Below, in pieces: positions 1 through 64,000 of a stretch of DNA of 64,000 nt. The position numbers were made by a program, and so were the translations under genes. Source of the stretch: Vescimonas coprocola (GTDB lineage Bacteria > Bacillota > Clostridia > Oscillospirales > Oscillospiraceae); the NCBI RefSeq assembly GCF_018408575.1, contig NZ_AP023418.1, positions 434,001-498,000 on the forward strand. The letters are read 5' to 3'. Below the pieces are notes generated by a model. That model saw only the letters and a program-made list of their open reading frames with translations. It searched no databases and was not told where the DNA came from. Position 1 is the stretch's first letter. Each line of letters begins with the position of its first letter.

Positions 1-2
1 CC

Positions 3-296
3 ACTGCGCCGACCATCCGCATCAATGGCGAGGATATGCCGCAGCAAGTGGTTAAGTCCCGCTTTCTCAAGCTGAATAGCAGCCACATAGAGTACGTTCT
101 GGAAGCAATGAACAAGAACCCGTCAGACATCCGTAATATCCGGGCGTACCTGTTGACCGCTCTGTATAACGCCTCTCTGACGATAGACAATTACTACTCC
201 GCCCTCGTCAACCATGATTTCTACGGGCAGGACAGATCGGCAGGGTCAAAGAAGCCGAAGACCTACGATTATAGCCTTTGTGAAGACACTCTTTAA
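3..296 (+). CDS. replication initiator RepA, C-terminal DUF6017 part (partial)
   Basis: The reading frame is open from the window edge, so only about 97 C-terminal residues are present. The sequence (GEDMP, VVKSRFLKLNSSHIEYVLEAM, IRNIRAYLLTALYNA, SYYSALVNHD-like) matches what I know of the DUF6017 tail of RepA-type initiators in Tn1549-like ICEs. In that family the N-terminal winged helix binds the origin and the element may replicate as a circle after excision; that domain lies upstream of the window. It sits just before the conjugation operon, the usual place for this gene. The internal ATG at position 36 is not the true start. Confidence 0.8.
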   Translation, partial: TAPTIRINGEDMPQQVVKSRFLKLNSSHIEYVLEAMNKNPSDIRNIRAYLLTALYNASLTIDNYYSALVNHDFYGQDRSAGSKKPKTYDYSLCEDTL

Positions 297-339
297 TGAA
301 TACCATCGTGAGCAATGCTCGGAAAGGAGGACAGTGTAA

Positions 340-375
340 ATGAAAATCATCTATCGCCGGATTGTGCCGCCTTAG
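340..375 (+). other. possible 11-codon leader peptide or remnant ORF
   Basis: An ATG preceded at good spacing by AAAGGAGG (323-330) opens an 11-codon frame ending in TAG. It could be a translated leader coupling repA and pcfB expression, or the remnant of a small gene. Evidence is only the ribosome binding site; low confidence. Confidence 0.25.
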
Positions 376-426
376 CTTCGGCATCAGTCCCCATAATCAT
401 TCCAACGAAAGGAGGTAAACGCCGCA

Positions 427-918
427 ATGCAGGATGAAGTCAACACCAAAGTTGTTGCAATCATGATCAAGGGCGGCAAAATCTCAGCCGAGGTGCTGAA
501 AAAGGCACTGGACAAGTTCGTGCAGGAGATTGAGAAGGCGCAGAAGCAGATGCAGCAGCCCAAAACCTATCGCGGCAAACAGTCCATCAAGCATCTGATG
601 AGCCAGAACGCCGCCATCTCCAACATCGAAGTAACGGACGGCAACATCAAGTCCTTTGAGCGGACTGCCAGCAAATACGGTTTGGACTTTGCGCTCAAGA
701 AGGATGTTTCCGTAGAGCCGCCCAGCTATCTTGTCTTCTTCAAGGGACGGGACGTTGATGTCATGACCGCCGCCTTCAAAGAGTTCTCCGCCAAGACGGT
801 CAAGCAGAAGGAACAGCCGTCCATCCGGCACAAGCTGGATCAGGAGAAAGCCCAAAGCAAGGCGCAGCATAAGGAGAAAGTCAAGGTCAAGACCAAGGAT
901 CGGGGTGTGGAGCTGTGA
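427..918 (+). CDS. PcfB family protein (DUF3801)
   Basis: This 163-residue basic protein resembles the PcfB/DUF3801 family, encoded directly upstream of the VirD4 coupling protein in Gram-positive conjugative elements. In pCF10, PcfB is an accessory that helps deliver the relaxosome to the coupling ATPase. Visible features are a central globular part (YGLDFALKKD, PSYLVFFKGRDVDVM) and a Lys/Glu/Gln-rich tail that includes the phrase PSIRHKLDQEKAQ, a tail style shared with other proteins of this element ending in -DxEL. AAAGGAGGT at 409-417 supports this start. Its stop overlaps the GTG start of the coupling protein, implying translational coupling. Confidence 0.85.
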   Translation: MQDEVNTKVVAIMIKGGKISAEVLKKALDKFVQEIEKAQKQMQQPKTYRGKQSIKHLMSQNAAISNIEVTDGNIKSFERTASKYGLDFALKKDVSVEPPSYLVFFKGRDVDVMTAAFKEFSAKTVKQKEQPSIRHKLDQEKAQSKAQHKEKVKVKTKDRGVEL

Positions 919-2684
919 ACAAACCCGATGTGAAGAAGCTCATTCTTCTGAACCTTCCGTATGCCTTTGCCTTCTACTTTGCGGATAAGATCGCCGCTGT
1001 GTTCCGTCTCGCCCCCGGCACGGAGTTCATCGACAAGCTGACAAACGGCTTTGCCGTGTTCGGCACTGCCTTTGCAAATCCGCTGCCCAGCTTTCATCCC
1101 GTCGATCTGCTCGTTGGTCTGTCGGCTGGCGTGTTGCTCAAGCTGGCGGTCTACGTCAAGGGCAAAAACCGCAAGAAGTTCCGGCAGGGCGAAGAATACG
1201 GATCTGCACGATGGGGCAAGCCAGAGGACATCAAGCCGTACATGGACCCGGAGTTCTCGAACAACGTCATCTTGACGCAGACGGAGTTCCTGACCATGAA
1301 CAGCCGCCCGAAGCAGCCGAAATACGCCCGCAACAAAAACATCCTCGTCATCGGCGGTTCCGGCTCAGGCAAGACGCGCTTTTTCGTCAAACCTAACCTG
1401 ATGCAGATGCACAGCAGCTACGTTGTGACTGACCCGAAGGGTACGGTGCTGGTGGAGTGCGGCAAAATGCTTGAAAAGGGCGGCTACGTCATCAAGTCGC
1501 TGAACACCATCAATTTCCGGAAATCCATGCACTACAACCCTTTTAGCTACATCCGCAGCGAGAAGGACATCCTCAAGTTGGTCAATACGATCATCGTCAA
1601 CACGAAGGGAGATGGCGATAAGTCCGGCGAAGATTTCTGGGTCAAGGCGGAAAAGCTCTACTACACAGCCCTCATCGGCTACATCTGGTACGAGGCACCC
1701 GACCACGAGAAAAACTTTACTACCCTACTCGAAATGATCAATGCCTCAGAAGCCAGAGAGGACGATGAGACCTTCAAGAACCCAGTGGATGTCATGTTCG
1801 ATGAGCTGGAAGCCCGCGACCCTGACCACTTTGCGGTCAAGCAATACCGCAAATACAAGCTGGCGGCTGGCAAAACCGCGAAGTCGATCTTGATTTCCTG
1901 CGGTGCAAGGCTTGCGCCCTTCGACATTGCAGAGCTGCGGGAGCTGATGAGCTACGACGAGATGGAGCTGGACACCATCGGAGACCGGAAGACGGCGCTG
2001 TTCGTCATCATTTCCGATACCGATGATACATTCAATTTTGTCGTGGCAATCATGTATTCCCAGCTCTTCAACCTTTTGTGCGACAAAGCAGATGACGTTT
2101 ACAACGGACGACTTCCCGTCCATGTGCGATGTCTGCTGGATGAATTTGCGAACATCGGTCAAATCCCGAAGTTTGATAAGCTCATCGCCACCATCCGTAG
2201 CCGGGAAATTTCGGCGTCAATCATCTTGCAGTCCCAGTCTCAGCTCAAGACCATCTACAAGGACGCGGCGGACACCATCACGGGCAACTGTGACTGCACA
2301 CTTTTCCTCGGTGGAAAAGAAAAATCGACCCTCAAGGAAATCAGCGAGGTGCTGGGCAAGGAGACAATCGACCTTTACAACACCTCAGAAACCCGTTCCA
2401 ACAACAACTCCTATGGCTTGAACTATCAGAAAACCGGCAAGGAACTGATGTCTCAGGATGAGATCGCCGTCATGGACGGAGCTAAGTGTATTTTGCAGCT
2501 TCGAGGCGTGAGACCTTTTCTCAGTAACAAATACGACATTACGAAGCATCCAAAGTACCGGCAGCTCTCCGACTATAACAAGCGGAACGCCTTTGACATC
2601 GAGAAGTACCGGCAGCACAAGCTGGTAGTCAAGCCCGATGACACATTCGACCTCTATGATATGGGCGAGGTCGAAGCGGATTAA
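915..2684 (+). CDS. VirD4-like coupling protein (T4CP, TraG/TraD type)
   Basis: This is the inner-membrane ATPase that links the relaxase-DNA complex to the type IV secretion channel. The N-terminus has two hydrophobic stretches (about residues 8-30 and 60-82). Walker A is GGSGSGKT at 147-154 and Walker B is LLDEFANIG at 407-415; the motif SREISASIILQSQSQL follows, as in TraG/VirD4 proteins. At 589 residues it has the usual length of the CD1115-type clostridial family. The GTG start overlaps the TGA of pcfB. A strong hairpin plus T-run follows the stop codon, so transcription may be partly terminated here before the channel genes. Confidence 0.95.
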   Translation: MNKPDVKKLILLNLPYAFAFYFADKIAAVFRLAPGTEFIDKLTNGFAVFGTAFANPLPSFHPVDLLVGLSAGVLLKLAVYVKGKNRKKFRQGEEYGSARWGKPEDIKPYMDPEFSNNVILTQTEFLTMNSRPKQPKYARNKNILVIGGSGSGKTRFFVKPNLMQMHSSYVVTDPKGTVLVECGKMLEKGGYVIKSLNTINFRKSMHYNPFSYIRSEKDILKLVNTIIVNTKGDGDKSGEDFWVKAEKLYYTALIGYIWYEAPDHEKNFTTLLEMINASEAREDDETFKNPVDVMFDELEARDPDHFAVKQYRKYKLAAGKTAKSILISCGARLAPFDIAELRELMSYDEMELDTIGDRKTALFVIISDTDDTFNFVVAIMYSQLFNLLCDKADDVYNGRLPVHVRCLLDEFANIGQIPKFDKLIATIRSREISASIILQSQSQLKTIYKDAADTITGNCDCTLFLGGKEKSTLKEISEVLGKETIDLYNTSETRSNNNSYGLNYQKTGKELMSQDEIAVMDGAKCILQLRGVRPFLSNKYDITKHPKYRQLSDYNKRNAFDIEKYRQHKLVVKPDDTFDLYDMGEVEAD

Positions 2685-2763
2685 AGCCCCGTCGCTGCAC
2701 TGCGCAGTGGGTAAAGCCTGATGGCTCATCCCAAAGCAGAACAGCGACGGGGCTTCTTTTTTT
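2684..2763 (+). terminator. rho-independent terminator or attenuator after virD4
   Basis: AAGCCCCGTCGCTG (from 2684) pairs with CAGCGACGGGGCTT (2742-2755) and is followed by a T-rich run at 2754-2763. The loop itself holds a palindrome CACTGCGCAGTG (2698-2709). The hairpin lies inside an otherwise continuous transfer operon. Confidence 0.8.
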
Positions 2764-2818
2764 ATGCCCATTTTCAAAAATACACACTCAACTTTCATCG
2801 ATTCAAGGAGGAAAATCT

Positions 2819-3034
2819 ATGGCTTTTATCAATCAGGCTGTCACGGTTCTTCAGACGCTCGTTATCGCCCTCGGCGCAGGTCTCGCAGTGTGGGGTGTTG
2901 TCAACCTCATGGAAGGCTACGGCAACGACAACCCCGGCGCTAAGTCTCAGGGCATCAAGCAGCTCATGGCTGGCGGCGGTGTGGTGCTGATCGGCACGAC
3001 CCTTATCCCCCTGCTCTCCGGTTTGTTCGGCTAA
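2819..3034 (+). CDS. Maff2 family small membrane protein
   Basis: This 71-residue protein has two hydrophobic helices (about 7-30 and 47-70) with a Gly/Asn-rich turn between them (EGYGNDNPGAKSQG). It matches the Maff2 family found between the coupling protein and the TrbL-like protein in Tn1549-like elements, where it is thought to be a small channel component comparable to VirB2/VirB3-size proteins. AAGGAGGAAAA lies just upstream of the ATG. The following gene begins about 40 bp downstream, consistent with co-transcription from a promoter beyond the terminator or by read-through. Confidence 0.85.
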   Translation: MAFINQAVTVLQTLVIALGAGLAVWGVVNLMEGYGNDNPGAKSQGIKQLMAGGGVVLIGTTLIPLLSGLFG

Positions 3035-3073
3035 TCCACGGCAAGCCCAGCTTAACCGAAGGGTGGTGAAATA

Positions 3074-3943
3074 TTGGGCAGCATTTTAGAAAAGATCGAA
3101 CAGGCTCTCAAGGATATGCTGATCGGATGGATCGAGAGCAACCTGACCAATATGTTCACCGATGTCAACGAGAAGGTAGGAACGATTGCCGCCGAGGTCG
3201 GTCAAACTCCGTCCGGCTGGAACGGCGGCGTGTACCAGATGATCCGGGGACTATCCGAAAACGTGATAGTCCCCATCGCTGGTATCATCATCACCTTTGT
3301 TTTGTGCTACGAGCTGATTTCCATGATCACCGAGAAAAACAACCTTCACGACATGGACACTTGGATGTTCTTCAAGTGGTTTTTCAAGGCGGCTGTGGCG
3401 ATCTATCTCGTGACGCACACCTTTGACATCGTGATGGCAGTATTCGACATCGGGCAGAACGTAGTTTCCGGTGCAGCAGGAGTAATCCACGGCAACACCA
3501 GCATTGACATTGACGCGACGATTGCGCAGATGCGTACCGGCATGGAGAACATGGGCGTCGGAGAACTGCTCGGTCTGTCAATAGAAACGCTTCTGATCAG
3601 CTTGTGCCTCAAAATCATGGCGATCCTCATTACGGTCATTCTCTACGGGCGCATGATTGAGATTTACTGCACCGTGAGCATTGCGCCTATTCCCATCGCA
3701 ACCATGAGCAACCGCGAATGGGGCAGCATCGGCACAAACTATCTGAAAGGCTTGTTCGCTCTGGCATTTCAGGGCTTCCTCATCATGGTCTGCGTCGGCA
3801 TCTATGCGGTGCTGATCAACGGCATGATCATCGCAGACAACATTCATTCGGCTCTGTTCTCTGTGGCAGCGTACACGGTTATTCTGTGCTTCTCGCTGTT
3901 CAAGACCGGAAGCCTCGCAAAATCCATTTTCCATGCGCACTAA
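3074..3943 (+). CDS. TrbL/VirB6-like mating-channel membrane protein (CD0411 type)
   Basis: This 289-residue polytopic protein has hydrophobic segments at about residues 65-90, 105-135, 170-200, 210-225 and 235-280, and an amphipathic N-terminus. The layout is that of VirB6/TrbL proteins that form the inner-membrane part of the conjugation pore. The start is a TTG; GGGTGGTGA lies upstream. The phrase CTVSIAPIPIATM before the last segments is typical of the family in clostridial ICEs. It lies between Maff2 and the MT-A70 gene in the transfer operon. Confidence 0.85.
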   Translation: MGSILEKIEQALKDMLIGWIESNLTNMFTDVNEKVGTIAAEVGQTPSGWNGGVYQMIRGLSENVIVPIAGIIITFVLCYELISMITEKNNLHDMDTWMFFKWFFKAAVAIYLVTHTFDIVMAVFDIGQNVVSGAAGVIHGNTSIDIDATIAQMRTGMENMGVGELLGLSIETLLISLCLKIMAILITVILYGRMIEIYCTVSIAPIPIATMSNREWGSIGTNYLKGLFALAFQGFLIMVCVGIYAVLINGMIIADNIHSALFSVAAYTVILCFSLFKTGSLAKSIFHAH

Positions 3944-3956
3944 GGAGGTCGGCAGC

Positions 3957-4526
3957 ATGAAGAAGTACAGCATCATCTACGCCGATCCCCCTTGGGCGTA
4001 TCGGACTTACTCCAAGAAGGGACAGGGACGGTCGGCAGAAAGCCACTACCCGACAATGTGCATTGAGGACATCAAGGCACTTCCGGTCGGTGAGCTTGCC
4101 GCGAAGGACTGCGCCCTGTTTCTCTGGATCACGTTCCCGTGCCTCTGTGAAGCACTCGAAGTGCTGACGGCATGGGGCTTTTCTTATAAGACCGTGGCTT
4201 TTGTATGGGTGAAGCAAAACCGCAGGAACGATGACCTCTTTACCGGCATGGGGTACTGGACAAGGGCAAACGCCGAAATCTGCATCCTTGCTACAAAGGG
4301 ACACCCGAAGCGAGTTGACGCCGGTGTGCGTCAGGTCATCCTCAGCCACATCGAAGAGCATTCCAAAAAGCCGGATGAAGCGCGGGAGCGCATTGTTCGG
4401 CTCATGGGAGACCTTCCCCGCGTAGAGCTTTTTGCCCGTCAGTCTCCCGAAGGCTGGGATGTTTGGGGCAACGAGGTCGAATGCACGGCGCATCTTCCTA
4501 TGGAGGAAGCACCATGCTGCGGCTAA
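3957..4526 (+). CDS. MT-A70 family adenine-N6 methyltransferase
   Basis: The protein has the catalytic motif DPPW at residues 10-13, preceded by the beta strand YSIIYA, and a later FVWVKQNR/MGYWTRANAEICILATKG block typical of MT-A70 proteins. Members methylate adenine N6 in DNA or RNA; those on phages and ICEs are believed to protect element DNA from host restriction. The chosen ATG has AAGGAGGT at 3942-3949 and gives 189 residues; an ATG 24 bases upstream lies inside the preceding gene. The 3' end overlaps the next gene by 13 bases. Confidence 0.88.
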   Translation: MKKYSIIYADPPWAYRTYSKKGQGRSAESHYPTMCIEDIKALPVGELAAKDCALFLWITFPCLCEALEVLTAWGFSYKTVAFVWVKQNRRNDDLFTGMGYWTRANAEICILATKGHPKRVDAGVRQVILSHIEEHSKKPDEARERIVRLMGDLPRVELFARQSPEGWDVWGNEVECTAHLPMEEAPCCG

Positions 4527-5002
4527 AACCCATCTCTCTTCGTGACGCCAACGAGTATGTCCGGCAGCATCACCGGCATCACAAGCCGGTTGCCGGTCAC
4601 AAGTTTTCCATCGGCTGTGAAGCAGACGGTGAGCTGGTCGGCGTAATCATCGCCGGGCGTCCTGTCAGCCGGTATCTGGATGACGGCTTCACGTTGGAGG
4701 TCACAAGGCTATGCACCAATGGCGCAAAGAACGCTTGCAGCTTTCTCTACGGCGCGGCGGCAAGAGCTGCTGCGGCTATGGGCTATAAGCGCATCATCAC
4801 CTACACGCTGGAAAGTGAAAACGGTGCAAGCCTTCGGGCTTCCGGCTGGATCTGTCAAGGCAAAGCGGGTGGGCTTCGTTGGACGGGCAAGCGTCAGCCG
4901 AAGGAGGATCAATATCCCGCACAAATGAAGCTGCGCTATGAAAAGCAGCTCGGAAAGGAGGAAACAGTCAATGGCATTTGTTCCGGTCCCGAAGGATCTT
5001 AA
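4514..5002 (+). CDS. XF1762-like GNAT-fold protein
   Basis: This 162-residue protein carries the N-terminal block LRDANEYVRQHHRHHKPVAG followed by GCEADGELVGVIIAGRPVSR and a GNAT-like core (LEVTRLCT, ACSFLYGAAARAAAAMGYKRIITYTL, ENGASLRASGW). This is the XF1762 family, common in phages and ICEs; an acetyltransferase-like role is likely but no substrate is known. GGAGG (4502-4506) sits upstream of the ATG, which overlaps the end of the MT-A70 gene. Its stop lies inside the prgI-like gene (a 32-base overlap), showing tight packing of the operon. Confidence 0.75.
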   Translation: MLRLKPISLRDANEYVRQHHRHHKPVAGHKFSIGCEADGELVGVIIAGRPVSRYLDDGFTLEVTRLCTNGAKNACSFLYGAAARAAAAMGYKRIITYTLESENGASLRASGWICQGKAGGLRWTGKRQPKEDQYPAQMKLRYEKQLGKEETVNGICSGPEGS

Positions 5003-5351
5003 CCGCGTCAAAACGAAGGTCATGTTCAACCTGACTAAGCGGCAGCTCGTTTGTTTTTCCATCGCTGCGGCAGTCGGCGTCCCGATCTTCTTTCTGGCGA
5101 AGGCGCATCTCGACTTATCTACGGCGGCAATGCTGATGGTGGTCATCATGCTCCCGTTCATCTTCTTCGCGCTTTATGAGAAGGACGGTCAGCCCGCCGA
5201 GAAGTATCTGTACCACATCGTACAGTCCATGTTTATCCGGGACAAGGTGCGTCCCTATCGCACAAACAATCTCTACGCTGAAATTCAGCAGAAAATCAAA
5301 GAACAGGAGGAATTGCAGCTTGAACAACAGCACAGCAAAGGCAAAGCCTAA
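4971..5351 (+). CDS. PrgI family protein (VirB3-like channel subunit)
   Basis: This 126-residue protein begins MAFVPVPKDLNRVKTKVMFNL, the signature of the PrgI family, followed by two membrane helices (about 28-45 and 50-70) and a charged cytoplasmic tail ending in Gln/Glu/Lys-rich sequence. PrgI/VirB3-type proteins associate with the VirB4 ATPase at the base of the mating channel; the VirB4 gene comes next. AAAGGAGGAA precedes the ATG at ideal spacing. The tail overlaps the TTG start of virB4. Confidence 0.88.
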   Translation: MAFVPVPKDLNRVKTKVMFNLTKRQLVCFSIAAAVGVPIFFLAKAHLDLSTAAMLMVVIMLPFIFFALYEKDGQPAEKYLYHIVQSMFIRDKVRPYRTNNLYAEIQQKIKEQEELQLEQQHSKGKA

Positions 5352-7752
5352 GATGACCGTCAAAAACGGCGTCGTTTACGGCGACGCCCTTTCCGCTCAG
5401 GAAAAGAAGCGGATCGTCGTGCAGAAGAAAAAGGACAGGAAGGCAAAGAAAGTCCGCAAGTCCGCCCAGCAGACCATCCCCTATGTGGAGATGTGCCGTG
5501 ACGGTATTTGCAAGGTGAACAGCCGCCTCTACACGAAGTCCATCGCCTTTGAGGACATCAACTACCAGCTTGCGCAGAACGAGGACAAAACTGCCATCTT
5601 TGAGAACTGGTGCGACTTTCTGAACTACTTCGACAGCTCGATCTTCGTCCAGCTCTCCTTCATCAATCAGAAGGCAAGTCTCAATGAGTTCCGCAAGCGC
5701 ATCAACATTCCGGCACAGGAGGACGCCTTCAACGACATCCGCTCCGAGTATTCCGGTATGCTGCAAAGCCAGCTCACCAAGGGCAACAACGGATTGGTCA
5801 AGAGGAAGTACATCACCTTCGGCATTGAGGCGGACTCCCTCCGCACGGCAAAGCCGAAGCTCGAACGCATTGAAACCGACATTCTCAATAACTTCAAAAC
5901 TCTCGGCGTGAGAACCGAGCCGCTGTCCGGCTACGAACGGCTGAAAGTGCTTCATGATGTGTTCAATATGGACAGCAATGAGCCGTTCCGCTTTTCCTTC
6001 GATATGGTTGCCCGGACAGGACTTTCCAGCAAGGACTTCATCGCTCCCACTTCCTTTGACTTCCGTGAAGGCAAGTGCTTCAAGATGGGCAAAACCATCG
6101 GCGCGGTGAGCTTCCTGCAAATCCTCGCGCCGGAACTCAATGACCGTATGCTTGCCGACTTCCTTGAGATGGACAGCAACATCACGGTCAATTTTCATAT
6201 CCGGACGATTGACCAGGCGAAGGCGATCAAGAGCATCAAGTCGAAGATCACCGACCTCGACAAGATGAAGATTGAAGAGCAGAAAAAGGCAGTCCGCTCC
6301 GGCTACGATATGGACATCATCCCGTCCGATCTCGCCACCTTTGGCGGTGAGGCGAAGCGTCTGTTGCAGGATCTCCAGACCCGCAATGAGAGACTGTTTC
6401 TTGTGACCATCCTCATCATGAATACGGCAACCAATCGCCAGAAGCTCGAAAATGCGGTGTTCCAGACCGCCGCCATTGCCCAAAAGTATAACTGTGCGCT
6501 CAAGCGTCTTGACTTTCAGCAGGAGGAAGGGCTGATGTCCTCTCTGCCTATCGGCATCAATCAGGTGGAGATCGAACGCGGACTGACCACTTCCAGCACG
6601 GCGGTTTTCGTGCCATTCACCACGCAGGAGCTTTTTCAGGGCGGCGAAGCTCTCTACTACGGGCTGAACGCGCTGTCCAACAACATGATCATGGTTGACC
6701 GCAAGCAGCTCAAAAACCCCAACGGGCTGATCTTGGGTACACCCGGTTCCGGTAAGTCCTTCTCCGCCAAGCGCGAAATGACGAACGCCTTCCTCATCAC
6801 GGAGGATGACATCATCGTCTGCGACCCCGAAGCCGAGTATTTTCCCCTCGTGCAGAAGCTCGGCGGTCAGGTCATCCGCATTTCGCCGGTCAGCACGGAT
6901 TACATCAATCCGCTGGACATCAACACGAACTACTCCGAAGAGGAAAACCCGCTGACGCTGAAATCCGACTTCATCCTCTCCATGTGTGAGCTGATTGTTG
7001 GCGGCAAGGACGGCTTGCAGCCGGTTGAGAAGACCATCATTGACCGCAGTGTTCGCATGGTCTATCAGGAGTTTCTTGCAGACCCCAAACCGGAGAAAAT
7101 GCCGATCCTTGAAGACCTCTACAACATTCTGAGAAATCAGAAGGAGCCGGAGGCACAGCGCATCGCAACTGCCCTTGAAATCTATGTTCACGGCTCTCTG
7201 AACGTCTTCAATCACAGAACGAATGTGGATGTCAACAACCGCTTCGTCTGCTATGACATCCGCGAACTCGGCAAGCAGCTCAAAAAGCTCGGTATGCTGA
7301 TCGTGCAGGATCAGGTGTGGAACAGAGTTACCATCAACCGCGCCCAGCACAAGGCAACGCGCTACTACATGGACGAGTTCCACCTTTTGCTGAAAGAGGA
7401 ACAGACCGCCGCGTACAGCGTGGAAATCTGGAAGCGTTTCAGAAAATGGGGCGGCATCCCGACCGGAATCACGCAGAATGTCAAGGATCTTCTTGCCTCC
7501 CGCGAGGTGGAGAACATTTTTGAAAACTCGGATTTTGTCTACCTTCTGAATCAGGCGTCCGGCGACCGGCAGATTCTCTCGAAGGCGCTGAACATCTCGC
7601 CCAGCCAGCAGAACTACATCACCAATTCCAATGCCGGTGAGGGGCTGATCTTCTACGGCTCGACCATCGTTCCCTTCAAGGACGATTTCCCGAAGGACAC
7701 CCAGCTCTACCGCATCATGACCACCCGTTTAGAAGAAACCGTACAGAACTAA
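5320..7752 (+). CDS. VirB4-like conjugation ATPase
   Basis: This is the cytoplasmic ATPase that powers the mating channel. Walker A is GTPGSGKS at residues 473-480 and Walker B is YMDEF at about 683-687; the downstream block GGIPTGITQNVKDLL is typical of the CD1110-type VirB4 family. I chose the TTG at 5320 because AGGAGG (5305-5310) lies 9 bases before it; this gives 810 residues (MNNSTAKAKPKM...). The longer frame upstream is simply prgI read out of phase. An ATG at 5353 is an alternative start but lacks a ribosome binding site. Confidence 0.93.
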   Translation: MNNSTAKAKPKMTVKNGVVYGDALSAQEKKRIVVQKKKDRKAKKVRKSAQQTIPYVEMCRDGICKVNSRLYTKSIAFEDINYQLAQNEDKTAIFENWCDFLNYFDSSIFVQLSFINQKASLNEFRKRINIPAQEDAFNDIRSEYSGMLQSQLTKGNNGLVKRKYITFGIEADSLRTAKPKLERIETDILNNFKTLGVRTEPLSGYERLKVLHDVFNMDSNEPFRFSFDMVARTGLSSKDFIAPTSFDFREGKCFKMGKTIGAVSFLQILAPELNDRMLADFLEMDSNITVNFHIRTIDQAKAIKSIKSKITDLDKMKIEEQKKAVRSGYDMDIIPSDLATFGGEAKRLLQDLQTRNERLFLVTILIMNTATNRQKLENAVFQTAAIAQKYNCALKRLDFQQEEGLMSSLPIGINQVEIERGLTTSSTAVFVPFTTQELFQGGEALYYGLNALSNNMIMVDRKQLKNPNGLILGTPGSGKSFSAKREMTNAFLITEDDIIVCDPEAEYFPLVQKLGGQVIRISPVSTDYINPLDINTNYSEEENPLTLKSDFILSMCELIVGGKDGLQPVEKTIIDRSVRMVYQEFLADPKPEKMPILEDLYNILRNQKEPEAQRIATALEIYVHGSLNVFNHRTNVDVNNRFVCYDIRELGKQLKKLGMLIVQDQVWNRVTINRAQHKATRYYMDEFHLLLKEEQTAAYSVEIWKRFRKWGGIPTGITQNVKDLLASREVENIFENSDFVYLLNQASGDRQILSKALNISPSQQNYITNSNAGEGLIFYGSTIVPFKDDFPKDTQLYRIMTTRLEETVQN

Positions 7753-7767
7753 GGAGGATTTTTGAAC

Positions 7768-8361
7768 ATGAACAACAAGATGATTACCATTCCCTACGCG
7801 GACGCTATCGAATACGGAGAGAACACCTCCGCGCTGTTTAAGGCTCTGTGGGAGCTGACCGATCTGATCCGACTGGAAAGCGACCTCAAGAAGCATCACC
7901 GCGCCTACCTCCATGTGAGGGAGGACATCGACGAAAAGGTCAAGGAGGCGCGTCAGATTATGACCAAGGTATCTGTGGATATGATCGGTTTCTACTTCAA
8001 GGTTGATGTTCCCAAGTGCAGCAACAGCGATGAGAATACCCCTTTCGCTGACGCGGCGGATGATGAAACCGTATCTATCCCCAAGGACAAGTATGAGCTG
8101 ATGATCGACGATCTGCTCACGATGTCCGAAATCATTCAGTGCGTCGCAGATATGCGCACGCAGGATATGAAGGCAATCCGCGAGTTCGGCAAGTTCGTCC
8201 CCGCCTTTGCCGCCTTTGAGAAGAACCGCCTGAGCCTCTATCGTGAGGCGGCGAAGGAAGCCGAGGAAATCTTCGACCGTTGGGCAGACGAGATTGACGA
8301 TCTCGACGAGGACTTCATGGAAGATGAGGACTATGAGCCGGACGAGTATTACTCCGACTGA
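7768..8361 (+). CDS. conserved ICE protein of unknown function
   Basis: I do not recognise a functional domain in this 197-residue acidic protein. It is mostly helical, with many charged residues (DLIRLESDLKKHHRAYLHVREDIDEKVKEARQ) and a very acidic tail (DEIDDLDEDFMEDEDYEPDEYYSD). It contains no membrane segment or signal peptide. Its place between virB4 and a DNA methyltransferase suggests a cytoplasmic accessory of transfer or DNA handling, which is inference. AAGGAGG (7751-7757) favours the ATG at 7768 over the TTG two codons upstream. The stop codon shares its last base with a possible ATG of the next gene. Confidence 0.7.
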   Translation: MNNKMITIPYADAIEYGENTSALFKALWELTDLIRLESDLKKHHRAYLHVREDIDEKVKEARQIMTKVSVDMIGFYFKVDVPKCSNSDENTPFADAADDETVSIPKDKYELMIDDLLTMSEIIQCVADMRTQDMKAIREFGKFVPAFAAFEKNRLSLYREAAKEAEEIFDRWADEIDDLDEDFMEDEDYEPDEYYSD

Positions 8362-9389
8362 TGCCCATTGAAATGTTATCGGGTTTCACAGCCAACATTT
8401 CAATGGAAACACAAATCCAACAGAACAGGAGGTACACCACCATACAACTTGACATCATTCATACCGGCGATTGCCTTGAAATCCTGAAAACTCTGCCCGA
8501 TGACAGCGTTCATTGCTGTGTGACGTCCCCTCCGTATTACGCGCTCCGCGATTACGGCATGGATGCTCAGATCGGCAGAGAGACAACGCCGAAGGAATAT
8601 ATCTCGCGCCTGACGGAAGTGTTTACCGAAGTCAGGCGCGTTTTGCGCCCGGATGGAACGCTCTGGCTGAACATTTCGGACACCTACGCCGGAAAAGGAA
8701 ATCAGGGCGATTTTGTTGACCCGAAGAACCCCAACGGCAGAACCGGTCAGGCTGTGGCTCTCAATAACAAGGTTGAGGGCTGCAAGCCGAAAGACATGAT
8801 CGGCATTCCGTGGATGTTGGCTTTTGCTCTCCGCGATACCGGATGGTATCTGCGCAACGACATCATCTGGATGAAGGATAACCCCATGCCGGAGAGCGTG
8901 AAAGACCGCCTATCCCGCTGCTATGAGCATATTTTCCTGTTCTCCAAGTCGAGGAAGTATTTCTTCGACTACAAGGCAATCTCCGAGCCGATTGCCACTG
9001 CAACGGCAGAACGCCTCAAGCGCGGCATGAAGGGCGGTAACAAATACGGAAAGCCCGTTCCCGGTCAGCCTCAGCCGCAGTCCATCAACCGCCCCCGTGA
9101 GCATGGCGAGATCAAGGATTGTGACATCAATCCGCTTCGCAACAAACGCGATGTCTGGAAGATCAACACCGTTCCCTTCAAGGGCGGTCACTATGCCGCC
9201 TACCCTCCGAAGCTGGTTGAAACCTGTCTTCTCGCCGGTTGTCCCGAAGGCGGCATTGTGCTTGATCCCTTCATGGGAAGCGGCACAACGGGAATGGTTG
9301 CTGCGCAGATGGGGCGTCATTTCGTGGGCATCGAGCTGAACCCTGAATACACCGAGCTTGCCTACAAGCGGATTGGAGGTGAAATCTGA
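8361..9389 (+). CDS. site-specific DNA methyltransferase (beta-class amino-MTase)
   Basis: The catalytic motif SPPYY is near the N-terminus (about residue 56 counted from the first ATG) and the SAM-binding motif DPFMGSGTT is near the C-terminus (about 302), the order typical of beta-class N4-cytosine or N6-adenine methyltransferases. GIPWMLAFALRDTGWYLRNDIIW is also diagnostic. No cognate nuclease lies beside it, so it is probably an orphan protecting element DNA. The start is uncertain: the ATGs at 8361 and 8403 fall within a hairpin, while AGGAGG at 8427-8432 points to an ATA codon at 8442, which would give MQLDIIHTGDC-. Its stop overlaps the next start. Confidence 0.88.
   Translation: MPIEMLSGFTANISMETQIQQNRRYTTIQLDIIHTGDCLEILKTLPDDSVHCCVTSPPYYALRDYGMDAQIGRETTPKEYISRLTEVFTEVRRVLRPDGTLWLNISDTYAGKGNQGDFVDPKNPNGRTGQAVALNNKVEGCKPKDMIGIPWMLAFALRDTGWYLRNDIIWMKDNPMPESVKDRLSRCYEHIFLFSKSRKYFFDYKAISEPIATATAERLKRGMKGGNKYGKPVPGQPQPQSINRPREHGEIKDCDINPLRNKRDVWKINTVPFKGGHYAAYPPKLVETCLLAGCPEGGIVLDPFMGSGTTGMVAAQMGRHFVGIELNPEYTELAYKRIGGEI
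8365..8406 (+). promoter_or_regulatory. 13-bp perfect inverted repeat before the methyltransferase gene
   Basis: CCATTGAAATGTT (8365-8377) and AACATTTCAATGG (8394-8406) are exact reverse complements with a 16-base loop. There is no T-run. In mRNA it would form a stable hairpin just upstream of AGGAGG (8427-8432), so it may be an mRNA processing or translational control site. It also masks the only two ATG codons available to the methyltransferase frame. Confidence 0.65.
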
Positions 9390-11596
9390 TGGCGAAGGAA
9401 CCGGAACTCAAAGCCCGTGACAAGGTGGTCGTGCGGATGACGCGGGAAGGCGCGGTTGAGGAAAACCTGACGGCTGGCACCGAGCAGCGTGTGTCAAAGC
9501 GGCTGGAAGATGCGGAGCTGGTGAAGCCCGTTGAGACAGTCGAGCCTTCCGAAGCTCTTTCCCCAGAGGAACAGAAAAAGGTGCAGATGCGCCGTCAGCA
9601 GCGTCAGTTTCAGGCGGAACACGCCGAGGATAACGACACACAGCCGCCCTCGGAAACGTCCGTCACAGAAGAGAAAAGGGCAGAAAATCCACCCCAGAAT
9701 GCACCCGAACCGCTGCCCGTGTCAGAGACTCCGTTCAAGCCTCCTGCTTTGGAGCAGCACGGCGTTTCTTCTCATACCGGCACGGTGATTGCCGAAACGG
9801 TTGTTACGCACAAGCTGAGCAAGACCTCGGCAGTGGAGGCAGTGGATGCGGATGCCGTTCTCTCCCAAGCGGCAGAGACTTCCTCCGCAAAGCCGGTCTC
9901 GGATGATGCCGTCCCGCCCACGAAGCGGATACAGAAGCTCGAAAGGAAGTCCGAGAAGGCGCATGAACGTCTGGATGCCGCCCGTGAAAAGCTGCCCACG
10001 CACAAGGTTCTCAAGAAGGAGCGCGTTTTTGATGAAGAGACCGGCAAGGGCAAAACCCGCCTTCATTTTGAGGATGAGCTGAAAAACCCAAAGGGCAAAG
10101 GCAAGCTGCAATTTGAAGCGGATAAAACCGTCCGCAAGGTCGGTGACACCCTCGCTTCCGGCATTCACGGCAAAATCCATGAGGTCGAACAGGAAAACAC
10201 GGCGGTTGAGGCGGCGCATAAAACGGAGATCGCCGCTGAGACTGCCGCTCGGCATTTCCGTCATCATCGGGAAAGCAGCGTCAACAAGCCCTACGAGAAG
10301 GTCTCCAAGCTGGAACACAAGGCGGATGCTGCGGATGCGAAGCTCCAATATGAGAGAAATCAGCAGGAGCATCCTGAGATGAAGAAGCAGAACATGAACA
10401 AGCACTACCAGAAGCAGAGCATCAAGAAGGAATATGCCGCCGCTCGAAATGCCGGGTCTCAGACTGCCGGGACTGCCACAAAGAATACCGGCAAGAAGCT
10501 CGGTGAAAAGGTGTCCGACAAGATCAAGGAGTTCTTTGAGAAGAACAAGAAGGTCTTCATCTGGATCGGCGTCGGAATTGCCCTTCTCGTTTTGCTCGGT
10601 GCCGGAATCAGCTCGTGTTCGATGCTCTCCTCTACCGGCTCGTCGGTTATTGCATCCTCTTATCTCAGCGAGGACGACGCGATGCTTGGCGCGGAGGCGC
10701 AGTATTGCCGGATGGAGCAAGAGCTGCAAAGCTATCTGGATAACTATGAAAGCACCCATGACTATGACGAGTATCACTTTGATCTGGATGATATTGAGCA
10801 TGACCCCTATGTGCTGATCTCCATCCTCTCGGCTCTCCATGAGGGCGAGTTCACGCTGGATGAGGTGCAGGGTACGCTCCAAATGCTGTTTGAAAAGCAG
10901 TACATCCTCACCGAAGAGGTTATCGTCGAAACCAGATACCGCACGGAAACCAACACATGGACGGACGCAGACGGCAACACGCACACGGAAACCTATCGCG
11001 TCCCGTATGACTACTACATCTGCAACGTGAAGCTCGAAAACTTCAATCTCTCCCACGTCCCGGTCTACATCATGTCTCAGGAACAGCTCTCCATGTACGC
11101 AACGTATATGTCGGTGCTGGGCAACCGCGAGGATCTGTTCGGTGACTCTCCCTATGTGGACAAGTACATCACCAATCCTCCCGCCGACTACGATGTCAAC
11201 CCGGAATACCTGAACGACGAGAAGTTTGCAACGCTGATTACCGAGGCGGAAAAGTATCTCGGCTATCCGTATGTGTGGGGCGGCTCCAATCCCGACACGT
11301 CCTTTGACTGCTCCGGCTTCGTCAGCTACGTTCTCACGAACAGCGGACTTGTAAATACCGGACGGCTTGGCGCACAGGGCCTTTACAACATCAGTACGCC
11401 GGTTTCAAAGGCGAATGCACAGCCCGGTGATCTTATCTTTTTCGTCGGAACGTATGACACCCCCGGCGTGTCTCACGTCGGCATTTATGTTGGTGATGGG
11501 GTCATGATCCACTGCGGCGATCCCATTCAGTACACATCCATCAACTCTTCCTACTGGCAGCAGCATTTCTACGCCTTCGGAAGACCCGCCTATTAA
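9389..11596 (+). CDS. conjugal cell-wall hydrolase with NlpC/P60 domain (CD1108 type)
   Basis: This 735-residue protein has a long charged cytoplasmic N-terminal region (1-385) with coiled-coil-like Lys/Glu/Ala sequence, one membrane segment at about 390-412 (FIWIGVGIALLVLLGAG), an extracellular linker, and a C-terminal NlpC/P60 peptidase domain (about 610-735). Catalytic residues visible are Cys641 (in DCSGF), His696 (in SHVGIY) and probably His708. NlpC/P60 enzymes cut peptidoglycan stem peptides; in ICEs they open the wall locally for the mating channel. The ATG overlaps the preceding TGA. It may also anchor channel proteins through its cytoplasmic part. Confidence 0.92.
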   Translation: MAKEPELKARDKVVVRMTREGAVEENLTAGTEQRVSKRLEDAELVKPVETVEPSEALSPEEQKKVQMRRQQRQFQAEHAEDNDTQPPSETSVTEEKRAENPPQNAPEPLPVSETPFKPPALEQHGVSSHTGTVIAETVVTHKLSKTSAVEAVDADAVLSQAAETSSAKPVSDDAVPPTKRIQKLERKSEKAHERLDAAREKLPTHKVLKKERVFDEETGKGKTRLHFEDELKNPKGKGKLQFEADKTVRKVGDTLASGIHGKIHEVEQENTAVEAAHKTEIAAETAARHFRHHRESSVNKPYEKVSKLEHKADAADAKLQYERNQQEHPEMKKQNMNKHYQKQSIKKEYAAARNAGSQTAGTATKNTGKKLGEKVSDKIKEFFEKNKKVFIWIGVGIALLVLLGAGISSCSMLSSTGSSVIASSYLSEDDAMLGAEAQYCRMEQELQSYLDNYESTHDYDEYHFDLDDIEHDPYVLISILSALHEGEFTLDEVQGTLQMLFEKQYILTEEVIVETRYRTETNTWTDADGNTHTETYRVPYDYYICNVKLENFNLSHVPVYIMSQEQLSMYATYMSVLGNREDLFGDSPYVDKYITNPPADYDVNPEYLNDEKFATLITEAEKYLGYPYVWGGSNPDTSFDCSGFVSYVLTNSGLVNTGRLGAQGLYNISTPVSKANAQPGDLIFFVGTYDTPGVSHVGIYVGDGVMIHCGDPIQYTSINSSYWQQHFYAFGRPAY

Positions 11597-11613
11597 AAGA
11601 AAGGAGTTTTTTC

Positions 11614-11850
11614 ATGAATCCCAAGTACCAGAAAGTCCTCTCCGACATTGAGAAGGCTGAAAAGAAGAAGTCCGAAATCGAAGGACAGCTCAAGGAGCTG
11701 TACGACAAGAAGACAGAGCTGGAAAACCTTGAAATCATCAATACCGTGCGCTCTATGGTGATGGACAAGGATCAGATCATGGCGTTCCTGTCTTCCATGA
11801 AGGGCGGTACCAAGCCCGCTGAAAATACGGAGGTAATCGACAATGCGTAA
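11614..11850 (+). CDS. DUF4315 family protein
   Basis: This 78-residue protein starts MNPKYQKVLSDIEKAEKKKSEIEGQLKEL-like, a predicted coiled coil, followed by LENLEIINTVRSMVMDKDQIMAFLSSMKGG. It matches the DUF4315 family, which always lies between the NlpC/P60 gene and the DUF4366 gene in these elements. The function is unknown; a structural or adaptor role in the transfer complex is likely from location. AAAGGAGT lies upstream, and the 3' end overlaps the next gene by 8 bases. Confidence 0.85.
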   Translation: MNPKYQKVLSDIEKAEKKKSEIEGQLKELYDKKTELENLEIINTVRSMVMDKDQIMAFLSSMKGGTKPAENTEVIDNA

Positions 11851-12622
11851 GAAGTTTCGTTTTCTGACCGTCCTTGCGGTCTGCGTCATGGTTCTGTCCT
11901 GCTTCTCGGTGACGGCGTTTGCCTATGCCGATGACACCGAGCAGAACCTTCCCGTTACGGAGGCAACACAGCCGGAACAGCAGCCTGAAACTACACCCGC
12001 GCCGGAAAAGCCGAAGGGTGAGCCGATTGACGATGAGGGCAACGCCTACACCCGCGACTTGCTCTATGACAGGGCAACCAACAAGCAGTTCATCACAGTC
12101 CAGACGAAAAACGGCAACACCTTTTTCATTGTCATCGACTACGATGCGCCCATCAACGAGGATGAGGAACAGTATCAGACGTACTTCCTGAACAAGGTCG
12201 ATGAGAGCGATCTGCTTGCGCTGCTGGACGAAGATACTGCGGCTGCGCTGACCACCTGTAACTGCAAGGAAAAGTGCGCTGCCGGTCAGGTCAACACAGA
12301 CTGCCCGGTCTGCAAGACCAATATGAGCGAATGCACCGGCACAGCCCCCGTTACACCTGAGCCGGATAAGGATGCAGAAACCGATGTCCCCGCCCCTAAA
12401 CCCGAAAAGAAATCCAACATCGGCATGATCCTCGTCATCTTTGCCCTTGCCGGTGCTGCGGGTGCAGCTTATTACTACATCAAGTTCGTCAAGGGCAGAA
12501 AGCCCAAGGATGAAGACATGGACTTCTTCGACGATGAAGGCTACGAGGAAGAGCCGTACATCAACGAGGATGAAGAGCCGCAGATTGCGGAGGATGCCGA
12601 AACGGATGGTGATGAAGATTGA
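11843..12622 (+). CDS. DUF4366 family secreted/membrane protein (CD1107 type)
   Basis: This 259-residue protein has a signal peptide (MRKKFRFLTVLAVCVMVLSCFSVTAFAYA), a Pro/Glu/Thr-rich extracellular linker, a folded part (LYDRATNKQFITVQTKNGNTFFIVIDYD), a Cys-containing region (CNCKEKCAAGQVNTDCPVCKTNMSEC), a second membrane helix at about 192-213 and an acidic cytoplasmic tail. This is the DUF4366 architecture of Tn1549-like elements. It is presumably a surface component of the mating apparatus; its biochemical role is unknown. It overlaps both neighbours. Confidence 0.85.
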   Translation: MRKKFRFLTVLAVCVMVLSCFSVTAFAYADDTEQNLPVTEATQPEQQPETTPAPEKPKGEPIDDEGNAYTRDLLYDRATNKQFITVQTKNGNTFFIVIDYDAPINEDEEQYQTYFLNKVDESDLLALLDEDTAAALTTCNCKEKCAAGQVNTDCPVCKTNMSECTGTAPVTPEPDKDAETDVPAPKPEKKSNIGMILVIFALAGAAGAAYYYIKFVKGRKPKDEDMDFFDDEGYEEEPYINEDEEPQIAEDAETDGDED

Positions 12623-14688
12623 TCTTAGTCATTGCTGAAAAGCCCAGTGTTGCCCAGTCCATCGCAAAGGTGTTGGGCGCGACGTCCCGCAAGGACGGCT
12701 ACATGGAGGGCGGCAATTACATCGTTTCGTGGTGCTTCGGTCATCTGGTGGAGCTGGCAGACGCCAGCTCCTACGATGAGCGGTATGCCAAGTGGCGGTA
12801 CGACGATCTGCCCATTGTTCCGGAAAACTGGATGTATGAGGTCACGAAGGACAAAGCCCAGCAGTTCAAGGTGCTGTCTTCTCTCATGAAGGACAAGCGC
12901 GTCACCGAGCTGGTCTGTGCAACCGATGCAGGACGCGAGGGTGAGCTGATCTTTCGGCTGGTCTACAACAAAGCCGGATGCACCAAGCCCTTCAAGCGTC
13001 TGTGGATCAGCTCATTGGAGGACTCCGCCATCCGCGAAGGCTTCAACCATCTCCGGGACGGCAAGGAATATGACCGTCTCTATGAAGCGGCACTTAGCCG
13101 CTCGAAGGCAGACTGGATTGTCGGTATCAACGGCACCCGCCTTTTCACCACGCTCTATCACAAGAAGCTGGTGGTCGGGCGCGTCCAGACGCCGACTCTT
13201 GCAATGCTGGTGGAGCGTGACGGGAAAATCTCCACGTTCCAGAAGGAGAAGTATTTCAACGTCCACGTCGGCAAGGGCGATCTGACCGCCGATCTGGAAA
13301 AGGTCAAAACCGAAGAGGAAGCAAAAAGAATTGCGGCGGCTTGCGAGAAAAAGCAAGCCGTCGTTTCTTCTCTCAAGCGGGAGACGAAAACCGTCAATCC
13401 TCCGAAGCTCTATGATCTGACCACCTTGCAGCGCGAGGCAAACCGATACTACAGCTTCACCGCCCAGCAGACGCTTGATCTCGTTCAGACGCTCTACGAA
13501 AAGAAGCTCCTGACCTATCCGCGCACGGACAGCCAGTTTATCACGGACGATATGGAGGACACTGCCCGTCAGGTGATCTCCATCGTCTGCCGCCAGCTTC
13601 CGCTTTTCTCCGGCGTTTCGGTCACTCCGGACATTTCTCGCGTAACCGACAACAGCAAGGTCACAGATCACCATGCCATTCTCCCGACCGTTCAGCTCGA
13701 AAAGCAGGATGTTTCCGCGCTGCCTCAGTCGGAGCAGAAAATCCTCAATCTTGTCGGAATGCGCCTTCTGTGTGCGACCGGCGAGAAGCACACCTACGCG
13801 GAAACGCAGATCACGCTCTCCTGCGAGGGCTATACGTTCAAAACCAAGGGCAAGACCGTCGTTCAAAACGGATGGAAAGCCATCGAAGAGCTGTTCAAGG
13901 CTTCCCTCAAGGCGAAGGAAAAGGACGATCCCATGAAGTCCCTGCCCGAAGTCCATGAGGGTGATGTTCTGGATAGTGTCTCTGCCAGTATCACGGAACA
14001 CTTCACGACGCCTCCGAAGCAGTACACGGAAGATACACTCCTGTCTGCGATGGAGACTGCCGGAAACGATCAGTTTGACGATGACACCGAGAAGAAAGGT
14101 CTTGGAACACCCGCGACACGCGCCGGTATCATTGAAAAGCTGGTGAAATCCGGCTTTGCAGAGCGCAAGGGTAAGTCTCTCATTCCCACGAAGGACGGCT
14201 GCAACCTCGTCTGCGTCCTGCCGGAACAGATTACGTCTCCCAAAATGACGGCGGAATGGGAAAATACGCTCATGGAGATTGAGCGCGGCAAGGCAGATGC
14301 GGACGCCTTCCTCAAAGGCATTGTCCAGATGACCGGGGATCTCGTGAAAGCCTACCCGTTTCTCTCCGATGCCGAAGCCCAGCGTTTCGGCACGGGCAAG
14401 GAGGAAATCGGCAAATGTCCTCGTTGTGGATCTCCGGTCTATGTCGGCAAGGGCAATTTCTACTGCTCGAATAAGGAATGCTCCTTCTGCCTGTGGGAAG
14501 ACAACAAGTTCTTTTCCAGCAAGAAAAAGAAGCTGACCAAGAGGATTGCAAAGGAGCTGCTGGATAAGGGCTGGTGCCGCGTGACCGGGCTTTACACGCC
14601 GAAGAAGCCTCAGCTCTATGATGCGGTGATCCGTCTGGATGACAGCGGCGGCAAATACGTCAGCTTCAAGATGGAGTTTGACCGATGA
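12619..14688 (+). CDS. topB: DNA topoisomerase III (type IA)
   Basis: The N-terminal Toprim domain begins ILVIAEKPSVAQSIAKVLGA and includes CATDAGREGELIFR. The catalytic tyrosine is Tyr300 in LLTYPRTDSQ. A C-terminal zinc finger with four cysteines (CPRCGSPVY...CSNKECSFC) is at about 600-620. At 689 residues it has the usual length of ICE-encoded TopB. Type IA topoisomerases relax or decatenate single-stranded regions, which helps processing of element DNA during transfer. The TTG start overlaps the end of the DUF4366 gene; no ATG is available nearby. Confidence 0.95.
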   Translation: MILVIAEKPSVAQSIAKVLGATSRKDGYMEGGNYIVSWCFGHLVELADASSYDERYAKWRYDDLPIVPENWMYEVTKDKAQQFKVLSSLMKDKRVTELVCATDAGREGELIFRLVYNKAGCTKPFKRLWISSLEDSAIREGFNHLRDGKEYDRLYEAALSRSKADWIVGINGTRLFTTLYHKKLVVGRVQTPTLAMLVERDGKISTFQKEKYFNVHVGKGDLTADLEKVKTEEEAKRIAAACEKKQAVVSSLKRETKTVNPPKLYDLTTLQREANRYYSFTAQQTLDLVQTLYEKKLLTYPRTDSQFITDDMEDTARQVISIVCRQLPLFSGVSVTPDISRVTDNSKVTDHHAILPTVQLEKQDVSALPQSEQKILNLVGMRLLCATGEKHTYAETQITLSCEGYTFKTKGKTVVQNGWKAIEELFKASLKAKEKDDPMKSLPEVHEGDVLDSVSASITEHFTTPPKQYTEDTLLSAMETAGNDQFDDDTEKKGLGTPATRAGIIEKLVKSGFAERKGKSLIPTKDGCNLVCVLPEQITSPKMTAEWENTLMEIERGKADADAFLKGIVQMTGDLVKAYPFLSDAEAQRFGTGKEEIGKCPRCGSPVYVGKGNFYCSNKECSFCLWEDNKFFSSKKKKLTKRIAKELLDKGWCRVTGLYTPKKPQLYDAVIRLDDSGGKYVSFKMEFDR

Positions 14689-15458
14689 ACCGTCCGAAGT
14701 ATGTTGCCTCTTGCAGCGGAGGCAAAGACAGCGTGGCGACGCTCCTGCTGGCTGCACAGTACAATGAGCCGCTGGACGAGGCGGTTTTCAGTGAGGTCAT
14801 GTTTGATCAGGACACAAGCGGCGAAGTCCCGGAACACCGGGACTTCATCTATGACCGGCTCAAGCCCTTCTGTGAAAAGGAACTGGGCATCAAGTTCACC
14901 ATTCTCCATGCAGACAAGACCTACGATGACGTATTCCATCATGTCATCACCCGTGGACCGCATAAGGGCGAGGTTCGCGGCTTCGCATGGGCTGGTATGT
15001 GTGCAGTCAATCGGGACTGCAAAATCCCGCCCGTTCGCAAGTACAATGCCGCGCTTTCTCCGGACACCGTGAGCTATGTCGGCATCGCGGAGGATGAGCC
15101 AAAACGCCTTGCGCGTCTGGACGGAGTGAAGAAGGTCAGTCTGCTTGCCAAGTACGGCATGAGCGAGGCGGACGCCTACAAGCTCTGTCAGGAACACGGG
15201 CTGCTTTCCCCGATCTACGCTCACTGCCGAAGAAACGGCTGCTGGTTCTGTCCCAATGCAAGCGACGAAGAGCTGTTGCACATGATTACAAAACACCCGG
15301 AGCTGTTTGACAGACTGATTGAATGGGAGAAGGAGGATAACATCTTTCATCGTCGGCTGACGCGCAGAGAAACCCCGTCAGAGGTAAAGGCTCGTTTACT
15401 GAGCAAATCCCAGACGGGGTTTGCTTCTCCCCGAAACAAATCCGAAATGGAGGTTTGA
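14685..15458 (+). CDS. PAPS-reductase/PP-loop ATPase family protein
   Basis: The PP-loop SGGKDS (residues 11-16) marks the adenine nucleotide alpha-hydrolase fold used by PAPS reductases and DndC-like sulfur-transfer enzymes. A cysteine set near the C-terminal side (AHCRRNGCWFCPNA, about 186-198) could bind a metal or Fe-S cluster. The protein is common in Tn1549-like elements next to topB; its substrate is unknown, and no dndB/D/E genes are nearby. It overlaps topB by 4 bases. An inverted repeat AAACCCCGTC / GACGGGGTTT (15370-15379 / 15413-15422) lies inside its 3' coding end. Confidence 0.75.
   Translation: MNRPKYVASCSGGKDSVATLLLAAQYNEPLDEAVFSEVMFDQDTSGEVPEHRDFIYDRLKPFCEKELGIKFTILHADKTYDDVFHHVITRGPHKGEVRGFAWAGMCAVNRDCKIPPVRKYNAALSPDTVSYVGIAEDEPKRLARLDGVKKVSLLAKYGMSEADAYKLCQEHGLLSPIYAHCRRNGCWFCPNASDEELLHMITKHPELFDRLIEWEKEDNIFHRRLTRRETPSEVKARLLSKSQTGFASPRNKSEMEV
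15370..15422 (+). repeat. inverted repeat inside the 3' end of the PP-loop gene
   Basis: AAACCCCGTC and GACGGGGTTT form a perfect 10-bp stem with a 33-base loop, shortly before the next gene. It could act as a weak intragenic terminator or mRNA processing site. Only the symmetry supports it. Confidence 0.4.
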
Positions 15459-15459
15459 A

Positions 15460-17334
15460 ATGGCTGAAAACAAAAATGCACAGCAAGTCCGCGAAATCAC
15501 GGACAAGCTGGAACAGGGCATCAAGGAGCTGTTTGAATCCGAGCGGTTCAAGGAATACCTCCGCACGATGTCCAAGTTCTACAACTATTCCTTCAACAAC
15601 ACGCTGCTCATTGCGATGCAGAAGCCGGAGGCAACCTACGTTGCCGGTTATACCTCGTGGCAGCGCAACTTTGATCGTCAGGTCATGAAGGGCGAAAAGG
15701 GCATCAAGATTCTTGCACCCGCACCGTACAAGGCGCAGGAAGAGCGTGAGAAGATTGACCCCGTGACGCAAAAGCCGGTGATCGGCGCAGACGGAAATGC
15801 TGTCACGGAAACGGTCGAGGTTCTGCGTCCTGCCTTCAAGGTGGTAAGTGTCTTCGATGTTTCTCAGACGGATGGCAAGGAGCTTCCGGACATCATCGTT
15901 GATGAGCTGAAAGGCACCGTCGAGAACTACGAGGCGTTCTTCGATGCGCTCAAGCAGGAGTCTCCCGTCCCCATTTCCTTTGAGGATATTCCGGGTGGCG
16001 CGAAGGGATTCTTCTCTCCGGTTGAAAGCCGCATTGCCATTCAGGAAGGCATGAGTGAAATCCAGACGGTCAAAACCGCCATTCATGAGATCGCTCACGC
16101 AAAGCTCCACGCTTTCAAGCCGGACGAGAAAACCGCCCCCGAAGACAAGAAGGATCGTCACACCAAGGAGGTTGAGGCAGAAAGCGTAGCCTACACTGTC
16201 TGTCAGCGGTACGGCATTGAAACCTCGGACTACTCCTTCGGTTATATCGCCGGTTGGTCTTCCGGCAAGGAAACCAAGGAGCTGAAAAGCTCTCTGGACA
16301 CCATCCGCAAGACAGCGGCTGAAATGATTGAGGGAATTGACGCCAAGCTCAAGGTGCTGCTGGCAGAAAAAGCGCAGTCCGCAGAGAAGGAAAGCGAAAT
16401 GCCCGCAGAGCCGATGTCGGAAGTCCCCATTTACCGCGAGACGGCAAATTACGCCTATGAAGCCGGTGAGCTGGAGTCATATCGTGCTTCTCTCGCTGCA
16501 AACGTGGAATGCCGCAGTGCGATTGAAGCGGCGATCAGCACCAACTACGGAGATAACCGGCTGGATGCGGATGATGCCGTGAAAAGCGTCCTTGAGCAAT
16601 TCTCTCCGGAGCGCGTCCGGTACGTCCTCGCAAACACCATTCAGCAGAAAGACTTCGACGGGCGCATTCCGCAGTCTCTCAAGGAGTGGGCAAAGAGCGT
16701 TGAAGTCTGCCCTGAGAATGCCTCTCGCTTCCTTGTGGATAAACCCAATCCCGGACTGACCGCCCTTTTCGTCGATGCGTTCCGTCAGCAGACTGAACCT
16801 AAGAAGGAAGTCACTTCTGAGAAAACAGAGGAAAGAGACCCGGAGGTCGTTGCATGGGAGAACGATGAGATTGCCTCTATTGAGGTAAAAACCGTGGAGG
16901 TCAAGTCTCCCTTTGCGCCCTTGCCGGAGGAAGCAGCAAAAGCGCCGAAGGCACACCGCCTGACTGCCGAAGAGAAGGAGATCAAAGCCGCCGTCATGGA
17001 CACGCTCAAGGGGCAGATCGCCTATAACAACGACGGAATGCGGGCGTCCTATCGCGCCTCCAACCACTCCTTCAATCTGCTGGCACGGAACAGCGTCAGG
17101 ATCGAGGGCAACACAGTCACGCAGAACGGTGAGCCGCTGTTCAAAATCCATCGCCGTCATGCAGCGCGGAAAACACAGGGCTGCTATCGTGAGCTGATGC
17201 CGACGCTGGAATACGTCAAGCAGGAGCAGAAGCAGGAAAAGCCCTCCATCCGCGATCAGCTCAGGACTGCCGCAAAACAGCAGCCGGAGAAGAAGTCTCC
17301 GGTCAAATCCAAAACGCACGACATGGAGTTGTGA
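15460..17334 (+). CDS. ArdC-like antirestriction / polyvalent protein
   Basis: The N-terminus (SKFYNYSFNNTLLIAMQKPEATYVAGYTSWQ) is the ArdC single-strand-DNA-binding domain (DUF1738). It is followed by a zinc metallopeptidase domain with HEIAH at residues 209-213 and a downstream Glu in the EVEAESVAYTVC helix. The C-terminal half is a polyvalent-type region (SYRASNHSFNLLARNSVRIEGNTVTQNGEPLF) with a basic tail. ArdC proteins protect incoming single-stranded element DNA from host nucleases. The ATG chosen has GGAGG at 15449-15453; 624 residues. It begins the run of defence-evasion genes at the end of the operon. Confidence 0.85.
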   Translation: MAENKNAQQVREITDKLEQGIKELFESERFKEYLRTMSKFYNYSFNNTLLIAMQKPEATYVAGYTSWQRNFDRQVMKGEKGIKILAPAPYKAQEEREKIDPVTQKPVIGADGNAVTETVEVLRPAFKVVSVFDVSQTDGKELPDIIVDELKGTVENYEAFFDALKQESPVPISFEDIPGGAKGFFSPVESRIAIQEGMSEIQTVKTAIHEIAHAKLHAFKPDEKTAPEDKKDRHTKEVEAESVAYTVCQRYGIETSDYSFGYIAGWSSGKETKELKSSLDTIRKTAAEMIEGIDAKLKVLLAEKAQSAEKESEMPAEPMSEVPIYRETANYAYEAGELESYRASLAANVECRSAIEAAISTNYGDNRLDADDAVKSVLEQFSPERVRYVLANTIQQKDFDGRIPQSLKEWAKSVEVCPENASRFLVDKPNPGLTALFVDAFRQQTEPKKEVTSEKTEERDPEVVAWENDEIASIEVKTVEVKSPFAPLPEEAAKAPKAHRLTAEEKEIKAAVMDTLKGQIAYNNDGMRASYRASNHSFNLLARNSVRIEGNTVTQNGEPLFKIHRRHAARKTQGCYRELMPTLEYVKQEQKQEKPSIRDQLRTAAKQQPEKKSPVKSKTHDMEL

Positions 17335-17346
17335 GAAAGGAGACGC

Positions 17347-18540
17347 ATGAAGAAATACACAGACGTTGACGTCGTTGCGGAGCTGCAGAAGCTCGTGGAC
17401 AGTCATGTAGACAGCTACAAGGAAGACTTCGACATCGACAAGCGTATCATCAGCCGCGCTGCCAAAAGCCGGAATCCCGAAGACAAAACGCTGATGTGGT
17501 TCTGCCGTCCGCATGGAACGCACTGTCTCAACGAAAATCAGGTCTTTATTCAGGGGACGCGGGATCACAACACCTTCCGCTTTTACGCGGAGCAGACCTA
17601 CGACGAGTGCATTGCCCGCGTCATTGTCCCAAAAGCTATTAAGCGCGGCAAGGTATTCGGAGATGTCTTTGAGATCAACTACCGGGAACAGGCGGCAAAT
17701 GTGGCGCAGAACTCGGTTACGCCGGATCATGACCGGCTGACCTTCGCAGACGGCTTTGTGCTGGACGCACCCTGCCGCAGCAGCTTCGATGAGGCAATGG
17801 CTCTGGTTGGTGAGCATGGTGGCGTACAAGCCCACCGGACGCTCCCGAAGGACGCAGATGCTCTGGTGGAAGTGCTGTCTAAGCAGAAAAGCCGCCGTGA
17901 CAGACTGCCAGAGGCAGAGAGGACAGAGGTGCTTTCGCCGCTCCCCATCGCAGAACTCCGCAAATATGAGGCAGTCAAAAAGATTCATCCGGACGCGCTG
18001 GTCTGCTTTGCTCAGAACGGCTATTTTGAGCTGTACGGCAAGGACGCGGAAAAAGCCGCACCCTTGCTCGGCACGAAGCTCCTTGAGAAGAAGGTGCGCG
18101 GCAAGCCCTCCATGCCGGTGACCGGCTTCCGTGAAGCTGCGTGGGTAGCAGCATCAAAGAAGCTCTGGCAGTCCGGCGCGGATGTCTTTCTCAGCAAGGA
18201 CGGCGAGACCTTCAAGGAACTCAAAGCCGCAGATTACATTCCTGTCGGCGCGACGCTGAATATGGACGGCATCAAGTGCAGGATTGACGCGGTTGATTTT
18301 GCCGCTGATGAAGTCCGGTTGACCAACATCGAGAACAAGAACCGCCCCATCCGCTTTTCGGAAAGCATCAAGTATGTCCGCTCGTATGTGGAAGATACCG
18401 GTATTGCCGTCTATGACACCGTTCCGAAGAAGCCCGCTGCCCGTGAATCCATCCGCGACAAGCTGAAATCCGCGCAGAAAGCCCAGCCGTCCCACACACC
18501 GAAGCCGCAGAAAAACAAAGGAAAGGATATGGAAATCTGA
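17347..18540 (+). CDS. polyvalent ICE protein with MutS domain I-like segment
   Basis: This 397-residue protein has no enzyme signature over its first 200 residues. Residues about 214-290 (PDALVCFAQNGYFELYGKDA, then a GFREAAW...LWQSGADVFLSKDGE stretch) resemble the mismatch-recognition domain I of MutS (hPdxxLLFRxGDFYExFGxDA, followed by GVPxHALxxYLxxLxxxGYKVAI). The tail ends with ARESIRDKLKSAQKAQ and KGKDMEI, a style shared with other polyvalent proteins here. A DNA-binding role in the recipient is plausible but unproven. AAAGGAG upstream of the ATG, 12 bp after the ArdC-like gene. Confidence 0.6.
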   Translation: MKKYTDVDVVAELQKLVDSHVDSYKEDFDIDKRIISRAAKSRNPEDKTLMWFCRPHGTHCLNENQVFIQGTRDHNTFRFYAEQTYDECIARVIVPKAIKRGKVFGDVFEINYREQAANVAQNSVTPDHDRLTFADGFVLDAPCRSSFDEAMALVGEHGGVQAHRTLPKDADALVEVLSKQKSRRDRLPEAERTEVLSPLPIAELRKYEAVKKIHPDALVCFAQNGYFELYGKDAEKAAPLLGTKLLEKKVRGKPSMPVTGFREAAWVAASKKLWQSGADVFLSKDGETFKELKAADYIPVGATLNMDGIKCRIDAVDFAADEVRLTNIENKNRPIRFSESIKYVRSYVEDTGIAVYDTVPKKPAARESIRDKLKSAQKAQPSHTPKPQKNKGKDMEI

Positions 18541-18541
18541 T

Positions 18542-18757
18542 ATGAAGAATTTTACCGTGGAAGAAATCAACCTGATGTGCTGCTTCAACACGTCCAGCCG
18601 GAAGCGGCTGATCGACGATATGAAGGGCGTCACCCTGAACGACATGGACGGCGAGATCGCAGAGCTGATGTACAAAACCGTCCAGAAGCTCGAAGCCATG
18701 ACCGACGCGGAGTTTGAGGAACTGTATATCATGCCGGACGGCATGGTAGATGACTGA
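18542..18757 (+). CDS. TTRAP family (transposon-transfer assisting protein)
   Basis: The 71-residue protein (FTVEEINLMCCFNTSSRKRLIDDM ... MYKTVQKLEAMTDAEFEEL) matches the transposon-transfer-assisting family known from Bacteroides and clostridial conjugative transposons. Members are small helical proteins; the mechanism is unknown. It starts two bases after the previous stop, relying on GGAAAGGATATGG upstream, and the next gene's ribosome binding site lies across its stop codon. Confidence 0.8.
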   Translation: MKNFTVEEINLMCCFNTSSRKRLIDDMKGVTLNDMDGEIAELMYKTVQKLEAMTDAEFEELYIMPDGMVDD

Positions 18758-18770
18758 AAGGAGGATGCCT

Positions 18771-20543
18771 ATGCCCGTATTAGACGGTGATTTTGAAGCC
18801 TTCGTCACGAACCTTGGCAAGTACAACGAGGGTATGCTGGTCGGTGAGTGGGTGAAGCTGCCCACAACCGAGGAAGAGATGCAGAAGGTCTTTGAGCGCA
18901 TCGGAATCGGCAAGCAGGATGATTTCGGTCAGCCCTACGAAGAGTGGTTTATCACCGACTACGAATGCCCGATCTATGGCGTTCAGAAGATGCTTGGCGA
19001 GTACGAGAGCCTTGATAAGCTCAACTACCTTGCCGCTTTGATTGACGAGCTTTCCCTGAGCGATCAGGAAAAACTCGTTGCCGTTATGGAGGCTGGCTGC
19101 GATGAGGTCAGCGATATTGACGATCTCATCAACCTGACGTTCAATCTGGACTGCTACGACATCATGCCCGGTATCAACGACGAATCCGATCTCGGCTACT
19201 ATTACGCCCACGAAGCCGGTATCTACTCTGAAAAGGATCTCGGTCCTCTGGCAAATTACATTGACTATGAACGCTATGGGCGCGACATTGCGATGGATGA
19301 GCAGGGACGCTTCACCGATGAGGGCTATGTCCGCGTTGCAAGCGAACGCTGGGACAGGCAGTTTAACGGGGAGCTTGATGATATTCCCGATGAATACCGG
19401 ATCACCGGCTCAGGGGAAGCCGTCGAGCGTGACGGCACCATCGCCGTTCTTATCGTCGAGCCGGGAAAGGAGCCTTATGTGAAGGAGATTGACTCCGGTC
19501 TGGAGTCCTTGCAGCATGAGGTCGGCGGCTGCATCGAGGCGATTTATCCCTATGAAGACCCGGTTGCCTTAGTCTGCAACGAGGAAGGCAAGCTGGAAGG
19601 TCTGCCTCTGAACCGCGCTCTGCGGGATGAGGACGGTGACATCTACGACGTTGTTGCCGGAACATTCATGGTAGTTGCCTTGACGGATGACAGCTTCGGC
19701 TCTCTGACCGTAGAGCAGATGCAGAAGTTCTCTGACCACTTCAAAGTGCCGGAGCAGTTTGTTAAGTTGGGCGATAAGATTGTTGCGATTCCCATGATCT
19801 CGAAGGAACAGCAGAAGCAGGAGAGCATCGAGCAGAAGGACTTTGAGATGAACGCCGATACCTCCGGTCTGACGGTTGCCGGTCACATCGGGACATGGCA
19901 CACCATTGATCAGCACGAGGTCGGCGGTCACAGCTTTTATTTGATGGAGCATGACACCTACGGCGATGAAGCGGCTTGCATCATCGTCGATGAGCGCGGC
20001 AAGCTCGTTCTTGATGATGTCTACAACGGCTTTGACGATGACACGCTCCGCCTTCTCGACCTTGAGGTCAAGGAAGTGCCGGAAATGCCGGATCCCACTC
20101 TCTCCATTCAGGATATGAAGGACTATGGCTACGCATGGGCTGGCGTTCTTCCCGCTGGGCAGGAGGCGGCAGAGAAGGCTTTGGAGAAGGGCTGCGAGGT
20201 TTACCGCCTCTATTCCGATAACACCGAGGGCTTGTGCGTAGATGCCAAGGAGATTGCCGATCATGCAGCAAAGGGCGGAATGCTCGGTATCAGCAAGGAA
20301 AGCTGGATGGCGGCTCTTGAGAAGGAAAACTACCTCAAGGCGGCGGAGATGTCGATGGAGGATGACTACGGCATGATTGATGGGATCATCAACAACGGTC
20401 CGAAGGAGGACAAGACCGCAGAGGTCAAAGCCCCCGAAAGGGGCGAAAAGTCCTCCATCATGGACAGGCTCAAGTCTGCAAAGGCTGAAAAGCAGAAGGA
20501 ATGCTGCCCTCCCAAAAAGCACAAAGGAGAGATTGAACTGTGA
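18771..20543 (+). CDS. ArdA-like antirestriction protein fused to DUF3846/YodL-type modules
   Basis: The N-terminal part (about 1-160; EWVKLPTTEEEMQKVFERIG, EEWFITDYE, LNYLAALIDELS) resembles ArdA, a DNA-mimic inhibitor of type I restriction enzymes, and is strongly acidic as expected. Residues about 220-310 (GTIAVLIVEPGKEPYVKEI, GGCIEAIYPYEDPVALVCNEEGKL) match DUF3846. The C-terminal part is YodL/LPD-like and ends in a basic PSIMDRLKSAK-type tail. AAAGGAGG (18757-18764) supports the ATG at 18771 (590 residues). It may protect this or incoming elements from type I enzymes, notable since the element carries its own type I system. Confidence 0.75.
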   Translation: MPVLDGDFEAFVTNLGKYNEGMLVGEWVKLPTTEEEMQKVFERIGIGKQDDFGQPYEEWFITDYECPIYGVQKMLGEYESLDKLNYLAALIDELSLSDQEKLVAVMEAGCDEVSDIDDLINLTFNLDCYDIMPGINDESDLGYYYAHEAGIYSEKDLGPLANYIDYERYGRDIAMDEQGRFTDEGYVRVASERWDRQFNGELDDIPDEYRITGSGEAVERDGTIAVLIVEPGKEPYVKEIDSGLESLQHEVGGCIEAIYPYEDPVALVCNEEGKLEGLPLNRALRDEDGDIYDVVAGTFMVVALTDDSFGSLTVEQMQKFSDHFKVPEQFVKLGDKIVAIPMISKEQQKQESIEQKDFEMNADTSGLTVAGHIGTWHTIDQHEVGGHSFYLMEHDTYGDEAACIIVDERGKLVLDDVYNGFDDDTLRLLDLEVKEVPEMPDPTLSIQDMKDYGYAWAGVLPAGQEAAEKALEKGCEVYRLYSDNTEGLCVDAKEIADHAAKGGMLGISKESWMAALEKENYLKAAEMSMEDDYGMIDGIINNGPKEDKTAEVKAPERGEKSSIMDRLKSAKAEKQKECCPPKKHKGEIEL

Positions 20544-20761
20544 GCAGAAGTCAGAAATGGCGGCAGGAGTGGTCGTTCTTCATCGGGGACAGCGGACGCC
20601 GGAAGTATAACCGCTTCTGCGTCCGCTGCGTCCATAGCTGCAAGCAGAGCTTCCGTGCGGATCTCATCGCCTGTCCGCACTTCTCCCGCAAGGCATCGAG
20701 GTGTAGACAGTTAGGGGTCGAAAAAGCCTGTGATTGCAAGCCTCAGAGCGGCGCAAACTGA
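20540..20761 (+). CDS. small Cys-rich conserved ICE protein
   Basis: The 73-residue basic protein has CVRCVHSCKQSFRADLIACPH, a cysteine/histidine cluster that could bind zinc. I recognise it as a conserved last gene of the Tn1549-like transfer operon, without known function. The GTG start overlaps the preceding TGA. A terminator follows after about 95 bp. Confidence 0.6.
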   Translation: MSRSQKWRQEWSFFIGDSGRRKYNRFCVRCVHSCKQSFRADLIACPHFSRKASRCRQLGVEKACDCKPQSGAN

Positions 20762-20856
20762 CCAACCTAAGTGATTGTATTCCCTGCGCGGTTTCTTCTT
20801 TAGCGCAGAAATAAGTGTCGATTTCGGCACTTGTTTGAATGCCCGGAAAACGAACC

Positions 20857-20906
20857 AAGAGCCTCTGTCGATGCCCGGTTTGGGTGTCGGCAGAGGCTCT
20901 TTTTTT
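20857..20906 (+). terminator. rho-independent terminator of the transfer operon
   Basis: AAGAGCCTCTG (20857-20867) and CAGAGGCTCTT (20891-20901) form an 11-bp stem followed by a run of T (20900-20906). It closes the long plus-strand operon just before a convergent regulator gene. Confidence 0.9.
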
Positions 20907-21234
20907 ATGACATATTCAAAATAGCGGATAGCAGCTCTTGAACCTGTTGCCGGTATTCCGGCTTTATGTCCGAAATACGTCTGGCAAGCGCAAGGGCTTC
21001 CGCTTCTGGATCGTCAGTCCCAAAAATAATTCGGTCTGCGCTGACGCCGAGCAAACGGCAAAGACGCTGCAAGGCTTCAAGAGAGATACCGGATGCACCA
21101 CGCTCAATGGCACTCAGGTGATTCGGCGTCATGCCAAGCATTTCTGAGAGCGTGTCCTGCGTATAGCCCGCCTGTTCTCTTGCCATTTGAATATTGCCGC
21201 CGATTTCAATATTGATGTCCTTCTTCTCTCGCAT
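20905..21234 (-). CDS. XRE-family HTH transcriptional regulator
   Basis: This 109-residue protein has a Cro/C1-type helix-turn-helix (GGNIQMAREQAGYTQDTLSEML, MTPNHLSAIERGASGISLEAL) in its first 70 residues and a short helical C-terminal part that ends LSAILNMS. It is likely a repressor of nearby ICE genes, perhaps its own. The ATG was chosen because AAGGTGG lies upstream; a longer start is possible but lacks a site. It is convergent with the transfer operon and divergent from the SLOG gene. Confidence 0.85.
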   Translation of the reverse strand: MREKKDINIEIGGNIQMAREQAGYTQDTLSEMLGMTPNHLSAIERGASGISLEALQRLCRLLGVSADRIIFGTDDPEAEALALARRISDIKPEYRQQVQELLSAILNMS

Positions 21235-21320
21235 AGCCTCACCACCTTTGCATTTAGTGTACCTAACGGCGGTGTCATTATCCACGGTATGCCGTCGTTG
21301 ATTTTACTAACGACAATGCG

Positions 21321-21349
21321 TTGACTGTCCGTGATGAGGGTGATAAAAT
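21321..21349 (+). promoter_or_regulatory. sigma-A type promoter for the SLOG gene
   Basis: TTGACT (21321-21326) and TAAAAT (21344-21349) are separated by 17 bases and lie 37 bp before the gene. This gap is shared with the divergent XRE gene, so that regulator may act here. Confidence 0.6.
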
Positions 21350-21385
21350 GGAGTTACCTACCAAAAGAGTGAAAGAAGGGATGTC

Positions 21386-21961
21386 ATGTCGCGCATTATT
21401 GAGTTTAGAAAGTCTGCTCAAAAAGCTGAAAGGCAATCCGCTCAAGGTAAGACTTGTGCGTTTACCGGTCATAGACCGCAGAGTCTTCCGTTCGGCTTTG
21501 ATGAATCCGATAAGCGTTGTACTTCTTTGAAGTCTGTTATGCGGGATCAGATTGTAGCACTCATCGAGAACGAGGGTGTCACGCATTTTATTACCGGCAT
21601 GGCTCTTGGTGTTGATATGTATGCTGCGGAAATTGTACTTGATTTGAAATCAAAATACCCTCACATTACTCTGGAAAGCGCAATCCCTTGTGAGACACAA
21701 GCGATCAAATGGTCTGTGGCTTCACGGGAACGGTATTATAATATCGCTGCAAAGTGTGACAAGGAGACCATGCTGCAAGGGGAGTACACGCCGGACTGCA
21801 TGGACAAGAGAAATCGGTACATGGTCGATCACGCCGATTATATTCTCGCAGTATGGAATGGATGCCCCAGCGGTACCGGGAATACCGTGAGATATGCCCA
21901 CAAAAAAGGCAAGACCATCATCGTCATCAATCCGGCTTCCCTTGATGTCACGCGGGAATAA
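21386..21961 (+). CDS. SLOG family protein (DUF1273/YpsA-like)
   Basis: The sequence CAFTGHRPQSLPFGFDE followed by FITGMALGVDMYAAEIVL and YILAVWNGCPSGTGNTVRYAHKKGKTI is the DUF1273/SLOG fold, a Rossmann-like nucleotide-binding family related to DprA and LOG proteins. SLOG proteins are thought to sense or process nucleotide signals, some in conflict systems. GAAAGAAGGG lies just before the ATG. It is monocistronic between its own promoter and a strong terminator. Confidence 0.85.
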   Translation: MSRIIEFRKSAQKAERQSAQGKTCAFTGHRPQSLPFGFDESDKRCTSLKSVMRDQIVALIENEGVTHFITGMALGVDMYAAEIVLDLKSKYPHITLESAIPCETQAIKWSVASRERYYNIAAKCDKETMLQGEYTPDCMDKRNRYMVDHADYILAVWNGCPSGTGNTVRYAHKKGKTIIVINPASLDVTRE

Positions 21962-22185
21962 GGCAAAAAAATCCCTTCTGAATCAAGCGTTGTGAAAACC
22001 GTGAAGTATTTCCCGATAGCGAATACGCATTGCACTGCTCAGTGATTATTGGAAACGTGTACAGCGTATGCTGCCCAGTTAACATCTCCACGGAAAACAT
22101 CGAATTTTCACGGCTTCGCAAAAACGGAAAGTGTCACCTTATGGACAGTCCATTGCCGAGGGAAAAATAAATCGCTGGAAACGGG

Positions 22186-22231
22186 AACGCCCCCGGCACT
22201 GTGCGTCTGGCACAGTGTCGGGGGCGTTTTT
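22186..22231. terminator. strong bidirectional terminator
   Basis: AACGCCCCCGGCACTGTGC pairs almost perfectly with the following GCACAGTGTCGGGGGCGTT (one G-T pair), with T5 on the plus strand and an A-rich approach on the other. It lies between the SLOG gene and a convergent gene. The 270 bp between the SLOG stop and the next gene hold no other recognisable feature. Confidence 0.85.
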
Positions 22232-22238
22232 CCGTGTC

Positions 22239-22850
22239 TTAGTTATGAGCCAGTTCATTTAGGAGCAGCTTTCGATAGTCCACATCCAAGACGCAGCGAT
22301 GGAAGTCCATCAGACGGTGTTCGTCGAACAGCTTTTCACAGAGCTTGGTCAGCGGATGATTCATCAGCTTTGCAGAAATGCCAGTCTCGTTGAAAAACCT
22401 TGCCCATGTGAAGACCTCTTCTAAATCCTCCTGCCCAAGCGTGGCAGGAATGATGGCGTTGCTGAGACGGACAATGGGGCTGTCCGCAAATCGCTCTGCG
22501 ACTTCCTCCGGTGTGCATTCATAGCGGTCACAGTCAAAGGAAAGCGCATCCTCAATTTTAAGATAATTTTCGGTTTCATCCCGCGTCAAGGTTATGGTGT
22601 AGTCTCCCATACCGGACGGCACATCAATATTCTCCATGACATCAAGCTCGTAACGGGATCCGCCGATGATCGCTTCAAAGGAGAAGGACTGACAGATTAC
22701 TGCTGGGTTCTTGTCTATCTTGTCCTCATTCAGAAAGGACAGCGGATTGTACTCTGTTAGTTCCCAGTTGATTTTTCCTCTCTCTGTTTGCTCGGCAATC
22801 TGCTGGATTAGATGTTGTTCTTCTTCGTGCAGATTTTCATTGTACATCAT
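22239..22850 (-). CDS. hypothetical protein
   Basis: I do not recognise this 203-residue acidic protein. It is soluble, with no signal peptide or membrane helix, and has a mixed alpha/beta look (ICQSFSFEAIIGGSRYELDVMENIDV, GDYTITLTRDETENYLKIEDAL). GGAGGTG precedes the ATG at good spacing. It stands 75 bp downstream of the DinG-like gene in the same orientation, so it may be the last gene of the defence operon. Confidence 0.6.
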   Translation of the reverse strand: MMYNENLHEEEQHLIQQIAEQTERGKINWELTEYNPLSFLNEDKIDKNPAVICQSFSFEAIIGGSRYELDVMENIDVPSGMGDYTITLTRDETENYLKIEDALSFDCDRYECTPEEVAERFADSPIVRLSNAIIPATLGQEDLEEVFTWARFFNETGISAKLMNHPLTKLCEKLFDEHRLMDFHRCVLDVDYRKLLLNELAHN

Positions 22851-22924
22851 GATACACCTCCATTTTCTGATTCTCGTTTTTTGGGGGTTGCTTTATGTTT
22901 CCGAAGAGACTGCCGTTTGTATCA

Positions 22925-24973
22925 TCATTCCTTGGCTGAGGGCAGACCTTCGTAAAATTTCCTCAGTTCGTCCAGACTGCTTGTACGATTCTTGATAGGC
23001 AGGGAGTCCCATGTGATGTCATGATAGCGTTCCGGCGGCTCGTCCCGCAGTCTTCGGTCGATAATGCAGACAATGCCGGTGTCTGTGAAATTGCGGATCA
23101 ATCGCCCGATGCCCTGCTTGAGCTTGATAATCATTTCGGGAACGCGGACATCCATCAGAGCGTCCTTTGCGACGGAACACTTATACTCGATAATTGGATC
23201 GGGGACAGGGAACGGAAGCCGGAAAATGATGACATTGGAAAGGCTTTTTCCTTCAATGCTGATACCTTCCCAATATGCACCCGTCCCCAGAAGCACGGAG
23301 TTCGTATCTTCCTTAAACTCAAGCAGCACCTTGTCCTGCGACGATCCCGGCTGCTGCATCAGGATTTTGTACGGAAGATTTTTCTTACTGAGAATGGAGT
23401 AGACCTCTTCCATGTCGGTCTTTGCCGTAAACAGCACGAGTGCCTTTCCATTGGAAATGTTCAGGATCTCAAGCAGCCGCTCCACGCCCTTTTCAATGAA
23501 GGCTTCATGTTCTCTGGTCGGGTGCGGGAGATCGTCGCAATAGTAGATCATGGCGTGTTCATCGTATGGATATGGGGAAGGCTTTGGCTCGGATAAGCAG
23601 CCGCGATCACCAGCGGGAAAGCCGGTATTGCTGATAAAGTAAGAATACTGTTCTTCCAGAGACCCGCTCGTGGCGTTCGTCAGCGTGGCAGAGGTCAAGA
23701 TGGTTCTTTCATCACCATTGAAGTATAGGCGGCTCACAATTTCTTTTGTGTTTTTAGGGCAATAGACGAGTTCCGTGTTGCTGCCGTGCTGCTCAATCCA
23801 GATCAGCATATCATCTATCTGGTCAAGAAGCTCTGAAAGGGACTCGCTGACGGCATCCAGATCATCAGAGGCAGCAAAGGAACGGTTGTTTCTGAAATCC
23901 ATGCTGGAATAAATCTGAATGCTGGACGAAAGGTTGTGTATGGCGGCGTTCATCTCGGTAAGCAGTTCAATCGCACTGCCATTGTTGTCGAAGAAAAAGC
24001 GGTCAGCGTAGCGCATATCCTGTTCTGCCTCGTTGATCTGCTTTTGGACTTGTGCTTTCAGGCAGTTATAGAAGGCGATGATTGCGCTCTCTGCCTCTCG
24101 CTTTTCACCTGACACACTGCTCTGGTCAAAGGATCGCAGCTCATAGAATGCGCTCTTAATCATTCCAAAGAGCATACCTTGCCCGAAACGCTCCGTTGTG
24201 GCACTCCGCACCTTATCATCCAAGTTGTGTGCTTCATCCACGACAAGCAGATCAGCGGCGGCGTTAATCAGCCCTTCCTGACCGCGCCGGAGTTTCATGA
24301 GATGCTGGGTTAAAAAATCCTGATTGCACAGTACCACTCCATCCGTAAACTTTAATGCTGCGCGGACTTTGTAATACTTGCACTTCTTTTCACAGGAGCC
24401 ACAATTCTTCATGCTGAACCGCTGCACGTTTACCTTGTCCCAGACTCCTTGCGGCAAAACCTCCGGGAAATCCTTGCGTTCCTCATACCCTTGCTTGATT
24501 CCTTCTTTGATCGCGTCCGGTGGGTCTGCTTTCGGGTCACACATATACTCATCTGCGCGTTTGTTGCAGAGATAATGGGTCTGTCCTTTTGCGAGGATAA
24601 CATCTCTGTTCAGCCCAAGAAGGGGCATTACCGCGTGGACATCGCGCCAGAGCTGTTCTTGAAGCGCAATGGTCGAGGTTGCGATGATAACCGGCTTGTT
24701 CATGCGTTTGCTGTACAGCAGCACCGGCACAAGATAACCAAAGGACTTTCCAATGCCCACGCCAGCTTCAATCGCAAAATGCTGATCGTTTATGAGGGCG
24801 TCCACAATCTCAAAGGACATATCCTGCTGCCCCTCACGCATTTCCAATCCATGCTGCGGGGCTTCATCCCAAAAGAAGGTGCTGACTTGCTCACTCATGG
24901 AGTACAGCTCTGCTTTTCTGCGCTTTTTCCGTTCCTCCGATGTATTGAATCCAAAATAGAATCTGTTGTCCAT
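22925..24973 (-). CDS. DinG/XPD-family superfamily 2 DNA helicase
   Basis: Walker A is AGVGIGKS at residues 70-77 and the DEAH box is at 246-249. Cysteines at about 136, 145, 191, 194 and 198 lie in the region where XPD/DinG helicases hold a 4Fe-4S cluster. Motif VI appears as KQGIGRLIRNFTDTGIVCIID. At 682 residues it fits DinG, a 5'-3' helicase that unwinds D-loops and R-loops. It was started at the ATG placed 7 bases after GGAGG. It follows the NYN gene by 29 bases within the restriction island, and DinG-like helicases are known partners in some defence systems. Confidence 0.88.
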   Translation of the reverse strand: MDNRFYFGFNTSEERKKRRKAELYSMSEQVSTFFWDEAPQHGLEMREGQQDMSFEIVDALINDQHFAIEAGVGIGKSFGYLVPVLLYSKRMNKPVIIATSTIALQEQLWRDVHAVMPLLGLNRDVILAKGQTHYLCNKRADEYMCDPKADPPDAIKEGIKQGYEERKDFPEVLPQGVWDKVNVQRFSMKNCGSCEKKCKYYKVRAALKFTDGVVLCNQDFLTQHLMKLRRGQEGLINAAADLLVVDEAHNLDDKVRSATTERFGQGMLFGMIKSAFYELRSFDQSSVSGEKREAESAIIAFYNCLKAQVQKQINEAEQDMRYADRFFFDNNGSAIELLTEMNAAIHNLSSSIQIYSSMDFRNNRSFAASDDLDAVSESLSELLDQIDDMLIWIEQHGSNTELVYCPKNTKEIVSRLYFNGDERTILTSATLTNATSGSLEEQYSYFISNTGFPAGDRGCLSEPKPSPYPYDEHAMIYYCDDLPHPTREHEAFIEKGVERLLEILNISNGKALVLFTAKTDMEEVYSILSKKNLPYKILMQQPGSSQDKVLLEFKEDTNSVLLGTGAYWEGISIEGKSLSNVIIFRLPFPVPDPIIEYKCSVAKDALMDVRVPEMIIKLKQGIGRLIRNFTDTGIVCIIDRRLRDEPPERYHDITWDSLPIKNRTSSLDELRKFYEGLPSAKE

Positions 24974-25002
24974 CCACATTCCTCCCGGAATAGAAACCAA
25001 GG

Positions 25003-26394
25003 CTATCCGCGTTTCAGTTCAATGCTGACGTTTCCGTTCTCGTCGATGGTCAGCGTCATGTGCCTGATGTGCTTCTCATAGAACTGCCGCCGCTCTGCGG
25101 GAGACATTTCGATCCTCGTGTTTCGCAGAGCAGCGTCAAACATATCGTTGACGTTCAGGTGAACGGAGTTGTCAATCCAGCGGTACATCTCCTTGAATAG
25201 TGCGTTTTTCTTGATGTCCTCGCTGTTGCCGGAGTAGAAGTCATCCAGATAGCAGTAGAATATCCCGGATTCTGCAAGTGCCGCCTTCATATCCGGTCCG
25301 CATTTTTCCCGCTCGATCATGACAAGAAATCTGGCGTCCGGCAAGGAAGAAATCAGCCCCCAGTAGTCGGAATCACTTGAGACGATGACGAAGGAATCCA
25401 CTTGCTTCTGGTAGTGTTCCTGACAGGCTCTTGCGGTGAGTTTGATGTCTACCAGTGACTTGTTCTGCTTGATCCGCTCAATCATGATATGTTCAACGGG
25501 GATGCGGGTGTAGTTTTCGAGAATGCGCCATGCCGTAGCAGTATGCACGTCATCAAAGAGAATAATCGCCGTAATTTTCTGCATGACTTCATAATCAAGA
25601 TTTTTGAGCGTGGCACATAGCTTGTACGGGTCAGAGTTTTCGCAGTCCACTACCAATACGGTCTTCTCGCTGTCATCTATGAAGTCGTAGATATTGTTTT
25701 TTACAAAAGCCCCTGCATCAGAGACTTTACTGTATTCTGTGAAGGCGTCGCAATGCCATTGATAAAGCAGGGTAGCAAACTTCTTATCATTATAGAGGAC
25801 ATTACCCTCGTCCATCGGTACCCAGTTGATATACATTTGATAGGGGTAGTAGGAGAGACTTGCGTAATAGATGTCCGCAGCATCTTTCGTTCCGTCCTCT
25901 GTCAAACCGTTTGGCATGATGAACAACTCTTTTATGTATGCCCAGTTAATCCAGATTGGAAAGAGGCTTTTGCAGTTGTTAATGCGGTCTGAAATCAGCC
26001 GGTTGATCTCTATAATATGGTGGCAGAGCTTTGTGCTCGACTTTTTGATAAAGCTGATTCCGTCATTTGAAAGCTGCTGCATACTGGATGTTGGAAGGAT
26101 CTCAGGCATCGAAAGAAGCCCACGGTATTCCATCCGCATGATGTCATTTATTTTCCGGTAATTGCGCTCAATGGCGGTGCGGATGATACATAGATTACGA
26201 ATGATACGGGCATTTTTATCCTGTTCAAGCCGGTTGTATATCTCTATCTTCGGCGGCTCGTGTTCATTTTGAAAAATGCGGAGCGGGACGCCGATCAGGT
26301 ATGCTACCTTTGACACAAGCTCATAGGTGCTGTCTTTGTAGGCAATCTGCTCTCCGGCATATTCGACGCCATTCAACATGACTGAATTGCCCAT
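25003..26394 (-). CDS. NYN-domain (PIN-like) putative ribonuclease
   Basis: The C-terminal half (about 245-385) has the NYN signature: LVVDCEN (Asp250), SLVDIKL (Asp316) and VIVSSDSDYWGLI (Asp341, Asp343). These acidic residues form the metal site of PIN-fold RNases. The N-terminal half (1-240) is not recognised and is rich in Tyr and Trp. AAAGGAG precedes the ATG. The gene lies 25 bases after hsdR and before the DinG-like gene, all in one direction, so it is likely co-transcribed with the restriction system. Confidence 0.75.
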   Translation of the reverse strand: MGNSVMLNGVEYAGEQIAYKDSTYELVSKVAYLIGVPLRIFQNEHEPPKIEIYNRLEQDKNARIIRNLCIIRTAIERNYRKINDIMRMEYRGLLSMPEILPTSSMQQLSNDGISFIKKSSTKLCHHIIEINRLISDRINNCKSLFPIWINWAYIKELFIMPNGLTEDGTKDAADIYYASLSYYPYQMYINWVPMDEGNVLYNDKKFATLLYQWHCDAFTEYSKVSDAGAFVKNNIYDFIDDSEKTVLVVDCENSDPYKLCATLKNLDYEVMQKITAIILFDDVHTATAWRILENYTRIPVEHIMIERIKQNKSLVDIKLTARACQEHYQKQVDSFVIVSSDSDYWGLISSLPDARFLVMIEREKCGPDMKAALAESGIFYCYLDDFYSGNSEDIKKNALFKEMYRWIDNSVHLNVNDMFDAALRNTRIEMSPAERRQFYEKHIRHMTLTIDENGNVSIELKRG

Positions 26395-26419
26395 GATCTA
26401 CTCCTTTCTCGTAGGGGAG

Positions 26420-29400
26420 TTACGCGGTCATTACATTGTCCGTCCACATCTCACACTGGCTCATGACAGTCTGGACAGCATCATCCATACCCTCTGGCGG
26501 ATATTTGTGTTTTTTCAGCAACCTTTTGACCAAGCGGCGCATTCCAGCTCTTGCGCTCTCTTTCTTTTGCCAGTCTATTGTCTGGTTTTTGCGAAGCAAA
26601 TCTGTCAGTTCTTTCGTGATAGCAATAAGCTCGTCATGCTCGTAAAAGTCCTTGATTGCTTGCGGCTTCGTGAGAGCATCATAGAAAGCAAGTTCGTCCG
26701 CTGTCAATCCGAGTTTTTCACCCTCGGCGGCAGCAGCGGCAATGTCTTTCGCCAGCTTGAGTAATTCTTGAATGACTTCCTCGTTGGTCAGCATTCCGTT
26801 CAAATAGCGGTTCATTGCGCTCTGAATGATTTCGGAGAACTTCTCGGATTTGACAATGTTTGTACGACGATAAACAGATACTTGTTCAGCAATCAGCTTT
26901 TTCAGAAGTTCGACTGCCAGATTCTTCTCCTTCATGTTTGCCACTTCTTCAAGGAACTTCGGATCGAACAACGAAAACTCAGTCTGGACATCGGAGAAGA
27001 GGTTGATAACGCCTTCGCTCTTGATGCTGTGCTTCAAAAGCTCGTTAATGCGCTCATTTACTTCCGGAAGCGTAAACTTCTTTCCGGTACCGCCTGAAAC
27101 CAAGCGCACGGTCATTGTTCTTACGGACTCGAAGAAAGCCGCCTCCATGCGAGTTTGCTCGTCTACCAAGCTGCTGCACAGCGAAAGTGCCTGCTTGAGA
27201 AGTAGCGCTTCTTTGATAAACACATTCTGTGTCTTCTCATTGTCGGGAAGATCGTACTCTGCAACACTCTTGCCGAGTATGAAGTTCACGCCGCCGCTGA
27301 TAAGCTTTGCACGGTCGAGGTCGCTTCCGGTCATGAATTTCTCATAACTGAATCCGTGGAACAAATCTCTACAAATAGAGAGCTTTTCAAGGAACTTCGG
27401 ATATGCAGCCTTGCTTACATCTGTATCACCATAGTTCTTCTTGTCTCTGGCAGTATAGTCGTTCATTGCCTGTTTCAGTGCAGCCGCAATACCGACGTAA
27501 TCAACAACCAAACCGCCTTCTTTATCTTTGAAGACACGATTGACGCGGGCGATAGCTTGCATCAGGTTGTGTCCAGCCATTGGCTTATAGACATACATCG
27601 TAGCAAGGGAGGGAACATCAAAGCCGGTCAGCCACATATCCACGACGATAGCGATTTTCAGCGGAGAGTTATTGTCTTTGAATTTCCGCGCCATATCGTC
27701 CTTATGCGCTTTATTGCCGATAATCTCACGCCATTCTTCTGGATCATTATTGCCTTGCGTCATGACCACTGCAATCTTTTCCGTCCACGCCGGGCGTAGC
27801 TCAAGAATGCGCTTATAAATCTTCATTGCTATGGGACGCGAATAAGCAACGATCATCGCCTTGCCGGTCAGGATATTCTCGCGGTAATTCTCGTAATGAT
27901 CAAGAATGTCATTTACCAAGGAGTTGATCGTCTGGTCGGCACCGAGGATTGCTTCCATCTGACCAAGTTCCTTTTTGCTCTTTTCAATGACATACGGATC
28001 GGCGTTGTCAGCCATAATGTCATACTCATTATCGATCAGATGGAGGGTGTTCTCGTCGAGTTTCAGGTGAATAACGCGGCTTTCGTAATAGACGGGTCTT
28101 GTAGCTCCGTCTTCAACTGCCTGTGTCATATCATAGATGTCGATGTAATCACCGAAGACCTCTCGTGTACTGCGGTCTTTTGTGGAGATCGGTGTTCCGG
28201 TGAATCCAATGTAGGTCGCATTAGGAAGCGTGTCTCTTATAATGCGGGCAGTGCCGATAACGGTTTTCGCCTCGACTTCGCCGTTGTCCTTCTGCTTGAC
28301 CACAACCTTCTCATTGAGACCATATTGCCCGCGATGCGCTTCATCAGCCATCACGATAATGTTCCGGCGTTCCGAAAGAGCTTCGTTGCCTTCTTCAAAC
28401 TTCTGCATGGTCGTGAAGATTATGCCGTTTGCCTGTCTGTTTGCAAGCAGTTCTTTCAGATTCTTGCGGCTCTCAGCGTGCTGCGGCGTTTGCCGGAGGA
28501 AGTCCTTGCAGCGGGCGAATTGTCCGTAAAGCTGGTCGTCCAGATCGTTACGGTCGGTAATGACAACGATAGTGGGGCTTTCTAACGCTTCTTGCAGATA
28601 ATGAGCATAGAAGACCATAGACAACGATTTTCCGCTGCCCTGTGTATGCCAGAAGACGCCACCCTTACCGTCCGTCACGGTTGCGTGTTTTGTAGACTCA
28701 ATCGCTTTTTTGACTGCGAAATACTGATGATACCCGGCGAGTATCTTGAAAGTATTCTGTCCATCCACATTAAAGCAGATGAAGTTTTTCACGATGTCAA
28801 TGAAGCGGGTCTTCTCAAACAGTCCTACAAAGAATGTGTCAAATGATGCGTGTTGCGTATTCTCATAGCTGCCGTCTGTTGTTTTCCACTCCATAAATCG
28901 GTCTTCGCCGGACGTGATTGTACCAGCCTTTGAAGTGGTCAAGTCGCTCATGACACATACCGCATTATAAATGAACATAGAGGGAATCTCATACATATAG
29001 TTCCGGAGCTGGCGGTATGCTGCGGAAGCATCGGTTTCTTCGCGGGACGGAGACTTCAACTCCACAATGACGAGTGGGAGACCATTGACAAAGAGAATCA
29101 CATCTGGTCTTTTTTCGGAGTTCTCAATGAAAGTCCATTGATTCGCAACTGTGAACTCGTTACTGGCAGGATTTTTGAAGTCTACAAGGTAAACAAGGGT
29201 AGAGCGTTCTTCACCCTTGTCATAGTATTTTACCGGGACTCCGTTTTGGAGGTAGTCCATAAAGACCATGTTCTTCTGCAAAAGCGTTCCGGTTTCAAAG
29301 TTCTTGAGCTTATAGATTGCCTCCGTCAGAGCATCCATTGGCAAGTTTTTGTTGATTCGCTGCAAAGAGGGCAGCAGGACATCCTCATAAAGCGGAGAGT

Positions 29401-29509
29401 GATAATCGCGCTCCACATCTGGTCCATAGACATAGGTATATCCAAGATCCTCATTGAGAAGCTGCAAGACGGCATTCTCATAATTTGATTCGGTAAAATA
29501 GCCCGACAT
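26420..29509 (-). CDS. hsdR: type I restriction enzyme, R subunit
   Basis: The N-terminal nuclease domain shows Asp136 and Glu150-Leu-Lys152 (PDVILFVNGLPLVIVELKSP), the PD-(D/E)xK pattern. The helicase motor follows with Walker A TQGSGKS (289-295) and ADEAH (388-392). The C-terminal part is helical and binds the methylase core. The length, 1029 residues, is normal. The subunit translocates DNA and cuts when unmethylated targets are recognised through HsdS. AGGGAG precedes the ATG. It stands downstream of the DUF3800 gene in the minus-strand operon. Confidence 0.95.
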   Translation of the reverse strand: MSGYFTESNYENAVLQLLNEDLGYTYVYGPDVERDYHSPLYEDVLLPSLQRINKNLPMDALTEAIYKLKNFETGTLLQKNMVFMDYLQNGVPVKYYDKGEERSTLVYLVDFKNPASNEFTVANQWTFIENSEKRPDVILFVNGLPLVIVELKSPSREETDASAAYRQLRNYMYEIPSMFIYNAVCVMSDLTTSKAGTITSGEDRFMEWKTTDGSYENTQHASFDTFFVGLFEKTRFIDIVKNFICFNVDGQNTFKILAGYHQYFAVKKAIESTKHATVTDGKGGVFWHTQGSGKSLSMVFYAHYLQEALESPTIVVITDRNDLDDQLYGQFARCKDFLRQTPQHAESRKNLKELLANRQANGIIFTTMQKFEEGNEALSERRNIIVMADEAHRGQYGLNEKVVVKQKDNGEVEAKTVIGTARIIRDTLPNATYIGFTGTPISTKDRSTREVFGDYIDIYDMTQAVEDGATRPVYYESRVIHLKLDENTLHLIDNEYDIMADNADPYVIEKSKKELGQMEAILGADQTINSLVNDILDHYENYRENILTGKAMIVAYSRPIAMKIYKRILELRPAWTEKIAVVMTQGNNDPEEWREIIGNKAHKDDMARKFKDNNSPLKIAIVVDMWLTGFDVPSLATMYVYKPMAGHNLMQAIARVNRVFKDKEGGLVVDYVGIAAALKQAMNDYTARDKKNYGDTDVSKAAYPKFLEKLSICRDLFHGFSYEKFMTGSDLDRAKLISGGVNFILGKSVAEYDLPDNEKTQNVFIKEALLLKQALSLCSSLVDEQTRMEAAFFESVRTMTVRLVSGGTGKKFTLPEVNERINELLKHSIKSEGVINLFSDVQTEFSLFDPKFLEEVANMKEKNLAVELLKKLIAEQVSVYRRTNIVKSEKFSEIIQSAMNRYLNGMLTNEEVIQELLKLAKDIAAAAAEGEKLGLTADELAFYDALTKPQAIKDFYEHDELIAITKELTDLLRKNQTIDWQKKESARAGMRRLVKRLLKKHKYPPEGMDDAVQTVMSQCEMWTDNVMTA

Positions 29510-29525
29510 TTGTACTCAACTCCCT

Positions 29526-31028
29526 CTATATAATATCCGCATAGATGCGGTTTTCAGCTTTTGTGAAGATTACCTCAGCAGGAAATAAATCTTCTCCTGT
29601 ATTTGCCATTGAAACCAGCGTCATTGCCCATTCGTTCATCTGTACAGGCAGCCTATAACATAGATTTTCAGGTGATGCCTCAACAGTGACTAATGGGATG
29701 CCGCCCTTTGCAATACCGACAGAAAGAACTACAAAGGCGTTTTTTCCTTTGGTGAGTTCCAGAATGGGTTGTCTGTCTACATCGTGATAAACTTTTGCGC
29801 CGCGTCGATTCCTAAAAAAATCCTTTTCTTGATCTTTCACCGGCTCAACAGGCAGCTTGTTTTTCATCTGCTCAAAATGGGTTTCAAGTCTTTGGCAGAT
29901 GCAGCTATTACAATACTCCGGTTGCATATCAAAGTCTTGTTCGATGTCTTTAGCTGAATTGAAAAGATTCATGAAATCCAGCAGTCCCAAAAAGCTTACA
30001 AGGTCATCTGAATAATTACCGGCATAGACCTTATACCAATCATTGTTGATCTCGAACACGATATGATAAAGCTGCTTGTATAGCTGTAACTGCCCATCGG
30101 TTAGTCTGAACCATTCTTTGCTAAGAAGAGTCTTCGCAATGCGGGGACTGTCCTGCGTCGGTGTCAAGGAATGGTATAGCGATTTCATCAGTTTGCCGAT
30201 AATTCCTACCAGCATATCAGCCATTCTAATTCCAAAGTGGTCTATCGAGTCTGCCTCTTCGCAATTCTTCAAACTGGCTTCTTTCGCGGCAATGAGAGTT
30301 TTGCTTTCGGCTCCTGCTTCACCTTCCTTGTCAAGCAAGACTGAATAATCAAGAATGCCCTTGCTGCTCAGGAAATTTCCAAACCCGACGAACTGCGAAT
30401 GGTAGTCCCAAGCGAGGGACTGCGGAACATCGACGTTATTCAGTACATAAAGGACGGCTTCAAATGCCGTGTTTTCCTGCGCCTTCAATTCGCGGTTTTT
30501 TTTGTTGCGCCTAATCCGGTTCGTCAAGAATGTCATTAACGCAGCTACAAACTCTGCTGGGCTTTTATACAGGCTTTCAATTACCTCTCTGGGTCGGTAT
30601 GTAACTATCGCTTTGACTATTGAGTAGCGTGCAGCGTCCATATCAAAGAAGACGCTATTGCGATAGCCTTTGAAAATCTGGGTGATAACGTATTCGATTT
30701 TGCTTGCACAGAACAGATAGATATAGCTGTTCTCATCAAAGATGGAGAAGAAAGCTCCAAGCAGCTTTACATTTGCTTCGTTGAGAGAGGCAAATCCATG
30801 AACTAACTGCTTCGGCTTTATCGTTCCGCTTTTCAGCTCTCCTTTTTTCTTCCTATCAGCGTATTTTTCTTCAAAAGCATGATAACGCTGTTCAAAAGCT
30901 GTTTCGTGATCGCTGCGCCACCCGATAATAGCTGCCAGAAAACCATCATAATATGTCTCACCAGTAACGGTTGAGAGATTGATGACCCTGCTATGCTCAG
31001 ACTCATCGTAGTAAAAGCAGTATTTCAT
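29526..31028 (-). CDS. DUF3800-like protein in the restriction operon
   Basis: The N-terminus FYYDESEHSR and the later block DHFGIRMADMLVGIIG match the two acidic hallmarks of DUF3800 proteins, predicted to have an RNase H-like fold and often found with phage-defence genes. At 500 residues it is longer than most members and has an added C-terminal domain (from about 385) with a CNSCICQ cysteine pair. GGAGGG precedes the ATG. Its ribosome binding site lies immediately beside inversion site A, so the expression of this gene could depend on the orientation of the hsdS cassette. Confidence 0.65.
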   Translation of the reverse strand: MKYCFYYDESEHSRVINLSTVTGETYYDGFLAAIIGWRSDHETAFEQRYHAFEEKYADRKKKGELKSGTIKPKQLVHGFASLNEANVKLLGAFFSIFDENSYIYLFCASKIEYVITQIFKGYRNSVFFDMDAARYSIVKAIVTYRPREVIESLYKSPAEFVAALMTFLTNRIRRNKKNRELKAQENTAFEAVLYVLNNVDVPQSLAWDYHSQFVGFGNFLSSKGILDYSVLLDKEGEAGAESKTLIAAKEASLKNCEEADSIDHFGIRMADMLVGIIGKLMKSLYHSLTPTQDSPRIAKTLLSKEWFRLTDGQLQLYKQLYHIVFEINNDWYKVYAGNYSDDLVSFLGLLDFMNLFNSAKDIEQDFDMQPEYCNSCICQRLETHFEQMKNKLPVEPVKDQEKDFFRNRRGAKVYHDVDRQPILELTKGKNAFVVLSVGIAKGGIPLVTVEASPENLCYRLPVQMNEWAMTLVSMANTGEDLFPAEVIFTKAENRIYADII

Positions 31029-31044
31029 CTCATCCCTCCTAACG

Positions 31045-31061
31045 TAAACGATAATTTAGAG
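31045..31061 (+). repeat. hsdS inversion site A
   Basis: TAAACGATAATTTAGAG in plus orientation. It encodes the NDNLE of the silent hsdS 3' half and is an exact inverted copy of site B over 17 bp. Confidence 0.85.
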
Positions 31062-31715
31062 CAGCAAGCGCAAGCAATATATCATGAGCGTTTTGAGACT
31101 GTTTCGCCTAATGATTTGCCTTCCGACTGGCGTATTGTAACTCTTGGAGAGGTTGCGACGATCTCAAATAAGAGTTTCAACCCACTGAAAGAGCCTGAGA
31201 TACTGCTTGAGCATTATAGCATTCCAGCTTTTGATGAGGCGAGGTTTCCGGTCTTTGAGCTATCCACATCCATCAAGAGCAATAAATTCATCATTGATGC
31301 CTCGTGCTTCATGATCTCAAAACTCAACCCAACAACGAAGCGTGTTTGGAAGCCGTATTGTCTGACCGGGAATGCAGTATGCTCTACGGAGTTCATCGTC
31401 TATAAAGCAAAGGATCAATCTATTACGGATTTCCTGTACTCAGTCATAGACAGCGGCTCCTTTTCCGACTTTATGTGTAGTCATGTTACTGGCTCAACGG
31501 GCAGTAGACAAAGAACAACACCGTCGGACACGCTCTCTTATGAGTTAATTCTTCCTTCGGAGGACGAGCTGGCAGAGTTTCAGTCTCTCGTTTCACCGAT
31601 GTACGCTCAAATGCGGATTAACGCCATTGAAAACGACAAGCTCAAACGACTTCGGGATAGTCTTTTACCCAAGCTGATGTCCGGCGAGATTGATGTCTCT
31701 TCTGTTCATCTCTAA
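31047..31715 (+). CDS. hsdS: silent inverted hsdS 3' half (second TRD plus conserved C-terminus)
   Basis: Reading from site A, the frame gives NDNLEQQAQAIYHERF, then a target-recognition domain (DWRIVTLGEVATISNKSF...), then the conserved HsdS end LKRLRDSLLPKLMSGEIDVSSVHL. It has no start or ribosome binding site of its own and faces away from all other restriction genes. It is therefore a silent cassette that would be joined in frame to the adjacent 5' half by inversion between sites A and B. Its last bases overlap the end of that opposing 5' half. Confidence 0.88.
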   Translation, partial: NDNLEQQAQAIYHERFETVSPNDLPSDWRIVTLGEVATISNKSFNPLKEPEILLEHYSIPAFDEARFPVFELSTSIKSNKFIIDASCFMISKLNPTTKRVWKPYCLTGNAVCSTEFIVYKAKDQSITDFLYSVIDSGSFSDFMCSHVTGSTGSRQRTTPSDTLSYELILPSEDELAEFQSLVSPMYAQMRINAIENDKLKRLRDSLLPKLMSGEIDVSSVHL

Positions 31716-32266
31716 GCCTCTAAATTATCGTTTATCCTTTCGTTGTTTTCAATTTTGGTATCAAGGCTATCCAGCACAGCAGCAATTCGGTTTTGGTAGC
31801 TGACATCTAAGGGAATGCGTACCTTAACAGCCCTCATCGTTTTTCCTGATACTTCCTTAAAGGTGGTTCCGCTTCCCATCGCTTCGATAGCGTCCTTGTT
31901 GTACTTCAAAAGGTAGTAAACAAATAGCGGATCAGCTTTTTCATTTACGACAATACTCTTGAATCCCTGATTGGTACAAACACTTTGAGAAGCGATTGCG
32001 ACGTAACCAATGGGAGCGCGTGATGTGAAGAGAACAGCATCTTTCGGCATCATTTGTGCAGAACATGACGCAAGTCCCTTTTCGGTTATATTTCTTTCCC
32101 CGCTGGTTATGTATCTTCCTTTGAAAGAAGATAGGTCTTTGGGCGTTATCCACGGAATACTGCCTCCGTAGTAGTCTTCACATTTTGTAGATGGGGTTGC
32201 CCCACCAACTATTTCTCCTAATTTATCAAGAGTACACTCAATCCATTCTGTCATGCGGTACACCAT
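31712..32266 (-). CDS. hsdS: hsdS 5' half (first TRD), truncated at inversion site
   Basis: This 184-residue frame begins MVYRMTEWIECTLDKLGEIVGGATP, a typical HsdS start, contains one complete target-recognition domain (IPWITPKDLSSF...MGSGTTFKEVSGKTM) and the first conserved helix (VLDSLDTKIENNERINDNLE), then stops just past site B. In its present state it encodes half an HsdS, which might dimerise, as known for some half-S subunits, or be inactive. Flipping the segment A-B would extend it into the silent 3' half to make a full HsdS of about 400 residues. The ATG for MTEW is another possible start. Confidence 0.88.
   Translation of the reverse strand: MVYRMTEWIECTLDKLGEIVGGATPSTKCEDYYGGSIPWITPKDLSSFKGRYITSGERNITEKGLASCSAQMMPKDAVLFTSRAPIGYVAIASQSVCTNQGFKSIVVNEKADPLFVYYLLKYNKDAIEAMGSGTTFKEVSGKTMRAVKVRIPLDVSYQNRIAAVLDSLDTKIENNERINDNLEA
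31718..31734 (-). repeat. hsdS inversion site B
   Basis: Reverse complement of TAAACGATAATTTAGAG; lies at the 3' end of the minus-strand hsdS 5' half, where it encodes NDNLE followed by Ala and a stop. Confidence 0.85.
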
Positions 32267-32267
32267 C

Positions 32268-33251
32268 CTATCCGATGTATTTTCTATGTGCCAGCTTCAC
32301 ATTCTGTTGTTTCACCATTGCATAGTGCATGGTGGTGTCGATTTTCTGATGCCCTAAGAGCTGCTGGACTTGCTCTATGGGCATTCCTTTGTCTATGGCA
32401 GTTGTAGCCAGTGTACGCCTGAACTTGTGAGGGTGAACCTTCGGGATATTCAGACGCTTTCCCAGCTCCCGAAGGCGTGTCTCCACTCCGCCAATCATCA
32501 ATCGGTCAAAGGGAGCTTTCAGGGAAACAAACAAAGCTGGGTTTTCATCTGTTCGCCCCTCAAGATAGTTTTGAAGGTGGATCTTCGTCCTTGCATCGAA
32601 GTAGACCAATCGTTCTTTATTGCCCTTGCCGATAACCACGCATTCGCGTTCGTTGAAGTTGATGTCTTCGCGGTTTAGCGTGACCAGTTCTCCAACACGC
32701 ATTCCGGACGAAGCCAGAAGATCAACCATAGCCAAATCACGCGCCGTTGTACAGTTGTCGCGCATCAGCTCCAACGCTTCATCGGTGTAGGTGTCCTTAA
32801 CAACCTTTGCGGTTTTCACCTTATGAATCCGTCGCACCGGACTTTTCACGATGAAGTCCTCATCCTCAAGCCAAGAGAAGAAACTGGACAGGATCCGGCG
32901 GATGTTGTCTATGGTCACTTTACTCGACCTTCGCTGAACCTGATAGTTGGTTAGATAGCGGCGCAAATCATCTGTGGTGACCTGTTGCACAGCCTTTCCG
33001 ACTCCGGCAATCAGAGATTCAATCGTCTTCCGGTAGTAGCTCAGGGTTTTCTCTGAGCAGCCTTCGATCCGTTTTGCCGTGATAAATGCTTCGACTGCAT
33101 CTGTTTCTTCTGCTGGAATTGAGCCACTATCATAGGTGATCGTTGCCCCTTCCAATGTCTCAGCCATTGCATCCCGAAGGTGCATGAGCTGTTCGTTATT
33201 GAGATATGGCAGCATTTTTCGCTGTATCTCCGTGATGAGTTGTTCTGTCAT
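32268..33251 (-). CDS. tyrosine recombinase of the hsdS inversion cassette
   Basis: The 327-residue protein has an N-terminal SAM-like core-binding domain (about 48-135) and a catalytic domain with Arg185 (SSGMRVGEL), His275 and Arg278 (HPHKFRR), His301 (LLGHQ) and nucleophile Tyr310 (TTMHYA). The family is XerC/D-like. Its place between two hsdS loci and among four inverted copies of one short site makes it the likely DNA invertase that shuffles the specificity halves. A good AAAGGAG-like site precedes the ATG. It is separated from the hsdS 5' half by one base. Confidence 0.9.
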   Translation of the reverse strand: MTEQLITEIQRKMLPYLNNEQLMHLRDAMAETLEGATITYDSGSIPAEETDAVEAFITAKRIEGCSEKTLSYYRKTIESLIAGVGKAVQQVTTDDLRRYLTNYQVQRRSSKVTIDNIRRILSSFFSWLEDEDFIVKSPVRRIHKVKTAKVVKDTYTDEALELMRDNCTTARDLAMVDLLASSGMRVGELVTLNREDINFNERECVVIGKGNKERLVYFDARTKIHLQNYLEGRTDENPALFVSLKAPFDRLMIGGVETRLRELGKRLNIPKVHPHKFRRTLATTAIDKGMPIEQVQQLLGHQKIDTTMHYAMVKQQNVKLAHRKYIG

Positions 33252-33305
33252 TGTCGTGTCTCCTTTCGAGGTAAGAGAACGACATTCAGTGGCAGTCCCT
33301 TTTGT

Positions 33306-33330
33306 AAAACTCTCGCCACTGGTGAGAGTT
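33306..33330 (-). terminator. hairpin terminator after hsdS (minus strand)
   Basis: AACTCTC and GAGAGTT form a short stem; on the minus strand the right arm is followed by TTTTACAAAA. It lies between inversion site C and the recombinase gene, so it could limit read-through from the restriction operon into the recombinase gene. Confidence 0.5.
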
Positions 33331-33340
33331 ATTCAGACGG

Positions 33341-33355
33341 TAAACGATAATTTAG
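33341..33355 (+). repeat. hsdS inversion site C
   Basis: TAAACGATAATTTAG in plus orientation just past the stop of the expressed hsdS. It is inverted relative to site D, so C and D flank the expressed second TRD. Confidence 0.85.
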
Positions 33356-33359
33356 CGGC

Positions 33360-34532
33360 TTAGAGCTGGATGTCAGAAACATCAATCTCGCCGGACATGA
33401 GTTTCGGCAATAGCGCGTCACGCACTTCGGCAAGTTTGGTATTCTCGTCTTCGTTTGCCCAGATTTGCTCAAAAAGTGGAGTGACAGTTTCCGTAAAAGA
33501 GTCCATTGTGTTTTTGTCAGGAATGATGATCTCAGTTTTGCGGAAATCAGGAACCGTTAATTGTTGCTGAGTTGTACCAGTTCCGGTTATGTGAAGCTGG
33601 CGTAAATATAAATACAGATATTTCGCGCTAAGCACCTTTGTGTCAGGAATCAGCGTTACCAAACGAACAATCGGAACATAGGGGGTATGTCTCAAGCATA
33701 CATAACCAATCGTACCTCTGGCAGAAACCGTAACACTTTCAACTTTGATCTTCGGATCGTTGGTGTAACCGTACAAGCCGTAGTCATTTATACCATTCGA
33801 GTAAATGGGATATGGACACAAAGGTGTTTTAACCGGAGAAGATTCCTTCGGTTTATCGCCGCCAGCGCCCATTTCAGTAGCATCGCCAAGCGTGCTTATA
33901 GTCCAATTAGGCGGCATTGTCCCGTCAAACGGTGTGAGGTCTACGAACAATGCTTTGAAAAGTGTTGCTGCTTGCTGATGTAAATTATCGTTTAGCTGTT
34001 CGTTTACAATCAACTTCCTATCAATAGATTCAAGTGTGCCTACGATGGCGTTCTGCTCATCAAATGAAACGGGGTAGTTGATCATAATTTCATCTAACAG
34101 GCGGTCACGGTTTAGTTCAGTTTGTCCCGTAGAGCCTTCATCCAACTGCAAGACTTCCCATTGGTGCGCTTTAAGAGCATAACCAAGGAACTTCTGCGTT
34201 ACCTTTCCGTTTGAACGGATAAGGATCATGTGTCCGTCTATTGTAGTTGCGGATGGAACATCTTCAATTTGCGCAATTCTCCCAGCAGTTCCCGCGCCTG
34301 TCGAATTGATCAGAATATCATCAGGTTTGACATATCGTTCAGGAGGGACTTTCTTTTTCAGGGTATCATGCAACCTTGAATCTCCATAGCTTATTCGGAA
34401 ATTCCGATTGCACTTTTGATTGAGAACTCTAATGGTTGTCTCGGATGCTTCTTCTGCATACGAAGGAGCAATTCCTTTGGAAATATACCCAACCAGCTCT
34501 CTTAACGGTACCTCATGCCACTCAGATGTCAT
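33360..34532 (-). CDS. hsdS: type I restriction specificity subunit, expressed copy
   Basis: The 390-residue protein has two target-recognition domains (about 1-160 and 205-350), each followed by a conserved helix; the central one holds NDNL at 181-184, encoded by inversion site D, and the C-terminus is LAEVRDALLPKLMSGEIDVSDIQL, nearly identical to that of the silent cassette. HsdS reads the bipartite target and sets specificity for both cutting and methylation. The ATG (MTSEWHEVPL) overlaps the end of hsdM by 11 bases, indicating translational coupling. Confidence 0.93.
   Translation of the reverse strand: MTSEWHEVPLRELVGYISKGIAPSYAEEASETTIRVLNQKCNRNFRISYGDSRLHDTLKKKVPPERYVKPDDILINSTGAGTAGRIAQIEDVPSATTIDGHMILIRSNGKVTQKFLGYALKAHQWEVLQLDEGSTGQTELNRDRLLDEIMINYPVSFDEQNAIVGTLESIDRKLIVNEQLNDNLHQQAATLFKALFVDLTPFDGTMPPNWTISTLGDATEMGAGGDKPKESSPVKTPLCPYPIYSNGINDYGLYGYTNDPKIKVESVTVSARGTIGYVCLRHTPYVPIVRLVTLIPDTKVLSAKYLYLYLRQLHITGTGTTQQQLTVPDFRKTEIIIPDKNTMDSFTETVTPLFEQIWANEDENTKLAEVRDALLPKLMSGEIDVSDIQL
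33981..33994 (-). repeat. hsdS inversion site D
   Basis: Reverse complement of TAAACGATAATTTA (14 bp core) inside the expressed hsdS, at the joint between its two halves. Confidence 0.85.
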
Positions 34533-36024
34533 ATCCAATCGCCCCCAGTCGTTCTTTGATCTGAGCTTCAAGTTCATGAGACTTAGTGAAAAGCTCAGAC
34601 AGTTCAGAAGTCAGGCGTCCCATTTTCTCTTCAAACGGCTCACCGTCATCTTCCTGTTCCTCAATGCCAACATAGCGTCCCGGAGTGAGAATGTAATCCT
34701 GCTTTGCAATGTCCTGCGTAGTAACAACCGCACAGAAGCCCTTTTCATCTTCAAGTGTTCCTTCAACAAAGGCGTTGTAGGTGTCAGCGATTTTCTTGAT
34801 GTCTTCATCCGTCAGCTCACGCAGCTTCCGCGTAACCATAGTGCCGAGCTTCCGTGCGTCGATGAATAGCGTCTTGCCCTTCTGCTTCTTGTTCTTTGCA
34901 AGGAACCAAAGTGATACCGGAATCTGCGTCGTGTAGAATAACTGCGTCGGCATTGCGACGATACAGTCTACAAGGTCAGCGTTAATAATGTTTTTGCGGA
35001 TTTCGCCTTCACCGCCGGACTGCGAGGAAAGCGAACCATTTGCAAGCACCATACCGATACGTCCATTCGGGGCGAGATGCCAGATCATGTGCTGCAACCA
35101 TGCAAAGTTGGCGTTGCCAGCAGGAGGCGTACCATACTGCCAACGGACATCATCAACGAGTTTATCTGCACCCCAGCCGGAGAGATTGAAGGGCGGATTT
35201 GCCATAATGAAGTCTGCCTTGAGCTGAGGGTGGCAATCGTTAAAGAACGTGTCCGCATTAAACTTGCCGAGGTCGGCTTCAATACCGCGAATGGCAAGAT
35301 TCATCTGCGCCATCTTCCATGTGGTCGGGTTGGAGTCCTGACCAAAAACGGAAATCTTGTTGATGTTGCCGCCGTGATTCTCGATGAACTTTGCGGACTG
35401 AACAAACATACCGCCAGAGCCGCAGCACGGGTCATAAACACGTCCATTAAACGGCTGCAACACCTCAACAAGGGTACGCACAACACAAGAGGGAGTATAG
35501 AACTCACCAGCAAGTTTGCCTTCTTGCTCGGCAAACTTGGAGAGGCAATATTCGTATGTGCGACCAAGAATGTCCTTGCTGTTTCCATGCTCGATCATCT
35601 GAATATTGGTGAAGAGATCAACCACTTCACCAAGACGCCGCTTGTCCAGCTCTGGACGGGCGAAGTTCTTAGGAAGAATATCTTTGAGACGCTTGTTTTC
35701 TTTCTCAATACTGCGCATTGCATCATCAATCACCGTGCCAATTTCCGGCGTGTGAGCGGCAGCAGCAATCGCGCTCCATCGTGCATTCTCAGGGACAAAG
35801 AAGATGTTTTCGGCAGTGTATTCGTCCTGGTCTTCTTCAAATCCATCGCCTTCTTCAACCAGTTCCTTGTACTTTGCCTCGAAGCGATCAGAAATGTATT
35901 TCAAGAAAATCAATCCGAGGACGACGGACTTGTATTCGGATGCGTCGATGTTTCCGCGCAGAACGCAAGCCGCGTCCCAGATTTGTTTTTCAAAGCCGAT
36001 ATTGCTTGTGTTATTCTCAGCCAT
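34522..36024 (-). CDS. hsdM: type I restriction-modification DNA methyltransferase, M subunit
   Basis: The 500-residue protein has the N-terminal helical HsdM domain (IWDAACVLRGNIDASEYKSVVLGLIFLKYISDRF), SAM-binding motif DPCCGSGG at 198-205 and catalytic NPPF at 276-279, the hallmark of N6-adenine methylation. It forms the M2S methylase with HsdS. The start ATG lies after GGAGG; a TTG five codons upstream is less likely. It is the first enzyme gene of the operon, about 70 bp after an XRE regulator gene in the same direction. Confidence 0.95.
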   Translation of the reverse strand: MAENNTSNIGFEKQIWDAACVLRGNIDASEYKSVVLGLIFLKYISDRFEAKYKELVEEGDGFEEDQDEYTAENIFFVPENARWSAIAAAAHTPEIGTVIDDAMRSIEKENKRLKDILPKNFARPELDKRRLGEVVDLFTNIQMIEHGNSKDILGRTYEYCLSKFAEQEGKLAGEFYTPSCVVRTLVEVLQPFNGRVYDPCCGSGGMFVQSAKFIENHGGNINKISVFGQDSNPTTWKMAQMNLAIRGIEADLGKFNADTFFNDCHPQLKADFIMANPPFNLSGWGADKLVDDVRWQYGTPPAGNANFAWLQHMIWHLAPNGRIGMVLANGSLSSQSGGEGEIRKNIINADLVDCIVAMPTQLFYTTQIPVSLWFLAKNKKQKGKTLFIDARKLGTMVTRKLRELTDEDIKKIADTYNAFVEGTLEDEKGFCAVVTTQDIAKQDYILTPGRYVGIEEQEDDGEPFEEKMGRLTSELSELFTKSHELEAQIKERLGAIGYDI

Positions 36025-36093
36025 TTCAGCAACCTCCAAAGTTATAGTTTCACACTTACTATTCTACAAAAAGAGCTGTACGAAAAACCGGAC

Positions 36094-36315
36094 TCAGTTC
36101 TTGTCCGTTCGCACAGCCTCACATATATCTCCGATGTCACAGTTCAAGTAATCACAAATGCGCAGCAAAATAGAGAGGGACACTTCTTCCCCCTTATTCA
36201 GTTTTGTCCATGTTCCGGCAGACAGCCCTACCTCATGTCGTAGAGAAGCCCTCTTTATGTCGCGTTCCAGAAGAAGCATCCATAGTTTCTTATAGCTTAT
36301 GCGCACGGCAACCAT
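36094..36315 (-). CDS. small XRE-family regulator upstream of hsdM
   Basis: The 73-residue protein (ISYKKLWMLLLERDIKRASLRHEVGLSAGTWTKLNKGEEVSLSILLRICDYLNC) is a minimal Cro/C1 helix-turn-helix of the YozG/DUF-type group. Such small proteins preceding restriction genes often time methylase and nuclease expression; here that is inference from position. The start is uncertain: ATGs at 36333 and 36315 and a GTG at 36306 are all possible, with GAAAGG just upstream of the latter two. Confidence 0.75.
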   Translation of the reverse strand: MVAVRISYKKLWMLLLERDIKRASLRHEVGLSAGTWTKLNKGEEVSLSILLRICDYLNCDIGDICEAVRTDKN

Positions 36316-36437
36316 CCTTTCGCTTGCTTGCATTCAACATCGTTTCTAATATTATACCGGATTTCATTCTCAAAAGCAATCCGTTGATGCAGAAATTAAA
36401 GAAAAAGTTTCAACTTCTCGAACCTTCTCTCAAGGAT

Positions 36438-36471
36438 GCAGGGCATCTCCGGTCAACAGAAGATGCCCTGC
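36438..36471. terminator. hairpin between the relaxase and regulator genes
   Basis: GCAGGGCATCT (36438-36448) and AGATGCCCTGC (36461-36471) make a perfect 11-bp stem followed by TTTT on the plus strand. Position suggests a transcription barrier between the mobilisation and restriction modules. Confidence 0.55.
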
Positions 36472-36482
36472 TTTTGAAGAGA

Positions 36483-37847
36483 TTATTCGCGCTGTGTGCT
36501 GCGCAGATGATCACGGTCATGGTCAACAGAAGGAGCGAGAAACGTATCAACATTAGACTTGATCGTCTCTATTTGCTTTACTTCTTTTTTGAGCTTCGCA
36601 CGTTCATCATAGAGCCGCTGCTGCTCTTCAAGAAGTCGCTGCTGTTCCGCTTGCAGTGTCTTCATGCTCGGCAGTTTTTCATCGCCCTGCATGGCAAGTA
36701 ATGTGCTTCTCGCTGCCTCAAAGATCACAAGCTCGGCTTCGTGCTTTGCTTTGAAACCCGGCTTGTCTTTTGCCTTCTGGAAGGCGTCATATACAGGCTT
36801 GAGCCGCTGGTAGTTGGAGATGTTTTTGATAAGCGGCTGGATTTCCCGCAGACGTGCTTCAACGCCTTTCAGTTCCTTGCCGGTACGGTCATAGGAGCTG
36901 TGAACATCCTCGACCTTCTTCTCAAGATCGGCGTATTGGAGCAAGTTGTTTTCCGTGAGATAGTTGAGTGTCCGTGCCGCTTCCTTGAGGATCGTGAGCT
37001 TGGCTTTATACTCATAGCCCTTGCTGTCGATAAGTCTGATCCGCTCCTGAATATCTCCGATGAGAGAGATGCCCTTCGGCACAGTCTGCCTCCGGTTTCT
37101 GCGCGGCGTCCGTCCGGCAATCCGCTCCTTGATGCGTTCCTCGGTGTAGTTCTCTCCGATGGTTTTAGACCGGGTAAACCGCTCCTGTCCTTCAGCGCGA
37201 AAGGAGATATATTTGCCGGTCTTGATTTCATAACCAGCTTCCTGCATGAGCCGCAGAAAATCATCGTAATCCTTCGCTGTAATGACAAGCCGGTCGATGG
37301 TCTGCTTGAGTTTCTGCTTCCAGCTCGTGCCGCGTTTGGCTTCGGTGTACTCCTTGTAGCCCATGCCTTTGTTCTGAGAGGGAGGGATAACAGAGAGACC
37401 GTTTTCCTTACAGAGCCGGTCGCTGACCTCGCGCATATCATAGTAAATCCGCTTGTAGCTCTTGTATGCGTGGTAGTCCACAAAGTCAACCGCATTGAAA
37501 ATCAGATGGTTATGAACATGGTCTTTGTCAATGTGAGTGGTCAGCACATACTCATATTTTCCTCCGAGGATTTCGTCTGCAAACTGCTTGCCGATCTCGT
37601 GGGCAAGCTCCGGTGTGACCTCTCCAATTTCAAAGGACTGGATCACATGACGAGCTATGATCCTGACCGGATTCATCCCTTTTTGCTCGGCTATTTTCCG
37701 CGTCCACTCAAATTCCCGCGCTGCGGTCTCGCTGGCACAGCCGTAGGACGAGACCAGCAGCTTCTCATCGGTCTTTTCGGGATTCAGAATGTACGCGATT
37801 GCCTTGCTCAAAGTTCCTCGGATTGCTTTGATTTTAGTAACTGCCAT
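36483..37847 (-). CDS. MobP-type relaxase
   Basis: The 454-residue protein begins AVTKIKAIRGTLSKAIAYILNPEKT, typical of VirD2/MobP relaxases of Firmicutes ICEs. The metal-binding three-histidine motif is HIDKDHVHNH (from residue 105), and a candidate catalytic tyrosine lies near the N-terminus (Tyr19 or Tyr35). The C-terminal half (about 290-440) is a long coiled coil. The enzyme nicks oriT and pilots the strand into the recipient. It overlaps mobC by 40 bases. Confidence 0.92.
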   Translation of the reverse strand: MAVTKIKAIRGTLSKAIAYILNPEKTDEKLLVSSYGCASETAAREFEWTRKIAEQKGMNPVRIIARHVIQSFEIGEVTPELAHEIGKQFADEILGGKYEYVLTTHIDKDHVHNHLIFNAVDFVDYHAYKSYKRIYYDMREVSDRLCKENGLSVIPPSQNKGMGYKEYTEAKRGTSWKQKLKQTIDRLVITAKDYDDFLRLMQEAGYEIKTGKYISFRAEGQERFTRSKTIGENYTEERIKERIAGRTPRRNRRQTVPKGISLIGDIQERIRLIDSKGYEYKAKLTILKEAARTLNYLTENNLLQYADLEKKVEDVHSSYDRTGKELKGVEARLREIQPLIKNISNYQRLKPVYDAFQKAKDKPGFKAKHEAELVIFEAARSTLLAMQGDEKLPSMKTLQAEQQRLLEEQQRLYDERAKLKKEVKQIETIKSNVDTFLAPSVDHDRDHLRSTQRE

Positions 37848-38137
37848 ACCGCGTCCATCTTTTCTTTCAGCTCGTCAATATCGTCCTGATAGAATCGTCC
37901 CGTCGAGTTGATCCTGCGGCAGACGGTATTGATGTTCACGCCGATCTTGTTGATTTCGGCGGCGAGCTTTTTCTGCTCTGTGTAGTCCACAACGATGATG
38001 TAGCCGTCGATCAGCATCTTCCTTGCATACGCACCGAAGTTCTCCGTGCCGATCATCTCCATCTTCTTTGCAATCGTCCGTTCTTCCTGTGGTGTCAGCC
38101 AAATCTTCTTCTGAATGTCTCGTGTTCTTCGTACCAT
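37808..38137 (-). CDS. mobC: MobC-like relaxosome accessory protein
   Basis: The 109-residue basic protein has an N-terminal ribbon-helix-helix-like part (RTRDIQKKIWLTPQEERTIAKKM) and the MobC signature region (NFGAYARKMLIDGYIIVVDY, LAAEINKIGVNINTVCRRINSTG). MobC proteins bind oriT and help the relaxase open the strands. The ATG chosen has GGAGG upstream. Transcription runs away from the candidate oriT region and into the relaxase gene. Confidence 0.9.
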   Translation of the reverse strand: MVRRTRDIQKKIWLTPQEERTIAKKMEMIGTENFGAYARKMLIDGYIIVVDYTEQKKLAAEINKIGVNINTVCRRINSTGRFYQDDIDELKEKMDAVWQLLKSKQSEEL

Positions 38138-38231
38138 GCTGCGCCCTCCGTCGTAAAGATTAGAAGGGTTTGGGACTATCCCAACAAGCAAAAATCTGAT
38201 GTTAAGGGCAGGATCTCCTTAATTGATTTTT

Positions 38232-38251
38232 CTCCGGTGGGTACTCACCGG
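38232..38251. repeat. inverted repeat in the oriT candidate region
   Basis: TCCGGTG and CACCGGA flank a 6-base loop; this short hairpin sits about 95 bp upstream of mobC, where nic-adjacent inverted repeats often lie. The loop-side GAGTACC (minus strand) recurs in the conserved repeat at 38310-38352. Confidence 0.5.
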
Positions 38252-38309
38252 ATTTGCTTGCTAATCTCCCAAAATCGTATTCCCCGAAGATTCCTCCGTG
38301 AAATGTCCC

Positions 38310-38352
38310 TTCACTTTACAACGGACACAAAAAGGGCGTTTGTTGAGTACCG
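38310..38352 (+). other. candidate oriT/nic-region repeat, copy 1
   Basis: CACTTTACAACGGACA, about ten variable bases, then CGTTTGTTGAGTACCG. Both 16-base blocks recur exactly, with a similar spacer length, in opposite orientation at 50865-50905. The position directly upstream of mobC and the relaxase suggests the transfer origin; no experimental nic site is known to me. The surrounding gap (38138-38373) contains no gene. Confidence 0.5.
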
Positions 38353-38373
38353 GATTTCAAAAAAGTCAAAAAA

Positions 38374-39033
38374 TCATTGGATTTCCCATGTGAAAGCCAC
38401 TGTGTCTGTCACATCAATATCAACCGGCTCAATCTCAGGTGCGGCGCACTTGCTCATCGCCATGAGAGGCTGAATGCAGTCTTCGACCTCGTAGCTCGTT
38501 CTGGAATACACATTGAGTTCGCCCCAGTTGTAGTCGATGTTGAGCAACTGCCCAAGCGTACTGTTTGATGCTTTGCAAAGAATCTCCGCCTTTGCTCTGG
38601 CGTTCTCCGTCGCATTGATCAGCAGCTCTTCGCTGACTCTTGCCGGGTTTTTCACGGTGAACGCAATGCTGAGTTCTGGTTGCGCCCCACAATCCGCAAT
38701 CGCAGAAATGACCTTTGCAAGCTGCTTGCTGTCAAAGTCAAAGGCAAGTTTCAAGCGATAGCTGCAAGCATATCCGGCAAACTCCCGCTTGTAATTTCCT
38801 TGCCGATCCTTGACATTCTCGTACCTTGTCTGGACATCAAAGCTCGTGGTTTTCAGGTCTTCCTTGCGAAACCCAACGCGGACTGCGGCACCTTGCAGTC
38901 TTTCGATTCTCTCGGCAGCTTCCGACATTGCGCGGTCATAGGTTTCAGATAAGACTTCAATGTTCAGGGATAGGATGATGTAATCCGGTCTTGCGGAGAC
39001 ATTGCCTGTCCCTTTTACGGTGATTATTCTCAT
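38374..39033 (-). CDS. SIMPL domain protein (DUF541)
   Basis: This 219-residue protein begins MRIITVKGTGNVSARPDYIILSLNIE and has the tandem SIMPL pattern (RYENVKDRQGNYKREFAGYACSYRLKLAFDF...ARAKAEILCKASNSTLG). SIMPL/DUF541 proteins form oligomeric assemblies linked to stress and oxidative damage; this one lacks a signal peptide and should be cytoplasmic. Its ATG overlaps the stop of the vWA gene, so the two are co-translated. It is the last gene of the accessory operon before the candidate oriT. Confidence 0.85.
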   Translation of the reverse strand: MRIITVKGTGNVSARPDYIILSLNIEVLSETYDRAMSEAAERIERLQGAAVRVGFRKEDLKTTSFDVQTRYENVKDRQGNYKREFAGYACSYRLKLAFDFDSKQLAKVISAIADCGAQPELSIAFTVKNPARVSEELLINATENARAKAEILCKASNSTLGQLLNIDYNWGELNVYSRTSYEVEDCIQPLMAMSKCAAPEIEPVDIDVTDTVAFTWEIQ

Positions 39034-39689
39034 TACTTTCTCCCGTCCTTTCTGGAATTGTAGTCCTCATCAATACGTTTTTTCCAATTCGTACCCAGCG
39101 GTGCGCTGCATCGGACAGCGGAAACCGCTTCGCTCAGAACTTCATAGTTGAGTTGCGTTCCCTCGCGGTCAGAGTGGTAATTGACCGCTCGATCTGCTCC
39201 AATTCCAAAATGCTTTGCCGTCTCAACTGCATCAATGTTTGCACCGAGGAAAAGAAACTCCCAGCCGTACTTTCCCTTCTGTCGCTCAATCATCTTCTTG
39301 ACCTTCTCGCTGTCATAACGGCGGCTTGCATTCTCCATGCCATCCGTTGTGATGACGAACAGTGTGTGTTCAGGGACATCCTCTTTTCTTGCGTACTTAT
39401 GGACATTCCCAATGTGATGAATCGCTCCGCCGATAGCATCCAGAAGCGCGGTGCAGCCGCGAACGGAATAGTCTCTGTCGGTCATCGGATCCACCTTCTG
39501 AACCGGCACACGGTCATGGATAACCTCGCTCACGTTGTCAAAGAGAACGGTAGAGATCAATGCCTCGCCATTCTCTTTTTTCTGCTTTTCAATCATGGAG
39601 TTGAATCCTCCGATGGTGTCTGTTTCCAGTCCGCTCATAGAGCCGCTGCGATCAAGGATGAATACGATCTCCGTCAAGTTCTTTCTCAT
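39033..39689 (-). CDS. von Willebrand factor A domain protein
   Basis: The MIDAS motif DRSGSMSG starts at residue 13 (FILDRSGSM), with the further motif parts TALLDAIGG and VITTDGMENAS. The 218-residue protein is essentially one vWA domain. vWA domains bind proteins through a metal ion and often work with chaperone ATPases or stress assemblies; no partner ATPase is visible here. The ATG preceded by ACGGAGGTA was chosen; the longer frame upstream lacks homology. It is coupled to the SIMPL gene. Confidence 0.85.
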   Translation of the reverse strand: MRKNLTEIVFILDRSGSMSGLETDTIGGFNSMIEKQKKENGEALISTVLFDNVSEVIHDRVPVQKVDPMTDRDYSVRGCTALLDAIGGAIHHIGNVHKYARKEDVPEHTLFVITTDGMENASRRYDSEKVKKMIERQKGKYGWEFLFLGANIDAVETAKHFGIGADRAVNYHSDREGTQLNYEVLSEAVSAVRCSAPLGTNWKKRIDEDYNSRKDGRK

Positions 39690-39790
39690 GTTTTGTACCT
39701 CCGTATATAAAAATATGACTGCTTGGTGTCTCACCTTACAGTCATATTGTACTTCGGTATTCACTTCATTTGGTCGCATGGCAAGCGACA

Positions 39791-40213
39791 TTATTCTAAA
39801 GAAAAGAACAGCTCTCCGTCAATGCTTAGGATGTCATCCATCGGAATCTTCGTGCCGTCCTGCATGGTAATCAGGCGCTCAAAGTCATTAACCTTTATGA
39901 CTGCGCCGGTTGCAGTTACATACGCACCGCCAGCTTTGCGCTCATCAGGTTTGAAGTAGGTTATTTCAACCTCCGGCTCTTCATCAAGGGCATCCATGAG
40001 AAGCTGATACCTCATGTTCAAAGCGGTCAAGGCTCCCTCATCAAGCTCAATCCTTTCGTCGGTCAGACGTCCGGTTTCCTTGATTGCAGAATCATAGCCG
40101 GTGAGGGCGGCAAAGGGCGCAAACTGCGCTGCACGATCTGACATCGGCATTTGTGGTCGCGTTTTGGAAACGTGGTGAGGAAGTCCCATGATCTCGTCGT
40201 ATTTTCCGTTCAC
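39791..40213 (-). CDS. YolD-like protein
   Basis: The 140-residue protein (MGLPHHVSKTRPQMPMSDRAAQFAPFAALTGYD) matches the YolD family, which is encoded beside Y-family polymerases on Bacillus phages and Gram-positive elements. A regulatory or clamp-related role in mutagenic repair is suspected from that linkage. The GTG start overlaps the stop of the polymerase gene, so expression is coupled. Note the segment DDILSIDGELFFSL at its C-terminus. Confidence 0.85.
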   Translation of the reverse strand: MNGKYDEIMGLPHHVSKTRPQMPMSDRAAQFAPFAALTGYDSAIKETGRLTDERIELDEGALTALNMRYQLLMDALDEEPEVEITYFKPDERKAGGAYVTATGAVIKVNDFERLITMQDGTKIPMDDILSIDGELFFSLE

Positions 40214-41718
40214 GCCTTATGCCCTCCAATCTGCGCATTGCGGTCTTTCGCGGTTGCACCTTCTTCAAGATTCATTGCCTTGAGGATGGCGTTCTTTCCA
40301 TACTTCTTCTTGATGGCAAGCGTGGCGGCTTGTATCTTCCGCTCACGCTCCAAAGCGGCATCTTCGGCTTTCTGTTTTTCCTCTTCGGCGGCATAGTCGG
40401 TAAAGAGGTCAAGCTGGACAGCACCGTCATTTTTCTTCGGCGCGTCCGCTTCCGGCAGGACATGATTTGCTACAACATACATACGGCGGACAAGCAGATT
40501 CTTGTCCACGATCCGGTCAAACAGTTCTGACACAGCACACATTATTTTGCGGGTAGATGATGTGTGACCGTCGAGGTTGATAGACCCGTGCGCCTGTTTG
40601 GGAATCTCCCGACCGTAGAGGTCTTTCTCCACCGCACCGTGATACTTTGCCCGTCGTGCCGGATCGGTCAGGTTCTCAATGTCGTAGCCAACCGTGAGAA
40701 CCATCTGATCGGTGACAAGTCCCTTGTCCACCAAGTCCAGCACAAGCAAGTCTGTCATTTCCCGGACAACCAGCCTTGCTTTCTCCGGCTCGTATGGGCA
40801 GTGCAATACCTGACCGGAGCTGAGGCTGTTGGAGCTGGGACGGTACGCCTTGATTGCTTTAATGGTCGTAGGCTCCCAGCCCCACGCATGGTCAATGAGT
40901 AGTTCCGCATTCTTGCCGAACAGCTTATAAAGCAAGTCCTCGTTCCGCTCTGAACAAAGGGCAACATCGCCCATGGTGAACATCCCGTTCTGCTCAAGTT
41001 TCTTGGCAATGCCCCGACCCACGCGCCAGAAGTCCGTGAGGGGCTGATGAGACCAAAGCTCACGCCGGAACTTCGTCTCATCCAGCTCTGCAATGCGGAC
41101 GCCGTTTTTGTCGGCGGGGATGTGCTTCGCCACAATATCCATTGCCACTTTGCAGAGGAAAAGATTCGTGCCGATTCCTGCGGTTGCTGTGATGCCGGTT
41201 GTTTCAAGCACATCGAGGATGATCTTCATGGCGAGATCATGGGCGGAGAGTTTGTAGGTGTTCAGGTAGTCCGTCACGTCCATGAACACCTCGTCGATGG
41301 AGTAGACCACAATATCTTCCGGGGCAATATACTTGAGATAAACCTGATAGATGCGGGTGCTGTATTCCATGTAGTACGCCATCCGAGGCGGCGCGATGAT
41401 GAAGTCAATCGCCAGAGAAGGGTCTGCTTGCAGCTCCGAGAAGAAGTGTGATGTACCGTCCAGCCTGTGTCCCGGCGCATCGTGCTGCCGTCCGGCATTT
41501 GCTTCCTTCACACGCTGCTTGACTTCAAACAGCCGCCCGCGTCCGGAGATACCGTAGCTCTTGAGGGAGGGCGTGACGGCAAGGCAGATGGTCTTATCGG
41601 TACGGCTTTCATCCGCAACAACAAGGTTTGTGTCCAGAGGATCTAAGCCGCGCTCCCGGCACTCCACGGAGGCGTAGAAGGATTTCAGGTCGATTGCGAT
41701 GTAAGTGTGTTGTTTCAC
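40210..41718 (-). CDS. Y-family DNA polymerase (UmuC/UvrX-like)
   Basis: Catalytic acidic residues are visible in IAIDLKSFYASVEC (Asp10) and YSIDEVFMDV (Asp142, Glu143). Finger, palm and thumb regions are complete (helix-hairpin-helix: DFWRVGRGIAKKLEQNGMFTMGD), and the C-terminal little-finger domain extends to about residue 430, followed by a Lys/Glu-rich tail. The polymerase copies damaged templates with low fidelity. Start is GTG with GGAGG 8 bases upstream. The pair with YolD resembles UvrX/YolD of SPbeta. It may be induced through the element's ImmA/XRE switch. Confidence 0.92.
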   Translation of the reverse strand: MKQHTYIAIDLKSFYASVECRERGLDPLDTNLVVADESRTDKTICLAVTPSLKSYGISGRGRLFEVKQRVKEANAGRQHDAPGHRLDGTSHFFSELQADPSLAIDFIIAPPRMAYYMEYSTRIYQVYLKYIAPEDIVVYSIDEVFMDVTDYLNTYKLSAHDLAMKIILDVLETTGITATAGIGTNLFLCKVAMDIVAKHIPADKNGVRIAELDETKFRRELWSHQPLTDFWRVGRGIAKKLEQNGMFTMGDVALCSERNEDLLYKLFGKNAELLIDHAWGWEPTTIKAIKAYRPSSNSLSSGQVLHCPYEPEKARLVVREMTDLLVLDLVDKGLVTDQMVLTVGYDIENLTDPARRAKYHGAVEKDLYGREIPKQAHGSINLDGHTSSTRKIMCAVSELFDRIVDKNLLVRRMYVVANHVLPEADAPKKNDGAVQLDLFTDYAAEEEKQKAEDAALERERKIQAATLAIKKKYGKNAILKAMNLEEGATAKDRNAQIGGHKA

Positions 41719-41740
41719 CTTCTTTGCCTCCGCTTTCTTC

Positions 41741-43273
41741 TTAGATCAGCCCTAATGACATTTCATTGGAGCTTTTAATGTTGAATACGATACGCCATTC
41801 AATATCACCCTCCACCGGTTCAAAGTGTAGAGAGGAACAAACTGCATGAAGTTTTTCTTTTGAGCTGTCTCCACACACGATTGCGATTGGACCGTCCGCT
41901 CCGCCGATAATGCCGATACAAGCAATATCGTTTCGTGCCTCTGGTGCATAGCGGTCAGAGCATGGCGCAATTTCCAAAGGCTTGTCCCCCTCAGCGCAAT
42001 CACAGATCGTAACATCGCTGTCAGGTTCAGGAGAAAGTGTATAGCTCATAGCAGTAAAATGCGTAGGATAAAACCAGCGGTCAGAACCGTAACGCTTTTC
42101 GGAAATTGTCTGCTGCTCTAATTCCTGTACAGTCAATGTGTATTTTTTTCCACTGACCGGATGGAGGAAAGAAAACGAATCACCGGGAGCGTGTGCCTTG
42201 AAATGTGGTCCCGGGACACGACACGACTGCTGCTCCATTGTAAGGGAGAGGGCTTTTATTTCAGGACGGCGTTTGCTTGTCCACGGAAAAGTTGCCCGAA
42301 AAATCATCCATCCATAGGATGTATCCAAATCATAGTGTTCCAATGCCCACTTTGCTTCCGCTTCATTGATCACCCCGTCTGGCAAACATGGATTAAAGAC
42401 CACGGAACAGCCGTGGGAGGTCAGCATTGTTTTCCCGTTCAATTCCAAACGAGGAATAAAGTCAAGGCAAAGTGGATTGTCTAAATCTATCTGCATTTGC
42501 TGCTCCTGCGTGAAGTATTCGCAGGAGTCGTTTTCGGGGTGTAAATCCCATTTAGTTATGAACTTGCGAATGTCTTCTTCCGGGGTACGCATACAAAAGT
42601 CCATGACGAGTCCCTTGCTGCAAGAATACGCCGCAGGAATAACCCAATGATGCCTCGCCCAGTCAAATTGCTTATTCAACCGGATTTCCGTTCCGGCATG
42701 GTCTTTTCCCGAATGTCCCCAGAAGTTTCCCTCAAAGTAGACCTTCCACTCAGGCATGGTCGGTTCTGCTTCTGGGTTCATATCAACATCATAATAGTCC
42801 TCGGTGTACTTGATCTTACTATAATCAAAAGATGCTTGCAGCTTTTTGATGTATACCCACGGCTGTTCCATAGGCGTCAATTTCATTTTCTCAGCAAGCT
42901 CTGATAGCGTTCTTTGCTGATCCTGCGTTGGAGGGTTGTCCTGCAAAAAGGCTTCAAACTGGGCTTTATCCCACATCCACGCCTGTTCCAGCGCTGCCGA
43001 ATCACTGCAAGCAAGGAGCAACCTCAGAAAGTCTTCAAAATCGTTTGCCAGCGGATGAACAAAATCCGGAGCCGAGTTCATGGGACTGACGGAAAATACC
43101 ATACCGCCAAAGTCTCGAACAAAGCAGAAGTGGATGCCGTCCACACCCGCCCAGCCAAAAATAGATGCACCTTTTGGCGTGCAAAAGTATGGGTTGTTAT
43201 CTTCACGACGCTCCACCCCTACGGGCGAAAGGTCAATACCACTTCGCAAAAATTTCTGAAACACTTTATCCAT
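41741..43273 (-). CDS. large hypothetical protein with IGIIGGADGP segment
   Basis: I do not recognise a known family over this 510-residue protein. It is soluble and rich in Trp, Phe and Tyr. Near residue 450 it has CIGIIGGADGPIAIVCGD, a phrase resembling a conserved loop of sodium-pump decarboxylase beta subunits, here without any membrane helices. The N-terminus (GASIFGWAGVDGIHFCFVRDFGGMVFSVSP, DFVHPLANDFEDFLRLLLAC) resembles SMI1/KNR4-like folds. AGGAG lies 10 bases before the ATG, and the gene follows the macro-domain gene by 5 bases. Confidence 0.6.
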   Translation of the reverse strand: MDKVFQKFLRSGIDLSPVGVERREDNNPYFCTPKGASIFGWAGVDGIHFCFVRDFGGMVFSVSPMNSAPDFVHPLANDFEDFLRLLLACSDSAALEQAWMWDKAQFEAFLQDNPPTQDQQRTLSELAEKMKLTPMEQPWVYIKKLQASFDYSKIKYTEDYYDVDMNPEAEPTMPEWKVYFEGNFWGHSGKDHAGTEIRLNKQFDWARHHWVIPAAYSCSKGLVMDFCMRTPEEDIRKFITKWDLHPENDSCEYFTQEQQMQIDLDNPLCLDFIPRLELNGKTMLTSHGCSVVFNPCLPDGVINEAEAKWALEHYDLDTSYGWMIFRATFPWTSKRRPEIKALSLTMEQQSCRVPGPHFKAHAPGDSFSFLHPVSGKKYTLTVQELEQQTISEKRYGSDRWFYPTHFTAMSYTLSPEPDSDVTICDCAEGDKPLEIAPCSDRYAPEARNDIACIGIIGGADGPIAIVCGDSSKEKLHAVCSSLHFEPVEGDIEWRIVFNIKSSNEMSLGLI

Positions 43274-43278
43274 AGACC

Positions 43279-44322
43279 TTATGCTCCTATTAAACTTTGG
43301 TCGAAGGCAAACAGAGCCTCGTTGATCTCAAAGACATTATAGTTCCCATGCTCCACGAAATACTCCACGATGATGTCAAACTTGTTGGAGTGGGAGAGCG
43401 CAAAGCCAGCCTTCATGAGCATATCCTTCATTTCAACAAGCGGCAGCTCAAGGGCAATGGCAAACGCAATGACCGTGGGCTTGGAAGGCTTATAAGACTT
43501 GTCCGAGCGGATCTTCGAGAAGAGCTTCCGGTCAATATTCGCCTTCTTATAGCACTGCGCGTCCGTCATGCCGCGCTCATCAATCTTTCGCAGAAGCATC
43601 TCGGAAAAACTCTCGTCGATCTGTCCCAGCGCGTCATCAAGGGTTGCCGCCTTTTTGGGGGCAGCCGCCGCAGAGACGGGAGGCATGAGCTGTTCGATTG
43701 CCTCTTCACAAACGGATGCCTCGCAAGGCATGGGTTCTTCCATCCGGAAGGCACTCATTCTGCGCAGCCGCTCGGAACGACTATCTGTATGTTCGTCCAC
43801 ATAGCGGTCATCTATGTATGAAGCAATGTCGGCAAACAGCTTGCCGCTGATCTGATAGGCTTTGCGGTCGAAAATGACGATGTACACCGTCATTTCGTTT
43901 TCAAGAAGGAAACTGCTAATGGTGTCAATCGCCACTTTGAGAGCCTGATCCTTCGGATAGCCAAAGATGCCAGAGGAAATCAGCGGGAACGCAACCGACT
44001 CGCATCCGTATTTCTTCGCCAGCATAAGCGAAGTCTGATAGCAGGAGATCAGCAGTTCGCGCTCACCATGCCGCCCGTCATACCAGCGCGGACCGACAGC
44101 ATGAATGACATATTTGCAGGGCAGCTTGTAGCCCTTCGTGATTTTTGCGCTCCCGGTTTTGCAGCCGTGGAGCGTTTCACATTCCGCCAGCAGTTCCGGT
44201 CCTGCAGCACGATGAATGCAGCCGTCCACACCGCCGCCACCCAGCAGCGACTCGTTGGCAGCGTTGACGATGGCGTCCACCTTCATTTTTGTGATGTCAT
44301 TCCTGACAATTTGAAGCGGCAT
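43279..44322 (-). CDS. macro domain protein with C-terminal regulatory-type domain
   Basis: Residues 1-165 form a macro domain ([55 protein letters not shown]), which binds or removes ADP-ribose, commonly as O-acetyl-ADP-ribose deacetylase. A linker with poly-Ala follows, then a helical domain from about 235 ([43 protein letters not shown]) that looks like an HTH or death-domain-like module. GGAGG precedes the ATG. It is part of the stress operon. Confidence 0.85.
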
Positions 44323-44341
44323 TATTCTATCCTCCGTCCTA

Positions 44342-44551
44342 TCAAAGCGGCATCGGTGTCCGGGCGATCAGAATGACCGCCAGAATCGCGCCCACAAATG
44401 CCGCTACCCCTACGACTGCCAACACCTTTTTGTCGAGCTTCTTCTTCGCTGCCTTGCCAATCAGAGCAGTGCAAGCCATGCAGACAGCCGCAGCAACAAG
44501 CGCAATGCCCAGCGTTTCCCATAGCCAAGAAAGTTCATGTAGGATTTTCAT
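44342..44551 (-). CDS. small two-helix membrane protein
   Basis: The 69-residue protein has hydrophobic helices at about 10-31 and 43-63 separated by a basic loop ([10 protein letters not shown]). No family is recognised. AGGAGATG precedes the ATG. It lies between the macro-domain and DUF6518-like genes in the same direction. Confidence 0.55.
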
Positions 44552-44588
44552 GCGTTCATCATCTCCTGTTCGTTAAACTGGAAGTTGT

Positions 44589-45245
44589 TTATCCAAAATG
44601 AAATGGAATAACCATATCAAGTAAAACTGCAAGAACTATACTAATCGTTCCCATTAGCGCAGAACTCCTCAATGTGTCTCTCCTCAAAACAATAAGTCCA
44701 ATAATAAAGACTATCACTTCCAAAACAGATTTTGCATTAAAATACCAGCATCCATATACAAAGCACATATTGAACAATACTGCCAAAATCAGCGCTGATA
44801 GTATAAATGCCAGTTTGCTTTTCCCCTTTGCATACCAACAGACAAAAGCCAATAATGGAGAAACAGCTGTAAATCCAAACCAAATCATCGCATAACTTCT
44901 TGGGAAAAATCCTGCAATATAGTTTGAATACAAATAGTAGCTTGCAACCATACCAACAAAGAATACAAAAACATTGATGCTTGCTCTTATTGCAGAATTG
45001 CTATAAATAGAAATACACAGTGCAATCAATATCCAGATTGCAAAACGCCCAAGAAAATTACCAATATCTAAGACTCCATTTATTGCCATAAGCACACCTG
45101 GAAGTTCAGTTTGACGAAAATCCAGATATTTTGAGAAAGTTCCCAAAGCTATTCCGAGAAACAATATCGCTATGGTATTTATAAGTTTTCTATTATTGGA
45201 TATTGGATTTTCTGCATTCCTTATATCATTCAAAAAATTTATCAT
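44589..45245 (-). CDS. polytopic membrane protein, DUF6518-like
   Basis: This 218-residue protein has about seven hydrophobic segments and few charged residues between them. It resembles DUF6518 membrane proteins of unknown function. The gene is clearly more AT-rich than its neighbours (runs such as ATTTATCATAATT, AAAAAATTTATC), which suggests separate acquisition. GAGGG lies just before the chosen ATG. Nothing in the sequence shows a substrate. Confidence 0.6.
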   Translation of the reverse strand: MINFLNDIRNAENPISNNRKLINTIAILFLGIALGTFSKYLDFRQTELPGVLMAINGVLDIGNFLGRFAIWILIALCISIYSNSAIRASINVFVFFVGMVASYYLYSNYIAGFFPRSYAMIWFGFTAVSPLLAFVCWYAKGKSKLAFILSALILAVLFNMCFVYGCWYFNAKSVLEVIVFIIGLIVLRRDTLRSSALMGTISIVLAVLLDMVIPFHFG

Positions 45246-45278
45246 AATTACCCTCACAAATTCCGATTTGTCTGCCCC

Positions 45279-45758
45279 TTAAAGTCCAAGTCCTTCAACC
45301 CACGCCGCAAGCTCCTGATGCCCGACGCAGCCCTTGAAAACCTTGCCGTCCATCAGCTTTGCGCCTTTGCAGCTCGGCGCAAGGCGTTCGTTCGTCTTGC
45401 CAATGTCGCTTCCTCCGGAGGTTGCAAACGGGATGATCGTCTTGCCGGTCATATCATAGCTCTCAAGGAACGTATTGATAATCGTCGGCGCAACGTACCA
45501 CCAGATCGGGAAGCCCACAAAAATTGCGTCGTAGTCCTTCATGTTGTCCCGCTTTATGGCAATCTCTGGACGGGAAGCAGGATCGTTCATCTCAATCGTG
45601 CTGCGGGCTTTCTTGTCCATCCAGTTCAGATCGGCTTCCGTATAAGGCACCTTCGGCTCAATCTCAAAGATGTCCGCGCCGATTGCCTCTGCCAGCGTCT
45701 CGGCAACCTTTGCGGTCACGCCGGACGCAGAAAAATACGCTACAAGTTTCTTGCTCAT
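45279..45758 (-). CDS. flavodoxin
   Basis: The N-terminal FMN phosphate-binding loop is AYFSASGVTAKVAETLAE, followed by the flavodoxin pattern YDAIFVGFPIWWYVAPTIINTFLES and PFATSGGSDIGKTNE. At 159 residues it is a single-domain FMN electron carrier of the flavodoxin_4 type common in gut Clostridia. It may support redox repair in the stress cassette, but the electron partner is unknown. The gene is preceded by an AAAGGATAA-like site. Confidence 0.9.
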   Translation of the reverse strand: MSKKLVAYFSASGVTAKVAETLAEAIGADIFEIEPKVPYTEADLNWMDKKARSTIEMNDPASRPEIAIKRDNMKDYDAIFVGFPIWWYVAPTIINTFLESYDMTGKTIIPFATSGGSDIGKTNERLAPSCKGAKLMDGKVFKGCVGHQELAAWVEGLGL

Positions 45759-45764
45759 GGTGTT

Positions 45765-46451
45765 TTATCCTTTCAATATCTTCGTAATCTGCTGTGCGGA
45801 CGCATCCGGCAGGATAGAGGAAAGATGCTGCATCATGCGCTCTTTGGATTCCTGCGGGTCTCGCTGATAGGCAGATGTGATAAGGTCGTACCCGAAAAGT
45901 TCTTCCGGGGTTGCATACTCCGCGACACCCCATCCATAAGGTTTTCCGTATCTGTCCTGCATATAGACGAAATCTGCGATGCAGACATAGCTCTGCATTT
46001 GCAGCCGCGTGATGCACGTCTCAAAACCGGTGTTGCCGCCCTTGCGGTAGTTCAGAGCCTCTTTCAGCCGTTTGGAAAGCATCCTGCCTTCACCGGCTAT
46101 GGCTTCATAAAGCTCCTTGTCCTTGTAGGACGCCAAGCCGTCATCCCAACGGGCGTCAAAGTCATAGCCGTCACGCCGGAAGTTCGCAAAGTCCGGAATC
46201 CACTCCCGACTCACAAATCCAGCCTTCTTGTTGAAAAGTTTGCCGTAAAGACATTTGCCGCTCCGCGCAGCCGGTCCTTTCCATTCCCACGGACCATCTA
46301 CATCATCCGCAAACCATAACTCAGGTGGGCAAAGTTCCTCGATGGAGAAGCCGTGAATCTCGTTCCGAAAGAAGGGCAGAAAGCCGTATTGTTCGACGGC
46401 GGCAATCAAACCATCTGCACTATGTAGTTGTCTGGCATATCTCTTTGACAT
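45765..46451 (-). CDS. AlkZ-related protein (winged-helix glycosylase-like)
   Basis: The 228-residue protein has the pattern DVDGPWEWKGPAARSGKCLYGKLFNKKAGFVSREWIPDF, which I recall from proteins described as AlkZ-related in Clostridia; AlkZ is a DNA glycosylase acting on crosslinks. Glycosylase activity here is not shown: the catalytic QxQ motif of AlkZ is not evident. It is 6 bases upstream of the flavodoxin gene in the same operon, and its start overlaps the stop of the upstream gene. Confidence 0.6.
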   Translation of the reverse strand: MSKRYARQLHSADGLIAAVEQYGFLPFFRNEIHGFSIEELCPPELWFADDVDGPWEWKGPAARSGKCLYGKLFNKKAGFVSREWIPDFANFRRDGYDFDARWDDGLASYKDKELYEAIAGEGRMLSKRLKEALNYRKGGNTGFETCITRLQMQSYVCIADFVYMQDRYGKPYGWGVAEYATPEELFGYDLITSAYQRDPQESKERMMQHLSSILPDASAQQITKILKG

Positions 46452-46756
46452 TACTCCGCCTCTTCAATCACGCCATAATCAATCAGGATGTTCTTCTCCG
46501 CATACTGCGGGTAAACAACACCCATCATCTCATACTGATAACGTCTTACGCGGCGATGCTCCTGAATTGGTTCCGGTGCATACGCAGCGGTTTCACAGTG
46601 CGCATACTCCGGCATTTCCGCAAGATCATCCCGAACATCACGGATAAGCGCTTCTGCCACATCATCAATGTTCTTGCCGGTCTCCACGGCAACCAGTTCG
46701 TGCTTCCGGACTGCCTTGTCCAGATTACCGGGGGAGCGAAACAGCTTATATTTCAT
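46451..46756 (-). CDS. small hypothetical protein
   Basis: A 101-residue soluble protein (MKYKLFRSPGNLDKAVRKHELVAVETGKNIDDVAEALIRDVRDDLAEM) with no domain I recognise. A GGACGGGCAA-like site precedes the ATG, and the stop overlaps the start of the AlkZ-related gene. Confidence 0.55.
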   Translation of the reverse strand: MKYKLFRSPGNLDKAVRKHELVAVETGKNIDDVAEALIRDVRDDLAEMPEYAHCETAAYAPEPIQEHRRVRRYQYEMMGVVYPQYAEKNILIDYGVIEEAE

Positions 46757-46789
46757 ATCGTTGCCCGTCCTTTCTCTCTTTCGGTCTGC

Positions 46790-47614
46790 CTATTCTTCCT
46801 GAAATCTGTTCTTTAGGGACGCAATCATCGCTTGTGCGGCAATGCTCAGATACAAAACTCCAATTTCATAGATAAAGTCGCGGTCGATCACGATAAAGTA
46901 TTCTCTAACGTGTGTAAAAACCAGTTCCAGCAAGTCCCTGTACAGCGGATCATCAAAGGGCTTGAACCGCGTAAACTTGCTTTTGGCAGCGTCCCATGTC
47001 ATAGACGCTTCGCCCTCAGCACTGGTCATTGCCTCACAGAGAATCATGCTGACGCCCATTTTTCCGTTGCCGGTCAGGAGTTCTCCTTCGTAATAGCTGA
47101 GTAGGTCTTTCTTGCGTCGAAGCGGAACTACATCGCAGTTGTCATCCAGCTCAAATGCAATCAGCTCCGCAATCAGTTCCCGCCAGACCGCATAACCGGC
47201 GTTAATGGTTCCGTCCTCTTTGCGGCTGATGGTATCGTCCATGCAGTATCGCTCAAAGAAATTATCTCCGTCAATCTCGTTGCGGGTGCAGAAGATATGC
47301 GCCAGCTCATGCAGAAGAATGTGCTTCAACTCTGCCGGATGACGCGCTATGTCTGTGCGCAGAAGGATTCCGTCCGCGCCATCTCCTGTGCCGACGAATG
47401 CAGAGGCGTGAAAGTCAAAATAGCCGTCCTCTGTATATCGGTCTTCCAGCCGGTCAGGGAAATACTGCTTGCAGAACTGCTCAAAGACTTCCTGCTGGTT
47501 TTCCGTCTGAAAGCAGCGCAGTACAAGGTTGTCCTCACTGAACTCTGCCCCCAAGCGTTCGTTAAAGATGGAAGCGGCATAGAAAAGGGCTTCTTTATAG
47601 TCGTCGTTGTTCAT
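46790..47614 (-). CDS. putative zinc metallopeptidase
   Basis: The motif LLHELAHIF (HExxH) with a second Glu in VWRELIAELIAFEL about 45 residues later gives a zincin-type metal site. The 274-residue protein has no signal peptide, so it should act in the cytoplasm. It does not closely match the ImmA family, although a true ImmA gene lies next to it. A regulatory protease or inactive scaffold are both possible. Confidence 0.65.
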   Translation of the reverse strand: MNNDDYKEALFYAASIFNERLGAEFSEDNLVLRCFQTENQQEVFEQFCKQYFPDRLEDRYTEDGYFDFHASAFVGTGDGADGILLRTDIARHPAELKHILLHELAHIFCTRNEIDGDNFFERYCMDDTISRKEDGTINAGYAVWRELIAELIAFELDDNCDVVPLRRKKDLLSYYEGELLTGNGKMGVSMILCEAMTSAEGEASMTWDAAKSKFTRFKPFDDPLYRDLLELVFTHVREYFIVIDRDFIYEIGVLYLSIAAQAMIASLKNRFQEE

Positions 47615-47638
47615 CTAATTACTATCCTTCATCCTCAT

Positions 47639-48175
47639 TCACCCCTCCGGTCTGACATTTTTCAGGAAGTCAGAGTGCGGTACATAAGGCAAGTTGAGCT
47701 GCCAGCCCATGCGGTTCAGTTCGTTGAGCTTGATCAGCATCAGGTTGATGTTTGTTCCCATTGCAGCCGAGAGCTGCACCACATCGTAGTCCTGCTTCAT
47801 CAGGTCAATCAGCTCATCATCGTCAATGATCAGGTGTGAGGCAAACGCATTCGCCTCATATTCGTGTTTTGTGCGCATATCGAACAGCACGAACTCCGGG
47901 AGCGGTTCGTTTCCTTTGGCAAGATCACGGTGAAAGGTATCATGCCCGATCTCGTGACCGCAAACCATTTGCATGATCAGATACTCCATGTTGGAGTTCA
48001 GAAGAATATGCCGCTCTTTATGGCGGTAGGTGTACATTCCGAGCAGATCGTTCAGATTGTCAAGAAAATGGAGATGAATGCCCAGCTCACGGGCAATCTT
48101 CAAGGTATCTCTTGTTCCACAGCTTTTGACAATGCTGTTCGCCTTTTTGTATATTTCCTCGGAGCGAATTATCAC
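47639..48175 (-). CDS. ImmA/IrrE family metallopeptidase
   Basis: The zinc motif CGHEIGHDTFH and a downstream Glu in KHEYEANAFASHLI define an ImmA/IrrE peptidase. In ICEBs1, ImmA cleaves the ImmR repressor upon DNA damage or quorum signals and so starts excision. Here the gene lies 68 bp downstream of an XRE regulator on the same strand, the same order as immR-immA. The start is GTG, with GGTGAAGG upstream. Confidence 0.9.
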   Translation of the reverse strand: MIIRSEEIYKKANSIVKSCGTRDTLKIARELGIHLHFLDNLNDLLGMYTYRHKERHILLNSNMEYLIMQMVCGHEIGHDTFHRDLAKGNEPLPEFVLFDMRTKHEYEANAFASHLIIDDDELIDLMKQDYDVVQLSAAMGTNINLMLIKLNELNRMGWQLNLPYVPHSDFLKNVRPEG

Positions 48176-48243
48176 GGGACCTTCACCCCTTTCATGTTGA
48201 AAACAGTCAAAGTAAATCCGTCAAGAAACCGAGACGCAGACAG

Positions 48244-48672
48244 TTATTCCTCTGCGTCCGTACCGGTCTTCTTGTATTTCTTCGGCGTGTATTTCTCAAC
48301 ATTCCGGGCTTTGGATTCCCAATATATATCCTGCAACGCCTTCATCACCGCATCCTTGTCCTGCTCAGACAGCGTACCGCCCGCAAACAAGCCGGACATC
48401 CCTTCAATCAGGTCCTTTGCCTGTTTCATGCCACGGGAGCCGTACTGCTCGGATGCCTGAACCACAAACTCTTCGTCCTCGGTCAGCAGATAGTTCACAT
48501 CCACCTTGAAGTATTCCGCGATTTTTCTGTAAGCGTCCTTGGTACGGGGGAAGGAAATGCCGTTCTCGTACCGGGTAATCATACGCCTGTTGATCCCCAG
48601 TGCATCGGCTACTTCCTGCTGGGTCAGCTTCCGCTTCTCCCGTTCAGCCTTGAATTTCTCTCCAAACGTCAT
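48244..48672 (-). CDS. XRE-family repressor (ImmR-like)
   Basis: The N-terminal helix-turn-helix (FKAEREKRKLTQQEVADALGINRRMITRYENGISFPR) is of the Cro/C1 type, followed by a helical dimerisation region (about 60-120) and a basic tail (ARNVEKYTPKKYKKT). With the following ImmA-like protease it probably forms the damage-responsive switch of the element. AGGAG lies upstream; a GTG four codons earlier is an alternative start. Palindromic sequences in the adjoining promoter are candidate operators. Confidence 0.88.
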   Translation of the reverse strand: MTFGEKFKAEREKRKLTQQEVADALGINRRMITRYENGISFPRTKDAYRKIAEYFKVDVNYLLTEDEEFVVQASEQYGSRGMKQAKDLIEGMSGLFAGGTLSEQDKDAVMKALQDIYWESKARNVEKYTPKKYKKTGTDAEE

Positions 48673-48727
48673 TTTGGTAATCACTCCTGTTCACAAAAAG
48701 TTTGCGACATCAAATTGCGCAAGTCTA

Positions 48728-48756
48728 TTGACAAAGGCACTTGAAGTGCGTATAAT
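48728..48756 (+). promoter_or_regulatory. consensus sigma-A promoter with palindromic spacer
   Basis: TTGACA (48728-48733), a 17-base spacer and TATAAT (48751-48756). The spacer contains CACTTGAAGTG (48738-48748), a 5-1-5 palindrome, a likely operator for the divergent XRE repressor. Transcription should begin near 48763 and enter the plus-strand regulatory/integration genes. Confidence 0.85.
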
Positions 48757-48762
48757 AATGAC

Positions 48763-48827
48763 TGAGCAATCCAACTACTCATAGTATATCCTGAATTGCT
48801 CATCCTGTCAAGGGGCATGAGTAGTTG
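48763..48827 (+). repeat. two interlaced inverted repeats at the transcript 5' end
   Basis: TGAGCAAT (48763-48770) pairs with ATTGCTCA (48795-48802); CAACTACTCAT (48772-48782) pairs with ATGAGTAGTTG (48817-48827). The arms cross (A-B-A'-B'), so in RNA they could form a pseudoknot; in DNA they may be half-sites (TGAGCA/TGAGTA) of a repressor. Confidence 0.6.
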
Positions 48828-48941
48828 TACACGAAAAAGTTACATCTTTTGAGCAGTTCAAATGGACAGGCATTTATGCTGCCGAAGATCATCCATACCG
48901 GCATACACCGGTATGAGGGAACAGGAGTGAGAAAAACGGAA

Positions 48942-49202
48942 ATGGCTACACAGTACAGAAAAGCATACGTCCCGGTTACGCTGGATGTGGACAAGGAGGG
49001 GGCAATCCTTCCTCGCCTTATCTGGTGGGACAACGGTGTAATCTTTCAAATCGACCAGATTCTATACAAATGCCGCGCCACATCCAAAAAGGTTTGGGGC
49101 GGAGGCATCCGTTACACAGTTCAGATTCGCGGAAAGGAGTCATTTCTTTTCCACGAAGGAGACAAGTGGTTCGTCGAAGCAAAGGAGGACAACTGCTCAT
49201 GA
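48942..49202 (+). CDS. small DUF6504-like protein
   Basis: The 86-residue protein (YRKAYVPVTLDVDKEGAILPRLIWWDNGVIFQIDQILYKCRATSKK...YTVQIRGKESFLFHEGDKWFVEAK) is mostly beta strands and resembles the small DUF6504-type domain seen beside Y-family polymerases. The function is unknown. The ATG is weakly supported: AGGAG lies about 16 bases upstream. It precedes an ImmA-like gene, whose ribosome binding site overlaps its 3' end. Confidence 0.6.
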   Translation: MATQYRKAYVPVTLDVDKEGAILPRLIWWDNGVIFQIDQILYKCRATSKKVWGGGIRYTVQIRGKESFLFHEGDKWFVEAKEDNCS

Positions 49203-49927
49203 TTTTATCCCAGCGCCAACTTGAAGAAATTGCAGCCTCAACAACGAAGGACTTCAACCGGTTCTTTTTCGGGGATGAGGCGGACAAGCCCGACCGATCA
49301 GCTTTGCCAACACCCATTGATCAGTTTGCAAAGAACTATCTCGGTCTTCGCGTATCATTCGCCCGTCTCTCGCCGGACGGAAGCATCTGCGGTGTCACTG
49401 CCTATGCCGACACTGAGTACAAGATCACGGAACTTGGTATTACGCGCACACTGGCTTTGAAGCGTAATCAGGTCATCTTGGACGAGAGCTTCATTCGATC
49501 CGGAAATGTGCAGCGGCTCTGCGCCAAGCGCAGATTTACCCTTGCCCACGAGTGCGCCCATCAGATTCTCTTCCAACTGGAATCGGAAGAGGTAAAGGCG
49601 TCCTGCGAAATGAAATATTCCGCACGGACAGCCTATACGCCGCGAGAGCTGAAAACCCGCGAGGACTGGAACGAGTGGCAAGCAAATGTCTTGGGCGCGG
49701 CGATCCTGCTTCCTCAAAAAGAGGTTGACCTGGCAATGCGTCGGTTTGCAGAAACGCCGCTGATCAATTACGAGGGGAGGTATTCGTATGGTGATCACTT
49801 AACGCTGCGCCTTTTCTGCCGGTTGTTCGGTGTCTCCAAGACAACGGCGTCTATCCGCCTTCGTCAGCTCGGCTACATGGTAGATCGTCCATTCAGTGAG
49901 TATGTTGACCCATTGGAGGTGTGGTAA
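49199..49927 (+). CDS. second ImmA/IrrE-like metallopeptidase
   Basis: The motif FTLAHECAHQILF (HExxH) and a downstream DWNEWQANVLGAAILLP helix identify an ImmA/IrrE-type zinc peptidase of 242 residues. The C-terminal third (LRLFCRLFGVSKTTASIRLRQLGY) looks like a winged or helix-turn-helix DNA-contacting element. AAAGGAGG (49181-49188) fixes the start. Two ImmA-like proteins on either side of one promoter suggest dual control of the repressor. The stop overlaps the next start. Confidence 0.85.
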   Translation: MILSQRQLEEIAASTTKDFNRFFFGDEADKPDRSALPTPIDQFAKNYLGLRVSFARLSPDGSICGVTAYADTEYKITELGITRTLALKRNQVILDESFIRSGNVQRLCAKRRFTLAHECAHQILFQLESEEVKASCEMKYSARTAYTPRELKTREDWNEWQANVLGAAILLPQKEVDLAMRRFAETPLINYEGRYSYGDHLTLRLFCRLFGVSKTTASIRLRQLGYMVDRPFSEYVDPLEVW

Positions 49928-50169
49928 TGAAGAGAGCATCCATTAGGGTTCAGGAACCGACGCCGGAGCTGATCGAAAAAATCCGCAGGGCAAGAGTTGC
50001 CATTTCCCAGCAGAAGCCCCGATACCTGAAATGTCCCTATTGTCAGCATAATGCCATTGCTGTCTACGAGGACACGAGGGGTCATGTAGAATCCAAGTGC
50101 AAGAAATGCGGGCGGATCACAGTCTTTGATGTGCTGAATATGAGAAGACTGCGACCGCGTACCAAGTAA
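49927..50169 (+). CDS. zinc-ribbon protein
   Basis: The 80-residue basic protein has two CxxC pairs (CPYCQHNAIAVYED...CKKCGR) forming a zinc ribbon of the Com/rubredoxin-like type, with an N-terminal helix and a basic tail (RRLRPRTK). I recognise it as a small conserved protein before the sigma-like gene of these ICEs. The ATG overlaps the preceding stop. It may bind nucleic acid. Confidence 0.7.
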   Translation: MKRASIRVQEPTPELIEKIRRARVAISQQKPRYLKCPYCQHNAIAVYEDTRGHVESKCKKCGRITVFDVLNMRRLRPRTK

Positions 50170-50225
50170 GAACCGGAGGACAAGCCTCTGTTCTAAAATA
50201 AAATATATGTCATAGCTGAGCTGTG

Positions 50226-50330
50226 GAGCCGCCTGATAGGTGAAGTCATCCTAATGCCGCATGAGACAGAGTTTAATTGCTCTGTTTTATCGGCATGGGA
50301 TTCAAACCTCACCGTCATGCGGCTCTTTTT
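50226..50330 (+). promoter_or_regulatory. attenuator-like structured leader of the sigma-like gene
   Basis: GAGCCGC (50226-50232) can pair with GCGGCTC (50319-50325), and GCCGCATGA (50256-50264) with TCATGCGGC (50315-50323); both share the right arm that precedes a T-rich run (CTCTTTTT). ATGCCG (50254-50259) can instead pair with CGGCAT (50291-50296) around an inner CAGAG/CTCTG hairpin. Mutually exclusive stems before a U-run are the pattern of transcription attenuation. Confidence 0.6.
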
Positions 50331-50377
50331 CTGTCTTCACCCTTCCCGCTGCTCCCGCGCAGCGGAAAGGATGAACA

Positions 50378-50860
50378 ATGAAAATCCCTAAAACCCCTAT
50401 CGCGTTCGATTACGACCTCTGGACTACGGAGGACGGCAAGTGCATGGTGCGCGTGAAACGAACCGGCGAAGTTTCCGAGGTTGACCGCAAGGTTATGAGA
50501 ATCCTTCGCGCAGAGGAAAAGCGGATCAGACGCTCGTATGGCTCTGACAACACCTCTGAGGATGAGGACGGCGCAGAGAAAATTTCTGATACCGTGCTGT
50601 CCCTTGACGCTATGCCGGAGGACGATGTGAAGTCCGCTGCATGGCTGGCAGACTCCCGCGACTGCATGGAGGAACTGATCACCGCTCTCAAAGAGAAGGA
50701 GCTTCTTTCCATTCTGACCGGGAAGCAGCGCGAATTGTATCTTGCGATGACCCGTGAAGGACTGACTCTTCGAGAGTTTGCCCGAAGGAAAGGCATCGGC
50801 ATCAGAGCTGCATTTGACCTCAAAGCAGCGGTGCAGAAAAAATTTCAAAGAATTTTTTGA
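50378..50860 (+). CDS. sigma-70-like factor of the ICE (region 4 type)
   Basis: This 160-residue protein resembles the short sigma-factor-like proteins of Tn1549-like elements. The C-terminal helix-turn-helix is LTGKQRELYLAMTREGLTLREFARRKGIGIRAAFDLKAAVQKKF, as in sigma region 4; no clear region 2 is seen, so it may be an activator and not a complete sigma factor. GGAAAGGATG lies before the ATG. It probably controls excision or transfer genes. The candidate oriT repeat copy 2 begins 4 bp after its stop. Confidence 0.75.
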   Translation: MKIPKTPIAFDYDLWTTEDGKCMVRVKRTGEVSEVDRKVMRILRAEEKRIRRSYGSDNTSEDEDGAEKISDTVLSLDAMPEDDVKSAAWLADSRDCMEELITALKEKELLSILTGKQRELYLAMTREGLTLREFARRKGIGIRAAFDLKAAVQKKFQRIF

Positions 50861-50864
50861 GCGG

Positions 50865-50905
50865 TACTCAACAAACGGCAAAAAGATGTCCGTTGTAAAG
50901 TGAAA
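50865..50905 (-). other. candidate oriT/nic-region repeat, copy 2
   Basis: On the minus strand it reads CACTTTACAACGGACA, a spacer of nine or ten bases, then CGTTTGTTGAGTACCG, identical in both blocks to copy 1 upstream of mobC. No mobilisation gene adjoins this copy. Confidence 0.5.
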
Positions 50906-50939
50906 GGGTCAATCAGACCACTTCACTGCTCCTTGAAAA

Positions 50940-51290
50940 CTGAATAGTTCAGTGCTGCGGATCTTTCCGCTTCTGCGAAGCAACACAGCTTCCGACGCCA
51001 AGACCTCCCGAAAGGGAGTGAGCGACCTCCGGAGAGCTATAACAGTCGTGTGGTGCGGCTGCTTGCGACGATGCAGATGCCGGGTATAATGATACTTCCG
51101 TCTTTTCTTTGAATGGGCGGCTCGGAGCGATCCTCGGAGGGGTGAGAGTCCCATGATACCGATTGACCATTGGTAGTCCGCAGCATTCCCGGAACTGCAA
51201 AGTTCTTCTGGCAGGGGCGCGAGCTGCAAATATGCCGGACAATGAAACAAACCCAAAAGAAACTTACTATATAGTTTCAGGATGAAAACT
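50940..51290 (+). ncRNA. candidate structured noncoding RNA region
   Basis: The 510 bp between the sigma-like gene and the next gene hold no convincing ORF but many compact hairpins: GCTTC-TGC-GAAGC (50969-50981), CTCCC-GAAA-GGGAG (51005-51018) and GAACT-GCAA-AGTTC (51192-51205). Two of these have GNRA tetraloops, which is unusual by chance. A promoter-like TTGCGA/TATAAT pair with a 16-base spacer (51063-51090) and a strong terminator hairpin follow. Strand and ends are inferred from the terminator; no known RNA family is recognised. Confidence 0.45.
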
Positions 51291-51334
51291 ATGTGGCAGA
51301 GTGTCTTCACAAGATGCTCTGCCATATCCTTTTG
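51291..51334 (+). terminator. long hairpin followed by CCTTTT
   Basis: ATGTGGCAGAGTGTCTT (51291-51307) and AAGATGCTCTGCCATAT (51311-51327) pair over 17 bp with only G-U wobbles and a 3-base loop, then CCTTTTG. It would end a transcript through the structured region. Confidence 0.65.
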
Positions 51335-51371
51335 TCCTGAATATTTCCACGAAACAGGAGGTGCTTAGAAT

Positions 51372-51614
51372 ATGATGGGCATTGAAACAATGAAAAGCGT
51401 CAGCCCGAAAACGGTTGACCGAAGCACACTCGTTCAGAGAAGCAGCATCCGGCTTGATCCTGCGGCACCGCGCGAGGACAGGCTGAGGGAGTTCATCAAG
51501 CAGATCAGAAATCCCTACTGTTATCTGGACGGGAAAACTGTGGTGAAGATCAGCTTCGCCGCGACGGACACGACAATGGAAGATTGTCTGGAACACTATC
51601 TGAGAGGTCTTTGA
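51372..51614 (+). CDS. DUF6870-like small protein
   Basis: The 80-residue protein (VDRSTLVQRSSIRLDPAAPREDRLREFIKQIRNPYCYLDGKTVVKISFAATDTTMEDCLEHYLRGL) matches a small conserved family found immediately before the recombinases of clostridial ICEs. Its role is unknown; position suggests excision control. AGGAGGTG precedes two adjacent ATG codons. Confidence 0.7.
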   Translation: MMGIETMKSVSPKTVDRSTLVQRSSIRLDPAAPREDRLREFIKQIRNPYCYLDGKTVVKISFAATDTTMEDCLEHYLRGL

Positions 51615-51649
51615 TTTATGAACAGTCTGAATCTTTTCACCCGGTTCTA

Positions 51650-51678
51650 TGGACAAGCGATTGAGCCTGTGGTATAAT
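51650..51678 (+). promoter_or_regulatory. promoter of the recombinase operon
   Basis: TGGACA (51650-51655), 17-base spacer, TATAAT (51673-51678), about 150 bp before the first recombinase gene. The leader between them has no ORF of note. Confidence 0.65.
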
Positions 51679-51827
51679 GAAATCGGTCAAAAAAAGAAGA
51701 ATACGGATTAAGCCGCTTGCCTAGATGGTCATGTGGCGTTTTCGTGTTCCTCTCATAAGAGTTGAAGCAAGCCTTCGTCTTTCTGATTTGATGTACCACA
51801 CCAAACAGAAAAACGGAGGTTATTTTT

Positions 51828-53462
51828 ATGCCAGACAAGGTTTACCGCACGGCGATCTACTGCCGCCTGTCCCGTGAGGATGGAGACAAAGTAGAAAGCA
51901 ACTCCATCGCCAGCCAGAGAGCCATCTGCGAGGACTACATTGCAAGGCACGATGATTTAGAGCTTGTCTGTGAGCCGTTTGTGGATGACGGTTACAGCGG
52001 CGTTTCCTTCAATCGTCCTCAGTTCAAAAAGCTGGAAGAGGCAATCCGCAAGGGTGCGCTTGACTGCATCGTGGTCAAGGATCTCAGCCGCTTCTCAAGA
52101 AACTACATCGACGGCGGACGCTACATTGAAAAGATTTTCCCGCAGCTCGGCATTCGCTTCATCGCAATCAATGATGCGTATGACAGTCTGACCGGTGATC
52201 CGCAGTCCGACTCCTTTGTTATCCCGTTCAAAAACCTGATTAACGATTCTTACTGCAAGGACATCTCCATGAAAATCCGAAGCAGTCTGGAAGTCAAGCA
52301 GAAGAGCGGTGAGTTCGTCGGCTCGTTCGCGCCTTACGGCTACATGAAATCGCTGGAGAACAAAAACCAGCTCATCGTGGATGAAGCGGTCAGCGAATAT
52401 GTGCAGATGATCTTTTCCATGTACAAGGACGGCTTCTCCATCGGACGTATTGCAAAGCGTCTGAACCAGATGGGCGTCCTGTCCCCAATGGAATACAAGC
52501 ATTCCGCCGGTGTGAAGTTTGATACCGTCTTCAAAACCAGCGATACCGCAAAATGGACATACAAAGCCGTCCAGCGTATTCTCACCAACGAGGTTTATAT
52601 CGGCGTTCTGGCGCAAGGCAAGCGCGGCACTCCCAACTACAAAGTCCGCGTTGTGAAAAGCAAGGATGAATCCGAGTGGGTCAAGGTAGAAAATGCGCAT
52701 GAAGCTCTTGTGTCCTACGAGGACTTCATGGCAGTCAAGGTCATGATGCAGCGGGATATGCGCTGTTCGCCCGATCAGGACGAAGCGCATCTGTTTTCCG
52801 GCTTCCTGTTCTGCGGAGACTGTCAGCAGCCAATGATCCGCAAGACCGTCCCGTCGAAGACGAAAAAGTATATCTACTACGTCTGCTCCACCAATAAGCA
52901 CAGCCGGACGTGCAGCCCGCACAGCATCGCCGCAAAAGAGGTTGAAGAGAAGGTCTTCCGTGCTATTCATGACCAGATCGAGCTTGTCATCAATCTGGAA
53001 CACGCGCTTGGAATGATTGAACGGCTTCCGTCTCAGAGCCGTAAGGCTTTCAATTACGAAGCCCAGATTGCAAAAATCGAGGAAGAGATTGAGCGGTATC
53101 AAAAGCTCAAGCTGGGTCTTTACGAGAACTTCATCGGCGGCGTCATTGATAAATCGGAATACTTCGAGTTCCGCAGTAGCTACACCAAAATCATTGAGGA
53201 CAAACAGGAGGCACTTCTGCGGGTCAAAAAAGAAATGAAGCAGACGGTGACAACTGGCACGACCGAACGGAACTGGGTAACGCTTTTCAAGCAGTATGAA
53301 AACGTCGAAGAGCTGAACCGCCGTGTGCTGATGTCCCTTGTTGACCGCATTCTGATTCACGAAAACCATGCAATCGAAATCGTCTTCAAATACAGGGACG
53401 AATACCAGCAGACGCTTGAATACGTTCTCGGCTATGCCGATGAACTGGATATTGCCGTATAA
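51828..53462 (+). CDS. large serine recombinase 1
   Basis: The catalytic domain has Ser15 in YCRLSRE and the conserved DLSRFSRNY arginine motif; it is followed by a recombinase domain (PYGYMKSLENKNQL) and a zinc ribbon (FCGDCQQPM...CSTNKHSRTCSPH, about 325-365), then a coiled coil. At 544 residues it is a typical large serine integrase. GGAGG precedes the ATG. With the next two genes it forms a recombinase trio, an arrangement known from some Firmicutes ICEs, where all may be needed for integration and excision. Confidence 0.93.
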   Translation: MPDKVYRTAIYCRLSREDGDKVESNSIASQRAICEDYIARHDDLELVCEPFVDDGYSGVSFNRPQFKKLEEAIRKGALDCIVVKDLSRFSRNYIDGGRYIEKIFPQLGIRFIAINDAYDSLTGDPQSDSFVIPFKNLINDSYCKDISMKIRSSLEVKQKSGEFVGSFAPYGYMKSLENKNQLIVDEAVSEYVQMIFSMYKDGFSIGRIAKRLNQMGVLSPMEYKHSAGVKFDTVFKTSDTAKWTYKAVQRILTNEVYIGVLAQGKRGTPNYKVRVVKSKDESEWVKVENAHEALVSYEDFMAVKVMMQRDMRCSPDQDEAHLFSGFLFCGDCQQPMIRKTVPSKTKKYIYYVCSTNKHSRTCSPHSIAAKEVEEKVFRAIHDQIELVINLEHALGMIERLPSQSRKAFNYEAQIAKIEEEIERYQKLKLGLYENFIGGVIDKSEYFEFRSSYTKIIEDKQEALLRVKKEMKQTVTTGTTERNWVTLFKQYENVEELNRRVLMSLVDRILIHENHAIEIVFKYRDEYQQTLEYVLGYADELDIAV

Positions 53463-53477
53463 AGGAGGGATGAGCAA

Positions 53478-55184
53478 ATGGCAAGAAAAAGCAGAAAGCA
53501 AATTGCAGTCGAAGAGCCGGTTGTTGAATCTGTCTCTTCCGAGGTCTTCTCAACAGCCATCTATGCCCGTCTTTCCGTTGAAAACAGCGGCAAGTCCGAA
53601 AAGGTGGATGTCATCGCAAATCAGATTGAGATTTGCAAGTCCTACATTGCAGAGCGTCCCTACCTGAATCTGATAGATACCTATGTGGACAACGGACGAA
53701 CGGGTACGGTTTTTGACAGACCGGAGTTCAACCGTCTGATGAACGACATCCGCACCGGCAGGATCAAGTGCCTTGTGGTTCGTGATCTCAGCCGGTTCGG
53801 GCGAGACTACATCGAGGCAGGAACCTATCTGGAACGGGTCTTTCCGCAGATCGGGCTTCGGTTTATCGCCATCAAGGAAAACTACGATAACTTTGATGCG
53901 GACGGCTCCGGCGAAAGCCTCATCATCCCTCTGCAAAACATGATCAACACCCTCTACTCGAAGGACATCTCCCGCAAGGTTTCTACTGCGCTCAAGGCAC
54001 AGATGGAAAGTGGAGAGTTCAAGAAGCGCAATCTCCCGTATGGTTATCGCTGGGATGAAGAACACAGCAATATGGTCTTCGATGAGGAAACCGCACCGAT
54101 TGTCCGGAAGATTTTCCAATGGAAGATTGAAGGGCTGTCCCTTCCTGCGATTGCAGATCGGCTTGATGCAATGAACGCGCCCAATCCGGAGTTTCAGAAG
54201 TATCAGGTTGGCGTCCGCACAGGCAATGCTACGGCGAAAAAGATTTGGAACAAGTCTTCACTCACTACCATTCTGGATAATCCCCACTACGTCGGAGATA
54301 CCGTTCTCGGACGGACGCTGAACGCTATCTACAAGGGCGTCAAAAATCAGCATATCGACCGCGAGGAATGGATTGTTTTTCCCAATACTCACGAAGCGAT
54401 TATCTCCCGTGAGGACTTCCAGAAGGTACGAGAAATGCGGAACGCTGCTGCAAGGACAAGGGTTGAGAAGATGGAGCGCACGGAAGAAATCCGCGCTACG
54501 TTGATCAATCTCTTTGAAGACAAAATCGTCTGCGCAGACTGCGGCAGGAAGCTCTATTTCCATCGCAAGCGCGTTGACAAGCGCAAGGACGGCGCATGGT
54601 ACGCCTTCTATGAGTGCAGTTCATCCGTCAAGCGCGGCAATCTCTGTACGCCACACTATACGCGGCAGGACAAGCTCGAAGCCGATGTGCTTGCGGCGAT
54701 CCAGCTTCAAGTCAAGGCGGCTCTCAATTACGACAAGCTGCTTGCCAAGCTGAGAAACAGCGAAGGCGAACGCAGCATCCGCGATCAGCAGAATGCGCTC
54801 ATCACAAGCCTGAATCTGAAACTCAGCGGCATCTCCAAGAAGCGTACTCGGCTCTATGAGGACTTCACGGAAGGCATTCTCGATGAAGAGGAATACGCCT
54901 TTGCCAAGAAAGCCTACGATGAGCAGTATGTCGATCTTTCACGGCGGTTGGATGAAGCGGTTCAGCGGAAGGTAAAGTTTGCCGAGGCAATGTCCGAGGA
55001 CAACAAGTGGCTAACGCTGATGAAATCCGTCAGCGGTGCAACGATGCTCTCTCAGGAGTTGGTTGACGAGTCCGTAGAGCTTGTGAAAGTCCATGAGGAC
55101 GGCTCAATCGAGCTGGTCATGAAATACGGCGATATTTACGCTCTGACCGTTCAGAGTATCAAGGAAGTACAGGAGGCGATGTAA
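53478..55184 (+). CDS. large serine recombinase 2
   Basis: Ser33 lies in YARLSVENSG after a 20-residue N-terminal extension. The DLSRFGRDY motif, the recombinase domain (LPYGYRWDEEHSN) and a zinc ribbon (CADCGRKLYFHRK...CSSSVKRGNLCTPH) are all present, followed by a coiled coil. The 568 residues are complete. AAAGGAGGG lies before the ATG, 15 bases after recombinase 1. It is only moderately similar to its neighbours, so the trio is not a recent tandem duplication. Confidence 0.93.
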   Translation: MARKSRKQIAVEEPVVESVSSEVFSTAIYARLSVENSGKSEKVDVIANQIEICKSYIAERPYLNLIDTYVDNGRTGTVFDRPEFNRLMNDIRTGRIKCLVVRDLSRFGRDYIEAGTYLERVFPQIGLRFIAIKENYDNFDADGSGESLIIPLQNMINTLYSKDISRKVSTALKAQMESGEFKKRNLPYGYRWDEEHSNMVFDEETAPIVRKIFQWKIEGLSLPAIADRLDAMNAPNPEFQKYQVGVRTGNATAKKIWNKSSLTTILDNPHYVGDTVLGRTLNAIYKGVKNQHIDREEWIVFPNTHEAIISREDFQKVREMRNAAARTRVEKMERTEEIRATLINLFEDKIVCADCGRKLYFHRKRVDKRKDGAWYAFYECSSSVKRGNLCTPHYTRQDKLEADVLAAIQLQVKAALNYDKLLAKLRNSEGERSIRDQQNALITSLNLKLSGISKKRTRLYEDFTEGILDEEEYAFAKKAYDEQYVDLSRRLDEAVQRKVKFAEAMSEDNKWLTLMKSVSGATMLSQELVDESVELVKVHEDGSIELVMKYGDIYALTVQSIKEVQEAM

Positions 55185-56792
55185 ATGAGCAAGGAATACA
55201 ACATCGGCATCTACATCCGCCTCTCAATGGCTGATGAAGATACCGGCTATGGCAGCAAGGCGGAAAGTGACAGCATCGGCAACCAACGTATGCTCATCAA
55301 TCGCTTTCTTGACAATCATCCGGAGCTGTCTCACTGTCAGCGGTCTGAGTTTGCGGATGACGGTTATACCGGCACGAACTTTCACCGTCCTCAGTTCACG
55401 CAGATGATGGAGAAGGTCAAGCGCGGCGAGATTAACCTGATCTGCGTCAAAGACTTTTCCCGCTTTTCTCGTGACTACATTGAAACGGGAAACTATCTGG
55501 AATGCACTTTTCCATTCATGGGCGTCCGCTTTATTTCCATCAACGACGGCTATGACAGTGACGATTACAAAGGCACAACGGGCGGTCTGGAAGTGGTTAT
55601 GCGCAGCATCATCTACGCCGCATACAGCAAAGACCTTTCCGTAAAGACCACATCGGCAAAAATCCAGATGATGAAGCAGGGCAAGTATGTCGGTGGCTAC
55701 GCCCCATACGGCTACGTCCTGCATCCCACCATTCGGAACAAACTTGCCGTAGACCCGGAGGCGGCTGATGTGATCCGTCGTATTTTCCGCGAGGCGCTGG
55801 AAGGCAGCAACACCTCTCAGATCGCCCGCAGCCTGAATGATGACGGCATCCCGACGCCGGGGCAATACTTCAAGAGCAAGCATCCCGACAAGAAGAAGTT
55901 CAGTAACATGAGCGAGAAAATCAGTTGGGAAACCGTGATGGTCTATAACATCCTCAAAAACCTTGTTTACACCGGAACACTGGTCAGCCGCAAAATGAAG
56001 TCCTGCGGTGTCGGCTCAAAAAAGCGTGTTGTCAATGAGCCGATTATCGTAGAAGGAACGCATGAAGCTATTATCAGCAAGGAAGACTTTGAGCTTGCTC
56101 AGAAGGTCATTCGAGGCGGAGGACGGAATCCCACGCGCAAGCAGCATGACTATCCGCTCAAGGGACTCGTCCGCTGCGGTAACTGTAAACGTGCTATGAC
56201 ACGCCGAAAGAACAAGGCTGGCATTCGATACTTCCAGTGCATTCACTCGGTCAACAACGGAAACACAGACTGTCCGGTTGGCAGGAGCTTTCCGGAAATG
56301 GATATTGAGAAGGTCGTCTTCCATGCCCTTACTCAGTTTCTTGCTTTGGCACAGAAGGAAGCAATACAGAACCGCGAAGTCGGTGATCTGCGGAAATCTG
56401 CCATCAAGGAATGTGCTGATAAAATCCGCACTCTGCAAAAGCAGAACGAGCAGAACAAGGCGTCCAAGCTGAGGCTCTACGAGAAGTATGCAGCCGGAAG
56501 CATCACGAAGGAGGCGTACATTCAGCAGAAGGCGGCAGCGGATGTGAAGATTGCTGAAAACGATGGAGCAATCCAGCGCAGTCACGAGCGGATGAAGGAG
56601 CTTGACTCCGAGACCGCCTGTTCAGATGAAAAGCTGGATGCGGTCTGCGAACAGTACGCCGACTGCAAAGCTCTGACCTATGAGCTGACCCACGCATTCA
56701 TTTCTGCGGTCTACATTTACGATCTTGACAACATAGAAATCGTCTGGAAGTTCAAGGACTTCCTCACTACATCAGAAGGAGAAGCCAAATGA
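55185..56792 (+). CDS. large serine recombinase 3
   Basis: Ser14 lies in YIRLSMADED, followed by DFSRFSRDY, a recombinase domain (APYGYVLHPTIRNKL) and a zinc ribbon (CGNCKRAMTRRKNKAG...CIHSVNNGNTDCPVG). The 535-residue protein appears complete. Its ATG directly follows the stop of recombinase 2 and its stop overlaps recombinase-like ORF 4, so all four are translationally linked. Confidence 0.93.
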   Translation: MSKEYNIGIYIRLSMADEDTGYGSKAESDSIGNQRMLINRFLDNHPELSHCQRSEFADDGYTGTNFHRPQFTQMMEKVKRGEINLICVKDFSRFSRDYIETGNYLECTFPFMGVRFISINDGYDSDDYKGTTGGLEVVMRSIIYAAYSKDLSVKTTSAKIQMMKQGKYVGGYAPYGYVLHPTIRNKLAVDPEAADVIRRIFREALEGSNTSQIARSLNDDGIPTPGQYFKSKHPDKKKFSNMSEKISWETVMVYNILKNLVYTGTLVSRKMKSCGVGSKKRVVNEPIIVEGTHEAIISKEDFELAQKVIRGGGRNPTRKQHDYPLKGLVRCGNCKRAMTRRKNKAGIRYFQCIHSVNNGNTDCPVGRSFPEMDIEKVVFHALTQFLALAQKEAIQNREVGDLRKSAIKECADKIRTLQKQNEQNKASKLRLYEKYAAGSITKEAYIQQKAAADVKIAENDGAIQRSHERMKELDSETACSDEKLDAVCEQYADCKALTYELTHAFISAVYIYDLDNIEIVWKFKDFLTTSEGEAK

Positions 56793-57184
56793 AAGTATTT
56801 CTTTATATCCGCGTTGCCTGTGCGGATCAGCTTGCGGCAGCAGACCAGCGGGAAGAGCTGGAACGCTATGCGAAGGACAAAGGCTATGAGGTGGCTGCTG
56901 CTGTGGCGGCAGACGGCATCTCCGGCGTCCATACGGAAGGTATCATGAACTTCCTGCTGAACGAAGCCAAGCGTCAGGACATCGGTACGATCCTCACCCG
57001 CGACACCTCGCGAATCAGCCGGGACACTTCCTCTTTCATGAGGTTTGAGCGAAAGTTCCGGGAGAACGGCATCCGGTTCGAGTATCTGTCCAAGCCTGAC
57101 AACGAGCTTCCGGTCACTCCGATGTTGGAGGCATTTGCGGCGGCGTATAAGAAGCGTCGCACAAAGAACGGCACAAGAGCGTAG
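56789..57184 (+). CDS. resolvase-like domain lacking the catalytic serine
   Basis: The 131-residue protein aligns with only the N-terminal catalytic domain of serine recombinases: FLYIRVACADQ in place of YIRxS, and DTSRISRDTSSF in place of DxSRxxR. Ala10 and Cys11 stand where the nucleophile Ser should be, so it cannot act as a recombinase by the known mechanism. No recombinase or zinc-ribbon domains follow. It overlaps recombinase 3 (ATGA) and is probably a directionality or assembly cofactor, which is inference. Confidence 0.75.
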   Translation: MKVFLYIRVACADQLAAADQREELERYAKDKGYEVAAAVAADGISGVHTEGIMNFLLNEAKRQDIGTILTRDTSRISRDTSSFMRFERKFRENGIRFEYLSKPDNELPVTPMLEAFAAAYKKRRTKNGTRA

Positions 57185-57192
57185 AGAAAACG

Positions 57193-57252
57193 CAAGCCGT
57201 TCACGGGTGGTTGTCCACCTATGAACGGCTTGTAAATTCTCAAAATTTTTTT
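57193..57252 (+). terminator. terminator at the right end of the ICE
   Basis: CAAGCCGTTCA (57193-57203) pairs with TGAACGGCTTG (57222-57232), with an inner GGTGG/CCACC; a T7 run lies at 57246-57252. It ends the recombinase operon about 20 bp before the inferred element boundary. Confidence 0.85.
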
Positions 57253-57261
57253 AGTCCCTAC

Positions 57262-57276
57262 TTGACACAAGAAGAC
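57262..57276. other. inferred right attachment junction (attR)
   Basis: Immediately to the right, coding sequence of a different serine recombinase resumes in mid-motif (DMSRLGREY), without its first 65 or so residues. The junction is therefore placed in this short interval. The exact crossover dinucleotide cannot be seen without the left end. Confidence 0.5.
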
Positions 57277-58695
57277 ATGTCCCGATTGGGCCGTGAATAC
57301 CTTCAGGTGGGTCAGTACACGGAACTCATCTTCCCAAGTTATGGTGTGCGCTTTATCGCCGTCAACGACGGCGTGGACAGCCTGTGCGAGTCCACCAACG
57401 ACTTCACGCCCTTCCGGAATCTGATGAACGAGTTCTATGCCAAGGACTGCAGCAAAAAGGGACGCTCCGTGGTTCGTCTCAAGGCTGAGACTGGTGCCAG
57501 AGTCTCCTCCCGTCCCCGCTATGGGTATATGAAAGACCCGGCAGATCCCAAACGGCACATGGTGCCTGATCCTGAGACTGCTCCGGTGGTGCGTTACATC
57601 TTTGACCTCTGCGTTTCCGGAAAGGGTCCTGCCCAGATCGCAAAGCAGCTCAAGAAAGACAAAATTCCCACGCCTGGGTATTCCTACTACCAGAAGCATG
57701 GGGTGGAACTGACCGGAGTGGACATCACCCAGCCGTACAACTGGTCCACCAACACCGTCGCTGGCATTCTGGAGGATGAGACTTACCTGGGGCACACCAT
57801 CAACCTGAAATCCACCACCCTGTCCTTCAAGAACAAGAAGCGCATTGAGCGTCCAGAGTCTGAGCAGCTCCGCTTTGAGAATACGCATGAGGCGCTTATT
57901 TCGCGACAGACCTGGGAGATCGTACAGGATATCCGCAAGCATAAGCGGCGCAGAGCCAACATGGCCGAGCAGAATATCTTCTCCGGGCTGGTCTATTGCC
58001 TGGACTGCGGCGGCACCATGGTACTGCACCGGGCGCACACCATGGATGCGGTGAAAAACAACTTCATGTGCTCCACCTATAAGAAAAAAGGTAAGGAGGT
58101 CTGCTCCGGTCATTACATCCGGGAACAGGAGCTCAGTGCCATCCTGCTGGATGATATCCGCCGTGTTACGCACTTCGCTCGTCAGAATGAGCTGCGGTTT
58201 GCGGAGCATATCCGCAAGAAGCAGGGCAAGGAGGCGCAGCAGGAGATTGCAGTGCTCCGGAAGAAGATCGACACCATGCAGAAGCGCCAGGCTGAGCTGA
58301 CAAAGCTGTTCAAACGGCTCTACGAGGACAGCGTCCTTGGCCGTATCCCGGATGAGCAATACCGCATCCTCTCTCAGGAGTACACCACCGAGCAGAAAGA
58401 GATTCAAGAGCAGCTCCCCGCCATGGAAGTAAGGCTTCAGGAGCTGAAAGACTCCAGCACCAATATTGCCCGGTTCATTGAGAACGCCAAGCGGTACAAG
58501 GAGATCCCGGAGCTGACCGCTGAGATCTTGCGCATCTTCATCAAGCGAGTGGAGGTCGGAGAGCGTGCGGAGAAATACTCCCGCACAGCACCGCAGGAGG
58601 TGCGTATCTATTACCGCGACATTGGTCTGGTGGATGAACTGCCTCAGAGTATGACAGATTCCATGGCAGAAGAAATTCCAAACGAGGTTGCATGA
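57274..58695 (+). pseudogene. 5'-truncated large serine recombinase, probable ICE insertion target
   Basis: The frame begins at DMSRLGREYLQVGQYTELIFPSYGVRFIAVND, the middle of a catalytic domain, and continues through a recombinase domain, a zinc ribbon (CLDCGGTMVLHRAH...CSTYKKKGKEVCSGHYI), a coiled coil and a normal C-terminus. The N-terminal part with the catalytic serine is missing. Upstream in-frame codons are noncoding sequence of the ICE end. The best explanation is that the ICE split this gene, with the 5' part at the left end outside the window; a deletion is the alternative. Confidence 0.8.
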
Positions 58696-58703
58696 GCAGA
58701 AAA

Positions 58704-58731
58704 GGGAGGCTGTGCCGAAACACAGCCTCCC
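58704..58731. terminator. hairpin after the truncated recombinase
   Basis: GGGAGGCTGTG and CACAGCCTCCC form an 11-bp stem with a 6-base loop. No T-run follows, so function as an intrinsic terminator is uncertain. It may mark the right end of the older element. Confidence 0.5.
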
Positions 58732-58781
58732 TCCACAGGAACAAATATTAAGTTATGTGGGTAGGTTCATAAATTGTCCCT

Positions 58782-59204
58782 ATGGAACGCCGGAGTATTG
58801 TCAAGGGCATTGACTATTCCCCCGTCAGTGTGGAGAAATCCCAAAAGGTCAACGAGGCCGCCATCGCAGAGGGACGCTGCGCCGTCCTGCAAGGCAGCGT
58901 GGCGGATATGATCTTTGCAGGCGACTGGTTCGATGCGGTAACGGCCTTTGAAACCGTCTATTTCTGGCCCGATCTGCCGCAGTGCTTCCGGGAGGTTTAC
59001 CGGGTGCTGAAGCCCGGCGGGACATTACTCATCTGCAACGAGAGCAATGGCGATACGGACAAGGACGAAAAGTGGACGGCGATCATCGGCGGCATGACCA
59101 TCTATAAGGACACCGAGCTGAAGGCGTATCTGGAGCAGGCGGGTTTTCACGGGGTGCAGATACACAAAAAGAAAAGCTGGCTCTGCATTACGGCGTGGAA
59201 ATGA
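58782..59204 (+). pseudogene. class I SAM methyltransferase, 5'-truncated
   Basis: From VKGIDYSPVSVEKS the frame matches the second half of a methyltransferase_11-type domain (FDAVTAFETVYFWPDLPQCFREVYRVLKPGGTLLI), but the SAM-binding glycine motif that should precede GIDYS is absent. The break lies near 58780, just past the end of the recombinase remnant, so the older element probably inserted into this gene or deleted its start. Confidence 0.75.
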
Positions 59205-59216
59205 GGGGGCTAAATC

Positions 59217-59558
59217 ATGAGCATTTTTGCATCCATCCTGCGCACGGCGTATAAGCTCTCCGGCGCGAAAAAGGCGTTCGCCTTGCCGGAGGATGCACTG
59301 CGAAAGGAAATTGAAAAGCAGAACCGGCATCGTGGCGTTTTTACGCCCACCGACCACAAAGCACATTATGAGACGATCACAGTGGGCGGCTTTCCCTGCC
59401 TGATCGTGCGAGAAAACTCGAAGCCGTCCGAGCGCGCGATTCTCTATTTCTTCGGCGGCGGTATGGTGATCGGTCCCGATAAGGGCGACCTGCCTGTGAT
59501 GCGTAAGCTGTGCTGCGAGACAGGCTGTGACGTGTGGTTCCCGTTTTATCCGCTGTGT
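59217..59558 (+). pseudogene. alpha/beta hydrolase, 3'-truncated
   Basis: The first 114 residues (MSIFASILRTAYKL...ERAILYFFGGGMVIGPDKGDLPVMRKLCCETGCDVWFPFYPLC) match an esterase-like alpha/beta hydrolase with a GGG oxyanion loop, but homology ends before the catalytic Ser and His. At about 59558 the DNA switches to a relaxase gene in another frame. It starts 12 bp after the methyltransferase fragment, with which it may once have formed an operon. Confidence 0.7.
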
Positions 59559-60892
59559 ATGCTGCCGACAAAGAAAAAACCCTGGATGAGGGGGAGCAGC
59601 AATACGCCGTCACCGGAATTGGCTGCAGGGCGGAGTCTGCCGCAGGGGAGATGGCTGCCGTGCAGAGGCGCTTCGGCAAAGCCGGCGGCAATGTGGCCTA
59701 CCACGCTTACCAGTCCTTCAAGACCGGTGAGGTCACGGCGGAGGAATGCCATCGCATCGGCGTGGAGACGGCGCGGCAGCTTTGGGGGAACGACCGGCAG
59801 GTGCTTGTTGCCACCCACTTCAACACCGGCACTTATCACAACCACTTTGTTGTGAATCCGGTGAATATGTGGACGGGCAAAAAGCTGGAGGCAAAATACG
59901 AGGTCTACTACAAGCTGCGGGATATGTCCGACCGTATCTGCAAGGAGCATGGCCTGTCGGTGGTGAAAAATCCCCAGCGGCACAAAACAGCGCGGTCGGT
60001 CTACTTCGCCGAAAAGAACGGCGAGCCCACCCGCTACAACCTCATGCGGCGGGCACTGGACGAGGCGCTGACGATATCGAGCAGCTGGACGGAGCTGAGT
60101 GCCGTGCTGCGGAAGAAGGGCTATGTGTTCGTGTGCGATCCCTACCGCAGGTACGCCACCATCCGTTCTTTAAGCGCTAAAAAGTGTATGCGCACCTTCC
60201 GGCTGGGAGCCGAATATGACAAGGAGGCGCTGCAGGACAGGCTGCTGGAGAACCAGTGGGACATCCGTGTGACCCGGCGCTATTTTGAATTCATGAGGCC
60301 CTACACACGGGAATATGCCAGGAAAAATCCGCCGACGGAAAAATATTACCGGCAGCGGGATTTCTATCTGCATTTGCCCCGTGTCACCGGGTATTTGAGC
60401 TTCTTCCGCTGTGTGGCAATCGTGCTGGGCGTTGCGCCGCTGTACGAAAAGGAGTATCGGCAGCCCCTGTCGGCAGAGTGCCGGGAGGCTTGCCGCAAGC
60501 TAGATCGCTTCACCGCTGAGATAACGCTGGTGTGTCGGGAGCATTTGGACACGCCGGAGGATGTGCAGAGGTTTCTTGCACGAATGGACAAGGAGATGGA
60601 TGCAATAACCGCTGCACGCAGCAAAATCCGCAATAAGCAGCGAGGCTGCGCCGATCCTGCGGAGAGGGTCGAGCTGAAAAAGTCCTGCGCCGCCTGCACC
60701 GCAGAGCTTTCCCGGCTTCGGAAGCAAAAGCAAACCGCCTATAACATGATTGAGGATAACCCAAAGCTGAAAGCCCTCTTGGCGTGTGAATTGGACGCGT
60801 GGATGGAAAACGACCCCTACCTCTCCCTGCGGGAGAAGCAGGTGCTGCGAAATCAGCGACCGTCCCAAGAGGACAAGACGATTATACGATGA
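59555..60892 (+). pseudogene. relaxase remnant lacking its N-terminus
   Basis: From VYAADKEKTLDEGEQQYAVTG the frame matches MobP/MobL-type relaxases, including the metal motif HFNTGTYHNHFVVNPV. The first 40 or so residues, which carry the N-terminal catalytic tyrosine, are missing. The C-terminal region is coiled coil and seems intact to a normal stop. It is a fossil of a different mobile element from the ICE described to the left, having clearly different sequence from that relaxase. Confidence 0.75.
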
Positions 60893-60905
60893 AAGGAAGA
60901 ATTCG

Positions 60906-61125
60906 ATGAAGAACGACCGATCGATTGATTTGGGGCTGACCGGGTATGAGGAGCTTTTTATGAGCACGGAGGAACGGCTCGATGCGAAAAAGCCAAAGGT
61001 AGAGGCAATCCCGCTGGCTGACCTCACACCCTTTCAAAATCACCCCTTCCAGGTGAAGGAGGACGAGGAAATGGCGCAGCTCATGCGGAGCATTGCCGAT
61101 GCCGGCGTACTCTCTCCGGCGGGAG
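60906..61125 (+). pseudogene. ParB-family protein, 3'-truncated
   Basis: MKNDRSIDLGLTGYEELFMSTEERLD followed by IPLADLTPFQNHPFQVKEDEEMAQLMRSIADAGVLSP is the start of a ParB/Spo0J-like partition protein as found after relaxase or repA genes in these elements. Homology ends at about residue 71; the remaining frame to 61202 reads through the opposing transporter gene. AAAGGAAGAATTCG precedes the ATG. Confidence 0.75.
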
Positions 61126-61141
61126 GCAGTATTTTATGGGA

Positions 61142-62473
61142 TCAGAATGCGACCTTCATAAACAGGGCAACGCAGCACAGGATAACAGCCAGCGGAACAT
61201 AAAGGTACCGGCCGATGCCATACCACAGGCGGCCGTGGGTCTTCCCGCTGCCGGTATTGATGGCCGAAAGCAGCTCGTCCTTTTTCATTACATAGAACCA
61301 GGAAACAGCGCCCAGCGTAGCGCCGATGGGGATGATATAGATGGAAACAAGATCCATCCACGGCCCCCATTGGGAGATGGTCTCCATACCGATGCCGAAG
61401 CCAAGGCACAGTACGGCCAGGATGATGAGGGTAGCGGTGCGGCTCAGCCGGGGGAACCGGTTCTGGAGCGATTCCGCCACGGCCTCGAACATGTTTTGCA
61501 GCGAGCTGACCCCGGCAAAGATCATGGCGATATACAGGATAACGGCAAACAGCTGACCTAGGGGAATATCCTGCAAAATGGTGGGCAGCGTGACAAACAG
61601 CAGGCTGGGTCCCGCGCCTACATCCAGCCCGTAGGAAAAGCAGGCCGGGATGATGACCAGCGCGGCCACCACCGCAGCGATGGTATCAAACAGGGCGGTA
61701 TGCTGTGCCACTCCCACCACATCCTCCTGCGGAGAGAGATAAGCCCCGTAGACGATCATGCCGCTGCCGGTGACCGAAAGCGAGAAAAACGCCTGCCCCA
61801 TGGCCCAGATCCAGATCATGGGGTCTGTCAGGGCCTCCCACCGCGGAGTAAACATAAACCGATATCCCTCCGCAGCGCCGGGCAGGAAAAATACCCGTAC
61901 CGCCAGCACCAGGAAGATGAGGAAAAACAGCGGCATCATGATCTTATTGGTCTTTTCTATGCTGTGGGCCCCCAGAAACAGCGTAAGCAGGGTGCCCACC
62001 ACTACGATGATGTGATAAGGCACCACCGAATAGGGCTGCGCCGAAAAAGAGGCAAACCAGGCGGCGGTATCGGCGGTCATCAGGGTGCCGGTCAGGGAAT
62101 CCACCAGCGCTTTCAGCACATAGGTAACAATAACGGCATACCCGATAGCGATGCACAGGGAGCCCACCAGCGGCAGCCAGCCCAGCACACCGCCCACCTT
62201 CCCGGCTGTTTCTCCACGGGTGGCCCAGGCATTGCGGTAGGCCCCCAGGGTGCCGGTGGCCGCCCGCCGCCCCATGGCGAATTCCGCCGGAAGGCCGACA
62301 TAGCTGAAGATAAAGACAAACAGCAGGTAGATCAGCAGGAAAGCCCCGCCGCCATTACTGCCCAGTTTGTTTGGGAAACCCCATACATTGGCCATTCCTA
62401 CCGCCGAACCGACCGAGGCCAGAATGAAGCCCCACCGGCTGGCAAAGCTCCGTGTGCTTTTTTGATGTTTCAT
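61142..62473 (-). CDS. sodium-dependent transporter (NSS/SNF family)
   Basis: The 443-residue protein begins FASRWGFILASVGSAVGMANVWGFPNKLGSNGGGAFLLIYLLF, the helix 1 unwound region of neurotransmitter:sodium symporters, and has about 11-12 hydrophobic segments. The Na+ and substrate site residues (SAVGMANVWGFP, FFSLSVTGSGM) are conserved. Bacterial members import amino acids such as tryptophan or tyrosine. The ATG after CGGAGAAAATGAA was chosen. It seems intact and is probably a host chromosomal gene, convergent with the ParB fragment. Confidence 0.93.
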   Translation of the reverse strand: MKHQKSTRSFASRWGFILASVGSAVGMANVWGFPNKLGSNGGGAFLLIYLLFVFIFSYVGLPAEFAMGRRAATGTLGAYRNAWATRGETAGKVGGVLGWLPLVGSLCIAIGYAVIVTYVLKALVDSLTGTLMTADTAAWFASFSAQPYSVVPYHIIVVVGTLLTLFLGAHSIEKTNKIMMPLFFLIFLVLAVRVFFLPGAAEGYRFMFTPRWEALTDPMIWIWAMGQAFFSLSVTGSGMIVYGAYLSPQEDVVGVAQHTALFDTIAAVVAALVIIPACFSYGLDVGAGPSLLFVTLPTILQDIPLGQLFAVILYIAMIFAGVSSLQNMFEAVAESLQNRFPRLSRTATLIILAVLCLGFGIGMETISQWGPWMDLVSIYIIPIGATLGAVSWFYVMKKDELLSAINTGSGKTHGRLWYGIGRYLYVPLAVILCCVALFMKVAF

Positions 62474-62629
62474 TTCATTTTCTCCGTTTCCATAAAACAA
62501 GCCGTGCCTTGCGGCCGGCTTGCTGCTCCCTGCTATTTTAGCGCTTTATATCGAAAGAGTCAACACAGCCCCGCCCGGTATTCCAAATATCCGCAAAAAT
62601 ATGCTTGACAAATTAAGGAGGACAACACC

Positions 62630-62884
62630 ATGCAGGAATTGCAGATCGGCAGAGTTTACCGCCACTTTAAGGGCGATTATTACCTGGTGGAGGGCCTGGC
62701 GCACGATTCGGAAAGCGGCGTGCCCTGTGTCATCTACCGCAAGCTGTACGGGGATGGCGGCCTGTGGGTCCGCCCGCTGGAGATGTTCCTTAGCCGGGTA
62801 GACCGGGAAAAATACCCGGAGGTCCGCCAGGAATACCGCTTCCAGCTGCAGGAGATCGCCAGTGTGGCGCATCACGGGGAGTGA
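62630..62884 (+). CDS. DUF1653 domain protein
   Basis: The 84-residue protein (IGRVYRHFKGDYYLVEGLAHDSESGVPCVIYRKLYGDGGLWVRPLEMFLSRVDREKYPEV) is a clear DUF1653 member, a small SH3-like fold of unknown function. AAGGAGGA lies upstream of the ATG. A KTR-type gene follows after 9 bp. Confidence 0.88.
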   Translation: MQELQIGRVYRHFKGDYYLVEGLAHDSESGVPCVIYRKLYGDGGLWVRPLEMFLSRVDREKYPEVRQEYRFQLQEIASVAHHGE

Positions 62885-62893
62885 GGCTGTCCC

Positions 62894-63094
62894 ATGGAGT
62901 GTGAAAAGATTCACTGGGTGCTGTGCCCGGCCTGCTGGGGCAAAACCCGCACCTAGATCCGGGAGGATACCATACCGGAAAATTTCCCGCTGTTCTGCCC
63001 CAAGTGTAAACAGACCTTCCTGGTGGCAGCCCACAGTGGAAAAATAGAATACAGAGCAATCATGCCAGACGCAGAGACGCAGAGCCGAACTTGA
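62894..63094 (+). pseudogene. cysteine-rich KTR-type protein with in-frame TAG
   Basis: The frame reads MECEKIHWVLCPACWGKTRT, stop (TAG, 62954-62956), IREDTIPENFPLFCPKCKQTFLVAA-, ending DAETQSRT. Both CxxC pairs and the KTR...IREDT...NFPLFCPKC pattern belong to the cysteine-rich KTR family of mobile elements. The TAG occupies a position that is usually Lys or Val, and one base change from AAG would explain it. A pseudogene is most likely. Confidence 0.75.
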
Positions 63095-63203
63095 TTCCAT
63101 TCCAGGTTTGCTCTGCGTTTTTGCGTCGAAGGAAAGGAGACAGAACCCCTATGAAAGAAATTACCGTACGCCTGCTGCTGGCTGCGGCAGTGCTTATGCA
63201 TGA

Positions 63204-64000
63204 TATCCCGGCACGGAGGCGCTGCTGTGGCTGGAGATTATCCGCAGCTTGGTGGAAAAGACTACCTTTTCCTCTTACACGCAGATGGTAAAGGGGAAGA
63301 TTGCGCCGTATTTCCGAAACACCGGACTGACGCTGGACGGAATCCAAGCCAAGCACATTCAGAGCTTTTATCTGCATGAGCTGAAAACCGTGTCGTCCGG
63401 TACGGTGATCCACTATCACGCCAATATCCACAAGGCACTGAAATACGCCGTCAAAATGGACCTGATTCCCTTCAACCCCGCCGACAAGGTGGAGCGCCCC
63501 AAGAAGCAGCGGTACATTGCAGACTATTACCGGCAGGAGGAGCTGGAGAGGCTGCTGGAAGCGTCCAAGGATCATCCGTACTCCCTGCTGATTCAGATGA
63601 CCGCCTTTTACGGCCTGCGCCGCAGCGAGGCGCTGGGGCTGAAATGGGACGCCATCGACTTTGAGCGGGACACCATCACCATTAAGCACATTGTAACCAA
63701 CGCAAAGATAGACGGCAAATGTGAAATCGTCTGCGCCGACCGTGCCAAGACGAAATCCAGCCTGCGCTCCCTGCCGCTGGTCAGCAACATCCGGGAAAAG
63801 CTGCTGGCGCTGAGGGAGCAGCAAAAGGAGAATCGGCGCGTATGCGGAAATTGCTACAGCAAAAAGTATGACGGCTATGTTTTTGTGGATGCCATGGGCA
63901 ATATCTTCAACCCCAGAAGCGTTACCGCCAATTTCAGCAAGCTGCTGGAGCAGAACGGCCTGCGGCACATTCGCTTTCACGACCTCAGACACAGCTGCGC
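63204..64000 (+). pseudogene. tyrosine integrase, N-terminus missing, runs off the window
   Basis: After a TGA at 63201-63203 the frame gives YPGTEALLWLEIIRSLVEKTTFSSYTQMVKGKIAPYF, a core-binding domain, then the catalytic domain with YGLRRSEALGLKWD (Arg) and RFHDLRHSC (HxxR) at the window edge. The N-terminal AP2-like arm-binding domain expected of Tn916-type integrases is missing; the preceding in-phase sequence is unrelated. It may be a pseudogene or a frameshifted gene, and its 3' end is not seen. Confidence 0.75.

Follow-up and report, generated by a model that had tools for sequence, protein, structure and literature searches.

The window, by which we mean the whole 64-kb stretch of DNA analysed, carries a type I restriction-modification locus in which hsdM, hsdS and hsdR lie together, with Pfam or NCBIfam matches to all three. 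Its genes read on the minus strand. hsdM (34522–36039) encodes the N6-adenine methyltransferase subunit (Pfam N6_Mtase, 6e-112; HsdM_N, 2.9e-28) and is followed by hsdS1 (33360–34577; Methylase_S in two stretches, 1.2e-26), which is complete at present and joins a first TRD (TRD1a) to cassette X. To judge by its likeness to the hsdS2 start, hsdS1 probably begins at the ATG at 34532, giving 390 aa, and not at 34577. Cassette X (33341–33994, minus strand), the second TRD of hsdS1, lies in the ON orientation. Beyond it come a XerA-like tyrosine recombinase of 327 aa (32268–33251; Phage_integrase, 4.3e-33; NCBIfam recomb_XerA_Arch, 245 bits against a cut-off of 220) and the 5′ half of hsdS2 (31712–32266; TRD1b; Methylase_S, 4.9e-31), with its own start at 32266 and a product of 184 aa. 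Cassette Y (31045–31734, plus strand; coding part 31047–31715) is a silent, reversed second TRD; alone it has no Pfam match, and it aligns with the second half of hsdS1 at 28.6% identity (234 columns, E 4.8e-26). Between cassette Y and hsdR, the restriction subunit (26420–29509; HSDR_N, 3.1e-40; SWI2_SNF2, 7.7e-78), lies a 500-aa protein without a Pfam match (29526–31028); the gene in its position on Lactococcus plasmids is annotated DUF3800. The surroundings hold a coupling protein, a TraG-like ATPase, relaxases, MobC and serine recombinases, in keeping with the conjugative setting proposed by a first-pass annotation of this DNA.

Four identical 14-bp sites bound the two cassettes. TAAACGATAATTTA has four exact copies in the window, in the order +, −, +, − around the recombinase gene: site A (s4; 31045–31058, plus), site B (s3; 31721–31734, minus), site C (s2; 33341–33354, plus), just 3′ of the hsdS1 stop, and site D (s1; 33981–33994, minus), at the TRD1/TRD2 joint of hsdS1. 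Tolerating up to two mismatches returned the same four window copies and nothing further. None of 100 dinucleotide-preserving shuffles of the window held four copies (mean 0.25), and the whole 2.56-Mb genome has exact copies only at these four places and none of a backward control pattern. The first-pass annotation had recognised four inverted sites encoding or abutting NDNL at the hsdS joints, and all four prove exact; its starts at 31045, 33341 and 33981 hold, whereas its fourth, 31718, is the start of a 17-nt arm common to A and B (31045–31061 and 31718–31734). Read in its own direction, site D gives NDNL inside the complete hsdS1 (NDNLHQQ), C directly after the hsdS1 stop (in reverse reading NDNLAA, then stop), B at the close of the hsdS2 5′ half (INDNLEA, then stop) and A at the opening of the reversed second TRD (NDNLEQQ). 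Each site comprises 4-bp arms around a 6-bp asymmetric centre, CGATAA in the window, and s1/s3 and s2/s4 form directly repeated pairs. C and D thus flank the expressed second TRD, and A and B the silent reversed one beside a 5′ half that ends right after B. Gene content and layout match the phase-variable type I system first proposed: two 5′ halves, two 3′ cassettes, an intervening tyrosine recombinase and up to four specificities.

The window locus is not a new kind, as its layout is already known from SsuCC20p of S. suis. Both have hsdM, hsdR, four TRDs and a tyrosine recombinase between two hsdS genes, and both combine two 5′ halves, four alleles and one complete hsdS on a mobile element; in SsuCC20p, too, the 14-bp inverted sites form two identical sets (TAAATCATCATTTA / TAAATGATGATTTA). 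The novelty claimed earlier, a mobile element with both 5′ halves retained, had already been described for this prophage-borne system, in which switching was shown experimentally and depends on xerD (PMC10790761; PMC5198162). The window contains the elements of this type: four like 14-bp sites in + − recombinase + − order flanking two second-TRD cassettes, two 5′ halves with their own starts (34532 and 32266), and a full catalytic set in the recombinase between them. SsuCC20p differs in its TRDs and its site centre; it sits on a prophage, whereas the window locus lies beside conjugation genes; and its switching and methylation are experimental, whereas those of the window are deduced from sequence. 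Pneumococcal cod / SpnIII with PsrA/CreX likewise combines hsdS inversion with a tyrosine recombinase encoded within the type I locus, but uses three unlike repeat pairs (15, 85 and about 300 bp) with only hsdSA functional (PMC7096588, PMC4948785); the window has a single site sequence, and its hsdS2 has its own start codon. In pneumococcal tvr / SpnIV a recombinase also shuffles the TRDs of a type I locus, but that locus has direct repeats, a circular intermediate and toxin-antitoxin homologues (PMC6265443), whereas the window layout is one of inverted pairs. A gut counterpart by description is inverton group 145 of the hCom2 community, from Firmicutes_A and Bacteroidota, whose invertons overlap hsdS near a tyrosine recombinase, a relaxase and MobC and are treated there as single invertons (PMC11892184). 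Likened on that description and not by site letters, it probably belongs to the same family.

The four-site layout is widespread, and the catalytic residues of its recombinase are strictly conserved. The survey covered 143 loci, the window's own and 142 others, of which 90 kept a clean pattern and 83 remained after removal of exact duplicates; adding L060 and L087 gave 85 non-identical four-site loci, carried by Clostridia, lactic acid bacteria (on plasmids) and gut metagenomes. The catalytic residues R185, K209, H275, R278, H301 and Y310 are each conserved in 85/85. By identity, the HsdM partners form at least three classes (62, 13 and 7 of the 85 loci), and three loci have no hsdM in reach. 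Among the 83 loci counted, there are 11 different 6-bp centres, each common to all four sites of its locus, an identity partly favoured by a site search that tolerated one mismatch. All 26 within-locus mismatches fall at position 1, 2 or 14, which fits a centre that serves as the exchange region. No four-site set of this kind turned up around some related recombinases, L105–L109 and L133 among them, and a generic search for other site families near divergent recombinases found no consistent four-site set.

Comparison of relatives shows that the sites rearrange. The Lactococcus plasmids L142/L145, L143 and L144 have backbones 100% identical over 2500 + 1580 + 3000 bp and differ in their cassettes: X F / Y R in L142/L145, Y F / X R in L143 and X R / X F in L144. 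A search for plasmids near-identical to the window's whole operon gave only a 341-bp helix-turn-helix match outside the hsd genes. Eight genomes were searched and extra contigs compared in four, of which two metagenome assemblies hold alternative junctions: in G1514 one contig joins the S2 5′ half to Y and a second joins it to X, and in G1512 one contig joins it to the start of X and a second to the end of Y. The other two (with L030 and L042) held nothing relevant. Of the 36 contig ends, which are all those from the 26 loci reaching one, nine fall within 5 nt of a site, against about 0.2 expected. The recombinase segment itself is inverted in 3 of the 85 loci (L035, L085 and L139, the last assigned by its HsdS-like ends with hsdM off the contig) and in L018, which has three sites. 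These observations bear on whether the sites are merely conserved HsdS linker codons in an inert remnant that never moves. NDNL is a linker motif, and selection on the coding sequence could preserve two of the four copies; site C and the A-end and B-end copies past stop codons escape that constraint, and the shared centres, plasmid rearrangements and alternative junctions make this reading very improbable.

Across these bacteria a locus nearly always holds exactly one whole HsdS, a less expected result than the layout. Whole-gene states could be called in 80 complete loci, that is, the 85 minus the three recombinase-inverted ones and two with an uncallable slot (L040, L116). Only hsdS1 is whole in 38, only hsdS2 in 39, neither in three (L076, L104, L148) and both in none; the cassettes are in opposite orientation in 77. 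The count includes L038 and L075, which have no hsdM within reach, L132, scored as hsdS2 whole with both strands of its right slot open, and near-identical backbones with differing cassettes scored as separate loci (for example L142–L144, L033/L034, L025/L026). The window itself conforms, with HsdS1 of 390 aa and HsdS2 of 184 aa, as do the left-out loci L024, L030 and L146, and L050 with its left junction read. Among locus pairs with recombinases at least 90% identical, state differs in 56 of 110, so that loci are nearly independent draws. Enumeration gives 16 states under free single inversions, of which 12, two thirds or more, are avoided. A model in which each hsdS has one on/off cassette pair that flips independently predicts about 40 exceptions and is rejected by the opposite cassettes in 77 of 80. 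These counts qualify the first-pass annotation. A lone A–B inversion does restore a second full hsdS in silico (390 + 400 aa), but as a natural state this arrangement is absent from all 80 callable relatives and appears only in the incomplete L097, where two of four sites are unrecognisable. The predicted off-states do occur, though rarely (3/80; also in L110, which has lost sites).

The half subunit left over in each state could conceivably be active. Functional half HsdS proteins are known in other systems, and the truncated product, a single-TRD chain of about 184 aa, closes with a short conserved tail and a stop codon (GCGGCTTA or a near variant lies 3′ of the site at cassette ends), which would define a protein whose copies pair to read a symmetric target, giving two activities per state. 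A stop codon is required there anyway, and S. suis yielded only motifs assigned to complete HsdS (PMC10790761), so we regard an active half as improbable.

We propose that the recombinase and four sites probably shuffle the halves of the two hsdS genes, so that the element can change its restriction specificity. The recombinase would exchange strands between the 14-bp sites and so move X and Y from slot to slot, placing each behind either first-TRD half (S1 or S2). Four complete HsdS (S1.X, S1.Y, S2.X, S2.Y), with four predicted methylation motifs, could then be made, normally one at a time because X and Y stay oppositely oriented. We give this account of site-specific cassette exchange a probability of about 0.92; for the window's strain, whose assembly holds one arrangement only, we infer switching from sequence. 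Halves would be exchangeable between A or B and C or D, as first suggested, but a lone A–D or B–C inversion also flips the recombinase gene, the arrangement found in 3/85 loci.

How the sites pair may explain the rule, which S. suis authors reported in one species with its mechanism left open (PMC10790761). Two accounts would suffice: each event may couple two exchanges, or lone inversion within a cassette may be rare while exchange across the recombinase segment stays permitted; in our enumeration each of the three pairings of four sites turns one one-complete state into another. A circle of recombinase, S2 half and one cassette might instead be excised between direct repeats and reinsert at another site, a mechanism documented for pneumococcal tvr (PMC6265443). 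One such double event at the direct pairs would swap slots without a flip and keep one HsdS complete. This process cannot alone change cassette orientation, L142 and L143 differ by a swap plus a flip, and the two kinds of direct repeat reported for tvr are missing here; we consider it unlikely. Selection is a somewhat stronger competitor, though still doubtful: cassettes would flip independently, and cells left with both HsdS complete, or with neither, would be lost. The imbalance between both-complete (0) and neither-complete (3 of 80) could reflect it, and hsdS states of S. suis differ in infection fitness (PMC10790761). Recombinase-inverted loci, however, have exactly one complete HsdS whatever the silent cassette does, and their cassettes are nonetheless opposite in 3/3 four-site loci and L018, only four cases. 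A permitted switch, too, introduces a new specificity, and restriction of self DNA would therefore not by itself set lone flips apart.

These loci extend the SsuCC20p design, until now reported as confined to streptococci (PMC10790761), to Clostridia, plasmids of lactic acid bacteria and gut metagenomes. With hsdS1 and hsdS2 whole in 38 and 39 of 80 loci, the mechanism that one paper left open can now be put to the test: what keeps four like sites from most of the arrangements expected from free single inversions? Strict coupling as a proven mechanism we dropped, as G1514 also holds a recombinase-inverted junction such as a single s2–s3 exchange would make, beside the 3/85 loci and L018. More tentatively, and at rather less than even odds, the layout may be a general device enforcing one whole HsdS, with two exchanges coupled in one four-site complex. 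The three pairings and the identity would then form a closed group whose events never yield two or none, and the recombinase-inverted forms and few exceptions would be failed, single exchanges. The identical Lactococcus plasmids offer a harmless model system.

The locus in the window is a real, well-preserved system of the SsuCC20p kind, the four-site switching hsdS system of Streptococcus suis, whose layout equals its own (PMC10790761, PMC5198162). Its lasting point is the rule that exactly one hsdS is whole, and how widely that rule holds. On the minus strand the operon runs hsdM (36039-34522), hsdS1 (34577-33360), a 327-aa tyrosine recombinase (33251-32268), the hsdS2 5' half (32266-31712), a second-TRD cassette reversed relative to the operon (31047-31715, plus strand), a 500-aa protein (31028-29526) and hsdR (29509-26420). 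Both second-TRD cassettes are bounded by 14-mer sites: D and C surround cassette X, joined to hsdS1, and B and A surround the silent cassette Y.

Each site has the core T-AAA-NNNNNN-TTT-A. The 6-bp centre takes 11 forms among loci and is identical across all four sites within each of 83 loci, where all 26 within-locus mismatches fall at outer positions 1, 2 or 14. GCGGCTTA or close variants follow the core at cassette ends; in the window this creates stops in both directions, with TAA ending the frame of the cassette itself and TAG ending the truncated 5' half.

In silico frames give HsdS1 and HsdS2 lengths for each arrangement. At present they are 390 and 184 aa. With both cassettes flipped they become 186/400 aa, after a swap with flips 402/184 aa and after a swap alone 186/388 aa. 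A lone A-B inversion would restore a second full hsdS, as the first-pass annotation proposed (390/400 aa), and a lone C-D inversion would yield 186/184 aa. Its estimate of up to four specificities stands because the TRDs of each pair differ: identity between the first TRDs is 26% over 73 residues, and between the second TRDs 29% over 234 columns.

Relatives follow the one-whole rule with few exceptions. Among 80 callable loci, hsdS1 alone is whole in 38, hsdS2 alone in 39, neither in three (L076, L104, L148) and both in none (binomial p 1.4e-19 against independent cassette orientation). Shared ancestry does not account for hsdS1 and hsdS2 being whole equally often, since of 110 pairs whose recombinases are at least 90% identical, 56 disagree in state. 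Grouping 78 loci by recombinase identity left 51 of 54 groups exception-free at 95%, 38 of 41 at 90% and 23 of 26 at 80%; at 70% only three groups form and the test is uninformative. At L110 neither hsdS is whole and one site was not found; at L097 both are whole and two sites were not found. For SsuCC20p, the 22 isolates whose assemblies contain the complete locus all show one complete hsdS, the downstream hsdS is expressed, and the system is described as restricted to streptococci (PMC10790761). We found no statement of the rule beyond S. suis in the literature searched, which mostly excluded subscription journals.

Rearrangement is visible among relatives. Four Lactococcus plasmids share a backbone that is 100% identical over the 2500 bp leading up to the cassettes, the 1580 bp separating them and the 3000 bp that follow, with identity breaking at the sites. 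In pJM2A and pUC073A, slot 1 contains X in forward orientation and slot 2 contains Y in reverse; in pUCCL627F, slot 1 has Y forward and slot 2 has X reversed; in pJM1A, X occupies both slots, reversed in the first and forward in the second. In pJM1A (L144), as in L104, the cassettes of the two slots are 100% identical, which suggests exchange between copies. In G1514, a Lachnospiraceae metagenome assembly, the S2 5' half (the first TRD of hsdS2) runs into Y on one contig, and the same 75 bp runs into X on another, where X's far end joins the S1 5' half adjoining hsdM. In the metagenome assembly G1512, the S2 5' half meets the start of X on one contig and the end of Y on another. Of 36 contig ends, nine fall no more than 5 nt from a site boundary (0.2 expected). 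Assemblers tend to break contigs at points from which the sequence can continue in several ways, and the ends at sites fit that pattern.

Two mechanisms remain live. Free single inversions among four sites generate 16 arrangements, four of which combine a normally oriented recombinase with one whole HsdS. Those four are exactly the set reached when the two site pairs exchange in a coupled manner. Selection rather than recombination chemistry could also produce the rule. The recombinase segment is inverted in 3 of 85 loci, plus L018, and in all four the cassettes lie opposite, though the silent one could lie either way, which leans against selection on n=4 only. The contigs of G1514 show that the recombinase segment does undergo single exchange. 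The two live mechanisms are thus coupled exchange and a rarity of lone inversions within a cassette. The SsuCC20p authors call the mechanism unknown, speculate on coordinated double recombination, and report xerD-dependent switching with no inverted xerD observed (PMC10790761).

The layout is widespread. Recombinase searches returned 185 loci in the genome collection (the best 80 of 185 were taken further), 7 loci in viral contigs and 13 plasmid records. Whole-genome searches, the window's genome included, matched 7/400 genomes in the family and 6/398 in the phylum (E up to 1e-90), and 15/394 in the order and 21/391 in the class (E up to 1e-70). The + - recombinase + - layout is present in 85 non-identical loci; a site search found it absent around most of the divergent recombinases from one of the whole-genome searches. 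A REBASE survey used repeats of at least 20 bp, so 14-bp sites would be missed (PMC7394358). Divergent recombinases at L105-L128, L133 and L137 (57-66%) adjoin other type I systems, several with a palindrome-like repeat, direct not inverted, on both sides of the gene. L046 has two recombinase copies and six sites ordered + - + - + -. In L065 and L071 (two MAGs), hsdM lies within a two-site-bounded segment, divergent from the recombinase, and each contig begins and terminates exactly at a site. L154 (pRV500) retains a single slot faced by two 5' halves from either side, its recombinase opposite to hsdM. A plasmid of the archaeon Methanosphaera (L150/L151) carries a 58% identical recombinase with no hsdM match nearby.

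Gene content of the window supports carriage of the operon on a putative conjugative element. Its conjugation-type genes include a type IV coupling protein at 915-2684 and, at 5176-7752, a TraG-like ATPase. Next to hsdM lie MobC and one relaxase (36483-38191); another relaxase (59534-60892) follows the serine recombinases (51828-58695). NlpC/P60, topoisomerase, and ArdC- and ArdA-like proteins are also encoded. In PMC11892184, invertons of group 145 from the gut are reported to overlap hsdS, with a tyrosine recombinase, a relaxase and MobC in the vicinity. The four large serine-recombinase genes lie almost end to end before the second relaxase. The ArdC- and ArdA-like antirestriction proteins (15421-17334, 18750-20543) share the element with the predicted switching restriction system. 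At 22925-26394, beside hsdR, a DinG-like helicase, whose top PADLOC match is the type IV-A CRISPR-associated DinG, adjoins an NYN-domain protein.
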